Part shown: piece by piece, positions 1 to 48,965 of the stretch | Position numbering within the stretch: position 1 is the stretch's first letter | How the letters are laid out: every line of letters starts with the position of its first letter | From: Bacteroidales bacterium | GTDB lineage: Bacteria; Bacteroidota; Bacteroidia; Bacteroidales; JAIPAP01 | Reading direction: 5' to 3' | Assembly (NCBI GenBank): GCA_021740045.1 | Contig: JAIPAP010000010.1 | Location: forward strand, 1 to 48,965 | Length of the DNA: 48,965 bases | Made by a program: the position numbers and the translations under genes | Notes under the pieces: model-generated | What the model was told of the DNA's origin: nothing | Database searches by the model: none | The model's input: only the letters and a program-made list of their open reading frames with translations

Positions 1-136
1 CATTCCACCCTTCTAAATAACACTTATCATCATATATACTCAGATCAATATATAATTGCCTTGCAGTTCCTCAGTAGTTATCCTTAAAATAATCTAACCG
101 AAATGATTATTTTTACATGCAATAAACTAAATCATC
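1..136. other. AT-rich upstream region at the window edge
   Basis: AT-rich stretch upstream of the antiporter gene. Bases 1-3 read ATG on the minus strand, preceded there by a purine-rich AGAAGGGTGG stretch that would suit a ribosome-binding site. A divergent gene may therefore start exactly at the edge, but nothing of its body is visible. A TATTTTTA octamer at 108-115 is one mismatch from the Bacteroidota -7 consensus TAnnTTTG and could serve the antiporter gene. Confidence 0.3.
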
Positions 137-2137
137 ATGGATTTCTTGCTGCTCAAAGACATTGTGATCATTCTCGGTCTGGCTATCGTTGTAGTGTTGA
201 TATGCCACCGCTTTAAAATTCCTACTATTATCGGGTACTTAATTACCGGTATTATTGCAGGTCCCAATGGTTTTAAACTTATTCAAAGCATACATGAAGT
301 TGAAATGCTGGCTGAAATCGGTGTGATCATCCTGCTATTCACCATTGGTATTGAATTTTCCATCAAGCAATTGGCCAAGATTAAAAAAGCTGTTTTCCAG
401 GGAGGCTCCTTGCAGGTACTGTTAACCATTGCCGTTATCTTCTTTATAGCCCGGGCTTATACCGGTAAAATCCCTGAATCGGTGTTTATTGGGTTTTTAA
501 TTGCCTTGAGCAGTACAGCTATTGTTTTGAAATTGTTACAGGAAAAAGCCCAACTGGGTAGTCCGCAAGGGCAGACTTCGCTGGCCATCTTAATCTACCA
601 GGACATTATTATCGTACTCATGATCCTGCTCACGCCTATTATAGCCGGGCAGGAAACCAATATCGGACAATCATTTTTACTGCTTATTTTAAAAGCGGCC
701 GGTATAATCCTTCTAATGATCTTTGCTGCCCGCAGGCTGGTCCCCATGATCATGTACCAAATTGCCAAAACCAAAAGCCGCGAACTATTCGTTTTATCCA
801 TTATTGTAATTGCCTTTGCCGTGGCTTGGTTAACCAATAGTATAGGCTTATCCCTTGCCCTGGGAGCTTTCCTGGCCGGTTTGATCATTTCTGAGTCGGA
901 ATATTCCCAGCAAGCCTTCGGAAATATCATTCCTTTTCTTGATGTATTCACCAGTTTCTTTTTCATTTCCATTGGAATGCTCTTCAACATTAACACTTTA
1001 CTGGAAGAGCCTTTGTTGATCATTGCCTTCACTGCTATAGTACTGATCATAAAAACATTATTGGGTAGCGCCGCCAGCCTGTCCCTGGGCTATCCGATGC
1101 GTATTGCCATTATCACAGGGCTTACCCTGAGCCAGGTAGGTGAATTTTCATTTATCCTGGCAAAAATAGGCCTGGATCATGAGCTTTTGTCTGCCCACAA
1201 TTATCAATTATTTCTTTCAGTATCGGTAATCACCATGGCCGCAACGCCCTATATTATAAAAGGCGCACCGCGTGTGGCCGATGCCATATTGAAGCTCCCT
1301 TTGCCGCAACGCTGGAAAGAAGGTGCTGTGGCTTTACCCGATGAGGAAACAACGTATGAAAATCATCTGATCATTGTCGGATACGGCATTAACGGACGCA
1401 ATGTTTCAAGGGCCGCTAAGTTCGCCGGCATCAGTTATCAAATCATCGAGATGAATCCACAAACTATAAGGGAGGAAAGTGAAAAAGGAGAACCCATCTT
1501 TTATGGCGATGCTGCACAGCAAACCGTACTCGAGCATGCCGGGATCCATAAAGCCCTTATTTTAGTGGTAACCATAGCCGATGCGGTTTCAGCCCGCAGG
1601 ATCACCCAAACAGCCCGCAGGATCAACCCCCAGCTACATATTATCATACGTACACGCTTTTTAAGCGATATGCATGATTTATACGAACTGGGTGCTGATG
1701 AGGTTATCCCGGAAGAGTTTGAAACCTCCGTAGAGATCTTTACCCGGGTAATGAACAAATACCTGGTCCCGCGTAATCAGATAGAAGAACTGGTAAACCG
1801 GGTAAGATCCGATAACTACCGCATGTTTCGCCAACTTTCGGTAAACGAGGATGCCTATTCCGGGGTAACCGTCGAAGCGCCGGTGCCAAACATCATCTCG
1901 GTACACGTGTGCAAAAACTCCCCTATGGATGGTAACCCTATTAACCACTGCCGGGCTCTTAACGAACATAAAGTCAGCTTGCTTGCCGTGAGCAGAGGAG
2001 GGCAGGTTTATTCTCAACCCCAGGATAATTTTCTACTCCAGGCCAATGACCTGGTCTTTTTCATTGGTGATGAAAAGGCAAAAGCCGGGATATTTGCCTG
2101 TTTTAAAAGCCCCGGGGATGATTCATGCGAAAAATAG
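137..2137 (+). CDS. CPA2-family monovalent cation:proton antiporter with RCK domains (KefB/C-like)
   Basis: A 666-residue integral inner-membrane protein that should exchange K+ or Na+ for protons and is probably gated by a ligand on its cytosolic domain. About residues 1-380 are a dense series of membrane segments of the Na+/H+ exchanger fold, with the family motif GEFSFI near residue 335. Residues about 410-530 form a TrkA-N/RCK nucleotide-binding domain with a Rossmann signature (IIVGYGINGRN) and an acidic residue at the end of the second strand (IIEMN). Residues about 575-655 look like a TrkA-C domain. Length is normal for the family. The ATG at 137 starts straight into the first membrane segment. 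It stands alone, convergent with the small membrane gene at 2258-2467. Substrate (K+ versus Na+) and ligand cannot be told from sequence; homology to KefB/KefC is general only. Confidence 0.92.
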   Translation: MDFLLLKDIVIILGLAIVVVLICHRFKIPTIIGYLITGIIAGPNGFKLIQSIHEVEMLAEIGVIILLFTIGIEFSIKQLAKIKKAVFQGGSLQVLLTIAVIFFIARAYTGKIPESVFIGFLIALSSTAIVLKLLQEKAQLGSPQGQTSLAILIYQDIIIVLMILLTPIIAGQETNIGQSFLLLILKAAGIILLMIFAARRLVPMIMYQIAKTKSRELFVLSIIVIAFAVAWLTNSIGLSLALGAFLAGLIISESEYSQQAFGNIIPFLDVFTSFFFISIGMLFNINTLLEEPLLIIAFTAIVLIIKTLLGSAASLSLGYPMRIAIITGLTLSQVGEFSFILAKIGLDHELLSAHNYQLFLSVSVITMAATPYIIKGAPRVADAILKLPLPQRWKEGAVALPDEETTYENHLIIVGYGINGRNVSRAAKFAGISYQIIEMNPQTIREESEKGEPIFYGDAAQQTVLEHAGIHKALILVVTIADAVSARRITQTARRINPQLHIIIRTRFLSDMHDLYELGADEVIPEEFETSVEIFTRVMNKYLVPRNQIEELVNRVRSDNYRMFRQLSVNEDAYSGVTVEAPVPNIISVHVCKNSPMDGNPINHCRALNEHKVSLLAVSRGGQVYSQPQDNFLLQANDLVFFIGDEKAKAGIFACFKSPGDDSCEK

Positions 2138-2257
2138 ACTCTATTTTTGTTTATGGTAAAATGTAAGGCTGTGGCCGAAAACATAAGCGTACCTAACCTA
2201 AGCCTGGTTTGTGCCAAAAACAAACCACCCATGCCTGATCCAACTTAACCTCCTTGA

Positions 2258-2467
2258 TTATTGAGAATTATGCTCCAGTTTCTGCTCATGCTGTTCTTTG
2301 ATCACACAGCAACATCCTTTAACAGCGCATATGATGAATAAGATCACCGAAGCACTAAACAAGCTAAGGGACACCACGCAAAAACTTTCATAAAAAAATG
2401 TCATAACCAGGCTAAGCAGTCCAAGTATGGCCAGGATCATTGCAATAATGGGTACAGTACGTTTCAT
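2258..2467 (-). CDS. Small two-helix membrane protein, unknown function
   Basis: A 69-residue protein with two hydrophobic segments (about residues 5-25 and 30-50), a short cysteine cluster after the second (GCCCVIK), and a charged His/Glu/Lys-rich tail. No family was recognised. A good TACATTTG element sits 20-27 bases upstream of the ATG on the same strand, which supports it being a real gene. It converges with the antiporter gene. The tri-cysteine could be a palmitoylation-like or metal site, but that is a guess. Confidence 0.55.
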   Translation of the reverse strand: MKRTVPIIAMILAILGLLSLVMTFFYESFCVVSLSLFSASVILFIICAVKGCCCVIKEQHEQKLEHNSQ

Positions 2468-2486
2468 AGGGCTTCGTTTATATTCA

Positions 2487-2494
2487 CAAATGTA
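2487..2494 (-). promoter_or_regulatory. -7 element TACATTTG for the small membrane gene
   Basis: On the minus strand this reads TACATTTG, a perfect match to the Bacteroidota -7 consensus TAnnTTTG. It lies 20 bases upstream of the ATG at 2467. No clear -33 TTTG is seen at the usual distance. Confidence 0.5.
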
Positions 2495-2685
2495 ATATAT
2501 TTAAATTACTTATATATCATAAAATAGCATTTATTTTAAAAGATCATAGCTAATGCCAAGGCAATGTAGAAAAAATGGTTAACCAGCCAGCAAATAACAG
2601 CATTGATGGGCTTTTGCGCTTAGTATGCAACACCAAGCTCCCGCCCTGCATAGCTCAATGTGCCGTGGATAATGAAAAATTCTTA

Positions 2686-2693
2686 TACTTTTG
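2686..2693 (+). promoter_or_regulatory. -7 element TACTTTTG for the DUF5063 gene
   Basis: TACTTTTG matches TAnnTTTG exactly and ends 20 bases before the ATG at 2714. It lies downstream of an in-frame ATG at 2660, so that upstream codon would not be in the transcript. This decides the start in favour of 2714. The -33 region has no clean TTTG. Confidence 0.55.
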
Positions 2694-2713
2694 TGACACA
2701 AAAACAAAACAGT

Positions 2714-3256
2714 ATGCAGGAGAATGAAATTCCCAATGAACCGGTTTATTCCAAGAATGTACTGGAAATGTTAACCGTAGCCAATGAGTATTGCTTATTT
2801 ATTGAAAAGGTCCATAAGTATTCCAAGGAAGACACCCTTCAGTATTTGCGAAAGATCAGTCCCTTGCTTTACATTAAAGGATCCCTCCTCCCCGACCTGG
2901 AGCCCACCAATCCCGAAACCATACAGCGCTTTGTAACCGAAGAAAACTGGGAAATTATCTTTAATGAGTTGCGCGACAAACTGGCCGATGATGACCAGTA
3001 TTATTTTATCGACCATAGCGAAACATCCCATAACGACCCCATCAAAGGAAGCCTGGCCGATAATTATACCGATGTGTACCAGGATTTGAAGGATTTTATT
3101 ATGCTTTACCAGCAAACTTCCCGTGAAGCTAAGGAAAATGCTGTAAGTGAGTGTAAAGAACTCTTTAAAACACATTGGGGATTCCGCATTGTAAAAGGGA
3201 TCAAGGTCCTGCACTACCTAACCTACCAGCACAAGGATGACTATAGTGATTTATAG
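2714..3256 (+). CDS. DUF5063 domain-containing protein
   Basis: A 180-residue soluble, mostly helical acidic protein resembling the Bacteroidota DUF5063 family, whose biochemical role is unknown. Supporting features are the hydrophobic-aromatic N-terminal helix (VLEMLTVANEYCLFIE), the conserved YIKGSLLPDL segment, and the middle DYTDVYQDLKDF-like segment. The frame is open upstream to 2660, but the -7 element at 2686-2693 lies inside that extension, so the ATG at 2714 is preferred. It is followed by 224 bases of AT-rich spacer containing the feo promoter. No signal peptide or membrane segment is visible. Assignment rests on remembered family features. Confidence 0.75.
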   Translation: MQENEIPNEPVYSKNVLEMLTVANEYCLFIEKVHKYSKEDTLQYLRKISPLLYIKGSLLPDLEPTNPETIQRFVTEENWEIIFNELRDKLADDDQYYFIDHSETSHNDPIKGSLADNYTDVYQDLKDFIMLYQQTSREAKENAVSECKELFKTHWGFRIVKGIKVLHYLTYQHKDDYSDL

Positions 3257-3425
3257 GTTCGGGTAAACCCCGAAAAAATTGCTGATGGTTTATTCCCGGA
3301 ATACTGCTTTTTATCTACATTAAGTTATTCAATTTGTTATCGTAATAACAAAAACAGTTTTATCGTTACCATAATTTAGAATTAAATTTTAGCCTGCCGC
3401 TGTACGGCGAATAATAAAAATCAGC

Positions 3426-3433
3426 TACATTTG
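3426..3433 (+). promoter_or_regulatory. -7 element TACATTTG for feoAB
   Basis: TACATTTG matches TAnnTTTG exactly and lies 47 bases upstream of the GTG start at 3481. A convincing -33 TTTG is missing, as might be expected for an activated or iron-regulated promoter. I could not find a clear Fur-box palindrome in 3257-3480. Confidence 0.5.
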
Positions 3434-3480
3434 TTTTAATTTATAACAAATCTAAATTAATCAGCTTTTAGGGGACTGGA

Positions 3481-5994
3481 GTGAGGCTATCAGAAGTAAA
3501 ACAAGGCGAAAAGGCCATTATCACCAAGATAAAGGGAAGAGGTGCTTTCCGTAACCGATTGATCGAAATGGGTTTTGTGGTGGGTAAAGAAGTGAAAACC
3601 ATTCGCAAGGCTCCATTGCGCGATCCGGTGGAGTACAAGGTGATGGGCTATAATGTTTCGCTTCGCAACAGTGAAGCCCGCATGATCGAAGTAGTTGCCG
3701 AATCGGAAGCCCGTGAGTTCAAAAACGGTGAATTCAACGGAACTATCGATGACGAGTTGCTCAAGCGCACCGCCATCAAGAAGGAAAAAGAGATCAATGT
3801 TGCTTTTGTAGGCAACCCAAATTGCGGAAAAACCACCATATTCAACTGGGCATCAGGATCGCGGGAGAAAGTGGGGAATTATGGTGGAGTTACTATTGAT
3901 GCCAAGGAAGCCAAGTTTAAGCTGGATGATTACACCATTAATGTGGTCGATCTGCCCGGCACCTATTCCATTACCGCCTACACTCCCGAAGAACTCTTCG
4001 TTAGGGATCACATCCTGGAACAAATGCCCGACATAGTAGTGAATGTGATCGATGCCGGCAACCTGGAGCGTAACCTTTATTTAACTACCCAGCTTATCGA
4101 CATGGACATCAAGGTAGTGGTAGCGTTGAATATGTACGATGAGCTGGAAAAAAGCGGTGACCAACTAAATTATGAATTATTGGGTAAGATGCTTGGTGTA
4201 CCTTTTGTTCCCACGGTAGGCTCCAAGGGAAAAGGCATCAGGGAATTATTCAGTAAAATCGTACAGGTACATGAAGACCGTGATGAAACCGTAAGGCATA
4301 TTCACATTAACTATGGCAATACCATTGAAAGCAGCATTAAGGCCATACAGGAACATATTAAGATAAAAGAGAATTATGAATTAACCGACCGTATTTCATC
4401 CCGTTACCTTTCGATCAAGCTCCTGCAATTGGATGAAGATGCGGTAAGGCGTGTTCAAACCTGTCAGAATGCCGATGAAATATTGGATGTAGCCCAACTT
4501 GAAAAGCAACGCATTGAACAGGCCTTAAAAGATGAGGCCGAAACCCTTATAACCGATTCCAAATATGGCTTTATTGCCGGAGCGCTACAGGAAACCCTCA
4601 AACCAAATTTCAAGCTCAGGCACCGGAAAAGCGAGATCATCGATACGTTTATCACCCACAAGGTATGGGGCTTACCTATCTTCATTTTCTTTATGTGGCT
4701 AACATTTTATGCCACTTTCAAGCTGGGGCAATACCCCATGGACTGGATCGAGAGGCTGGTGGAAAACACATCAAACATCCTCCATACCAGCATGCCCGAG
4801 GGTATGTTCAAAGACCTGCTAATCGATGGCATCATAGGCGGTGTTGGAGGGGTAGTTGTTTTTCTACCCAATATCCTCTTGTTGTATTTCTTCATCTCCA
4901 TCATGGAAGATACCGGCTATATGGCCAGGGCTGTGTTTATAATGGACAGGGCCATGCACAAGATCGGACTACACGGTAAATCATTTATTCCCCTGCTGAT
5001 GGGATTTGGTTGCAATGTTCCGGCCATATTATCCACACGCATTATCGAGAGCAAGCGCGACCGGCTCATCACCATGCTTATCAATCCTTTTATGTCATGC
5101 AGCGCAAGGCTTCCGGTGTATGTCTTGTTGATCAGCGCCTTTTTTGTAAGTTTCCAGGGAACCATATTATTTCTTATATACACCATTGGGGTGGTTGTGG
5201 CTATTCTCTCGGCTTTGTTGTTTAAGAAGATCTTTTTCAAAAGTGAAGAAGTTCCCTTTGTAATGGAGCTACCGCCATACCGGCTTCCAACATTAAGGAC
5301 CCTGGTGAAACACATGTGGCATCGCGCCGAGCAATACCTGCGTAAGATTGGAGGGGTTATTCTTGTGGCCTCTATTATAATCTGGGCTTTAGGTTATTTT
5401 CCCCGGAACCATGAGCTGATCAACGAATACGAGCAAAAGATAGAACAAGCCCGAAACAACTATTCCCAAGCAGCAGCTCAACCTGCCAGCTTTTCGCATA
5501 TTAGAACTGGTTCAGCAATGGATAAAACCGCCTCTGAATTAAAAATGGAACTGGAAAGCAAGCACCAGAAACAATCATTTATCGGTCAAATAGGAAAAGC
5601 CATCGAACCGGTTATGAAACCTCTGGGATTTGACTGGAAAATGAGTGTGGCTATCTTAACCGGGGTAGCGGCTAAAGAGATTGTAGTAGGAACCCTGGGG
5701 GTGCTGTACCAGGCCAATCCCGATAAAACCAACAACAGCAGTTCGCTGGTTGAAAAACTCAGGACACAAACGTACAGCAGCGGCCCCCGCAAAGGAGAAA
5801 ACCTCTATAATCCTTTGATCGCCTTTTCTTTCATGGTTTTTATCCTGCTTTACTTTCCATGTATTGCTGTAATAGCTGCCATTAAGAAAGAATCGGGTTC
5901 TTGGGGCTGGGCTATATTCACCATATTTTACACTACAGGAATGGCCTGGATAATGGCGTTTGCCGTTTATCAAATTGGCAGTTTATTTATTTAA
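3481..5994 (+). CDS. feoB: Ferrous iron transporter, FeoA-FeoB fusion
   Basis: An 837-residue inner-membrane Fe(II) importer. Residues 1-75 are a FeoA-type SH3-like domain (IEMGFVVGKEVKT...DPVEYKVMGY), fused ahead of FeoB; this fusion is common in Bacteroidota, while many other bacteria keep FeoA separate. The GTPase domain follows: G1 GNPNCGKTT at 111-119, a switch segment with GNYGGVT, DLPG as G3, and NMYD as G4. The C-terminal half holds two Gate/nucleoside-recognition regions with many membrane helices and the conserved Cys of GFGCNVP. Start is GTG at 3481, preceded by TTAGGGGACTGGA, a plausible ribosome-binding site. The FeoB-associated Cys-rich gene follows 16 bases later and is probably cotranscribed. 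Confidence 0.97.
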   Translation: MRLSEVKQGEKAIITKIKGRGAFRNRLIEMGFVVGKEVKTIRKAPLRDPVEYKVMGYNVSLRNSEARMIEVVAESEAREFKNGEFNGTIDDELLKRTAIKKEKEINVAFVGNPNCGKTTIFNWASGSREKVGNYGGVTIDAKEAKFKLDDYTINVVDLPGTYSITAYTPEELFVRDHILEQMPDIVVNVIDAGNLERNLYLTTQLIDMDIKVVVALNMYDELEKSGDQLNYELLGKMLGVPFVPTVGSKGKGIRELFSKIVQVHEDRDETVRHIHINYGNTIESSIKAIQEHIKIKENYELTDRISSRYLSIKLLQLDEDAVRRVQTCQNADEILDVAQLEKQRIEQALKDEAETLITDSKYGFIAGALQETLKPNFKLRHRKSEIIDTFITHKVWGLPIFIFFMWLTFYATFKLGQYPMDWIERLVENTSNILHTSMPEGMFKDLLIDGIIGGVGGVVVFLPNILLLYFFISIMEDTGYMARAVFIMDRAMHKIGLHGKSFIPLLMGFGCNVPAILSTRIIESKRDRLITMLINPFMSCSARLPVYVLLISAFFVSFQGTILFLIYTIGVVVAILSALLFKKIFFKSEEVPFVMELPPYRLPTLRTLVKHMWHRAEQYLRKIGGVILVASIIIWALGYFPRNHELINEYEQKIEQARNNYSQAAAQPASFSHIRTGSAMDKTASELKMELESKHQKQSFIGQIGKAIEPVMKPLGFDWKMSVAILTGVAAKEIVVGTLGVLYQANPDKTNNSSSLVEKLRTQTYSSGPRKGENLYNPLIAFSFMVFILLYFPCIAVIAAIKKESGSWGWAIFTIFYTTGMAWIMAFAVYQIGSLFI

Positions 5995-6010
5995 CAGGGA
6001 GTAAATCAAT

Positions 6011-6223
6011 ATGATACAGGAAATAGTGGCCATCATTATAATAGTAAGTGCCTTTATATATGCCGGCATCAAAATAGTTAAGAAAGTAAAAGATCCCTTG
6101 GGTAAATGTAAAGATTGCAGTAGCAGCAGCTGCGAAAGTTGTGAATTACAATCATTAAAACATCAGATCGACGAGAATAAAAGGAAAAATAAGTCTGTGG
6201 AAAGCTCCTCTTCCCATTTGTAG
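6011..6223 (+). CDS. FeoB-associated Cys-rich membrane protein
   Basis: A 70-residue protein with one N-terminal membrane helix (residues 3-20), a basic stretch, then a cysteine cluster (CKDCSSSSCESC) and a charged tail. This matches the FeoB_associated family of small proteins encoded directly after feoB. The cluster would lie in the cytosol under the positive-inside rule and may bind Fe(II) or assist FeoB, but its role is not established. It sits 16 bases after the feoB stop in the same orientation, which supports cotranscription. Confidence 0.88.
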   Translation: MIQEIVAIIIIVSAFIYAGIKIVKKVKDPLGKCKDCSSSSCESCELQSLKHQIDENKRKNKSVESSSSHL

Positions 6224-6283
6224 ATCAAGCAAAGGAACTTTTATCAATAATTATTCGAATTACCGCTAAAAAGAAGCCGGTGT

Positions 6284-6316
6284 TTTGCAACCATACATAT
6301 TTATTCATTAAATTTG
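6284..6316 (+). promoter_or_regulatory. Bacteroidota-type promoter TTTG-N21-TAAATTTG for the Hpt gene
   Basis: TTTG at 6284-6287 and TAAATTTG at 6309-6316 are separated by 21 bases, matching the two-part promoter of the primary sigma factor in Bacteroidota. The -7 element ends 36 bases before the ATG at 6353. It overlaps a possible in-frame TTG start at 6314, which rules that start out. Confidence 0.7.
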
Positions 6317-6352
6317 TATTTAAAGACGTTGGGGTACCTAAAGAAAAAATAC

Positions 6353-6727
6353 ATGATTGACAAAGAAAAATTCACAAATTATTACAAAGCCTTTGATAAA
6401 GAGGTAGTGCTTGAGATTATCAATATGTTTATTGAAGAATATCCGGAGCGCTTTGAAAAGTTAAGACGTAATATCGAAGACAATGATTTTGAGAACCTGC
6501 AATTTAATGCCCACAGCCTTAAAGGGGTAATTGCTAATTTCACCTACACCGAACCACACCAATTGGCAAAAGAACTGGAAGATATTACCAAGGAGATCAA
6601 TCAATCAGAAGAAAAAACGGTTCCGGAGGAATCCGTTAAACATATTCAATCCACCTATAATAAGCTCGAAGAAGCTACCAAACAACTCCTGGAAGATCTG
6701 CGGAACATCCGTACTGAATTTGAGTAA
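6353..6727 (+). CDS. Histidine phosphotransfer (Hpt) domain protein
   Basis: A 124-residue single-domain phosphotransfer protein that should relay phosphoryl groups between hybrid kinases and response regulators. The Hpt signature NAHSLKGVIANF has His54 as the phospho-acceptor, set in a helical bundle with the typical downstream LAKELEDI helix. No kinase or response regulator is adjacent, so its partners are elsewhere. The promoter at 6284-6316 supports the ATG at 6353 over the upstream TTG. It converges with the TPR lipoprotein gene, with 15 bases between the stop codons. Confidence 0.88.
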   Translation: MIDKEKFTNYYKAFDKEVVLEIINMFIEEYPERFEKLRRNIEDNDFENLQFNAHSLKGVIANFTYTEPHQLAKELEDITKEINQSEEKTVPEESVKHIQSTYNKLEEATKQLLEDLRNIRTEFE

Positions 6728-6742
6728 ATTTAATCCTTACTT

Positions 6743-7774
6743 TCAGTTTTGACGTTTCCTGTCGAGACGGTTCAGGCCTTCTATAGCCTTTTGATGATTG
6801 GTTGCTATTTTGAGCGTTTTATTATAATCCCGGCTGGCTTTATCCAGTTCGCCCAATAGTTCATAGGCATAGCCCCGGTTATAATAAGCATCGGCGTATT
6901 GCGGATCAACTTGTATGGCCTTGCGAAAATGTTCTATGGCTTCTTCAAAATCCTCTTCATACACCAGGTTGATATAGCCCTTGTTATAATGCGCATATTT
7001 ATAGTTCGGATTGCGCATCAAAAGGGTGTCATAGTGAAGAAAGGCTTTATCATATTTTCCCAGTTTTTGGTAATGAAGCCCCAGTAAATAATGCAATTCT
7101 TTAATTCCCGGCTTCAGTTCAATCGCCTTTTTAAAATAACGGGCGGCCCGGGGATCGTTTTGTTCCGATAATAATATGCCCAGTTCCTTATAGGCGTCGT
7201 AAAACTTCTTATCATGAGCCACAGCCAGCTCCAGATTTTTAACGGCCTTAGCTGTATCGTTTTGTTCTTCATAGGCTATGGCTTTTAAGAAATATGCCTG
7301 GGGATGCTTATTCTTATCCAGCAGACGATCGAGAATATTAAAAGCCCTGTCATATTCTTCGAGTATCATATGGACCCTGGCCATACCCAGGAAAGATCCC
7401 GGCACCGAATCATCCAGCCGGGCAGCTTTGTCGTACATCTCGCGGCTGCGCTCCAGGTTAACCATTTCAAGATAGATATCACCCAGGGTAACATAGTAGG
7501 TCGCTTCATTTTTATCGGCCTGTATGGCTTTATTAATATCACGCAGGGCATTGTTGATCTGTTTATGATCGAGGTAATACTTTGCCCGGGCATTATAAAG
7601 ATTCCCGCTGTCGGGACTGGCCTCAATGGCTTGGTTTAAACGGTTTAATGTATCATCTTTATTGGTCGTTGCCTGTTTATCCGGTTGTCCTTCTTTTTGA
7701 TCACTATCTGTTTTACAGGCATTAATACTAATGACCAGGACAACTATTGCCAGTATGAATATGTTTTGCTTCAT
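6743..7774 (-). CDS. TPR-repeat lipoprotein
   Basis: A 343-residue predicted lipoprotein. The signal peptide ends in a lipobox (SINAC, Cys20), followed by an acidic linker and then about seven tetratricopeptide repeats, with typical segments such as GNLYNARAKYYLDHKQ and AYYNRGYAYELLGELDKA. TPR arrays are scaffolds for protein contacts, so it probably acts in a periplasmic or outer-membrane complex. The partner cannot be named. It lies downstream of recA on the same strand but behind the hairpin at 7789-7820, so it probably depends on partial readthrough or its own unseen promoter. Confidence 0.85.
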   Translation of the reverse strand: MKQNIFILAIVVLVISINACKTDSDQKEGQPDKQATTNKDDTLNRLNQAIEASPDSGNLYNARAKYYLDHKQINNALRDINKAIQADKNEATYYVTLGDIYLEMVNLERSREMYDKAARLDDSVPGSFLGMARVHMILEEYDRAFNILDRLLDKNKHPQAYFLKAIAYEEQNDTAKAVKNLELAVAHDKKFYDAYKELGILLSEQNDPRAARYFKKAIELKPGIKELHYLLGLHYQKLGKYDKAFLHYDTLLMRNPNYKYAHYNKGYINLVYEEDFEEAIEHFRKAIQVDPQYADAYYNRGYAYELLGELDKASRDYNKTLKIATNHQKAIEGLNRLDRKRQN

Positions 7775-7788
7775 GGTTTTCCTTATGT

Positions 7789-7820
7789 AAAAAACGGCAG
7801 CTATTTTTCAATAACTGCCG
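7789..7820 (-). terminator. Intrinsic terminator after recA
   Basis: On the minus strand a CGGCAG / CTGCCG stem is extended by TATT/AATA pairs around one mismatch and followed by a run of six T residues. It lies 24 bases after the recA stop. Confidence 0.75.
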
Positions 7821-7843
7821 ATGAGCCAAAAAATTATTTTCAA

Positions 7844-8896
7844 CTATTTCTCTTTGGGTTGCTCTTGTGATTCGTTAGGGGTTTCGCCCTTGAGGTTGGC
7901 CACTATCTTTTTCTCCAGTTCTTCGGCCAATTCCGGGTTATCCATCAGCAAATTCTTCACTGCATCACGGCCCTGTCCCAGTTTTGTTTCACCATAACTA
8001 TACCAGGAACCGCTTTTTCTGATGATGTTCATATCAACACCCAGATCGATGATCTCTCCTATTTTAGAAATACCTTCGCCATAAATAATGTCGAATTCAG
8101 CCTGGCGGAAAGGCGGAGCCACCTTGTTTTTAATTACCTTGACCCTGGTACGGGTACCTACCACTTCATCACCCGATTTAATCTGGCCGGTACGGCGGAT
8201 ATCCATTCTTACCGAAGCATAAAACTTCAAGGCATTTCCACCGGTAGTAGTTTCAGGATTTCCAAACATCACTCCTATCTTTTCGCGCAGTTGATTAATG
8301 AATATACAGCTCGATCCGGTTTTGCTAATTGTTGATGTAAGCTTACGCAAAGCCTGTGACATCAATCTTGCCTGGAGCCCCATCTTGGAATCGCCCATTT
8401 CACCTTCGATTTCACTCTTAGGCGTAAGCGCTGCCACCGAGTCGATCACGATAATATCGATGGCCCCTGAACGGATCAGGTTTTCGGCTATTTCGAGAGC
8501 CTGTTCACCATGATCGGGTTGTGAAACCAGCAGGTTTTCTGTATCAACGCCCAGGCGCTGGGCGTAAAAGCGGTCGAAGGCATGCTCGGCATCGATAAAT
8601 GCCGCTATTCCTCCTGCTTTTTGAGCCTCGGCAATAGCATGAATCGCCAGGGTGGTCTTTCCCGATGATTCCGGGCCATAAATCTCACAAACCCTGCCGC
8701 GGGGAATTCCGCCTACACCAAGGGCATTATCCAGTGAAATGGAACCCGTTGAAATGGCCGGCACATCAACCACGGCATTGTCGCCCAGCTTCATGATAGT
8801 GCCTTTGCCATATGTCTTTTCAATTTTATCAAGGGTAGTCTGAAGCATCTTCAGCTTCTCCTTGTTGTTATCTTCTTTTTGATTGGTCTTTGCCAT
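7844..8896 (-). CDS. recA: Recombinase RecA
   Basis: A 350-residue RecA that forms ATP-dependent filaments on single-stranded DNA for recombination and for SOS co-protease activity. The Walker A motif GPESSGKTT, the Walker B region [10 protein letters not shown], the loop with [12 protein letters not shown], and the acidic/basic C-terminal tail are all present. Length is normal. It lies 24 bases after bcp on the same strand, so the two are probably cotranscribed, and it is closed by the terminator at 7789-7820. No obvious LexA operator is seen upstream of bcp-recA, and no lexA gene is in the window. Confidence 0.98.
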
Positions 8897-8920
8897 GATA
8901 TTCGCTTTAGATTAATTAAT

Positions 8921-9388
8921 TTATTCCAATCCCATCTCCTGAAGGATCTGGTTGGTATGGTCTTTTGTTTTTACCTTTTCGAACACCTTTTCCATGTAGC
9001 CGCTCTCATCAATGATAAACGTTGTGCGATGCACTCCTTCGTATTCCTTGCCCATGAATTTTTTGGGACCCCAAATCCCGTATGCCTTAATGATCGTTTT
9101 ATCCGGATCGGGGATCAATGGAAAAGGCAATTCATATTTTTCGCTGAATTTTTGGTGCGACTTAAGGCTATCGGGGCTAACACCTATGATCTTAAATCCT
9201 TTATTGAGCAGCGCTTCGTAATTATCCCTCAGGTTACAAGCTTCGGCTGTACATCCCGGCGTATTATCCTTGGGATAGAAGTATAAAATAACTTTCGATC
9301 CTTTCAATTCATCAAGGACTACCTTATTTCCGTTTTGATCTTCGCCTTTAAACTCCGGGGCTTTATCACCTATCTTTAAGTATGTCAT
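8921..9388 (-). CDS. bcp: Thioredoxin-dependent thiol peroxidase (Bcp/PrxQ)
   Basis: A 155-residue peroxiredoxin that reduces peroxides with electrons from thioredoxin. The peroxidatic motif is PKDNTPGCTAEACNL: the first Cys is catalytic and the second, four residues later, is the resolving Cys typical of the BCP/PrxQ class. Length is normal. It lies just upstream of recA with a 24-base gap, which may link peroxide defence and DNA repair expression. No canonical -7 element could be identified in 9389-9497. Confidence 0.95.
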   Translation of the reverse strand: MTYLKIGDKAPEFKGEDQNGNKVVLDELKGSKVILYFYPKDNTPGCTAEACNLRDNYEALLNKGFKIIGVSPDSLKSHQKFSEKYELPFPLIPDPDKTIIKAYGIWGPKKFMGKEYEGVHRTTFIIDESGYMEKVFEKVKTKDHTNQILQEMGLE

Positions 9389-9497
9389 GATGTTTAAGTT
9401 AATGAGTTACAAAATAAAACAAATTATCGAATAATTCCAATGAAAAGATATTAACCGGTAATGTTGAATTTTTGTTTATGAACCTATTTAAAGGCTA

Positions 9498-10151
9498 TCA
9501 CTGGGATGGTTTAATAGTTTTCTGATAATATTTGCAAAAATCGGTCAACCCGCATTCCTCACATTTTGGCCGCCGGGCCTGGCATATGTACCTTCCATGC
9601 AAGATTAGCCAATGATGGGCAACATGGATTTTATCTTCCGGTAAATGTTTTACCAACTGCTCTTCGGCTTCACGTGGATTTTTGGCGTTGGTGGTCAAAC
9701 CTATGCGTTCGGCTACCCTGAATACATGGGTATCTACAGCCATAGCCGGCTTTTTATAAACTACCGAGGCAATTACATTAGCCGTTTTGCGACCCACTCC
9801 AGGCAGCTTTTGTAATTGATCCACTTCGGAGGGCACCACATTATCAAAATCATTGACCAGCGTTTTAGCCATACCCACCAAGTGTTTGGTCTTGTTATTG
9901 GGATACGAACAGGATTTGATCAGCTCATATACCTCCTTAATGGTTGCTTTTGAAAGTGAAGGTGCATCGGGGAATTTCATAAAAAAACCGGGGGTGATCA
10001 TATTCACCCGCTTATCGGTACACTGGGCCGATAGGATAACGGCTACCAGCAGCTCATAGGGATCGGTATAGGTAAGTTCAGTGGAAGCTTCGGGTTGATG
10101 CTTCGAAAAGTATTCAATAAATAACCGGTATCTTTCCTTCTTTGAAATCAT
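9498..10151 (-). CDS. nth: Endonuclease III (DNA glycosylase/AP lyase)
   Basis: A 217-residue base-excision repair enzyme for oxidised pyrimidines. The helix-hairpin-helix LPGVGRKTANV carries the catalytic Lys, and AVDTHVFRVAERIGL holds the catalytic Asp. The C-terminal C-X6-C-X2-C-X5-C pattern binds a [4Fe-4S] cluster. The frame stays open upstream to 10229, but a TATTTTTG -7 element (10169-10176, minus strand) lies inside that extension. The ATG at 10151, giving MISKKERYRLF, also fits the family N-terminus. It is divergent from the flavoprotein gene at 10228. Confidence 0.95.
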   Translation of the reverse strand: MISKKERYRLFIEYFSKHQPEASTELTYTDPYELLVAVILSAQCTDKRVNMITPGFFMKFPDAPSLSKATIKEVYELIKSCSYPNNKTKHLVGMAKTLVNDFDNVVPSEVDQLQKLPGVGRKTANVIASVVYKKPAMAVDTHVFRVAERIGLTTNAKNPREAEEQLVKHLPEDKIHVAHHWLILHGRYICQARRPKCEECGLTDFCKYYQKTIKPSQ

Positions 10152-10168
10152 TTGTTTTAAATTTACAG

Positions 10169-10176
10169 CAAAAATA
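10169..10176 (-). promoter_or_regulatory. -7 element TATTTTTG for nth
   Basis: The minus strand reads TATTTTTG, an exact TAnnTTTG match, 17 bases upstream of the ATG at 10151. A TTTG at 10202-10205 (minus strand) is 25 bases away, slightly longer than the usual spacing. It supports the short nth start. Confidence 0.5.
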
Positions 10177-10227
10177 GACAGTTCACTAAAACTATCAGCA
10201 CCAAAACCCGGGTAAGAAAAAACTATC

Positions 10228-11472
10228 ATGCCTGAAAAAACGAAACACTACGATGTAATTGTTGTCGGGGCCGGTCCTTCGGGACTCAATTGTGCCATAA
10301 GACTTGCTGATGCAGGACTCAGCACCCTGGTGATTGATAAGGCGACCTTCCCCCGGGAAAAAATCTGCGGTGATGCCCTAAGCGATAAAGTTATTTCCAA
10401 TATTAAAACCCTTCCATCTCCTATTTATGAAAACTTTCACAAACTGGTCGAAAAACTCCCCTGCTACGGTATTAAATTTGCTTCGCCCAATTTTACCGAA
10501 CTCACTATTCCCTATGCATTGGCTCAAAACCCCGATGATGCCGCCGGTTATATTATCCCAAGAAAAAGTTTCGACCATTTCATGATGAAAGCGGCAGAGG
10601 GTATGAACAATCTGGATTTGATCACCGGTGCAAAAGTTATCCATGTTGAATGCAATAACTCAGAATGCCAGGTTTCAACAAATGAAAACACCTATTCCGG
10701 AGAGGTATTGGTTGGCGCTGACGGGGCACATAGCATAACCGCCCAAAAACTCACCGGTTACCGATACAAGAATCACCCCTATTTCATTGGCCTCAGGGCA
10801 TATTATGAAAATGTAAAAGGATTTGATGCTAATAATTACGTTGAGATCTATTTCACCCGAAAACTAAATCCCGGCTATTTTTGGATATTTCCCTTACCCG
10901 ATAACCAAGCCAATATAGGAGTTGGTTTACCTTACAGAGACTACCGGAAAAGAGCCATCAACCTGAAACATGAACTAGAGCAGCTTACAAATCATGAACC
11001 TTTTTTTAGAGAACGATTTGCGAAAAGCAAGTTAATTTCCACCATTAGAGGAGAAATAATTCCCATGGGCCTTCAAAAAAGGCAGATTTCGGGCAACCGT
11101 TTTATTTTAACAGGAGATGCAGCCGGATTAGGAGACCCCCTCACTGCCGAAGGTATCGGCAACGCTTTTATCAGTGGCCGGTTAGCTGCCGAAACCATCA
11201 TTAAATTCCTTTCAGGTAAAAACCCCGAAGAATACTCACTTAAAGCCTACGATGAAAGAATAAGACAATATTTAGGTAAAGAATTCAAGCTAAACAAAAA
11301 ACTTCATCAGTTAACCCGGTATGAACAATTATTCAACTTCCTGTTCAAAAGGGCCAAGGACAATCAAAGTATTATCAACTTGTTCCTAAAAATGGGTAAT
11401 AACCTCGATGCCCGTAAAATGCTAACAAAACCGTCATTATACCTGCGATTGCTGCTGGGCTTTAAGCGTTAA
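10228..11472 (+). CDS. FAD-dependent oxidoreductase, geranylgeranyl-reductase family
   Basis: A 414-residue flavoprotein with an N-terminal FAD-binding Rossmann motif (VVGAGPSG, about residues 10-18), the family motif FPREKICGDAL near residue 45, and the second FAD motif GDAAGLGDPLTAEGIGNAF near residue 295. Members reduce isoprenoid double bonds or act as related flavin monooxygenases or reductases; the substrate cannot be deduced. No membrane segment is obvious, though such enzymes act on lipid-like substrates at the membrane. It is a single gene, divergent from nth. Confidence 0.88.
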   Translation: MPEKTKHYDVIVVGAGPSGLNCAIRLADAGLSTLVIDKATFPREKICGDALSDKVISNIKTLPSPIYENFHKLVEKLPCYGIKFASPNFTELTIPYALAQNPDDAAGYIIPRKSFDHFMMKAAEGMNNLDLITGAKVIHVECNNSECQVSTNENTYSGEVLVGADGAHSITAQKLTGYRYKNHPYFIGLRAYYENVKGFDANNYVEIYFTRKLNPGYFWIFPLPDNQANIGVGLPYRDYRKRAINLKHELEQLTNHEPFFRERFAKSKLISTIRGEIIPMGLQKRQISGNRFILTGDAAGLGDPLTAEGIGNAFISGRLAAETIIKFLSGKNPEEYSLKAYDERIRQYLGKEFKLNKKLHQLTRYEQLFNFLFKRAKDNQSIINLFLKMGNNLDARKMLTKPSLYLRLLLGFKR

Positions 11473-11538
11473 AGCCGGTTATGGCAGGAGTTTTTTTTCA
11501 TTCTTTTAGCTAAGGTGGCTTTTTAAAAGCTTTTATAC

Positions 11539-11546
11539 TACTTTTG
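11539..11546 (+). promoter_or_regulatory. -7 element TACTTTTG upstream of the MATE locus
   Basis: An exact TAnnTTTG match, with no clean -33 TTTG. A transcript from here would start near 11,553 and have a leader of about 270 bases before the MATE start codon, containing the two small ORFs described next. Confidence 0.45.
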
Positions 11547-11559
11547 CAACATCCATCAA

Positions 11560-11610
11560 ATGAGATCGTCATATGAAGCGATTTACAGTCCAATAAAACA
11601 AACCCCGTAA
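11560..11610 (+). CDS. Possible 16-codon leader peptide upstream of the MATE gene
   Basis: ATG to TAA reading frame encoding MRSSYEAIYSPIKQTP, starting about 14 bases after the -7 element. No ribosome-binding site is evident and so short an ORF can arise by chance. Its position at the very start of the leader of a drug-exporter-type gene is what makes it worth listing. Confidence 0.2.
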   Translation: MRSSYEAIYSPIKQTP

Positions 11611-11703
11611 AGCGGATTTCCGGCTACATCTCGTTTATTCAAAACCCGTGGCTGAGCCCGCCAGGGAGAATTATATGTAATTATTAACCAAAAATTTAAA
11701 ACA

Positions 11704-11829
11704 ATGAAAGCAGTTATTGACAATTTACGATTTAGGGTCTTGTCCCTGGAAACTGAAGTAGAACACGCGAATGGAATGCGAAAATTGAAACGAATGTTAA
11801 ATCCATTGCATAAACGAAAACGACCATGA
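11704..11829 (+). CDS. Small basic protein overlapping the MATE start codon
   Basis: A 41-residue ORF starting at ATG 11704, after an A-rich stretch of the kind often found before Bacteroidota start codons. The product is basic, especially at its C-terminus (LNPLHKRKRP). Its stop codon overlaps the MATE ATG as ATGA, which is the geometry of translational coupling. No family was recognised. It may be a genuine small protein or simply a coupling ORF that sets MATE translation. Confidence 0.45.
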   Translation: MKAVIDNLRFRVLSLETEVEHANGMRKLKRMLNPLHKRKRP

Positions 11830-13253
11830 GTCAATTAACTGATATATCGAAAATAAACCGGCATTCATTTAAAGCCTTTATCAATATCATAAAACAATCG
11901 ATAAGTGGCACCGAGTATGATTACACTAACGGCAGCCTGCCAAGGGCGATTCTTTTACTTTCCATTCCCATGGTACTCGAAATGGTTATGGAGTCGGTAT
12001 TTGCCATTGTCGATATTTACTTTGTTTCACGATTAGGCCCCGAGGCTGTTGCAACAGTTGGGCTCACCGAATCGCTTATCAACATTATTTATGCTCTTGG
12101 TGTTGGTTTCAGCATAGCCACTACTGCTTTGATCAGCCGCCGCATAGGTGAGAAAAACCATGAAAAAGCTGCTATTTCGGCAGTCCAGGCCATTATTACC
12201 GGAATTGTTGTTTCAGTGCTTATTGCTGTTCCTGGGATTATCTTTTCCAAGGATTTATTGAAATTAATGGGTGCATCTGCGGCCATATACAATGAAATGC
12301 ACATGTACACGGCCATTATGTTGGGTAGCAACATCACCATCATTCTGCTTTTTATCATTAATGCCGTATTCCGGTCATCGGGTTATCCGGCCATATCCAT
12401 GCGTGTTTTGTGGATTGCCAACCTATTGAACCTGGTGTTGGATCCAATTTTAATATTCGGACTTGGACCAATTCCTGCCCTTGGCTTGGAAGGAGCTGCC
12501 ATAGCAACCACCATAGGCAGAGGTTTAGCAATAATTTACCAGGTATATTTACTGGCAAATGGTAAGCAACGATTACGGATTTTGCGCCGGCATCTTCTAA
12601 TAAACTGGCAGATCATTCTTAGCGTTTTCAGGTTATCTACCGGGGCAGTAACACAGCATCTGGTGTCTACCCTTAGTTGGATCGGGCTGGTAAGGATTAT
12701 AGCTGAATTTGGCAGTGAAGTAATTGCAGGCTATACCATTGCCATACGGGTGATCATTTTTGTTATACTGCCCTCGCTTGGCATTAGTAATGCAGCTGCT
12801 ACCCTGGTGGGGCAAAACCTGGGGGCAAAGCAGCCTTTCCGGGCAGAGCGCAGTGTTTGGCTGGCCGGAAAGCTTAATATGCTGTTGCTTGGGGTTATCG
12901 GGATTTTATTTATCGTTTTGCCCGAAACCATCTTAGGCTTGTTTTTATCAGAAACATCGGTAATCAGCAGTGGCAGTACTGGTTTGCAGATCATTAGCTT
13001 TGGATTTGTAATGTACGGTTTAGGAATGGTATTGGTTGAATCCATTAATGGTGCAGGCGACACTGCTACTCCTGTCAAGATCAATATACTTTGTTTCTGG
13101 ATCATTGAGATCCCCCTCGCGTATATGTTGGCAATATATTTTGGGATGCAGGAAAAGGGTGTTTACTATTCAATTATCATTGCTGAATCATTGATGACCC
13201 TAATGGCTCTAGCCATTTTTAAACGGGGAAAATGGAAACTCAAGCAGGTATAA
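11826..13253 (+). CDS. MATE-family multidrug/metabolite exporter
   Basis: A 475-residue inner-membrane protein with about 12 membrane segments in two homologous halves, the MATE/NorM arrangement of Na+- or H+-driven antiporters. Typical MATE segments include LLLSIPMVLEMVMES near residue 40, VDIYFVSRLGPEAVATVGL, and a second half with LVGQNLGAKQPFRAE. About 35 polar residues precede the first helix. Its ATG overlaps the stop of the 41-codon ORF upstream. The substrate is unknown. A hairpin at 13254-13282 directly follows the stop. Confidence 0.92.
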   Translation: MSQLTDISKINRHSFKAFINIIKQSISGTEYDYTNGSLPRAILLLSIPMVLEMVMESVFAIVDIYFVSRLGPEAVATVGLTESLINIIYALGVGFSIATTALISRRIGEKNHEKAAISAVQAIITGIVVSVLIAVPGIIFSKDLLKLMGASAAIYNEMHMYTAIMLGSNITIILLFIINAVFRSSGYPAISMRVLWIANLLNLVLDPILIFGLGPIPALGLEGAAIATTIGRGLAIIYQVYLLANGKQRLRILRRHLLINWQIILSVFRLSTGAVTQHLVSTLSWIGLVRIIAEFGSEVIAGYTIAIRVIIFVILPSLGISNAAATLVGQNLGAKQPFRAERSVWLAGKLNMLLLGVIGILFIVLPETILGLFLSETSVISSGSTGLQIISFGFVMYGLGMVLVESINGAGDTATPVKINILCFWIIEIPLAYMLAIYFGMQEKGVYYSIIIAESLMTLMALAIFKRGKWKLKQV

Positions 13254-13282
13254 AAAAATCCCCCTTGCCTAAGGCGAGGGGG
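13254..13282 (-). terminator. Strong hairpin terminator, best oriented for the minus strand
   Basis: A 10-bp stem (CCCCCTTGCC with GGCGAGGGGG, one G-T wobble) around a TAA loop at 13260-13282, flanked by six A residues on the left, which become a T run on the minus strand. It closes the sigma-factor/small-protein transcript and may also slow MATE transcription, although T residues are sparse on that side. Confidence 0.75.
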
Positions 13283-13306
13283 ACTTCTCAATTTCATTTC
13301 AGGGTC

Positions 13307-13510
13307 TTAATTCAGCAGTAAACTAAACATCCCTGCTTTTTTTGATTTTACTACCGAAAGAGCCCTCGAATAACTCATAATGTTTTTAATGACTCTATCA
13401 CTGGGTGAAACACTGTTACTCAAGGATTTTTCCCATTCATCTTCTTCAGTGCCTAGCCCAGTTCTCAAAATGTTCGATAGAAAATTGTGCGGAGTAGGTG
13501 TTTTGTCCAT
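13307..13510 (-). CDS. Small conserved-looking protein downstream of an ECF sigma gene
   Basis: A 67-residue polar protein with no signal or membrane segment. The C-terminal part reads SYSRALSVVKSKKAGMFSLLLN. I have a general recollection of short Bacteroidota proteins with this kind of ending next to sigma-factor genes, but cannot name a family. The ATG at 13510 is preferred over a TTG two codons upstream. It follows the sigma gene by 93 bases on the same strand and is closed by the hairpin at 13254-13282. The pairing suggests a role linked to that sigma factor, which is inference only. Confidence 0.6.
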   Translation of the reverse strand: MDKTPTPHNFLSNILRTGLGTEEDEWEKSLSNSVSPSDRVIKNIMSYSRALSVVKSKKAGMFSLLLN

Positions 13511-13603
13511 AAGCAATCATTTGATTAAACATCAGACTTGTATTGCTAACGCACAGCACACCTACTATATTACACGTGAGCTTGATTTTTATCTGTCAGT
13601 TGA

Positions 13604-14194
13604 TCAAGCCGTAGTTAACACGATATTTTTCTCGGAAATCAATTTTCTAAGATTGATCAATGCATAACGCATACGTCCAAGGGCTGTGTTAATGCTTACG
13701 TCGGTTTGTTCAGCTATATCTTTAAAGCTCATGCCTGCGTAATGACGCATTACCAGCACTTCTTTCTGCTCTTTAGGTAATAGATCAATCAGGTTACGAA
13801 CATCCTTATGGATCTGTTCACTAACCATACGGTCTTCCACTGATTCATCGGTGAATTTTATGGTATCGAAGATGTTGAAATCTTCGTTTTTATTATCAAC
13901 CACAGGAATTCGTTTCGATTTCCTAAAGTAGTCAATGATCAAGTTATGTGCAATTCGCATTACCCACTGGATAAACTTACCTTCTTCCTTATAAGAACCG
14001 GAACGCAAGGTATTGATCACCTTAATGAAAGTATCCTGAAAGATGTCGTCAGCAAGTTGCTTATCTTTCACCAACATTAAAATGTATGCGTAAACACGGT
14101 TTTTATGGCGACTGATCAGTTTCTCCAGACTCGCTTGATTACCTGACAAATATTTACGAATCAGCTCCTGGTCGCTTACAATTTGGGCTTTCAT
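13604..14194 (-). CDS. ECF RNA polymerase sigma factor
   Basis: A 196-residue sigma factor with region 2 (ADDIFQDTFIKVINTLR, and the FIQWVMRIAHNLIIDYFRK -10-recognition helix) at about residues 45-100, and region 4 with a helix-turn-helix (MSFKDIAEQTDVSINTALGRMRYALINL) at about 150-185. No anti-sigma factor gene follows; instead there is the 67-residue protein. The promoter at 14325-14356 gives a leader of about 120 bases. That leader carries a small inverted repeat TTACGAATCGTAA (14223-14235) that could be an operator or part of a structure. The sigma target genes are unknown. Confidence 0.93.
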   Translation of the reverse strand: MKAQIVSDQELIRKYLSGNQASLEKLISRHKNRVYAYILMLVKDKQLADDIFQDTFIKVINTLRSGSYKEEGKFIQWVMRIAHNLIIDYFRKSKRIPVVDNKNEDFNIFDTIKFTDESVEDRMVSEQIHKDVRNLIDLLPKEQKEVLVMRHYAGMSFKDIAEQTDVSINTALGRMRYALINLRKLISEKNIVLTTA

Positions 14195-14324
14195 AATTAG
14201 GCCTCCCTTTTTTAATTTTCAATTACGAATCGTAAATATTTACTCGATAACCTTCCTCCTTTTTTTATTTCGCAAAATGAATTCTAAAACTATTCGTTTA
14301 TCTATTTTAATTACAAAATCCATG

Positions 14325-14356
14325 CAAATTTAAATTAAATTTTTAATAATTGCAAA
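14325..14356 (-). promoter_or_regulatory. Two-part Bacteroidota promoter for the ECF sigma gene
   Basis: On the minus strand TTTG (14353-14356) and TAAATTTG (14325-14332) are separated by 20 bases, an excellent match to TTTG-N19-21-TAnnTTTG. This indicates transcription by the housekeeping sigma factor. Confidence 0.72.
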
Positions 14357-14394
14357 AATAATCATAAGTCACACTTATTTTAATTGCAACAACT

Positions 14395-17232
14395 ATGCCC
14401 AAAGACTCATTGGATGCATTAGATCCTAAAAAATTCATCATTATTAATGGTGCGAAAGTAAATAATTTGCAGAATATTTCGTTAGCCATTCCCAAAAATA
14501 AATTTGTTGTCATTACCGGTTTATCAGGGTCCGGTAAATCATCCCTGGCTTTTGACACTCTTTATGCCGATGGACAGCGTCGATACGTGGAAAGTTTGAG
14601 TTCATACGCCAGGCAGTTTTTGGGTCGCATGAGTAAACCCGAGGTTGATTATATAAAAGGTATAGCCCCTGCTATTGCAATTGAACAAAAAGTAAATACC
14701 CGAAATCCCAGGTCTACTGTAGGTACCTCAACAGAAATTTACGAATACCTTAAGCTGTTTTTTTCCCGTATTGGTAAAACCTATTCTCCCAAATCAGGAA
14801 AAGAGGTTAAACGTCACAATGTTAGCGATGTGGTTGATTTTTTCTATTCGCTGCCCGAAGGGGCTAAAGTTATGATCATTAGCCCATTGATCAAGGAAAA
14901 AGATCGCTCCCTGCTTGATCATTTAAAAATTCTGATGCAACAAGGATTTGCCCGTATTGCAGTGCAGGAACAAGTCCACCGCATCGAAGATATGTTAAAC
15001 AACGGGGCACTTAGCACTTTCAATTCCGATGACCTCGATGTGGTTATTGACAGGCTAACAGTTAAACATTATGATGAAGACCTAAGGACCCGCTTGGCCG
15101 ATTCGGTTCAAATAGGTTTTTATGAAGGTGATGGAGAATGCATCGTTGAGTATTTAAACAAGGATAAAGCTCCCATCCGAAAAAGCTTTTCAAACAAATT
15201 TGACCTGGATGGGATAACCTTTGAAGAACCTACTCCCAATCTCTTTAGTTTTAACAATCCTTTTGGTGCTTGCAAAAAATGTGAAGGCTTTGGAAGTATT
15301 ATCGGTATTGATGAAGACCTGGTAATCCCAAACAAGAGCCTATCGATATACGAAGATGCCATAGCATGCTGGCGTGGCGAAAAAATGAGCGAGTGGAAAG
15401 ATCAACTGGTCATGAATGCCTATAAATTTGATTTTCCCATTCATAAACCCATCTATGAGCTCACCCCGGAGCAAAAGAAACTACTATGGACCGGTAACCG
15501 CTATTTTAATGGTTTGGATGACTTTTTCAGATACGTCGAAAGCAAATCCTATAAGATACAATACCGGGTAATGCTATCACGCTACCGTGGAAAAACCGTT
15601 TGTCCCGACTGCCAGGGAACCAGGCTAAGAAAAGATGCCAATTATGTTAAAGTAGGCGGAAAATCCATTACTGACTTGGTTTTATTGCCCATTAAAGAAG
15701 TTATACCCTTTTTCAATAACCTTCAACTCAACCGTCACGATTTGGCCATAGCTACCCGCTTATTGGTAGAAATTAAAAACAGGTTGAGCTACCTGAGCGA
15801 TGTTGGTTTGGGTTATCTAACCCTAAACCGGTTATCGTCCAGTCTCTCCGGGGGAGAATCGCAACGGATCAACCTGGCGACTTCATTGGGAAGCAACCTG
15901 GTGGGTTCCATGTACATCCTCGATGAACCGAGCATAGGGTTGCATCCGCGCGATACGCACAGGCTGATTAAGGTATTGAAACAACTAAAGAACCTGGGAA
16001 ATACCGTTATTGTGGTTGAGCATGATGAGGAGATCATTAAAGCTGCTGACGAGATCATCGACATGGGTCCACTCGCCGGTAATCATGGTGGCAAGATCAT
16101 TTTCCAGGGTAATTATCAACAGCTTCTTGATGATAAGGAGAGCTTAACTGCACAATACATGAACCGGGAAAAGGCTATCGACCTGCCTGATGAACGAAGA
16201 AGATGGAAAGAATACATAGAGGTTAAGGGCGCCCGGGAACATAACCTGAAAAACCTTCAGGTAAAAATTCCATTAAATGTACTTACAGTGATTAGTGGGG
16301 TGAGTGGCTCGGGAAAAACCACCTTGATCAAGCATATTTTTTATCGTGCCCTTAAAAAGCACTATGGAGGATACAGCGATAAAACCGGTGATTTCGATCG
16401 CCTGGATGGAGATATGAACAGCATTGCCGGGGTGGAATTAGTAGACCAAAACCCCATTGGGCGTTCATCCCGCTCAAATCCGGCCACCTATGTAAAAGCC
16501 TACGATGAAATACGCGCTTTGTTTGCCGATCAGGCATTGGCTAAAATGCGTGGATACAAGCCGGGATTCTTTTCCTTCAATACCGAAGGGGGAAGGTGTG
16601 ATGAGTGCGAAGGCGAAGGAGTTGTTAAGATAGAAATGCAGTTCATGGCCGACATTGAACTCACTTGTGAAGAATGTAATGGATCCCGCTTTAAGAATGA
16701 AGTGCTTGAAATCAAATACAAGGAAAAGTCCATAGCCGATGTATTGGATATGACGGTTAATGAAGCTATAGATTTTTTCAAAAGTGGGAAGGAAAAAGAC
16801 AGGTCTACTGTCGAAAAACGTATTATCGGTAAGTTGCAGCCTCTTGTCGATGTGGGACTGGGTTATGTAAAATTGGGACAATCATCAAGCACCCTTAGTG
16901 GAGGCGAGGCTCAGCGCATTAAACTGGCCTTTTTTCTCTCAAAAGGATATTCGCACACCCCTACCCTTTTCATATTTGATGAACCCACAACAGGTCTTCA
17001 TTTTCATGATATCAATAAATTACTAAAATCATTGCGGGCTTTGATTGAAAACGGTCATTCCATCCTGATTATCGAACATAACATGGAAATAATTAAAAGC
17101 GCCGATTGGGTGATCGATTTAGGGCCCGAAGGCGGTGAAAAAGGAGGTCATATTATTTGTGAGGGCACCCCGGAGGATGTGGTAAAGGTAAAAAGCTCAT
17201 ACACAGCCGGTTTTCTGTCAGAAAAGGTATAA
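14395..17232 (+). CDS. uvrA: Excinuclease ABC subunit A
   Basis: A 945-residue ABC-type ATPase that finds bulky DNA damage and loads UvrB in nucleotide excision repair. It has two ATPase modules: Walker A GLSGSGKSSLAF near residue 45 and GVSGSGKTTLI near residue 635, with signature sequences SLSGGESQRI and TLSGGEAQRI and two Walker B/DEP motifs. Zn-binding CxxC pairs are visible (CKKCEGFG, CPDCQGTR, CDECEGEG, CEECNG). Length is normal for the family. It stands alone, divergent from the sigma gene and convergent with the nickel SOD gene, sharing the terminator at 17231-17263. Confidence 0.98.
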   Translation: MPKDSLDALDPKKFIIINGAKVNNLQNISLAIPKNKFVVITGLSGSGKSSLAFDTLYADGQRRYVESLSSYARQFLGRMSKPEVDYIKGIAPAIAIEQKVNTRNPRSTVGTSTEIYEYLKLFFSRIGKTYSPKSGKEVKRHNVSDVVDFFYSLPEGAKVMIISPLIKEKDRSLLDHLKILMQQGFARIAVQEQVHRIEDMLNNGALSTFNSDDLDVVIDRLTVKHYDEDLRTRLADSVQIGFYEGDGECIVEYLNKDKAPIRKSFSNKFDLDGITFEEPTPNLFSFNNPFGACKKCEGFGSIIGIDEDLVIPNKSLSIYEDAIACWRGEKMSEWKDQLVMNAYKFDFPIHKPIYELTPEQKKLLWTGNRYFNGLDDFFRYVESKSYKIQYRVMLSRYRGKTVCPDCQGTRLRKDANYVKVGGKSITDLVLLPIKEVIPFFNNLQLNRHDLAIATRLLVEIKNRLSYLSDVGLGYLTLNRLSSSLSGGESQRINLATSLGSNLVGSMYILDEPSIGLHPRDTHRLIKVLKQLKNLGNTVIVVEHDEEIIKAADEIIDMGPLAGNHGGKIIFQGNYQQLLDDKESLTAQYMNREKAIDLPDERRRWKEYIEVKGAREHNLKNLQVKIPLNVLTVISGVSGSGKTTLIKHIFYRALKKHYGGYSDKTGDFDRLDGDMNSIAGVELVDQNPIGRSSRSNPATYVKAYDEIRALFADQALAKMRGYKPGFFSFNTEGGRCDECEGEGVVKIEMQFMADIELTCEECNGSRFKNEVLEIKYKEKSIADVLDMTVNEAIDFFKSGKEKDRSTVEKRIIGKLQPLVDVGLGYVKLGQSSSTLSGGEAQRIKLAFFLSKGYSHTPTLFIFDEPTTGLHFHDINKLLKSLRALIENGHSILIIEHNMEIIKSADWVIDLGPEGGEKGGHIICEGTPEDVVKVKSSYTAGFLSEKV

Positions 17233-17263
17233 AAAAACGCGGCTCAGGCGGCCACGTTTTTTT
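17231..17263 (+). terminator. Bidirectional terminator between uvrA and sodN
   Basis: The stem pairs AACG-GGC with GCC-CGTT around one C/A mismatch, with seven A residues before it and seven T residues after it. It therefore works for uvrA on the plus strand and for the convergent SOD gene on the minus strand. Confidence 0.75.
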
Positions 17264-17278
17264 GTTGAAGCATTCCTT

Positions 17279-17812
17279 TTAGTCTTGCATGTGTTTACCT
17301 TCTTCATCATGGCGGTGTGCATCGGGGCCAAAATAGGCTTTTTCAAATTTACCCAATGTTTCCCTTAATTTTTCGATGTACTTTAAATCAGTTGTTTGTT
17401 TGGCTTTCATGGCATATACCAGTAATTTATGGGAGTATTCCAGCTGTTTTAAATAGCGGTTGTACTCCTCTTCATTGGAGGGTTCTTTAATCTTAATCCG
17501 TTGATGCTGGAAATATTGGGTAACAATGTCCTGGAATTTCTTTGCATGATCCTCCTTATTCATTACCCACCTGACCAATTGGTTATAGTTCTTGTCTCCT
17601 TCTGCCGAAAGCTCAGTGATTTGATTCATCGACTTTTCCATGGTTTTGATATGCTCATAAAGCATATCGATACGCATTTCATCTCCGTAAATACCGCATG
17701 GAATTTCGCAATGTGCATCAGCCTTGGGCTGAAAACCCATGATCAAAAATAATGTCATCAGCAATCCACCAAGTCCTGTTTTCCAATTTCTTCTCAATCC
17801 ATTGTGTTTCAT
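17279..17812 (-). CDS. sodN: Nickel superoxide dismutase with an export signal
   Basis: A 177-residue protein. After a hydrophobic signal segment (about residues 12-27) and an ADA cleavage site comes HCEIPCGIY, the nickel-hook motif of Ni-SOD. Cleavage after Ala33 would make His34 the new N-terminus, giving mature His1, Cys2, Cys6 and Tyr9, exactly the Ni ligands and gate residue known from Streptomyces enzymes. The remainder is a long-helix bundle, as in the family. The mature part is about 144 residues, longer than the roughly 117-residue actinobacterial form, with a His-rich C-terminal tail. A twin Arg (RRNWK) precedes the hydrophobic stretch, so Tat export is possible. No sodX-like maturation peptidase is adjacent. 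A GGAGG ribosome-binding site precedes the ATG. Confidence 0.88.
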   Translation of the reverse strand: MKHNGLRRNWKTGLGGLLMTLFLIMGFQPKADAHCEIPCGIYGDEMRIDMLYEHIKTMEKSMNQITELSAEGDKNYNQLVRWVMNKEDHAKKFQDIVTQYFQHQRIKIKEPSNEEEYNRYLKQLEYSHKLLVYAMKAKQTTDLKYIEKLRETLGKFEKAYFGPDAHRHDEEGKHMQD

Positions 17813-17908
17813 TTTCTCAACCTCCGATGTTTTTTATTTTTTTATTTCATAGGTTTAACAATGCTTGGAATCTTATGTTCAATAGAGCCATTCAAGCGGG
17901 TATGGACA

Positions 17909-17944
17909 CAAAAAAAATCATCCGCCGGCAAAGCGACGGATGAT
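17909..17944 (-). terminator. Terminator after the glycine betaine operon
   Basis: An 11-bp stem with one mismatch (ATCATCCGCCG / CGACGGATGAT). On the minus strand it is followed by a run of seven or more T residues. It lies 25 bases after the substrate-binding-protein stop codon. Confidence 0.8.
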
Positions 17945-17969
17945 CGTAAAATGGTGGTTCAAATAAGTG

Positions 17970-18866
17970 CTATTCTCCAGGCCACCATGATTCTACCAAT
18001 ACTTTATGGTTGTTATACCATTCCTTGGCAACAACTTCCGCATCCTGATCAGATTCTTTGATCTTACCCATCAGATCGTAAAGCTGGGTTTCTTTCAGGT
18101 TGAAGTTAGCACACATCTTGGCAACAGTTGGGAAATCATTTTCGAATCCCTTGCGTGAAAGGATGGCACAAACGTCCTTGGGATAGACACCTTTGGGGTC
18201 TTCCAGGTATTTCAGGTCGAAGTTAGCCCACTTGTGGTGAGGCTTCCATCCTGTAATAACAATAGGCTCACGACTATTGTATGCTTTTCTCAAGCTGGCA
18301 ACCATTGCGGGACCACTGGAAGTAACCTGTTCTAAATCGAGGTTATATTCCTTGATAGCTTTCTCGGTATTCCTGTGGATACCGGCACCGCTACCAATAC
18401 CAATGATCTCATTGTCAAACTTCTTAGCCACGTCATTGAGTTCCGGTATTGAGTTGATTTCTACATACTGAGGAACAACCAAACCAGTGGTTCCGTTGCT
18501 AAATGATTCACCGAGTTTTACGAGCTTATCACCATACTTCTCCCAGTAATCTGAATGGGTATGAGGTAACCAAGCGTCGAAAAACAAGTCGGCATCACCT
18601 TTGGCCAGGGTAGCATAAATTGGGCCCGGCTCAAGAGGTGTAATGGTTACATCATAACCTTCATCCTCAAGCATTACCTTTGCCAGGTTGGTAAAGGCAA
18701 TACCCTCGGCCCAGTTGGGGTAAAGAATTGATATTTCGCCTTTTTCTTCGGCCGCTTTTTCTTCACCTTCTTTTTGGCCTGCACCGCCACATGCGGTCAA
18801 ACCAATAATGCTAACACCGATCAACAGTGCTAATACGGTTCTTAAATTAAACTTAATTTTTTTCAT
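17970..18866 (-). CDS. Glycine betaine/proline betaine ABC transporter substrate-binding lipoprotein
   Basis: A 298-residue lipoprotein of the OpuAC/ProX class that captures betaines in the periplasm. The signal peptide ends in a lipobox with Cys (GLTACGG). The mature part has the family segments ILYPNWAEGIAF, DLFFDAWLPHTHSDYW and TGWKPHHKWANF, containing Trp residues of the kind that form the aromatic box for the trimethylammonium group. An in-frame GTG at 18875 overlaps the AAAGGAG ribosome-binding site, so the ATG at 18866 is the likely start. It is the last gene of the operon, 66 bases after the permease. The order is ATPase, permease, binding protein. Confidence 0.92.
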   Translation of the reverse strand: MKKIKFNLRTVLALLIGVSIIGLTACGGAGQKEGEEKAAEEKGEISILYPNWAEGIAFTNLAKVMLEDEGYDVTITPLEPGPIYATLAKGDADLFFDAWLPHTHSDYWEKYGDKLVKLGESFSNGTTGLVVPQYVEINSIPELNDVAKKFDNEIIGIGSGAGIHRNTEKAIKEYNLDLEQVTSSGPAMVASLRKAYNSREPIVITGWKPHHKWANFDLKYLEDPKGVYPKDVCAILSRKGFENDFPTVAKMCANFNLKETQLYDLMGKIKESDQDAEVVAKEWYNNHKVLVESWWPGE

Positions 18867-18932
18867 AATGTACACTCCTTTAATTGATTTAACTTCAGTT
18901 TTTTCTGGGTTTTATTTCATAATAATACTAAT

Positions 18933-19799
18933 CTATTTCCGAGATTTTCCGGCCGCTTGACTCAAGCGGTCAAGGATTATAGCCACTACCACGATTCCAA
19001 GACCGGCTTCAAAGCCAAGTGCCATATCGGCTTTAAGAATTCCTTTATAAACCGACTGACCAAGGCCTCCGGCACCAACCATAGAAGCGATCACCACCAT
19101 CGAAAGCGCCAGCATGATGACTTGGTTAACACCTGCCAGGATAGTTGGCATGGCTAATGGGATTTGCACTTTGTACAAGAGTTGGCGGTCGGTACATCCG
19201 AATGAACGGGAAGCTTCAACCACATCTTTTTGTACACCCCTAATGCCCAGGTTGGTTAGACGAACCGCCGGGGGCAATGAGAACACTACAGTAGCTACAA
19301 CACCGGGGACATTACCCACGCTGAAGAACAAAATGGCCGGGATCAGATAAACGAAAGGAGGCATGGTCTGCATAAAGTCCAATATAGGACGGATCACAGA
19401 ATCCAAACTATCGCTCCTCGAAGCATAAATACCTACCGGTATCCCGATAACGATGGCCAGTAAAGCAGAGGCTATTACCAGTGCAAAAGTTTGCATGGTC
19501 TCCTCCCAAAATCCCATACCATACAGGACGAAGAGACCGATAATGACAAAAAGGGCCATTCCGCCACCGGCTTTAAGACCGGCTTTGGAAAAGTAACCTT
19601 TTCCTTTTCCCATGATAAGGTATGCAATAATTGCAATAATCACCATCATTAGGAAAGGATGGGGAAGCATCAGAATGTATTCCAAAGAATCGACTATGCC
19701 GTCAATTCCTACTGTAATTCCGTTAAAGAATCCGGCAGCATTGACCGAAAGCCAGTCAATCGCCTGTTCTACATATTCACCAAGTTTAATGTCTATCAT
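18933..19799 (-). CDS. Glycine betaine ABC transporter permease (ProW/OpuAB-like)
   Basis: A 288-residue inner-membrane permease with about seven membrane segments. The ABC-permease coupling-loop region EASRSFGCTDRQLLYKVQIPLAMPTI is present in the C-terminal half, as is MVGAGGLGQSVYKGI. An amphipathic N-terminal segment precedes the first helix, as in ProW. The start codon overlaps the ATPase stop by four bases (ATGA), so translation is probably coupled. It imports betaine with the neighbouring ATPase and binding protein. Confidence 0.93.
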   Translation of the reverse strand: MIDIKLGEYVEQAIDWLSVNAAGFFNGITVGIDGIVDSLEYILMLPHPFLMMVIIAIIAYLIMGKGKGYFSKAGLKAGGGMALFVIIGLFVLYGMGFWEETMQTFALVIASALLAIVIGIPVGIYASRSDSLDSVIRPILDFMQTMPPFVYLIPAILFFSVGNVPGVVATVVFSLPPAVRLTNLGIRGVQKDVVEASRSFGCTDRQLLYKVQIPLAMPTILAGVNQVIMLALSMVVIASMVGAGGLGQSVYKGILKADMALGFEAGLGIVVVAIILDRLSQAAGKSRK

Positions 19800-21040
19800 T
19801 CGTGAGTTCCTCCTTCTTTAATTTGGATTACTTCTTCCTCTTCCTTACCGATCATTTCTGCTATAACGGCGGAGTGAGAAACCAGGCCAATAAGGTTTTT
19901 CTCATCATCCACTACAGCTACCGGTAATGAATATTCGAGGTAAAACGGAAGAATGTCCGCTACGGGAGTAGTATCGGCAACCATAGGCACATCTTTAATG
20001 ACCACATCTTCCACACTTCTCTTATTCTTTTTCTTGGCTTCAGCCACATCGTTATCGACTACGAACCCTAAGAAATGGTCATTTTTATCGAGGACCGGTA
20101 ACACATCCTTTCCTGTCTCACGCATCAGGCGTAAAGTAAAGTTAGGGCCATGCCGCTCAATATCCACATGAGGGGGATTCCTGAACATAACCGATCCGGC
20201 GGTAACAATGGTACTACGGTCAACATTTTCAACAAATGCCTTCACATAATCGTTAGCCGGTTCCATCAGGATATCTTCGGGTGTACCAATTTGAACGATA
20301 ACGCCATCTTTCATAATGGCAATACGGTCACCTAGTTTAAGCGCCTCGTCCAGGTCGTGGGTAATAAAAACAATGGTCTTTTGTACTTTTTTCTGCAACT
20401 CCAGCAGTTCCTCCTGCATCTGCGTTCTGATCAGGGGGTCGAGCGCACTAAAGGCCTCATCCATAAGCAACACTTCCGGATCGGTAGCCAGTGCCCTGGC
20501 CAAACCTACACGTTGCTGCATACCACCACTGAGCTCGCCGGTCATCATTTCTTCATAACCCTGGAGCCCGACCTGCTTAATTGTTTTGTAGGCTTTTTCA
20601 AGCCGTTCATTTTCATCTCTGCCCATGATCTCCATTCCAAAAGCCACATTTGAGCTTACTGTCCGGTGCGGTAACAGTCCGAAGTTCTGGAATACCATGG
20701 TCATTTTATTCCTGCGCATTTCGCGGAGGCTCTTTTCATCCAATACCATTATATCATTTTCATCGATATAGATATGTCCGGAGGTTGGATTGATCAGCCG
20801 GTTGAAACAACGCAGCATGGTTGATTTTCCGCTACCTGACAATCCCATCACTACGAAAACTTCGCCTTCGTATATGGAATAATTGGCATTGTTAACGGCA
20901 ACCGTACAGCCTGTTTTATCGAGGACCTCTGCCTTACTCATACCTTGCTCTGTGAGCTTTAAGGCTTCATCCCTGCGGCTGCCGAAAACCAGGTTCAGAT
21001 CTTCAACCTTAATTTTTACTTGTTTATTCTCATTTTCCAT
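19796..21040 (-). CDS. Glycine betaine ABC transporter ATPase with CBS pair (ProV/OpuAA-like)
   Basis: A 414-residue ATPase. The nucleotide-binding domain (about 1-280) has the Walker A GLSGSGKST, signature ELSGGMQQRVGLARAL, Walker B VLLMDEAFSALDP, and the H-loop FITHD. The family N-terminal extension (EALKLTEQGMSKAEVLDKTG) is present. Two CBS domains follow (about 285-410), which in the OpuA family sense ionic strength or nucleotides and switch transport with osmolarity. It is the first gene of a three-gene operon. Its leader contains the strong hairpin at 21203-21249. Confidence 0.95.
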   Translation of the reverse strand: MENENKQVKIKVEDLNLVFGSRRDEALKLTEQGMSKAEVLDKTGCTVAVNNANYSIYEGEVFVVMGLSGSGKSTMLRCFNRLINPTSGHIYIDENDIMVLDEKSLREMRRNKMTMVFQNFGLLPHRTVSSNVAFGMEIMGRDENERLEKAYKTIKQVGLQGYEEMMTGELSGGMQQRVGLARALATDPEVLLMDEAFSALDPLIRTQMQEELLELQKKVQKTIVFITHDLDEALKLGDRIAIMKDGVIVQIGTPEDILMEPANDYVKAFVENVDRSTIVTAGSVMFRNPPHVDIERHGPNFTLRLMRETGKDVLPVLDKNDHFLGFVVDNDVAEAKKKNKRSVEDVVIKDVPMVADTTPVADILPFYLEYSLPVAVVDDEKNLIGLVSHSAVIAEMIGKEEEEVIQIKEGGTHE

Positions 21041-21202
21041 AATACTTATCTAAACTTCCACTATTATTCAACACAATATTCATTGATGTGTTCCGAAATA
21101 ATAATTTCCTTTGGTAAACCTGAAGAATAGTCTTTTTATCAAAGAAACATCATCCGGATGAATCGTGCTTTAAATACACTTTAAAAACCATTGAACCTAA
21201 CG

Positions 21203-21249
21203 AAAAACCGAAGGAAGTGCACTTTTATAAAAAGTTGCACTTTCCTTCG
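21203..21249 (-). terminator. Long hairpin with T-tract between porin and betaine operon (terminator or attenuator)
   Basis: On the minus strand a 13-bp outer stem (CGAAGGAAGTGCA with TGCACTTTCCTTCG, one bulged base) continues into a CTTTT/AAAAG inner stem and is followed by GGTTTTTCG. It lies 125 bases after the porin stop and about 160 bases before the ATPase start. It ends the porin transcript, or acts as an attenuator for the betaine operon if transcription comes from upstream. No clear promoter lies between it and the ATPase gene. Confidence 0.7.
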
Positions 21250-21348
21250 ATAGATATTTTTATCGTTTTCGATTCAACATTTTTCTCATTATTTCTATAC
21301 CCCTTTGATTATTAGTTTATTGTTAAAAACAGCGCTTTGCTGAGTACA

Positions 21349-21356
21349 CAAATATA
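21349..21356 (-). promoter_or_regulatory. -7 element TATATTTG ahead of the betaine operon
   Basis: The minus strand reads TATATTTG, an exact TAnnTTTG match just after the porin stop codon. No -33 TTTG is at the usual distance. A transcript from here would have a leader of about 300 bases and pass through the hairpin at 21203-21249. Confidence 0.4.
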
Positions 21357-21373
21357 ACTAATAAATCATCGAT

Positions 21374-22558
21374 TTAGAAATAATAGCCAATATTAATATT
21401 GAAACGTGTATTCCAATCGGGATCTTCAACACCGGTACCCAAGCCTTTACCAAAGGTTTCGGTTAACCATGGCTGGTTTTTACCCATAGCATAGTCGATA
21501 TAGGTATAAATGCTACCTGCAGTAACCAGCATACCGGGAATAAGGTGCTGAGTATCGTAAAAGTCCTCATTGGCCTTGTCGATCATTGTGTAATCAACAT
21601 AGGGCTGAATGCTTGAGATTGGGCCCCATTCAACCGGAATTGAATAAGCTAAGCCAACAGCATAAATGCTAGCTTCTTTCGCTACCGGGTAGTTAAATCC
21701 ATAGGCACCCATTTGCACCATCTCGATATCATCACCGGCATCGTTTTTAGCATTGTAGTTGTAATTGATGTAAGAAGCTTTCAGATTGAAGCCACCACCG
21801 AAATTACCAACTACGTGACCGGCAAAAGCGGTTCCCATTTCAGCTTCGTCGAGCACACTGTTGTAAATGCCGCCCAATTGTGCTGAAACACCTACTTCCC
21901 AACTATCACTAATGTTATAAGCATAGCGGGCGTTAAATTGGTTTAGCTCGCGAATTGAGGCCGTAGTGTCACCAAATACGCCACCGGGCGTAATATCATA
22001 GGAGTAACGACCTGCACCTGCATTACCAAAAGTTACATCACCTCCGTAAACCGGGCCTTCCGGCTCTGCCTGACGGAAGTATGACAGTGAAAGCTTTGAA
22101 TTTTCGCCTGTGATATCAAAATTGATACCCATGTCATAATCATCTTCCAGACCAACATAGTACTGCCCCTGGAACCACCATGAGTGCGAAGCATATGTTG
22201 TAATACCGAAGGGTACCTGGGTAGCACCTAACTCCATATACACATTATCGGAAAAGGCATAACCCAAATATCCATGATGGATAAAATGAGTACCAAATGT
22301 GGGGTAAAAACGATATTCAAAACTCAGGTCAACATTGGCTACTGAACCATCAACGTTCAAACGCCATGTATCCCATGTAAACTGTGGATTTAAATTACTG
22401 GCACCACCTTCATAGTTGGTTGCTATAACATTATAACGTACGGCACCACCAACTTTAAATCCATCGTCTTGTGCTACTGACTTTTTTGGCAGCAAGCTAC
22501 CCATAAAAATCACGCTCAACATAACTAACACTACTCTCCAAATGTTTAAATTTTTCAT
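21374..22558 (-). CDS. Outer-membrane beta-barrel porin-like protein
   Basis: A 394-residue exported protein. The signal peptide (about residues 1-29, ending SVAQ) is followed by repeated amphipathic strands rich in aromatic and glycine residues (FEYRFYPTFG, VGLAYSIPVEWG), and the protein ends in NINIGYYF with a C-terminal Phe. These are hallmarks of an outer-membrane barrel. It resembles substrate-selective porins of the OprP/OprO type only in a general way. It lies upstream of the glycine betaine ABC operon on the same strand, suggesting it lets betaine or related solutes cross the outer membrane. A strong promoter about 260 bases upstream implies a long leader. Confidence 0.75.
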   Translation of the reverse strand: MKNLNIWRVVLVMLSVIFMGSLLPKKSVAQDDGFKVGGAVRYNVIATNYEGGASNLNPQFTWDTWRLNVDGSVANVDLSFEYRFYPTFGTHFIHHGYLGYAFSDNVYMELGATQVPFGITTYASHSWWFQGQYYVGLEDDYDMGINFDITGENSKLSLSYFRQAEPEGPVYGGDVTFGNAGAGRYSYDITPGGVFGDTTASIRELNQFNARYAYNISDSWEVGVSAQLGGIYNSVLDEAEMGTAFAGHVVGNFGGGFNLKASYINYNYNAKNDAGDDIEMVQMGAYGFNYPVAKEASIYAVGLAYSIPVEWGPISSIQPYVDYTMIDKANEDFYDTQHLIPGMLVTAGSIYTYIDYAMGKNQPWLTETFGKGLGTGVEDPDWNTRFNINIGYYF

Positions 22559-22820
22559 AATTCAATCCTTTTAATTAAACTTTGATTGCTTTTAGTTAAA
22601 AAAATATCTCGTTATCCGGTCTACATTATCAATGTAATGTTATACGGAATATCGCAATGAATACACAAACTATCACGGGAAATAGTCAGGCCCCTCCAAA
22701 TCACCAGCTAACAAATCGCCTGTAAACAGGCTCATTTTGTCGAATTTTTTCATATAGTACATTGGGTTTTTTATTTTGCCCATAAACCTAATTACCAATT
22801 TCCTATTTGTTTCGACGCCA
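22559..22820 (-). promoter_or_regulatory. Long 5' leader of the porin gene with small hairpins
   Basis: About 255 transcribed bases separate the promoter from the porin ATG. They contain a GCCTG-TAAA-CAGGC hairpin (22718-22731) and an ACATTA/TAATGT hairpin near 22631-22650. No known riboswitch fold could be matched by eye and no ORF of note is present. The length suggests post-transcriptional control. Confidence 0.4.
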
Positions 22821-22852
22821 CAAAAGTATAGTAAAATTTTTTAATATACAAA
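22821..22852 (-). promoter_or_regulatory. Two-part Bacteroidota promoter for the porin gene
   Basis: On the minus strand TTTG (22849-22852) and TACTTTTG (22821-22828) are 20 bases apart, a near-perfect TTTG-N19-21-TAnnTTTG promoter. It faces the porin gene. Confidence 0.75.
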
Positions 22853-23294
22853 CCTAATTTATTAATATAATGTTAATTATAAACAAGCCAACCCCAATTA
22901 AATCCTATGCAACAGGTAATTACATCCTCCATAAAAATCTCTATTTTCATATAATCAACTAAAATATATCATTTAACATCCAACCGGGAAGTTTGTTCGC
23001 CTTGCCAATTCAGGTGCGTTCCCCGAAGAACATCTAAAAAGGATTTAAAGCTCAGTAAATACAGGCATTCTGTCAGTCTTACAAGCTGGAATAACAATGC
23101 TCTAAATCAATCCAATTCAAATTGATTTTAAATAATAATTCCACTGTCTTAACTTGTTGTATTGAAAAAATTGCAGGATTTAGAACATCTTGCTCATTAA
23201 TAGGATAAATTCGATTGAATAGAACTTTATTGGGTTTGTTATTAAATGCTTTGGACACATTCAAACTAAGAAGTAAGATATAACCAGCACATAA
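22853..23294. other. AT-rich intergenic stretch without a recognisable gene
   Basis: Some 440 bases between the porin promoter and the BadF-type kinase gene. A 61-codon minus-strand frame (23079-23264) has no recognisable family and unremarkable composition. Part of it, VKTVELLFKI, faintly recalls the WQVELFFKWI motif of IS4-type transposases, too weakly to call a remnant. No terminator for the kinase operon was found here or just after its stop at 23295. Confidence 0.4.
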
Positions 23295-24146
23295 TCAGAT
23301 GGCCGGATGATTATTATGAAATTCCACCAGGCGTTGAATGGGCTTGGCTATAATTTCATTTACTGTAATATCATATTTGTTGCCGGTTTCATAAATCACA
23401 TCTTTAAATTGCATGGCAACCGATCCTATAATGCTTACAGGAATCTCTTTTGATTTAGGGTAATGCTTGATTTGGTCGGTAAAGAATTTAGCTATGGTAT
23501 AATATATAAGGTCTTCGATAAAGGGATGTTCACGATGATCAGCGATAAACACGGTAAAAGAAGCTAAGAAGCGGTTGGGATAATCGTTTTTATAAAAAGA
23601 TTCCAGAATACTCACTAAATCAAGATTATAACGTTCATCAAAAGCCTTTTTTAAATCCCCGGGGAGATGCTTTTTCAAATAGGCCGTTAGCAATTTTTTG
23701 CCCAAATGGGCGCCACTGCCTTCATCTCCAAAGAAATATCCTAATGAAGGAATTCTTTCCGCTATTTGAACACCATCGTAATAGCCTGAATTAGAACCTG
23801 TCCCCAAAATTCCGACAATTCCTTCTACAGTACCGAATAAAGCCCTTGCAGCCCCCAACAAATCGGATTCAACGATAATTTCAGCATTTATAAAATACTG
23901 ACGCAGTGCATCATACATTTCACTGCTTTTAATCTCCGATCCACAGCCCGCCCCATAAAAATAGACGTGTTCAATATTTTCTTTCTCAAGGAATGGGTCC
24001 AGCTCTTTTTCAAGGCTTTCCACAATTTGATCATGACCAATGAAAAAAGGATTAAATCCCATGGTGTTTACCGTATTCAACACCACGCCCGATTTAACCA
24101 GGCTCCAGTCGGTTTTAGATGATCCGCTATCGGCTATTACGTTCAT
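23295..24146 (-). CDS. BadF/BadG-type ATPase, N-acetylglucosamine-kinase-like
   Basis: A 283-residue sugar-kinase-fold protein (ASKHA superfamily). The phosphate-1 motif ADSGSSKTDWSLV is at residues 5-17, and a second phosphate motif GILGTGSNSGYYDG lies near residue 115, followed by GYFFGDEGSGAHLGKKLL. This pattern matches the Bacteroidota GlcNAc-kinase-like group, which probably phosphorylates amino sugars recovered from cell wall or glycans. Length is normal. It is the last gene of a four-gene run, 11 bases after the HD gene. The substrate is inferred from family resemblance only. Confidence 0.82.
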   Translation of the reverse strand: MNVIADSGSSKTDWSLVKSGVVLNTVNTMGFNPFFIGHDQIVESLEKELDPFLEKENIEHVYFYGAGCGSEIKSSEMYDALRQYFINAEIIVESDLLGAARALFGTVEGIVGILGTGSNSGYYDGVQIAERIPSLGYFFGDEGSGAHLGKKLLTAYLKKHLPGDLKKAFDERYNLDLVSILESFYKNDYPNRFLASFTVFIADHREHPFIEDLIYYTIAKFFTDQIKHYPKSKEIPVSIIGSVAMQFKDVIYETGNKYDITVNEIIAKPIQRLVEFHNNHPAI

Positions 24147-24157
24147 ACTACTCCCTT

Positions 24158-24946
24158 TTATCCATGCATATTCTCCTTACAAAAACGCTCCAATTGCTCC
24201 AGCATTGGAACAACCAGCAAATGTCCGTTCATTGTTTCGGCAATTGAACGAAGGTAGCCCCTTTTATGAATGCGGGCAAATGCCAGGGCAAAATTTATAT
24301 CGTAAACCCATGATATTTGCAGTACCTTAAAATCACTAAGTGTTTGTATGCTATACAGATCAACCATCTTTTTGTTTAAAATGGCATTGGAAACGTTTTC
24401 GGATATACGATTGTCATTAGACAGGTTCAACTCAAGTGTGGAGTTTGACTGATCGGATTGATAATGCGCGATTACTACCTTAAATATATCCAACTTATCG
24501 GCATCTCTTAGCAGCCTGGCAAAAAATAAGGATTTGCCGGTTAAGTTCTCATCGATCCTGGCTTTATTATGATTGGCAATGGCTTGGTAAACCATTTCCC
24601 GATGAGAAGTTGAAAGCTTTGCAAGCAAATCATTTTCCCTGATCACCGTTAGACCAAGCTCGGCATGATCGATTGATTGTTTATCGGAAAAGGTCTTGTA
24701 TTCATAAAACTGCCGGAATCTTCCCACATCATGCAATAAGGCCATTATTTCGGCGAGATTAACATCATAATCGGTTAGGTATAATTCATCCGACAATTCC
24801 CGTATTTCATTAAGTACCCGTAGCGAATGATTGATCTTCATTCTAATCATTTCCGGTTCGTCGACCAGATCACAAAATGATTCGGCATAATCGACAAACC
24901 ATTTTCGCAAACCAATAAAAAAATCTTTTTTAGTGTCCTTTTCCAA
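24158..24946 (-). CDS. HD-domain phosphohydrolase-like protein
   Basis: A 262-residue protein with an HD metal-binding domain: an upstream His in INHSLRVLNEI, the paired LLHDVGRF (His-Asp), a later His in ANHNK, and Asp in RDADKLDIF. Such proteins hydrolyse nucleotides or other phosphate esters; the substrate is unknown. It has no signal peptide, so it acts in the cytosol. The start overlaps the VanZ-like gene by 17 bases, and the kinase gene follows 11 bases downstream, so all are probably cotranscribed. Confidence 0.82.
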   Translation of the reverse strand: MEKDTKKDFFIGLRKWFVDYAESFCDLVDEPEMIRMKINHSLRVLNEIRELSDELYLTDYDVNLAEIMALLHDVGRFRQFYEYKTFSDKQSIDHAELGLTVIRENDLLAKLSTSHREMVYQAIANHNKARIDENLTGKSLFFARLLRDADKLDIFKVVIAHYQSDQSNSTLELNLSNDNRISENVSNAILNKKMVDLYSIQTLSDFKVLQISWVYDINFALAFARIHKRGYLRSIAETMNGHLLVVPMLEQLERFCKENMHG

Positions 24947-25367
24947 AACGATTAAAAATATTTTCGAATGTTCTATACTTAATCAACAACAAAGCAGTAA
25001 AGTACCCCAATATCACGCCCAGACTATTATAAATAAAATCGACGATGTTGTAAGAGCGCCCGGGAATAATGCTTTGGTGCAACTCTTCCACATATGAAAA
25101 AGCAATCAGCAACAGGGTATAAATAATGCCCGTTTTAAACCTGATCCTTTCCAAGCCACTTTTCCACAGGATCACCAGCATGGATAGGATCAGGTACATT
25201 ATAATATGGGCAAGATAATCGAGGCGGATGCTAAACAGCCGTTTTGTTTTTTCCTCATCGGGCGATAAATCGGGATAGGATGACAAAATAACGATCAATG
25301 CCAGCCATATCCAGAATAAAACCTTATAGGTATGATGATCGAGTAATGCTTTCAGTATCCGCTTCAT
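24930..25367 (-). CDS. VanZ-like membrane protein
   Basis: A 145-residue protein with four predicted membrane helices and the VanZ-family patterns LDYLAHIIMYLILS and FSYVEELHQSIIPGRSYNIVDFIYNSLG. VanZ was named from teicoplanin resistance, but most members have no known function. It starts 6 bases after the S9 peptidase stop and overlaps the HD gene by 17 bases. Its basic C-terminus should be cytosolic. Confidence 0.85.
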   Translation of the reverse strand: MKRILKALLDHHTYKVLFWIWLALIVILSSYPDLSPDEEKTKRLFSIRLDYLAHIIMYLILSMLVILWKSGLERIRFKTGIIYTLLLIAFSYVEELHQSIIPGRSYNIVDFIYNSLGVILGYFTALLLIKYRTFENIFNRFGKGH

Positions 25368-25373
25368 ACATTT

Positions 25374-27398
25374 TTATTTTAGCCATTTGTCGAGCCATCC
25401 GAAAAATTCGCGTTGCCATAGTACAGCATTCTGAGGCTGTAACACAAAATGTGATTCATCAGGGAAAAACAGGAACTTGCTTGGGATATCCTGCAGTTGT
25501 GCTGCATGAAATGCCTGCATGCTCTCGGTGTAGGGAATGCGAAAATCGTTTCCGCCGCTAATGATCAAAATAGGCGTGTCCCACTTCTCAACAGCCAGGT
25601 GCGGTGAGTATTTATAGCTTTCGGGGCGCGGGTCTTCCCAGAAAGGTCCTCCCAGGTCATGGTTGGGGAACCAGTATTCTTCCGTTGAGCCGTACCAGCT
25701 CTCGAAATTGTACATCCCGCAATGAGAGATGAAAGCGCTGAAACGCCCCTCATGATGGCCGGCCAGGTAAAACACCGAAAAGCCGCCATAACTTGCTCCT
25801 ACAGCGCCCAGACGATTTTCATCCACAAAAGCTTCTTTAGCCACCGCGTCGATAGCCGAAAAATAATCCTTGATGTTCTGTCCACCATAATCCTCGCTGA
25901 TCTGTGCATTCCATTCCTGTCCAAAGGTGGGAAGCCCCCTCCTGTTGGGCGCAACTATAATATAATCATTCGCTGCCATGATCTGGAAATTCCAGCGATA
26001 AGAAAAAAACTGGCTTACAGCGCTCTGCGGACCACCCTGACAATAAAGCAAGGCCGGGTAAGTTTTATCCGGGTCGAAATTGGGGGGATAGATCACCCAA
26101 GTAAGCATCTCCTTACCGTCGGTGGTTTCTATCCAGCGTTCTTCGACATTTCCCATGGTAATACCATCCAATACCGGTTTATTGGTAAAAGTTAACTGCT
26201 CCTCATTGCCTTTTTTATCCACATGGAAAATTTCGGTTGGCAGCGACATCGACATTTTTGTCCCGATAAGTCCATCATCAGCCAAAACAAACGACTGGTA
26301 ATTATGATGGCCTTTAGTAATCCGGTTGATCTTTTCTTTTTTAAGGTCGATGGAAAATAACTGATAAGTGGCATTGATACCGCTTATAAAATAGATTTCA
26401 TCACCTCTCGGCCCCCATACATAATGGGAAGCATTATAGTTAAAATCTTTAGTCAGATTGGTGGTTTCCCCTGTGGCAAAGTCGTAAAGGATCATACGCT
26501 CTTTATCGGCCTCATATCCCGGTGTTTCCATACTCATCCATACCATCCGGCTTCCATCAGGCGAAAATACAGGGTCCATATCATATCCGTCGAAACCTTC
26601 ATTGCTGAGGTTTTCGGTTGTTTTGGCTTCAGTATCATACAGGTAAATTTCCGTGTTGGTACTTACTGAATAATCTTTTCCGGTGAGTTTTTTACAGGTA
26701 TAAGCAATTTTCTTTCCATCGGGGCTCCAGGCGATCTTTTCCGTGCCGCCCCATGGCTGTGTGGGTGAATCATAGGGTTCTCCTTTCATAATGTCGGCAA
26801 GCTCATACATTTTACCATCTTCATAACCGGCTACAAAAATGTGGCTGTAGCGGTAATCATGCCATTCATCCCAGTGGCGGTACATCAAGTCATCGATGAT
26901 GCGTACGTTGGTCTGGGGCAGGTCGGGATAAACTTCCTGCGGGGTTTTATCCAGCTTTACATTTTTGGTAACCAATATTTTATCCATGGTTGGCGCATAT
27001 TTAAAGCCGGTGATCCCACCCTCGATGTGGGTTATTTGCTGCTTATCAGTCCCGTTGGGATTCATTTCCCATAACTGCACCGACCCGCTTTCGCCGGAAA
27101 GAAAACCAATGCGTTTGCCATCGGGACGAAAACGGCCATTGAATTCCGAACCGCCAAAGCTGGTTACCTTTACGGCTTCCTTATCCTCAAGGCTCATGAT
27201 ATAAAGATCGCGCTGACCGCTATTGGCTTCAAGGTTATAGGTTGATACACCATATAATATGGTGCTTTTATCAGGGGATATTTGCAAATCTCCTACCCTG
27301 CCCATTTTCCACATTTTTTCCGGAGTTAATCGTCCTTGGGCAAATAGTTGAGACGTCACAAACAATAATAAAAACGAAAGAATAACACGTGATTTCAT
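25374..27398 (-). CDS. Secreted S9-family prolyl oligopeptidase-like peptidase
   Basis: A 674-residue exported serine peptidase. A signal peptide (residues 1-20, ending LFAQ) precedes a WD40-like beta-propeller (about 25-400, with repeated SPDG motifs) and an alpha/beta-hydrolase domain. The catalytic residues fit Ser536 (GASYGGFS), Asp618 (GGNDFRIP) and His650 (DESHFVL). The family cleaves short peptides, often as dipeptidyl or acylaminoacyl peptidases; specificity is not visible here. It is the first gene of a four-gene minus-strand run that continues into the VanZ-like gene. It is divergent from the universal stress gene at 27501. Confidence 0.93.
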   Translation of the reverse strand: MKSRVILSFLLLFVTSQLFAQGRLTPEKMWKMGRVGDLQISPDKSTILYGVSTYNLEANSGQRDLYIMSLEDKEAVKVTSFGGSEFNGRFRPDGKRIGFLSGESGSVQLWEMNPNGTDKQQITHIEGGITGFKYAPTMDKILVTKNVKLDKTPQEVYPDLPQTNVRIIDDLMYRHWDEWHDYRYSHIFVAGYEDGKMYELADIMKGEPYDSPTQPWGGTEKIAWSPDGKKIAYTCKKLTGKDYSVSTNTEIYLYDTEAKTTENLSNEGFDGYDMDPVFSPDGSRMVWMSMETPGYEADKERMILYDFATGETTNLTKDFNYNASHYVWGPRGDEIYFISGINATYQLFSIDLKKEKINRITKGHHNYQSFVLADDGLIGTKMSMSLPTEIFHVDKKGNEEQLTFTNKPVLDGITMGNVEERWIETTDGKEMLTWVIYPPNFDPDKTYPALLYCQGGPQSAVSQFFSYRWNFQIMAANDYIIVAPNRRGLPTFGQEWNAQISEDYGGQNIKDYFSAIDAVAKEAFVDENRLGAVGASYGGFSVFYLAGHHEGRFSAFISHCGMYNFESWYGSTEEYWFPNHDLGGPFWEDPRPESYKYSPHLAVEKWDTPILIISGGNDFRIPYTESMQAFHAAQLQDIPSKFLFFPDESHFVLQPQNAVLWQREFFGWLDKWLK

Positions 27399-27448
27399 AA
27401 TTATACATTTTATAGTTAGGGATGCTAATGTAGGAAAAATAAATTTTC

Positions 27449-27456
27449 TATTTTTG
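27449..27456 (+). promoter_or_regulatory. -7 element TATTTTTG for the universal stress gene
   Basis: An exact TAnnTTTG match 44 bases upstream of the ATG at 27501. No clear TTTG lies at the -33 position. Confidence 0.45.
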
Positions 27457-27500
27457 TTAAGTCAAAAATGCCGTTAACCAGGAAATAAAAATAAGTTTAT

Positions 27501-28346
27501 ATGGACACAAAAATGAACGATATTGTATTGGTACCCACCGACTTTTCGGAAGTATGTGCCAATGCGATCAATCAGGCTGTTGAAGCTGCAAAATTCCTTA
27601 ACTTCAAGGTATATTTGCTTCATGTGATCAATAGCGATACAAGGGCATATCTGAAGAAAAATGATGCAGAAGTTGCTGCATTAGATGAAAAGCTGAAGAA
27701 AATCGCCGGTGATATCAAGGCTGAACATAAGGAGGTTGAGGTTGAATATCTTTCAAAAGAAGGTAGCATTTTTTCAACCATCGCTGAGGTGGCCAAAGAT
27801 ATCGGTGCCAACCTGATCTTTTTGGGAACACACGGTAAAGTGGGTATGCAGCATCTTACCGGAAGCTATGCCCTTAAGGTGGTAACCAGTTCGCCGGTAC
27901 CGGTTATCGTGGTGCAAAAGCGCTCATTTGAAAAAGGATATCGCAATATTGTTCTGCCCATTACCAGCGATGCCGGACCGTGGCAAAAGACCAAGTGGGC
28001 CGTGTTTATTGCCAAGCAGTTTGGGGCCAAGATCCACATTTACCGCATCCACGATGCCAGCGAAGGTGTAGTGCAGGCAGCAGATCAAATAGCCGCTTAC
28101 TTTGAGAAAAACGGCGTTGAATACACCAAAGAAGTGGCCGAAAGAAGTGGTAACTTTGCCAAACAAACCATCGATTATGCCACGGCTTCCAACTCGGATA
28201 TGATCATGATTATGACCAACCCCGATACCAATTTCACCAGCTTTATCCTGGGAACCTATGATGAGCAGATCATCTTTAACACCTCCCAGATCCCGGTGAT
28301 GTGTATCAATCCAAGGAAATTCAATTACGAGATACTCGGATTTTAA
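27501..28346 (+). CDS. Tandem universal stress protein
   Basis: A 281-residue cytosolic protein of two UspA domains. The first (about 5-145) starts with VLVPTDFSEVCANAINQA and ends with the ATP-binding-type loop GTHGKVGMQHLTGSYALKVV followed by SSPVPVIVV. The second (about 150-281) is more divergent and has MIMTNPD in place of the glycine-rich loop, so only the first domain is likely to bind nucleotide. Usp proteins support survival under starvation, redox or osmotic stress. It is a single gene with its own promoter and a strong terminator. Confidence 0.92.
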   Translation: MDTKMNDIVLVPTDFSEVCANAINQAVEAAKFLNFKVYLLHVINSDTRAYLKKNDAEVAALDEKLKKIAGDIKAEHKEVEVEYLSKEGSIFSTIAEVAKDIGANLIFLGTHGKVGMQHLTGSYALKVVTSSPVPVIVVQKRSFEKGYRNIVLPITSDAGPWQKTKWAVFIAKQFGAKIHIYRIHDASEGVVQAADQIAAYFEKNGVEYTKEVAERSGNFAKQTIDYATASNSDMIMIMTNPDTNFTSFILGTYDEQIIFNTSQIPVMCINPRKFNYEILGF

Positions 28347-28390
28347 TCCGGATTCTCCAGGCTACTATAACCATGAGTTTCTATAACTCC

Positions 28391-28419
28391 AAAGGCCCCC
28401 GGATATGGGGGCTTTTTTT
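28391..28419 (+). terminator. Rho-independent terminator after the universal stress gene
   Basis: A GCCCCC / GGGGGC stem with loop GGATAT, extended by AAAG/CTTT pairs and followed by seven T residues. Confidence 0.88.
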
Positions 28420-28464
28420 CTTTCAAAGATAATCCCTACCTCTATCACACTTTTTAATAATGAA

Positions 28465-28495
28465 TTGATTTTCAATAAATATTTAATTACCTTTG
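28465..28495 (+). promoter_or_regulatory. Bacteroidota-type promoter for the T9SS cargo gene
   Basis: TTG at 28465-28467 and TACCTTTG at 28488-28495, 20 bases apart, fit the TTTG-N19-21-TAnnTTTG pattern with one mismatch in the -33 box. The ATG is 43 bases downstream. Confidence 0.6.
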
Positions 28496-28538
28496 GGGTG
28501 ATAAGAAAACCAAAGTCATTCATTAAATTTCAAACGTC

Positions 28539-29831
28539 ATGAAATCAATCATTTACTTTACAGTAGCCTTATTATTTACCATTAACAGCCTTGCACAAAT
28601 TCCGGAAAGCAGGCATCATACGTTAGAAACAGTAAACTCCGTTACCATTCTTGATGGAAACGGGCCTGTAATTACAAGTAATTCAGGGATTAATAACCTA
28701 GAAAAATTATGTCCCCATTTGAAATCAACTGCTGAGTCAGAGCCTGCATGGGACAGCATTTTCCGCGAAAAAAGAGATTCGGCTAATACCCAGTGGCTTA
28801 CTTATCAAAAAGAACTATTTGCTTATAATGAGCAAGGGAGTATGACCAAGGATATTGCATACAACTGGGATGAAAATGAACAGGGATGGTATTCAGCTTC
28901 TAAGTATGAATACACCTACGATATAAATGGAAATCAAAAAAGTAAAACCCTTTCGTTTTCTGAAAATGGTATAGGCAACTGGCTACCACATAGCAAATAT
29001 GAATATTATTATACTGACAAAGGACTTGAAGATTACCAATTATATTCCGAATGGAATGCCGAAACTGGTGAATGGGAGCTGCATAGAAAAAGTGATAATA
29101 TATATAACGCGAATGATCAACCAATCATCAACCTCCAATATTTCGAGGATGAAGATAGCGGCGAATGGATCAACATAGCTAAAAACGAATACTTTTATCA
29201 TGACGAGTGGAACAAAACGGGAATCTTTTATTCTCGTGAATCGGAAGGCGACCAATGGGAAGCAGAAATAAAAACTGACGTCATTTATAATTCCGATTTC
29301 AATGTAAAGGTAGTAGATAATTACTTTTGGGATGTTTCGATAAATGATTGGGACCCTATGTTCAGAATTGAATACGATTACAATGAGAACGGTGATCAAA
29401 CATTATTTAAACATCTCTCCTGGAACGATACAGCAAATGCATGGTACAACGACAGCAAAATTGTTTATACTTATGATAGCACCAGAAGAACCTTTGAGCA
29501 CAGCTATGATTGGGATATTAGCAATGAAGAATGGATTCTCGTGAGGAGAGGCTCCTACCACTACCTGAGTCCACCCCACGGATTTGAAGAAGTCGCCAAC
29601 AATACGTTAAGGCTCTACCCGAATCCGGCCAATGATTACGTTAGCATTGATGCTGAAGATTGGCGGCAAGCTACTGTTGAGCTATACAATATTGAAGGAA
29701 AGTTGGTGTTGCAGCAAGATATCCAACCACATAACAAGATACCGATTCATCATCTAAAGCGGGGTGTGTATCTTTATAAGATCATTGGTAATGACACTAT
29801 TGGCAGTGGGAAAATGATGATTGAACGGTAA
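28539..29831 (+). CDS. Secreted T9SS cargo protein with YD/WD-type aromatic repeats
   Basis: A 430-residue exported protein. The signal peptide (residues 1-19, ending SLAQ) is followed by about eight irregular repeats rich in Tyr, Trp, Asp and Asn (EYTYDINGNQ, EYDYNENGDQ, KNEYFYHDEW). These recall the YD/RHS strand pattern but are not full RHS repeats. The last 80 residues are a type A T9SS sorting domain: LRLYPNPANDYVSI, then LYNIEGKLV, then GVYLYKI, ending in a basic residue. The protein should therefore cross the outer membrane and be anchored or released. The function of the repeat region is unknown. It is monocistronic. Confidence 0.85.
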   Translation: MKSIIYFTVALLFTINSLAQIPESRHHTLETVNSVTILDGNGPVITSNSGINNLEKLCPHLKSTAESEPAWDSIFREKRDSANTQWLTYQKELFAYNEQGSMTKDIAYNWDENEQGWYSASKYEYTYDINGNQKSKTLSFSENGIGNWLPHSKYEYYYTDKGLEDYQLYSEWNAETGEWELHRKSDNIYNANDQPIINLQYFEDEDSGEWINIAKNEYFYHDEWNKTGIFYSRESEGDQWEAEIKTDVIYNSDFNVKVVDNYFWDVSINDWDPMFRIEYDYNENGDQTLFKHLSWNDTANAWYNDSKIVYTYDSTRRTFEHSYDWDISNEEWILVRRGSYHYLSPPHGFEEVANNTLRLYPNPANDYVSIDAEDWRQATVELYNIEGKLVLQQDIQPHNKIPIHHLKRGVYLYKIIGNDTIGSGKMMIER

Positions 29832-29916
29832 TTCACAAGGATTAGGCCTGTTAATCCATTCCCTTGAATCGCTTTTTTATCTATCTTTACACCTTCGTTA
29901 TTAATAATGATCGGGT

Positions 29917-30504
29917 ATGGATTTTTTACGAGCACGCGATTTTATTCTGAGTAAACTGAAAACAGAACTCAAACCGGCCTTGTTTTACCATAATATCCAG
30001 CACACCTTCGATGTGCGTGACGCCGTGGTCCGCATTGCCAAAATGGAAAAGGTCAACAGTCATGACCTGGTGCTACTCGAAACGGCCGCTTATTTTCACG
30101 ATGCCGGTTTAATATACCAATACAAAGACCATGAAGATGTGTCTATTGAAATGGCCGGTAAACATCTCCCTAAATTCGGCTATTCGCCCCAGGAAATCCG
30201 CATAATTAACAGGATGATCGACAGGACCCGGTTGCCGCAAGGGGCCAAATCATTACCCGAAAAGATCCTTTGCGATGCCGATCTTGACTATCTTGGCCGC
30301 GATGATTATTTTATGATCGCCCATATGCTGAAATACGAATGGAAGATGATGGGTTACGAAACGAAGTTACGGGACTGGTACAAACTCCAGCGAAAGTTCC
30401 TTTCCGAGCATCAGTACTTTACCGGATCGGCCCGGAAACTTAGGCAGGAAACCAAGGAACAGAACCTTGCTCAAATTTCGGAATTACTTGAAAACTGCGA
30501 CTGA
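29917..30504 (+). CDS. HD-domain phosphohydrolase-like protein
   Basis: A 195-residue soluble protein with an HD fold: His in YHNIQHTFDV, the His-Asp pair in ETAAYFHDAGL, later His in YKDHEDVS, and Asp in LCDADLDYLG. This is the group often annotated as predicted metal-dependent phosphohydrolases; the substrate is unknown. It shares the HD pattern but no clear close similarity with the HD protein at 24158-24946. A near-consensus TATCTTTA lies at 29882-29889. ligA begins 81 bases downstream on the same strand. Confidence 0.85.
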   Translation: MDFLRARDFILSKLKTELKPALFYHNIQHTFDVRDAVVRIAKMEKVNSHDLVLLETAAYFHDAGLIYQYKDHEDVSIEMAGKHLPKFGYSPQEIRIINRMIDRTRLPQGAKSLPEKILCDADLDYLGRDDYFMIAHMLKYEWKMMGYETKLRDWYKLQRKFLSEHQYFTGSARKLRQETKEQNLAQISELLENCD

Positions 30505-30573
30505 TCCTTTTTCGGTTCCTTTTCCAAACGTTAAACTGCCCAAACCATTTGAATCGGCTTTTTGTTAACATAA

Positions 30574-33940
<3,367 letters not shown>

Positions 33941-33944
33941 ACTT

Positions 33945-35903
33945 TTATTCAACTTCTTTGGCCGCTTTGGGAAGGGTGAAACTAAACCGGCTTCCCTTTC
34001 CCAATTCGCTTTCAACAGATAAGGTTCCGTTTTGCTTTTCTACAAAATCCTTACAAATGACCAGTCCCAGGCCGGTACCCTTTTCATCATGGGTACCCTT
34101 TTGGGAAATGCCCTTCTCCGTGTTAAACAAATTATCTATTGTTTCCTGGCTCATTCCGGTACCCGTATCAAGAACCGACACCTCAATCATTTCATTCTTT
34201 TCATAAGCTTGAATGCTTACCCTTCCATTTTCATCGGTAAATTTAATGGCATTGGCAATAAGATTCCTCAGGATAGTGGATGTAAGGTTGAAATCGGCAT
34301 ATGCCACCAACCCCTCGGGTATCGCTGAGGTAAGGTTTATCTTTTTTTCACGGCTACTACTCATCAGGAGATCGAAATTATCATTGTAAACCTGTTGAAT
34401 ATCGATATTCTCAGGAGAAAAACTTACAGTTCCTGTTTCGGAGCGCGCCCACTGCATCAGGTTATCCAATAGCCTGAGGGTTTCATTTGACGATTTATGA
34501 AGCTTGTGGGTAATATCGAGCAACTCTTCCCGGTCGAAATCATCAAACTCATCGATGATCAATTCGGTATAGGAATTAATAACACTTACCGGATTTTTAA
34601 GGTCATGGGCAATAATGCGAAACAAGGTATCCTTGGTTGTATTAAGTTCCTGGAGTTCTTCATTCTTTCGGGCAATTTCGGTATTCTTTGCTTTCAGTTT
34701 TTTATTACGCTTGTTTTTGAGGTTATTATTGCGGTATAAAAGAAATGCCAGAACAAGAAGCACAACTACACCGGCAATTACAGCCGTTAATTGGTAGTTT
34801 CGTTTTGTGATAATCAAGTCCTGCAAGCGGTTTTCATTCAGGAGGGCTTCATTTTCCGATTGCTGACGCTTTAACCGCAGATAATTGATCTGGTTTTCAC
34901 GTTTCTCATTAAAAACACTGTCGCTGTATACTTTATGCAAACGGTGATATTCATAGGCTCTTTTCCAGTTATCCATACCGGCAAAGCTTTTGGCCAGGAT
35001 GCCTGTGACATTTTGCAGGTCCCATTTCGCGCCTACTTCGCGGGCCAAATCATAACTTTTCAGGCCATATTCAATACTTTTTTCAAGAATGCCCATTTCA
35101 TGATAAACTTCAGCCAAGCCGGCCATGGCATAACTAAGCTCCCATTTATTCTCATAGTCCGGTGCGTTGATTACCTGTCGATAGGCATCAAGGGCCTTTT
35201 GATACTGTTTCTTTTCAAGATAGATCCTGCCCAGCAGGTTTTGAATGCGCAAGCTGGCATTGTGCCGGCCGAGTTGTCTTTCAAGTGTTAATGCTCGTTT
35301 AGCGTAATACAAGGCGCTGTCATAATGTTGCAATGCTTCATAGGAAATGCCCAGGTTGAAATAGTTAGTTGCCAGGAGCTGTGTATCTTTTACCTGTTTG
35401 CAGATTTCGGCAGATTGTATATGATTGTTGATTGACTGCTGATAATGTTCCTGCATATTCTGGATAAGACCAATATTATTCAATCCTACGGCGATACCTC
35501 GCTTATTATCGGTATCCTCCCACATATGCAGCGCTTTTATAAAATTCTCCAAGGCAAAGTCATATTCTCCCATCACATATTTAACCCCTCCAATACCGCT
35601 GATGCTTTGGGCCATTTTGTTACGGTAGTTGTTTTGTTCAGCCAGATCATAAGCCTCTCTTAGATATTGTTCTGATGAATCGGGGTACGAAAATTTCATC
35701 TCGTCACCGATCATAATGAGAAGCTCGATCTTCTTAATGGTGGAGGTGTCATTTTTAATGGCGTTCAATTCCCGGATAAGTGAATCTTGCTTAGATTGAG
35801 CTGAAAGCCTGGGAACCAACACGATAAAAAAAAGCAGGAGTGAAATCTCATGCATTCTCAAAACTACCGACCTATTAACTTTTCTTCTGCTGCTGCTTCT
35901 CAT
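33945..35903 (-). CDS. TPR-containing membrane sensor histidine kinase
   Basis: A 652-residue kinase. A signal-like N-terminus (to about residue 36, ending LSAQ) precedes about seven TPR repeats in the periplasm (residues about 60-330), a membrane helix at about 371-390, a coiled-coil linker, a HisKA domain with His433 (FRIIAHDLKNP), and an HATPase domain (N-box NLIANAIKFTDENG, G-boxes DTGTGMSQ and GTGLGLVICK). The TPR-TM-kinase layout is common in Bacteroidota; the periplasmic part probably senses a protein partner. No response regulator is adjacent. The ATG at 35903 gives a long basic n-region; an internal Met at 35855 is an alternative. Confidence 0.92.
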   Translation of the reverse strand: MRSSSRRKVNRSVVLRMHEISLLLFFIVLVPRLSAQSKQDSLIRELNAIKNDTSTIKKIELLIMIGDEMKFSYPDSSEQYLREAYDLAEQNNYRNKMAQSISGIGGVKYVMGEYDFALENFIKALHMWEDTDNKRGIAVGLNNIGLIQNMQEHYQQSINNHIQSAEICKQVKDTQLLATNYFNLGISYEALQHYDSALYYAKRALTLERQLGRHNASLRIQNLLGRIYLEKKQYQKALDAYRQVINAPDYENKWELSYAMAGLAEVYHEMGILEKSIEYGLKSYDLAREVGAKWDLQNVTGILAKSFAGMDNWKRAYEYHRLHKVYSDSVFNEKRENQINYLRLKRQQSENEALLNENRLQDLIITKRNYQLTAVIAGVVVLLVLAFLLYRNNNLKNKRNKKLKAKNTEIARKNEELQELNTTKDTLFRIIAHDLKNPVSVINSYTELIIDEFDDFDREELLDITHKLHKSSNETLRLLDNLMQWARSETGTVSFSPENIDIQQVYNDNFDLLMSSSREKKINLTSAIPEGLVAYADFNLTSTILRNLIANAIKFTDENGRVSIQAYEKNEMIEVSVLDTGTGMSQETIDNLFNTEKGISQKGTHDEKGTGLGLVICKDFVEKQNGTLSVESELGKGSRFSFTLPKAAKEVE

Positions 35904-35930
35904 TAATCGATTTTTGAACCCGTAAAAATA

Positions 35931-35964
35931 AAAAAATCCCCGGAAACCATTCCCCGGGGATTTT
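35931..35964 (-). terminator. Bidirectional terminator between the sigma operon and the kinase gene
   Basis: A perfect 11-bp stem AAAATCCCCGG / CCGGGGATTTT with a 10-base loop, and a T-rich run on the minus strand. It lies 85 bases after the stop of the 36049-37104 gene. Confidence 0.88.
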
Positions 35965-36048
35965 AATTAGTTGTTCTTTTTGCGCTGCTAAAAAGCAGAT
36001 ATATGGGCAGGACCCGAAACATTTTCCTTCACCTTTCCGGGATCACCT

Positions 36049-37104
36049 TTATTTAAAATAAATCTGTACGCCACCGTTTTTGCTTTCTATAATCATTGTT
36101 GACGGTGAGCCGCCTTTACCGATGGTGCCCTTATAGGAATCCTCGGTAAATGATTCTTCGGTTACGGTTATGTTGCTATCATCTTTCGGATAATCGAGCG
36201 ACCCCATTTTGATCTCGGCATCCAGCTGAATGTAGGCGCCTTTTTCAAGACCAATATTCAGCTCGGCGTAAGCATTATCCAATTCGCAGCGCTTAAAGCC
36301 TTTATCAATCTGTTTGATCTCGATCTCACCATATTTAAGTTCGGCCACGACTTCACTCTTAACCCGGTGAATTGTTACTTCGGAAAAAGAAGCCTCCAAG
36401 TCGATGACATCCACTTCTTCCAGGTCGAACTCTTCATAACCGGCGTCGAGCTTAAGTATATCAAGTTTACCCAATTCCCATTCCGAGAATTTGGTATCAA
36501 TCTCCAGTTCTTTGCTTTCTTCTACTGAAATTTCGGAATACTTAGTATCGAATTGTCCGCCTGCAATAAAGTCGATTTCAGCACTTCCAAAAGAGATCTC
36601 TATATAGTTTTTGGTATGATTCAACATACCTGCATCAAGTGCGCCGTATGCCAAATCAATGTCAACCCGGCCATCCTGCTTGTCCAGGAAAATGTCGCCG
36701 AATTTGTTTTCCAGCTCCACCGACATACTCTTTGGAAGCTTCACCATATAGTCGATACTGAATTCATGATCACCATTGTCATCGAACTTGAGATGCGTTT
36801 CGGCTTCAACCAGGTTTTCATCGGCGCTGAATTCCACATCCACCTTTTCAAAAAAGCGTTCGGCCTTGCGTTCGGAAGCATTTTCGATGGAAAAGGTCAC
36901 TTCAATATATACCTTATTTTGATTCCAGTTTTCACAATGGATCTTACCGAATTTGTTTTCTACCTTGAGCAAGGCATTTTTGTTGACATCAAACTCCTTT
37001 TCAACGGTGCGTTTGAAATCTTCCTGGGCAAAAGCAGCTGATGTGAGAAATGCAAGCAGCATTAACGGAAGCAGCTGTCGAAATTTAAACATGGTATGTT
37101 TCAT
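36049..37104 (-). CDS. Exported beta-rich protein, DUF4097-like
   Basis: A 351-residue exported protein. The signal peptide ends in AAFAQ; a second Met at residue 5 is an alternative start. The mature part is a series of short, regularly spaced strands with alternating acidic and hydrophobic residues (KVENKFGKIHCENW, VELENKFGDIFLD, VVAELKYGEIEIKQ), the repetitive solenoid seen in DUF4097-type putative adhesins. The function is unknown. It is the last gene of an operon with an ECF sigma factor and a membrane anti-sigma-like protein, overlapping the latter by 20 bases. It may be an output or signal-receiving component of that system. Confidence 0.72.
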   Translation of the reverse strand: MKHTMFKFRQLLPLMLLAFLTSAAFAQEDFKRTVEKEFDVNKNALLKVENKFGKIHCENWNQNKVYIEVTFSIENASERKAERFFEKVDVEFSADENLVEAETHLKFDDNGDHEFSIDYMVKLPKSMSVELENKFGDIFLDKQDGRVDIDLAYGALDAGMLNHTKNYIEISFGSAEIDFIAGGQFDTKYSEISVEESKELEIDTKFSEWELGKLDILKLDAGYEEFDLEEVDVIDLEASFSEVTIHRVKSEVVAELKYGEIEIKQIDKGFKRCELDNAYAELNIGLEKGAYIQLDAEIKMGSLDYPKDDSNITVTEESFTEDSYKGTIGKGGSPSTMIIESKNGGVQIYFK

Positions 37105-37684
37105 CTTTTTTGTTTTTTGTGTTCATTGATTGCTTTTTTTCAATTGATTCTTCGTTTAACTCGTTTATGATCCGGTCGAGCAGGCCGGTGATAATGCGAT
37201 AATTATTCACAATGGCATTATACACCCTTTCATCTTTGTTTTGCTTAACGTAGGTGCGTTCCAATTGCTCCGAGCTCGCTTCAATATTTTGAACTTCCTG
37301 CAGGGCCTGCGCTTTTACCTGGTTAGCCTCACTGTCATTAGCGGTCAAGGTTTCGATACGTTTCAGCTTTTCCTGGGCAAGGCTTGAGTAATACCCTTTT
37401 ACCTCTTTCAATTCCTGGGGTAATTGCTTTTCATAAGAAGCTTGTCCCAAGTTCTGGCCGTTTTCAATAGTCAGGTATCGAACCATAACAATTGAAAACC
37501 CAATTAGCAGGATGATTGAAGCCGCCACCCGCCAATAAAAGCGAAAACGCGAGTAACTCTTCTTCTTTTCATCGTTCCTAAACAGCTCAAGCTTATGCCT
37601 GAAGCGTTCCTCATGACCTTCGGCAGGTTCATTGGCATCAAAATGCTGCCGGTTATCTTTTATGTATTGTTCCAGCTTGTTCAT
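37085..37684 (-). CDS. Single-pass membrane protein, probable anti-sigma factor
   Basis: A 199-residue protein. An N-terminal cytosolic part of about 60 residues (with NEPAEGHEERFRHKL) precedes one membrane helix (about 50-70) and a C-terminal periplasmic coiled-coil-rich part. This matches the shape of membrane anti-sigma factors, though no zinc ZAS motif is visible. The start overlaps the sigma factor stop by four bases, and its stop overlaps the next gene. The gene order sigma, membrane protein, exported protein supports the role. The sequence alone does not prove it. Confidence 0.65.
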   Translation of the reverse strand: MNKLEQYIKDNRQHFDANEPAEGHEERFRHKLELFRNDEKKKSYSRFRFYWRVAASIILLIGFSIVMVRYLTIENGQNLGQASYEKQLPQELKEVKGYYSSLAQEKLKRIETLTANDSEANQVKAQALQEVQNIEASSEQLERTYVKQNKDERVYNAIVNNYRIITGLLDRIINELNEESIEKKQSMNTKNKKDETYHV

Positions 37685-38295
37685 GGCCGTTGATTTTTTG
37701 AATTAACAGTCGGTTCGGTTTGTTCTTCAAGAATTTGCAACAGTTTCTTTTTCGCCCTATGGAAGCGGGTTCGGGAACTGTTGTTTGATATATTTAAAAT
37801 CTGGCTGATCTCTTCATGGTCATATCCCTCGAGCAGGTTCAGCGTGAGCACCACCCGGTAATCATCGGGTAAGGACTTAATGGCTTGTTTGATTCGCTGC
37901 ACATTTATCTCAACATCCTCTTCATTCGCCTGCTGGTTATCGATCACATCTACGGGTTGCGCCTCAAGGGAAATGTAAGGTTTTTTCTTTTTAGCTGCAT
38001 CAATGGAATTATTGATCACAATACGCTTAAGCCATGCCCCGAAGGTGGAGTCGCCGCGAAACTTAGGCAGTTTCCTGAAGGCCTCCAGGAAGGAGTTTTG
38101 CATCACATCCTCGGCTTCTGCGGTATCGTTCACTATGCGGTAACTGGTGTTGTACATGGCTTTATAATATAAGTTATAGATCTGAAGCTGGGCTTCATGA
38201 TCGCCGGTTTTGCACCGGTCCACCAAATGCTGATGTATGTCTTTGGTTTTATTCAGCTTCAAGCTTAATTTCTTTTGGACAAAAGACCGTTTCAT
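37681..38295 (-). CDS. ECF RNA polymerase sigma factor
   Basis: A 204-residue sigma factor. Region 2 (AEAEDVMQNSFLEAFRKLPKF and TFGAWLKRIVINNSIDAAKK) lies at about residues 60-120, and region 4 with LNLLEGYDHEEISQILNISNNSSRTRFHRAKKKL lies at about 150-190. It is the first gene of a three-gene operon with overlapping ends, which suggests it controls its own operon and is held by the membrane protein encoded next. No canonical -7 element is visible in 38296-38400, as expected if an ECF-type promoter is used. Confidence 0.92.
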   Translation of the reverse strand: MKRSFVQKKLSLKLNKTKDIHQHLVDRCKTGDHEAQLQIYNLYYKAMYNTSYRIVNDTAEAEDVMQNSFLEAFRKLPKFRGDSTFGAWLKRIVINNSIDAAKKKKPYISLEAQPVDVIDNQQANEEDVEINVQRIKQAIKSLPDDYRVVLTLNLLEGYDHEEISQILNISNNSSRTRFHRAKKKLLQILEEQTEPTVNSKNQRP

Positions 38296-38432
38296 TTTTT
38301 CGATGTTACAGGTTTGGGTAGAAAATTATGAAAAAATATGATATGCTGCTATGGTATATTGTAGAGGCAATGATAGTTAACATCTATCCTGGGGTTTAAA
38401 AACATTATAAAAAACTACAGATCTTAAAACAC

Positions 38433-38467
38433 AAAACCCCGGTAGCTAAAGAATTACCGGGGTTTTT
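38433..38467 (-). terminator. Bidirectional terminator after the C1 peptidase gene
   Basis: A 12-bp stem AAAACCCCGGTA / TACCGGGGTTTT, with T runs on both strands. It lies 22 bases after the peptidase stop. Confidence 0.88.
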
Positions 38468-38488
38468 AGGTATAGCTTTTCCGGTGGT

Positions 38489-41368
38489 TTATTGACTAAC
38501 CACCATCTTGCGCGTGATAGTCGTTTGCGGGGTTTTTAACTGATAGAAATAAACACCGTTGTTCAACTTCTTACCATCTACAATCACTTTGTGTTTTCCG
38601 GCAGTATAGTTGCCTTTAGCCAATTTCATCACCAGCTTACCGGAAAGGTCATAAACGCTAAGTTCTACATTGGTTTCTTTACCCAGAGTGAACTCAATGC
38701 TTGCCTGATCGGTAAACGGATTGGGGTAGCATTGCTCAAGATGCGTACTTCTGATGCCTGTTCTTTCTTTTATAGCGGTGTTTTCATCATGAACCACACA
38801 GGCCTTAATACAATAATTACCGGTATGTTGGTAACCTGAGGGATCATCATAGTTATAAAAGTCCTTCCATTCGCCGCCTTCCATGTAAAAGCTTTCGTCT
38901 TCCGAGGCAGTTGACTCGACCAGTGTGCGATAATCGGCACCCAGCAAAACAGGAACCTCCGAGGTGCGATCATAAGGGTGACCGCCTTGTGAGAGGGTTA
39001 GCTTCACATAAAAATTATCTCCTTCGGGAATGTTGATGCTGTCTTGCAGACTAAAGGTGTGCAGGCCAGTATATTCGGCAGTACCACTTACACTTGCCAG
39101 CGGGTTTTGAAGTTCACCGGCAACAAAATCATCATAGATCACCGCTTCATAATCCACATCATCAACTGCCGTATAGAAGTTAACCGCAATGATCTTTTCA
39201 TCCTCGGTGGCCGTAAATGCATTGAACACCGATTCCACCTCAGTGTGGGTATCGCGCCAACCGTGGTAATCATGATAGTACATAGTGTCAAATTGCATTC
39301 TTTCCACATCCTGGAAGGAGATGGCACCCATTTCGGGATGGTGACCGCAGTGTTTGTCATAGTAGGATATCCAGAAATAACCATCCTGCCCCCAACCGGC
39401 GCCCCAGCTATTCTTGATCAACCATGCCCCGGGCTCGGGAGCTTGTGTTAACTTGTTGTCATCCCATCCAACAATCGCCACTGCATGATTGGGATCCATT
39501 GAATTCGATGGGGGTTGATAGTGTACATAGCCATCCATAAACTGATTGTTGCTCGCCAGGCACGTGCCCATCACACCGTATTCCATTACTTTTTCCTTGA
39601 TGAGGTTGATGCGTTCCAGCTCTTCGCCTACAGTGTACCATTCAATGTGGCGTGGATAGTAATAATGATAATCATCGGCGCTCCTTTCCGGGGGATCGTT
39701 GTATGACTGTCCGTCGATGTCGCGAACGGCGCCCTCTCCCCTGCTCAGGTAGGCCGAAGTAACACGGTAATCGCCACCGTAATGAACTTCCAACCCATTT
39801 CCGGTAGGTGGATCGAGGTCTTGATTAAAATGCTGGTTAAAGCCGTTCCACCAGTCCAGGTGATATTCGGCCAGGTTGGGTTCGCCTTCTTCGCCGTTAG
39901 CCGCCCATTCGCCGGTCATTAACAAATTACCTTCCATTGCTGCCATAGCGCCGTGTGTCCAGCAGGTTCCGCCTTGCTGGCTTTTTACGGAGGTCACATA
40001 ATTTTCACCGTTATAATTCCGAAGATCGAAATACGACATTTCGTCTTCCTCGGTGGTGAGCACTTTTACACAGAAATTTCCTGTATTTTGAAAACCGGAA
40101 GGATCGTCATACTCATAAAAATCGAGCCACTCCTCATCCACTTTATAATAGCTTTCACCGGGATTGGCTGAGGACTCAACAATGGTGCGGTAATCGGCAC
40201 CTAAAAGAACGGGTACATCGGATGTGCGGTCATAGGGATGACCTCCCCGGTTGAAAAAGAGGTAAACATAGAAATCTTCACCTTCCTCAAGCAACACAGG
40301 GGCTTCCAGTTCCACGGTATGCAGCCCCGCTTCATCAAAATTACCCGAGGTGGATGAAAGCACATTGGAAAGTGTTCCGTTTTCAAAATCATCATAGATC
40401 TTTATAAAATACATGGTATTTTCTTCGGCTGTAAAGAAGTTGACCGCCCTGAGCATTTCACGGGCTTCCATTTCAAAGGCATTGAATACTTCGTAAACAC
40501 CTTCCAGGGTATCGCGCCAGCCATGATAATCGTGATAATAAATATTATCATACATCTGCCGTTCAACCTCCTGAAAGCTTACAGCTCCCATTTGCGGATG
40601 CTTACAGGCCCATTTGTCGTAATAGGAAATCCAAAAGTAGCCGTCGTTTCCCCAATCATCGCCCCAGCTGTTTTTCACCAGCCAGGCCCCGGGTTCCGGG
40701 GCTTGCGTTTCACGGCTATCATCCCAACCAATAATGGAGATGGCATGGTTAGGCAACTGAGTGCTACTTGGCGGTTGATAATGTTCATACTGCCAGTTGA
40801 TAAAGGAGCCGCTGTAACACATACAGGTTCCCATCACGCCGTATTCCATGATCTTTTCCTTGATCTTGTCGATGCCGTTAAGTTCCTGATCCATGGAATA
40901 CCATTCCACATGTCGGGGATAGTAATAATGGTAACTGGTATCGAAGCGCTCGGGAGGATCGTTGTATGACTGTCCGTCGATATCGCGAACAGCCCCTTCT
41001 CCCCTGCTCAGGTACGCGGTGGTGACCATATAATCGCCTCCCATATGGACTTCCAGGCCATTGCCTGTGGGCGGATCGAGGTCTTCGTTAAAAAACTGGT
41101 TAAAACCGTTCCACCAGTCCAGGTGATACTCGGCCAGGTTAGGCTCGCCGGTTTCGCCGTTAGCGGCCCATTCGCCTGTCATCATCAGGTTACCTTCCAT
41201 GGCGGCCATAGCGCCATGCGTCCAGCATGTTCCGCCTTGCTGGTTCTTGACCGAAGTAACATAATTCTCGCCGTTGTAATCGCGTAAATCAAAGGTTTCC
41301 GGAGGATCCTGGGCATAGGTATAACTGGCCAGGATCATTGCCATTAAGAGTAATGTTAGTTTTCTCAT
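38489..41368 (-). CDS. Secreted C1-family cysteine peptidase, tandem double unit, with T9SS sorting domain
   Basis: A 959-residue exported protein. After the signal peptide (1-19) come two near-copies, offset by exactly 421 residues, each with a papain-type catalytic domain and a C-terminal beta domain of the lectin-like type. Catalytic Cys48 and Cys469 sit in GGTCWTHG; each unit also has the His motif (PNHAISI and PNHAVAI) and the Asn motif (VKNSWG and IKNSWG), so both active sites look intact. The last about 80 residues are a T9SS type A sorting domain ([34 protein letters not shown]). It should be displayed or released as an outer peptidase. Family length is normally a single unit of about 450-500 residues. 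Confidence 0.93.
38768..40030 (-). repeat. Second copy of the 1263-bp intragenic tandem repeat
   Basis: Encodes residues about 447-867 of the C1 peptidase. It aligns without change of frame to the copy at 40031-41293 with a constant 1263-base offset, and long stretches are nearly identical at the DNA level (for example around 39715-39750 and 40978-41013). Edges are approximate. Confidence 0.8.
40031..41293 (-). repeat. First copy of the 1263-bp intragenic tandem repeat
   Basis: Encodes residues about 26-446 of the C1 peptidase, including the first active site. The unit begins at [15 protein letters not shown]; the second unit begins [15 protein letters not shown]. Confidence 0.8.
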
Positions 41369-41450
41369 GTTATTAATCTTTAAGAATTGAAGTATCTGTT
41401 TATCATGATTAATCAGCCAATAAAAGTAATAATATTTGGCTTTTCAGCCA

Positions 41451-41482
41451 TAAAAAAGGCCCGCCCTTTCGGGCGAGCCTTT
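41451..41482 (-). terminator. Terminator between the LruC remnant and the C1 peptidase gene
   Basis: A stem AAAGGC-CGCCC / GGGCG-GCCTTT with one mismatch and a TTTC loop. The minus strand has a run of six T residues after it. It lies 65 bases after the stop of the LruC remnant. Confidence 0.8.
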
Positions 41483-41546
41483 GGGAATTAACCCAATTGA
41501 CCCCTAAAACTAAACCCATGACTTTTTAGCCAGGGAATTCAGTGTC

Positions 41547-41915
41547 TTAATTTCCTTTTGAATAGATGTGATCATTATCCCTGTAATCAGCCTTATCAAG
41601 ATACCAATCCTGGTATTGAGTACCGCCGCTTTGTGCCCATTCGGCAAAATGCAGGTGACCGCGGATGATCTGAGCACGCTCTTTGGTATAATCAAAGGTG
41701 TGGTAGATATTCAATCCCCATGGTAGATTGTTTTCCGTTTTGTAATACCTGCCTATGCCGGGCTGGCTGTCGTCGCCTAAAGTGCCAAAATAGCTCTCGT
41801 CCACCAGGTTGGTGGATTCATAATCCGGTAAATGCACTTCCTTAACCCGCTCTCCATCCACTATGATGAATGGGTTGAAATTATCAATTATCTTTCCAAA
41901 ATGATATTTACCTGA
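41547..41915 (-). pseudogene. Remnant of an LruC-domain protein (C-terminal end only)
   Basis: An open frame of 122 codons between a TAA at 41916-41918 and its stop at 41547. It reads NPFIIVDGERVKEVHLPDY, then YYKTENNLPWGLNI, then LHFAEWAQSGG, then QDWYL, which is the characteristic C-terminal end of Bacteroidota LruC-domain secreted proteins. The N-terminal bulk of such a protein, including any signal peptide, is absent, and no ATG precedes the homologous part (a GTG at 41861 is internal to the motif). It is therefore most likely a 5'-deleted relic. It still has a good terminator at its 3' end. The family assignment is from memory of the motif. Confidence 0.7.
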
Positions 41916-41951
41916 TTATCAATTTTTTGAAATGACAAGCTTGTTTGCAGT

Positions 41952-41968
41952 TGTCCTGCAACAGGACA
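41952..41968. repeat. Perfect short inverted repeat TGTCCTG-CAA-CAGGACA
   Basis: A 7-bp perfect inverted repeat in the spacer between the glycosidase-like gene and the LruC remnant. There is no T run after it on either strand, so it is a poor terminator. It could be a protein-binding site or a scar. Confidence 0.4.
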
Positions 41969-41993
41969 CACCCCTCATGATAAGGACAAAACA

Positions 41994-44789
41994 CTAATCC
42001 CTCACACACCTAAAACCAACGGTTCCGCTTCTATCGAAGCTATCGGAGACTTTAAGCAGGATCTGAGTATGATACACAGGCTGGGGGCCACCACTGATGT
42101 ACCACTGCGATCCGGGAGGATAATAATGGCTTCCTCCTTTAAGTATGTTGTAATAATAAGAACCGTTGTGATACAGCTCGTTGGTTAACTGCCACACGTT
42201 GCCCGTCATATCTTCCACACCAAAGGGACTTTGACCTTCGGGGAATTGATTGACCACAGTGGTTGAACCCGATCTGTAATTGCACAGGGTTGAATCCATT
42301 TGATTTCCCCAGGGCCATGCATTAGCGGTATTGCCTTGTGCTGCATACTGCCATTCCGCTTCGGTAGGGAGCCGTTTACCGGCCCATTTGCAATATTCCT
42401 TTGCATCGTCATAACTTACCCAAACCACCGGATGATCTTCCTTTCCGGCAGGTGGCTTTCCATCCTGCCAATGACGAAGGTAGTTAGTAGTATCCATTGG
42501 GAAGTAGCCCGATTGATCGATGAATTCCTTATACCCGGCATTGGTTACCGGGTATTGATCCATATAAAAACCATCCATTTTCATTTCCAAGGTGTCGCCT
42601 AAATCAGGATAGGGAATAAAAGTGCCGGCTGTGCCTTTGGCTCTTTTGCGCACAAAGGAATAGCTTCCTCCAGGGATCTTAATCATTCCTTCAGGGGTCG
42701 ATGATGCTGATTTTGTTGTATTTACCGAAGATATCAGGCGTGGCTCTCCGGGTTCAATATAAATCACCTGTTCATCCACCAGGCGTTCATCGTGTGTAAT
42801 TAATTGAATAACCAGTTTTCCTTCATAAAAATCAAAATAATCGTGGATGGCAAAAGTCCATTCGCCCGGTTGGAAGCAAATGTAGTCTTTGCCATAGTCG
42901 GGGTTCCCTGCAGTTATCCTCACCTTGTGCTCACCTTCGGAGGCTACCGTTAAACTATCGCCATTACCATGTCGTTTCATAACCAGTTTCTTGGGGAAAA
43001 GCGCAATACAATCAACACTTCCCTCCTCTTTAGTACCGATGTTTTTTTGGTCAAACGCACTGACATCAGCCGGGATCCATGTTTTTCCGTTTTCTTCAAC
43101 AGGCTTTAATTCCTCATGATTCCAAATACTCACTGCATGATACCCTTCCGGGATATCAGCTTGGAACAAAGGCCCCCGGTATCCGGCCGGTTGCAAACTA
43201 TAAACGGTAAATAGTTGCTTATCCTCCCCCGGCCAATGGTTTACCCAAATACTATCAACTTTACTATCAACCAGTGGCGTCCAACTCATATTGGTGAAGT
43301 TATATGTGTTTTCGCGCAGAATTTTGGTGGTTTTTCCCAAAAAACGGTAGTCTTCTTCCATCCATGCAGGCCTCCCGGCTTGCATGGTATTCAGCTCTAC
43401 GCCATAACCATTAAAGAATGACACAGCCGCTTCCCGGTGTGCCCTGCCATCATTGATGTCGATAACCCTGAAAATGGCAAAATCGGGTTTGATGAGTTTG
43501 TTCATATTCAAAGGCGGCGCCATGTAAATGGCATTGTGAACCCTTCCCGATACAATTCCCTGCATATTCTCCGGCACAGCCATTCCCTCGCTATACATGA
43601 TTACACCCTCTTTTACCGAGTCGGCTGCCGCCTGTAATTCCACGCTTGATTTGCCACGGGTATCCAAAACCACTCCATCGGCATTGGTTGCTTTAAGGAT
43701 CTCCTGCATGGCCTGGAGGTGATCTTCTTTTCGGGTACTTGCATCCCAGGGATTGTAGGAAATGAAGAATTTTTTGGAATACATGTGCATGAGATCAGCC
43801 TGTTCCTTGAGGGCATTTAATCCACCTGGCAAACTGCGGTAGAGATCCCACTGATTTCGCTTATCCAAGCCCAGTCGAGGCCAGGTGGGCCATATGGTGT
43901 AAATGTCATAGCCTCCCAACAGATCATCGTACTCAAAAGTTTTTTCATTGAATTTATATTCATCATCCAGGGTATGGTAGTATTTTTTGTCCCAGGCGTA
44001 TTTTAAAACCATCAGGTAGCTGTGCCGTATCCATTCCAGGTCTTCCCGTTCAAATAAAGCATTGTCAAATTCTTCAGCATCATATAACCACCGGTCACGA
44101 AACATCAGTTCCAAGCCGCGATGATAATCACCTGTATGCACATCAAACCAAATATTATAGGTAAGTGAACCACCCGGTTTTAAATCGGCCCACCAGCGAC
44201 GTACCGAGGCATTTTTCGAATGTTCCTGACGCGCTAAAGCAACCAGTTCATATTGATCATCCAGCGGAATATTGCAAAACCCAAGATGCCAGGCATTATC
44301 CGGTAAAACAATACCAATGGGTGACTTACCCGGACGCTTTAGCACGCTTCGATTCAGGTAATGTGGCCATTCATAGGTTCCTTCGGCAGTTATGTAGGTT
44401 CGATCTTCACCAATGCCCATGGGGACAAGGTTTTCGATGCGATGAACCGAATCGCCCTTATTGACGAATTTGAGCTTGTAATTAATTCCCTTCTTCGTAC
44501 CGGCTTGCCAAAGCTTTGACTGCAATCCGAATCCATAAGAGGTCAGGATAGTATCTTTCACTTTCCAGCTCTTGAGATTTGTAAAGGACAGTGGTTTATC
44601 ATTGATCAAGACACTGAACACCGGGTAGTTTTCGGATAACCGGATTACTCCTTTATCCTCAACATCTATTTGTGAGATAATTCCTTGGGTATGATCAAGC
44701 TGGATTGATTCGATATGCTGGCTTGCTGCACTCCAAATGAATCCCAAAAATACAAGAGTAATAAGGATACGGACGCTAGATTTTCTCAT
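41994..44789 (-). CDS. Secreted glycosidase-like protein fused to an FGE/SUMF1-like domain
   Basis: A 931-residue exported protein (signal peptide about 1-23, ending AASQ). Residues about 25-240 are a beta-sandwich-like N-terminal region; residues about 240-530 look like a TIM-barrel glycosidase domain (YDIYTIWPTWPRLG, FFISYNPWDAST, DGVVLDTRGKSS, MYSEGMAVPENM). Beta segments follow, then about residues 690-931 are a formylglycine-generating-enzyme-like domain (GFYMDQYPVTNAGYKEF, WVSYDDAKEYCKWAGKRLPTEAEWQYAA, ending GFRCVRD). The catalytic Cys pair of true FGE enzymes is not recognisable, so the domain is probably a binding module. The glycoside family cannot be named. It is divergent from the aldose epimerase gene at 44934. 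Confidence 0.75.
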   Translation of the reverse strand: MRKSSVRILITLVFLGFIWSAASQHIESIQLDHTQGIISQIDVEDKGVIRLSENYPVFSVLINDKPLSFTNLKSWKVKDTILTSYGFGLQSKLWQAGTKKGINYKLKFVNKGDSVHRIENLVPMGIGEDRTYITAEGTYEWPHYLNRSVLKRPGKSPIGIVLPDNAWHLGFCNIPLDDQYELVALARQEHSKNASVRRWWADLKPGGSLTYNIWFDVHTGDYHRGLELMFRDRWLYDAEEFDNALFEREDLEWIRHSYLMVLKYAWDKKYYHTLDDEYKFNEKTFEYDDLLGGYDIYTIWPTWPRLGLDKRNQWDLYRSLPGGLNALKEQADLMHMYSKKFFISYNPWDASTRKEDHLQAMQEILKATNADGVVLDTRGKSSVELQAAADSVKEGVIMYSEGMAVPENMQGIVSGRVHNAIYMAPPLNMNKLIKPDFAIFRVIDINDGRAHREAAVSFFNGYGVELNTMQAGRPAWMEEDYRFLGKTTKILRENTYNFTNMSWTPLVDSKVDSIWVNHWPGEDKQLFTVYSLQPAGYRGPLFQADIPEGYHAVSIWNHEELKPVEENGKTWIPADVSAFDQKNIGTKEEGSVDCIALFPKKLVMKRHGNGDSLTVASEGEHKVRITAGNPDYGKDYICFQPGEWTFAIHDYFDFYEGKLVIQLITHDERLVDEQVIYIEPGEPRLISSVNTTKSASSTPEGMIKIPGGSYSFVRKRAKGTAGTFIPYPDLGDTLEMKMDGFYMDQYPVTNAGYKEFIDQSGYFPMDTTNYLRHWQDGKPPAGKEDHPVVWVSYDDAKEYCKWAGKRLPTEAEWQYAAQGNTANAWPWGNQMDSTLCNYRSGSTTVVNQFPEGQSPFGVEDMTGNVWQLTNELYHNGSYYYNILKGGSHYYPPGSQWYISGGPQPVYHTQILLKVSDSFDRSGTVGFRCVRD

Positions 44790-44933
44790 TTGATGTCAAT
44801 TTTGGGTTAAGCTTTAAGCGAAGATAGGAAAAATAACAAAAGCTATAGGATGCCAAATGCTTATTAAGGTTTATTCAGGAATATAAAATATTCACTAAAT
44901 TCGCATCCAAGGGAGAATTCTAAACTTGTTACC

Positions 44934-46082
44934 ATGAGCAAACATTACTTTTTAGGTTTAAGCTTAATACTGGGAACGGTTTTATTACTATCATGTCAGT
45001 CGAATAAAAAACAGCAACAGATGAGCATAGCAAAAGAAGCCTTCGGAAAGCTGGAAGATGGACGGAAAGTTGACCTGTATACCCTTAAGAACAAGAACGG
45101 CATCATCATGAAGATCACCAATTACGGGGGGATCATCACCCATTGGTATGTTCCGGACAAAAATGGCAAAGCTGAAGACATTGTGCTGGGTTATGACAGC
45201 CTGGATAAGTATTTACGAGCCACCCCCTATTTTGGAGCCATTGTGGGGCGCTATGCCAACCGCATTGCTGAGGGTAAATTCACTCTTAAAGGGAAAACTT
45301 ACGAATTAGCCAAAAATAACGGAGCTAATCATCTTCATGGCGGCATGCAAGGATTTGATAAAGTTTTATGGACGGCTGAATCTTTTGAAACAGTTGATTC
45401 GGTTGGCTTGAAACTAAATTACACCAGCCCTGACGGGGAAGAAGGTTACCCCGGAAATCTTGATGTTGAAGTGATTTATGCCCTGCAGGATGATAATGCG
45501 TTTCATGTAACCTATAAAGCCACTACTGATAAGGCCACTCCCATCAACCTGAGCCAGCATAGCTATTTTAACCTAAGCGGTGTGAAGCGGAATGTGCTGG
45601 ATCACAAGGTAATGATCAAGGCCGGTAAATATACGGTAGTGAATGAAAACCTGATCCCAACAGGGGAACTGCGGCAAGTGGAGAACACTCCCATGGATTT
45701 CACTGCTCCCCATACCATAGGTTCGCGGATTGAGCAGGTGCCGGGTGGTTATGATCATAATTATGTATTAAATAAACCCGAAGCCGGTAACTTAAGCCTT
45801 GCAGCCCGTGTAAGCGAACCAAAAAGCGGTAGGATAATGGAGATCTATACAACCGAGCCCGGGCTGCAATTCTATGCCGGGAATTTCCTCGATGGTCAAT
45901 TCGTCGGAAAAGGCAAAACACTTTATAAAGATCATTGGGGTTTTTGCATGGAAACCCAGCATTTTCCCGATTCGCCCAATCAGCCTGATTTCCCCTCTAC
46001 CATTTTAAGGCCGGGTGAAACCTATTACCATTATACGGAGTTTAGGTTTGGGATTGTGAATGATGACAAAAACAAGCTCTGA
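44934..46082 (+). CDS. galM: Aldose 1-epimerase lipoprotein (mutarotase)
   Basis: A 382-residue mutarotase that interconverts alpha and beta anomers of aldoses such as galactose. The N-terminal signal has a lipobox (LLLSCQS), so it is lipid-anchored outside the cytosol, which is common in Bacteroidota glycan-utilisation settings. Family motifs present: NYGGIITHWYVPD, YFGAIVGRYANRI, NHLHGGMQGFDKVLW, SQHSYFNLSG, VPGGYDHNYVL and ETQHFPDSPNQPDFPS, with the catalytic Glu in the last. Length is normal. It is divergent from the glycosidase-like gene; a near-consensus TAAATTCG at 44896-44903 may be its -7 element. The two could act on the same glycan. Confidence 0.95.
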   Translation: MSKHYFLGLSLILGTVLLLSCQSNKKQQQMSIAKEAFGKLEDGRKVDLYTLKNKNGIIMKITNYGGIITHWYVPDKNGKAEDIVLGYDSLDKYLRATPYFGAIVGRYANRIAEGKFTLKGKTYELAKNNGANHLHGGMQGFDKVLWTAESFETVDSVGLKLNYTSPDGEEGYPGNLDVEVIYALQDDNAFHVTYKATTDKATPINLSQHSYFNLSGVKRNVLDHKVMIKAGKYTVVNENLIPTGELRQVENTPMDFTAPHTIGSRIEQVPGGYDHNYVLNKPEAGNLSLAARVSEPKSGRIMEIYTTEPGLQFYAGNFLDGQFVGKGKTLYKDHWGFCMETQHFPDSPNQPDFPSTILRPGETYYHYTEFRFGIVNDDKNKL

Positions 46083-46122
46083 AATTAATGGGTTGCACTA
46101 AATTAATAAGTTCTTATCAGAA

Positions 46123-46164
46123 GCATGGGGCATGGGGCTCGGAGCGTGGAGTATGGGACATAGC
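46123..46164. repeat. Patch of degenerate 7-bp tandem repeats (consensus GCATGGR)
   Basis: Six consecutive heptamers in register: GCATGGG, GCATGGG, GCTCGGA, GCGTGGA, GTATGGG, ACATAGC. It lies between galM and the reductase gene. I recall similar GGAGCATGG-type patches in other Bacteroidota intergenic regions, without a known function. Confidence 0.65.
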
Positions 46165-46336
46165 GATACATTAGCTTCTAGATCTGAAAGATTTTAGTGC
46201 TTATTCATATAAAAAAAATAAATCTTTGTATTATGAAAATTTTAACCTATTACCAGTATCCTGATCGTTCTGATATTAATATTTTGCACTAAACAAGGCA
46301 TTACTTTTTGTGTTTATGCTATCAAAATTATCAATT

Positions 46337-47389
46337 ATGAAAGAAATCGACAAATCAAAACCTGTGCTGGTGACCGGTGGAACAGGTTATATTGCTTCCT
46401 GGGTGGTGAAATATTTGCTGGAAGACGGCCTTAATGTCCGTACCACCGTCCGCGACAAAAGTAATAAAGATAAATATCAGCATTTGCTTGATATTGCGGA
46501 TAGTGGAAAGGGCAACCTGGAAGTCTTTGAAGCTGACCTGCTGAATGAGAACGACTTTAAAGCTCCGGTAGAAGGCTGTGAACTGGTCATCCACATGGCC
46601 TCCCCCTTTAAAATTGCCGGGATAAAGGATGCAGAGAAGGATTTAGTAGAACCCGCCAAAAAGGGAACCCAACATGTTTTAAATGCAGCCAATTCCTCTG
46701 AAACGATTAAACGGGTTGTACTCACTTCCAGCGTAGTAGCGGTTTTTGGCGATGCCATCGACATTTATAATGCCGAAGCAAAAATGTTTACCGAAAACAA
46801 CTGGAACAGTACCAGCAACGCTCATCACCAGCCTTACCCCTATTCCAAAACCGTAGCCGAAAGGGAAGCCTGGAAAATGCAACAGGAACAGGATCATTGG
46901 GACCTGGTGGTCATCAACCCGGGATTTGTGCTGGGGCCTTCGCTTACCAAGCGCACCGACAGCACCAGCATCGATTTTATGAAGAACCTGGGCAACGGAA
47001 CTTTTAAAAGTGGGCTGCCCAAAGGCTATAATGGCATTGTTGATGTAAGGGATATTGCGCAAGCCCACATTAAGGCGGGTTTCACTCCTTCGGCAAACGG
47101 GCGCCATATCTGTGTAGCGGAAACCAAAAAATTTATCGACATTGCCAACATCCTTAAGAAAGATTATCCGGATTATCCTTTTCCAAAAAGGGAAGTGCCA
47201 ACCTGGCTGTTCAAGATGGTAGGAACACGTTTTGGCTTCACCCGTGAATACATCAGTAAAAACATAGGCATTCCCATCGCTTTTGATAATTCTTACAGCA
47301 AAAAAGATTTAGGCCTGGAATACCGCCCTGTGGATCAAACCGTAAAGGAGCACTTTCAGCAGTTAGTGGATGATGGGTTGGTCAAGTAG
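46337..47389 (+). CDS. Extended SDR-family NAD(P)-dependent reductase
   Basis: A 350-residue oxidoreductase of the extended short-chain family resembling dihydroflavonol-4-reductase/aldehyde-reductase-like proteins. The Rossmann motif VTGGTGYIASWV has Ala in place of the last Gly, as in that subgroup; the acidic DLLNENDF loop and active-site Tyr-Lys (YPYSKTVAE) are present, followed by NPGFVLGPS. The substrate is unknown. The ATG at 46337 (MKEIDKSK) is preferred over an in-frame ATG at 46310, because the family begins close to the Rossmann motif. It ends 25 bases before a bidirectional terminator shared with metE. Confidence 0.88.
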   Translation: MKEIDKSKPVLVTGGTGYIASWVVKYLLEDGLNVRTTVRDKSNKDKYQHLLDIADSGKGNLEVFEADLLNENDFKAPVEGCELVIHMASPFKIAGIKDAEKDLVEPAKKGTQHVLNAANSSETIKRVVLTSSVVAVFGDAIDIYNAEAKMFTENNWNSTSNAHHQPYPYSKTVAEREAWKMQQEQDHWDLVVINPGFVLGPSLTKRTDSTSIDFMKNLGNGTFKSGLPKGYNGIVDVRDIAQAHIKAGFTPSANGRHICVAETKKFIDIANILKKDYPDYPFPKREVPTWLFKMVGTRFGFTREYISKNIGIPIAFDNSYSKKDLGLEYRPVDQTVKEHFQQLVDDGLVK

Positions 47390-47414
47390 TAATTTTGTCG
47401 TTTGAATTTATAAT

Positions 47415-47455
47415 AAAAAAACCGGCTAACCCTGGAGAAGGGCAAACCGGTTTTT
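47415..47455 (+). terminator. Bidirectional terminator between the reductase and metE
   Basis: An outer stem AAAAACCGG / CCGGTTTTT and an inner CCC/GGG stem, with A and T runs on both flanks. It serves both convergent genes. Confidence 0.85.
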
Positions 47456-47473
47456 CTACTTGGAGAAGCAGTG

Positions 47474-48965
47474 TTAGGCAGTAACGCCTTTATTGGCTTT
47501 ACGAAGCTTTTTAGCGGCTTCCACCATATTTTCAAGTGATGCCCAGGTTTCGTCCCACTTACGTGTCTTCAATCCACAATCAGGGTTTACCCATAGATTG
47601 CGCGGAGGGATTACCTTGGTTGCTTTCTGCAACAGGTCTTCCATTTCCCCGGATGAAGGTATGCGCGGGGAGTGTATATCGTAAACACCCGGCCCGATCT
47701 CATTGGGATATTTGAAATCGCCAAAGGCATCGAGCAACTCCATTTGTGAGCGCGACGCTTCAATAGTGATCACATCGGCATCGAGTTCGGCAATGTTTTC
47801 AATAATATTGTTAAACTCGCTGTAGCACATGTGTGTATGGATCTGGGTATCATTCTTCACGCCTGATGAAGCAAGCTTAAAGGCATTCACAGCCCAGGTC
47901 AGATAGTCCTTCCAATTCTTACGGCGCAATGGCAGTCCTTCCCTGAAAGCCGGCTCATCGATCTGGATAAGCTTAATACCGGCTTTTTCCAGGTCAACCA
48001 CTTCGTCGCGGATGGCCAAAGCAATCTGATTGGTGGTTTCCGGACGAGGCTGGTCGTTACGGACAAAGGACCATTGCAATATGGTAACCGGCCCGGTGAG
48101 CATGCCTTTAACCTTACGGTCGGTTAGCGACTGTGCATAAGATGACCACTTTACGGTCATGGGTTCGGTTCGCTCAACATCCCCGTAAATTACCGGCGGC
48201 TTCACGCCACGTGAACCGTAACTTTGCACCCAGCCATTTTTGGTAAAGGCAAAGCCTTCCAATTGTTCACCAAAATATTCCACCATATCATTACGCTCGA
48301 ATTCGCCGTGAACAAGTACATCCAGCCCTGCTTCCTCCTGCTTGCGAATAACCTCTTCGGTTTTCTTTTTCAGGCTGTTTTCATATTCCCCGGCACTGAT
48401 CTCATGGCGCTTGTACTGACGACGCAACTGCCTGATATCCTTCGTCTGTGGAAATGAACCTATGGTTGTGGTCGGGAATTCAGGCAGATTGAGCATCTCC
48501 GATTGCTTCTTCTGACGATCCTGGAATTCGGCATCGCGCTGCATCATCTCAGGTGTGATGGATTCCATGCGCTTCTTAACCGAATCCCTGTGGATCAGCT
48601 TTGAATTCCGGCGACTTTCGATCGCCTGTTTATTGGCTTCATAAGCTTCTTTAACCTCATCAAGCTTATGGGGATCGCTTAACTTGGCCAGTGTGGTGAT
48701 CTCGCTAAGCTTTTGCTTGGCAAAAGCCATCCAGTTTTTAACCTCTGCCGGGAGGGCTTTTTCATTGTCCTCCAGATCGAGGTCATAGGGCACGTGAAGC
48801 AATGAGCATGAAGCCGAGATCATCAGCTTATCATCATCTTTTGTTTTTTGAGCTTTTTCAATGAAACTGAGTGAATGCTCAAAATTATTCTTCCAGATAT
48901 TACGACCATCCACAAGACCCAATGAGATGATCAGATCAGCCGGTGCTTTTTCCAGTATCATCTCC
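47474..48965 (-). CDS. metE: Cobalamin-independent methionine synthase, C-terminal part (cut by the window edge)
   Basis: The visible 495 or so residues are the C-terminal two thirds of MetE, which transfers a methyl group from 5-methyltetrahydropteroyl-polyglutamate to homocysteine. The second barrel shows [15 protein letters not shown], the substrate segment [13 protein letters not shown], and the zinc ligands in HTHMCYSEF plus the Cys of [11 protein letters not shown]. The N-terminal barrel continues beyond 48965, so the true start is not in the window (full-length proteins are about 760 residues). It shares a terminator with the convergent reductase. Regulation cannot be judged without the upstream region. 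Confidence 0.96.

Follow-up and report, generated by a model that had tools for sequence, protein, structure and literature searches.

The window, by which we mean the whole 48,965-nt stretch of Bacteroidales DNA analysed here, carries on its minus strand a gene for a nickel superoxide dismutase (Ni-SOD) precursor. The 177-aa open reading frame (17279..17812) begins with MKHNGLRRNWKTGLGGLLMTLFLIMGFQPKADA, followed directly by HCEIPCGIY; the translation after MKHNGLRRNWKTGLGGLLMTLFLIMGFQPKADA reads HCEIPCGIYGDEM... A ribosome-binding site, GGAGGT, read off the sequence, stands 7 nt 5' of the ATG (plus-strand 17820..17825, minus-strand feature). Two terminator-like hairpins, both minus-strand and recognised by consensus match only, flank the gene: one 3' of it, before a convergent uvrA-like gene (17231..17263), and one after the upstream glycine-betaine transporter genes (17916..17945), the immediate upstream neighbour being OpuAC-type. 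Because the second hairpin follows the transporter genes, Ni-SOD is probably a single-gene unit between the two. A sigma-70 promoter scan found no match, and Rfam gave none at gathering score within the window.

Profile and motif evidence place the protein in the Ni-SOD family. The initial annotation had described a Ni-SOD with a hydrophobic leader, ADA before HCEIPCGIY and an RRNWK stretch, and all of these are confirmed by the reading frame and by a Pfam Sod_Ni match (PF09055, E=1e-29, 104.1 bits against a cut-off of 25, residues 30-161), the sole such match in its 3.9-Mb, 97%-complete genome. The protein scores 39.7 bits on the NCBIfam model of classical sodN (TIGR02753), below the cut-off of 90 that the classical proteins L121 (152.1) and L122 (155.7) exceed. 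Against the PDB, single-sequence phmmer with the window protein found no Ni-SOD, and a family profile found 1q0d weakly (E 0.087).

The nickel hook is conserved throughout a broad set of relatives. HCEIPCGIY (mature residues 1-9; 17687..17713, minus strand) satisfies the Ni-SOD pattern H1-C2-x-x-P5-C6-G7-x-Y9. For comparison we used 107 exported-type relatives, a set from which duplicates had been removed (125 to 110) and which leaves out the classical proteins L121, L122 and L130, the fragment L027, and rows with X or outside 111-169 aa; some of its rows extend past a contig end. H1, C2, P5, C6 and G7 occur in 107/107, the first four being part of the regular expression that collected the set. 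Tyr62 is likewise present in 107/107, position 9 holds Tyr (104) or Phe (3), and position 3 holds Glu (103) or Gln (4).

Structure prediction agrees with this assignment. AlphaFold2 models the mature domain (144 aa; 17282..17713, minus strand) as four helices with a pLDDT of 87.9. The first five mature residues, within the hook, fall below 50, as expected for a metal site modelled without its metal. In a Foldseek search of the PDB, Ni-SOD entries fill 16 of the first 17 rows (target-normalised TM 0.74-0.78, all at E 0.025 or worse), and no match reached E 0.001 or better. Identity to solved Ni-SODs is 12-16%, and the VIA-align Z of 12.9 for Ni-SOD is barely above the 12.5 for FliS chaperones. 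The best solved matches of the predicted fold are thus Ni-SODs, a weak indication when the fold is taken by itself; because of the FliS scores it is the profile and the hook that decide.

The leader reads as a signal peptide ending exactly at the hook. Residues 1-33 (17714..17812, minus strand) form a predicted signal peptide cut after Ala33, as judged from the hydrophobic core, the ADA/H junction, a crude caller and the junction of relatives. By eye it has a basic n-region, a hydrophobic core (residues 13-27; 17732..17776, minus strand; 10-residue Kyte-Doolittle maximum 2.5), Ala at -3 and -1, and no lipobox. The crude caller cuts it precisely before HC, giving a predicted mature N-terminal peptide of HCEIPCGIYGDEMR. 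Applied to 90 Ni-SODs, it cuts exactly before HC in 68, at another site in 19 and at no site in 3. Among the 107 relatives, which come from many phyla, His-Cys is preceded by Ala (86), Ser (16), Pro (2), Val (2) or Gly (1). An A/S-HC junction thus recurs in 102/107 although the leaders themselves are unconserved, which points to more than chance.

We consider it quite probable that this Ni-SOD is made as a Sec precursor and becomes an envelope SOD without SodX. The unfolded chain would cross the inner membrane via Sec. General signal peptidase I would then cut after Ala33 and free the alpha-amine of His34, the mature His1. The hook H1-C2-E-I-P-C6 would bind nickel in the periplasm, and the assembled enzyme would remove superoxide in the envelope. 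Comparison with relatives speaks for the family, a likely fold, a conserved junction, the lack of a neighbouring sodX-like gene and the status of sole SOD seen with an export signal in its genome; from these we infer the cleavage, Sec over Tat, extracytosolic nickel loading, the oligomer and the activity. The earlier proposal that a cut after Ala33 would expose His1, Cys2 and Cys6 outside the cytosol is accordingly strengthened by the recurrent junction, by the absence of sodX-like genes from all 122 loci described below and by the predicted fold.

The same precursor could be exported and cut in this way and still not be an SOD, serving instead as a secreted protein of the same fold that binds nickel or copper. 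The low identity to solved Ni-SODs fits such a role, as do changes at the positions of Glu17 and Arg47, which we take to be second-shell residues of the Streptomyces enzyme. These two are changed in the exported relatives and likewise in classical L122 and L130; around Streptomyces Lys64 the alignment is gapped and the position is not trusted. A binder would also suit the His-bearing C-terminal tail GPDAHRHDEEGKHMQD (17282..17329, minus strand), delimited by the relatives' His content and low pLDDT: His makes up 18% of the last 14 residues of the 107 relatives against 4.7% of the core, and nickel or copper capture by such tails is possible. N-terminal-His metal binders of other folds do exist and were found by signal-strapping, according to passages of PMC12537917. 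A mere binder, however, would have no need of the Ni(Cys)2 hook, with both Cys, P5, G7, Tyr62 and nearly always Tyr9 kept, and we regard this reading as quite unlikely. In 62/107 relatives the C-terminus ends in His. The tail is not unusually long: the initial annotation had described a longer C-terminus, but the mature length of 144 aa lies within the family range of 123-147 (median 133).

A direct junction between leader and hook is usual, not universal. In three Bacteroidota relatives a pro-segment separates HC from the likely signal-peptide cut: L071:5866-6402 (ATA/STST), L092:597-1169 (IQA/QMDI) and L100:1080-1637 (LQA/QLSY). These relatives account for 3 of the 19 proteins that the crude caller cuts elsewhere. 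With 24, 25 and 27 residues respectively left before HC, the pro-segment would outlast the signal peptidase cut, so that His1 would not be exposed by signal peptidase alone; this implies that either a second protease acts or the free His1 is lost. All three are nested within the exported clade, L071 and L092 as sisters (99/82) and L100 elsewhere. A heavy-metal P-type ATPase adjoins both sister genes (L071:3451-5616 and L092:1383-3575), scoring 570 and 565 bits on TIGR01525, with the copper and cadmium subfamily models over cut-off too.

These proteins lend some substance to the idea that cleavage of the window leader falls at another place (after Ala31, say, leaving Asp-Ala before His), or that this leader is kept as a membrane anchor, so that the enzyme is inactive or needs trimming. 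We judge that very unlikely in view of the A/S-HC junction of nearly all relatives. Pro at -3 disfavours a signal peptidase cleavage site, and it makes the Ala31 site a poor one.

Release of His1 by signal peptidase I could also follow Tat export, with the same mature enzyme folded and nickel-loaded in the cytosol before translocation and cleavage. An Arg7-Arg8 pair (17789..17794, minus strand) precedes the hydrophobic core, and TatC is present in the genome itself and in 29 of 30 tested. The pair makes a poor Tat motif, though. The window's LRRNWK lacks S/T and the hydrophobic pair, the pattern [ST]RRx plus two hydrophobic residues fits 0/107 relatives, and L028-L031, the top matches of the genome_contigs scan, have no RR in their leaders. 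Since the hook needs a free amine, nickel loading before cleavage would moreover be chemically doubtful. TatC adjoins Ni-SOD in only one (G488, locus L167) of 22 Ni-SOD genomes. On the 0/107 fit we rejected Tat as a family trait. The initial annotation had left Tat export possible, and for the window protein alone that stands, as an unlikely route beside Sec.

Exported-form loci lack the processing gene that accompanies classical Ni-SODs. We found no sodX-like gene at the window's own locus or around any of 122 exported-form loci, 104 of which have at least 1 kb on both sides, while one adjoins two of the three classical loci on which this contrast rests. The neighbour in Novosphingobium (W01/L122) scores 44.0 bits on TIGR02754 and that of G830/L130, about 135 bp downstream, 54.3 bits, each matching nearly the whole profile in one stretch. 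The curated cut-off of 63.25 is missed even by these two true sodX neighbours; it is too strict, so that finding none over cut-off proves little by itself. Used as queries, the two peptidases match each other at E 6e-10 and nothing in the 122 exported loci better than E ~1. The third classical locus, Nonomuraea L121, has no sodX-like gene in its 5.4 kb (none within 2.5 kb). Against signal peptidase I the L122 peptidase scores 31 bits, below cut-off. Signal peptidase is related to SodX and makes a cut of the same type; SodX would therefore not be needed, and a dedicated processing enzyme seems not to be required for the window Ni-SOD.

A sodX-like peptidase elsewhere in the genome might instead process the protein in the cytosol, as in Streptomyces. 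Ala at -1 would fit, since Ala precedes His in three classical leaders too (Nonomuraea L121 VSA/H, Novosphingobium L122 AQA/H, G830/L130 AKA/H), and L121 shows that sodX need not lie within a few kb. The initial annotation had proposed a genome-wide look for sodX. At E up to 1, TIGR02754 gave a single match in the window's own genome, covering 30 positions of a 505-aa frame. Classical leaders are also less hydrophobic, with 10-residue maxima of 1.4 (L121), 1.2 (L122) and 0.8 (L130) against an exported median of 2.8. Processing by a remote SodX is scarcely credible on this evidence. As classical leaders end likewise, AxA or Ala before His is not diagnostic alone; a stronger hydrophobic core and a missing sodX are better signs.

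Whole-genome searches gave the same picture as the loci. TIGR02754 exceeded its cut-off in 0/60 genomes with the exported form, most of which had only partial matches, as in 11/14 control genomes. Near-whole weak matches away from Ni-SOD occurred in G797 (19.6 bits, positions 2-87), G609 (23.1 bits, positions 4-80) and G791. The G791 match (38.4 bits), at a locus not overlapping L102, was set aside as a signal-peptidase-like frame beside a radical-SAM-like frame, by eye. Of 395 genomes in the phylum of G790, 20 carry a Ni-SOD. The leader is hydrophilic in one of them, where a sodX-like gene lies next to the Ni-SOD; in the other 19 it is hydrophobic and no such gene adjoins. In a tree of 111 rows, 4 classical and 107 exported proteins fall apart into two groups with support 100/100.

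The predicted cut departs from the Q-rule of Bacteroidetes. Of the signal peptidase I substrates predicted in this group, 71% on average have Gln as their first mature residue, and this Gln is cyclised to pyroglutamate, as reported in passages of PMC5837995. Ni-SOD has His at +1, and seven other window precursors read A/S then Gln at +1. Five were called by script (21374-22558, 25374-27398, 28539-29831, 36049-37104 and 38489-41368) and two by eye (33945-35903, missed by the crude caller, and 41994-44789, cut one residue early by it); the seven leave out two probable membrane proteins (137-2137 and 24930-25367, for which the caller gives no Gln) and three lipoprotein-like proteins with Cys. Of the seven, 38489-41368 encodes a papain-family protease whose C-terminus bears a Por secretion-system sorting domain. 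Among 193 signal-peptide-like neighbours of related loci, the crude caller puts Gln at +1 in 67 and His in 2. Because a pyroglutamate end could not supply the nickel-binding amine, there seems to be a functional reason for His at +1 in departure from the Q-rule, and Ni-SOD would offer a clean test of why that rule has exceptions.

Of the SODs found in its genome, Ni-SOD alone carries an export signal, suggesting that it acts in the envelope. The same genome encodes two Fe/Mn-SODs of 211 and 192 aa, both without leaders, and gave no CuZn-SOD match. CuZn-SOD occurs in just one of 66 genomes tested (G593, loci L006 and L160), which also has an exported Ni-SOD; as it is nearly absent from all 66, exclusion cannot show that Ni-SOD replaces it in the order. 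In bacteria that lack CuZn-SOD, the exported enzyme would point to a superoxide defence located in the envelope. A search for a conserved operon partner (nickel transporter, peptidase or chaperone) found none, the best gene family reaching 8/93 neighbourhoods in a count that used crude ORF calling, some genomes twice and some short flanks. The initial annotation had also looked to nickel transport genes. For the NicO permease, the one transporter this result covers, 0/22 Ni-SOD genomes had a match over cut-off against 1/44 others.

Exported Ni-SODs are a widespread but little studied group, a well-populated variant and no rarity. The enzyme had been described as uncommon in its lineage, which holds in part: Ni-SOD occurs in 3/395 genomes of a phylum sample and exceeds the cut-off in 20/393 of the order, its own genome included in both. 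A scan of genome_contigs, however, confirmed 533 related stretches, and the lineage does not count as a rare carrier. Record titles of the best 80 of these, the ones retained, name Bacteroidota, Ignavibacteria, Calditrichota, Krumholzibacteriota, Latescibacterota, Zixibacteria, Poribacteria, Neomarinimicrobiota, Omnitrophica and one Syntrophobacteria record. The exported form also occurs in Ilyobacter polytropus (Fusobacteriota), and no relative was found in phages. Matches to PF09055 below cut-off in G473, G575, G663 and G729 were treated as chance and dropped; L023, a frame opened among such matches, was a methyltransferase-like ORF by eye. A second Ni-SOD fragment at a contig edge (G521:C52:6-194, L027) has the hook HCDIPCGVY and a short leader, MKKLFRTHTAEA; it apparently belongs to another Ni-SOD subfamily and possibly to a contaminating contig.

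Taken jointly, these observations allow a broader reading, to which we give a little less than an even chance. Exported Ni-SOD would be a self-sufficient second form of the enzyme. It would act as envelope SOD in many bacteria, among them Bacteroidota, Ignavibacteriota, Calditrichota, Zixibacteria and Desulfobacterota-type ones, and this in an order that mostly lacks CuZn-SOD. Housekeeping signal peptidase would replace SodX, and nickel would be taken outside the cytosol, so that no nickel importer would be needed. In Bacteroidota, selection would have kept the enzyme exempt from the Q-rule, since pyroglutamate would destroy the site, and the pro-segment sub-form would add a second maturation step.

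One close known counterpart is the Streptomyces-type sodN/SodX system. The two share the fold, the hook HCxxPCGxY and Ala just before His1. Classical sodN has a less hydrophobic leader, sodX adjoining in 2/3 loci and Asp at position 3, whereas the window form has a hydrophobic leader, lacks a sodX-like gene across 122 loci, forms a separate clade and has Glu at position 3 (103/107).

A metal-binding N-terminal His is familiar from other proteins. The histidine-brace proteins LPMO and CopC differ from Ni-SOD in binding copper, in having other folds and in lacking Cys ligands. The likeness is that signal-peptide removal creates the metal-binding N-terminal His of LPMO and that CopC too has an N-terminal His, as passages of PMC12537917 describe. 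The same passages bring in Ni-SOD itself: the signal peptide of the Roseiconus lacunae enzyme (WP_230780104.1), which directly precedes His as in the window protein, served as a signal-strapping query and retrieved 'many Ni-superoxide dismutases' (PMC12537917). What these passages say of Ni-SOD includes nothing on maturation, sodX absence, phyla or the Q-rule. Since signal-peptide Ni-SODs are already in print, the window enzyme is a variant and not a new kind. The Ilyobacter polytropus protein WP_013389192.1, annotated superoxide dismutase [Ni] and encoded on a 962-kb plasmid, has the same exported form (LFA/HCEVPCGIY, 50% identity); its product name gives the enzyme, not the route. Among the open-access papers listed in full-text searches we recognised no account of Ni-SOD maturation by signal peptidase I or of the departure from the Q-rule, a scope that takes in few subscription papers such as the early surveys of Ni-SOD diversity.

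Algae offer a parallel of another kind, in ubiquitin-NiSOD fusions described in passages of PMC6332867. By our own reading of these, the nickel-site end could likewise be released there by a protease of general cellular function; the fusions differ in being eukaryotic and in having ubiquitin in place of a signal peptide. In cyanobacteria, a missing sodX has been taken to indicate that Ni-SOD may not work, as passages of PMC8346466 put it. In the exported clade it is normal for sodX to be missing from the neighbourhood, and the leader would offer an alternative way to the same N-terminus.
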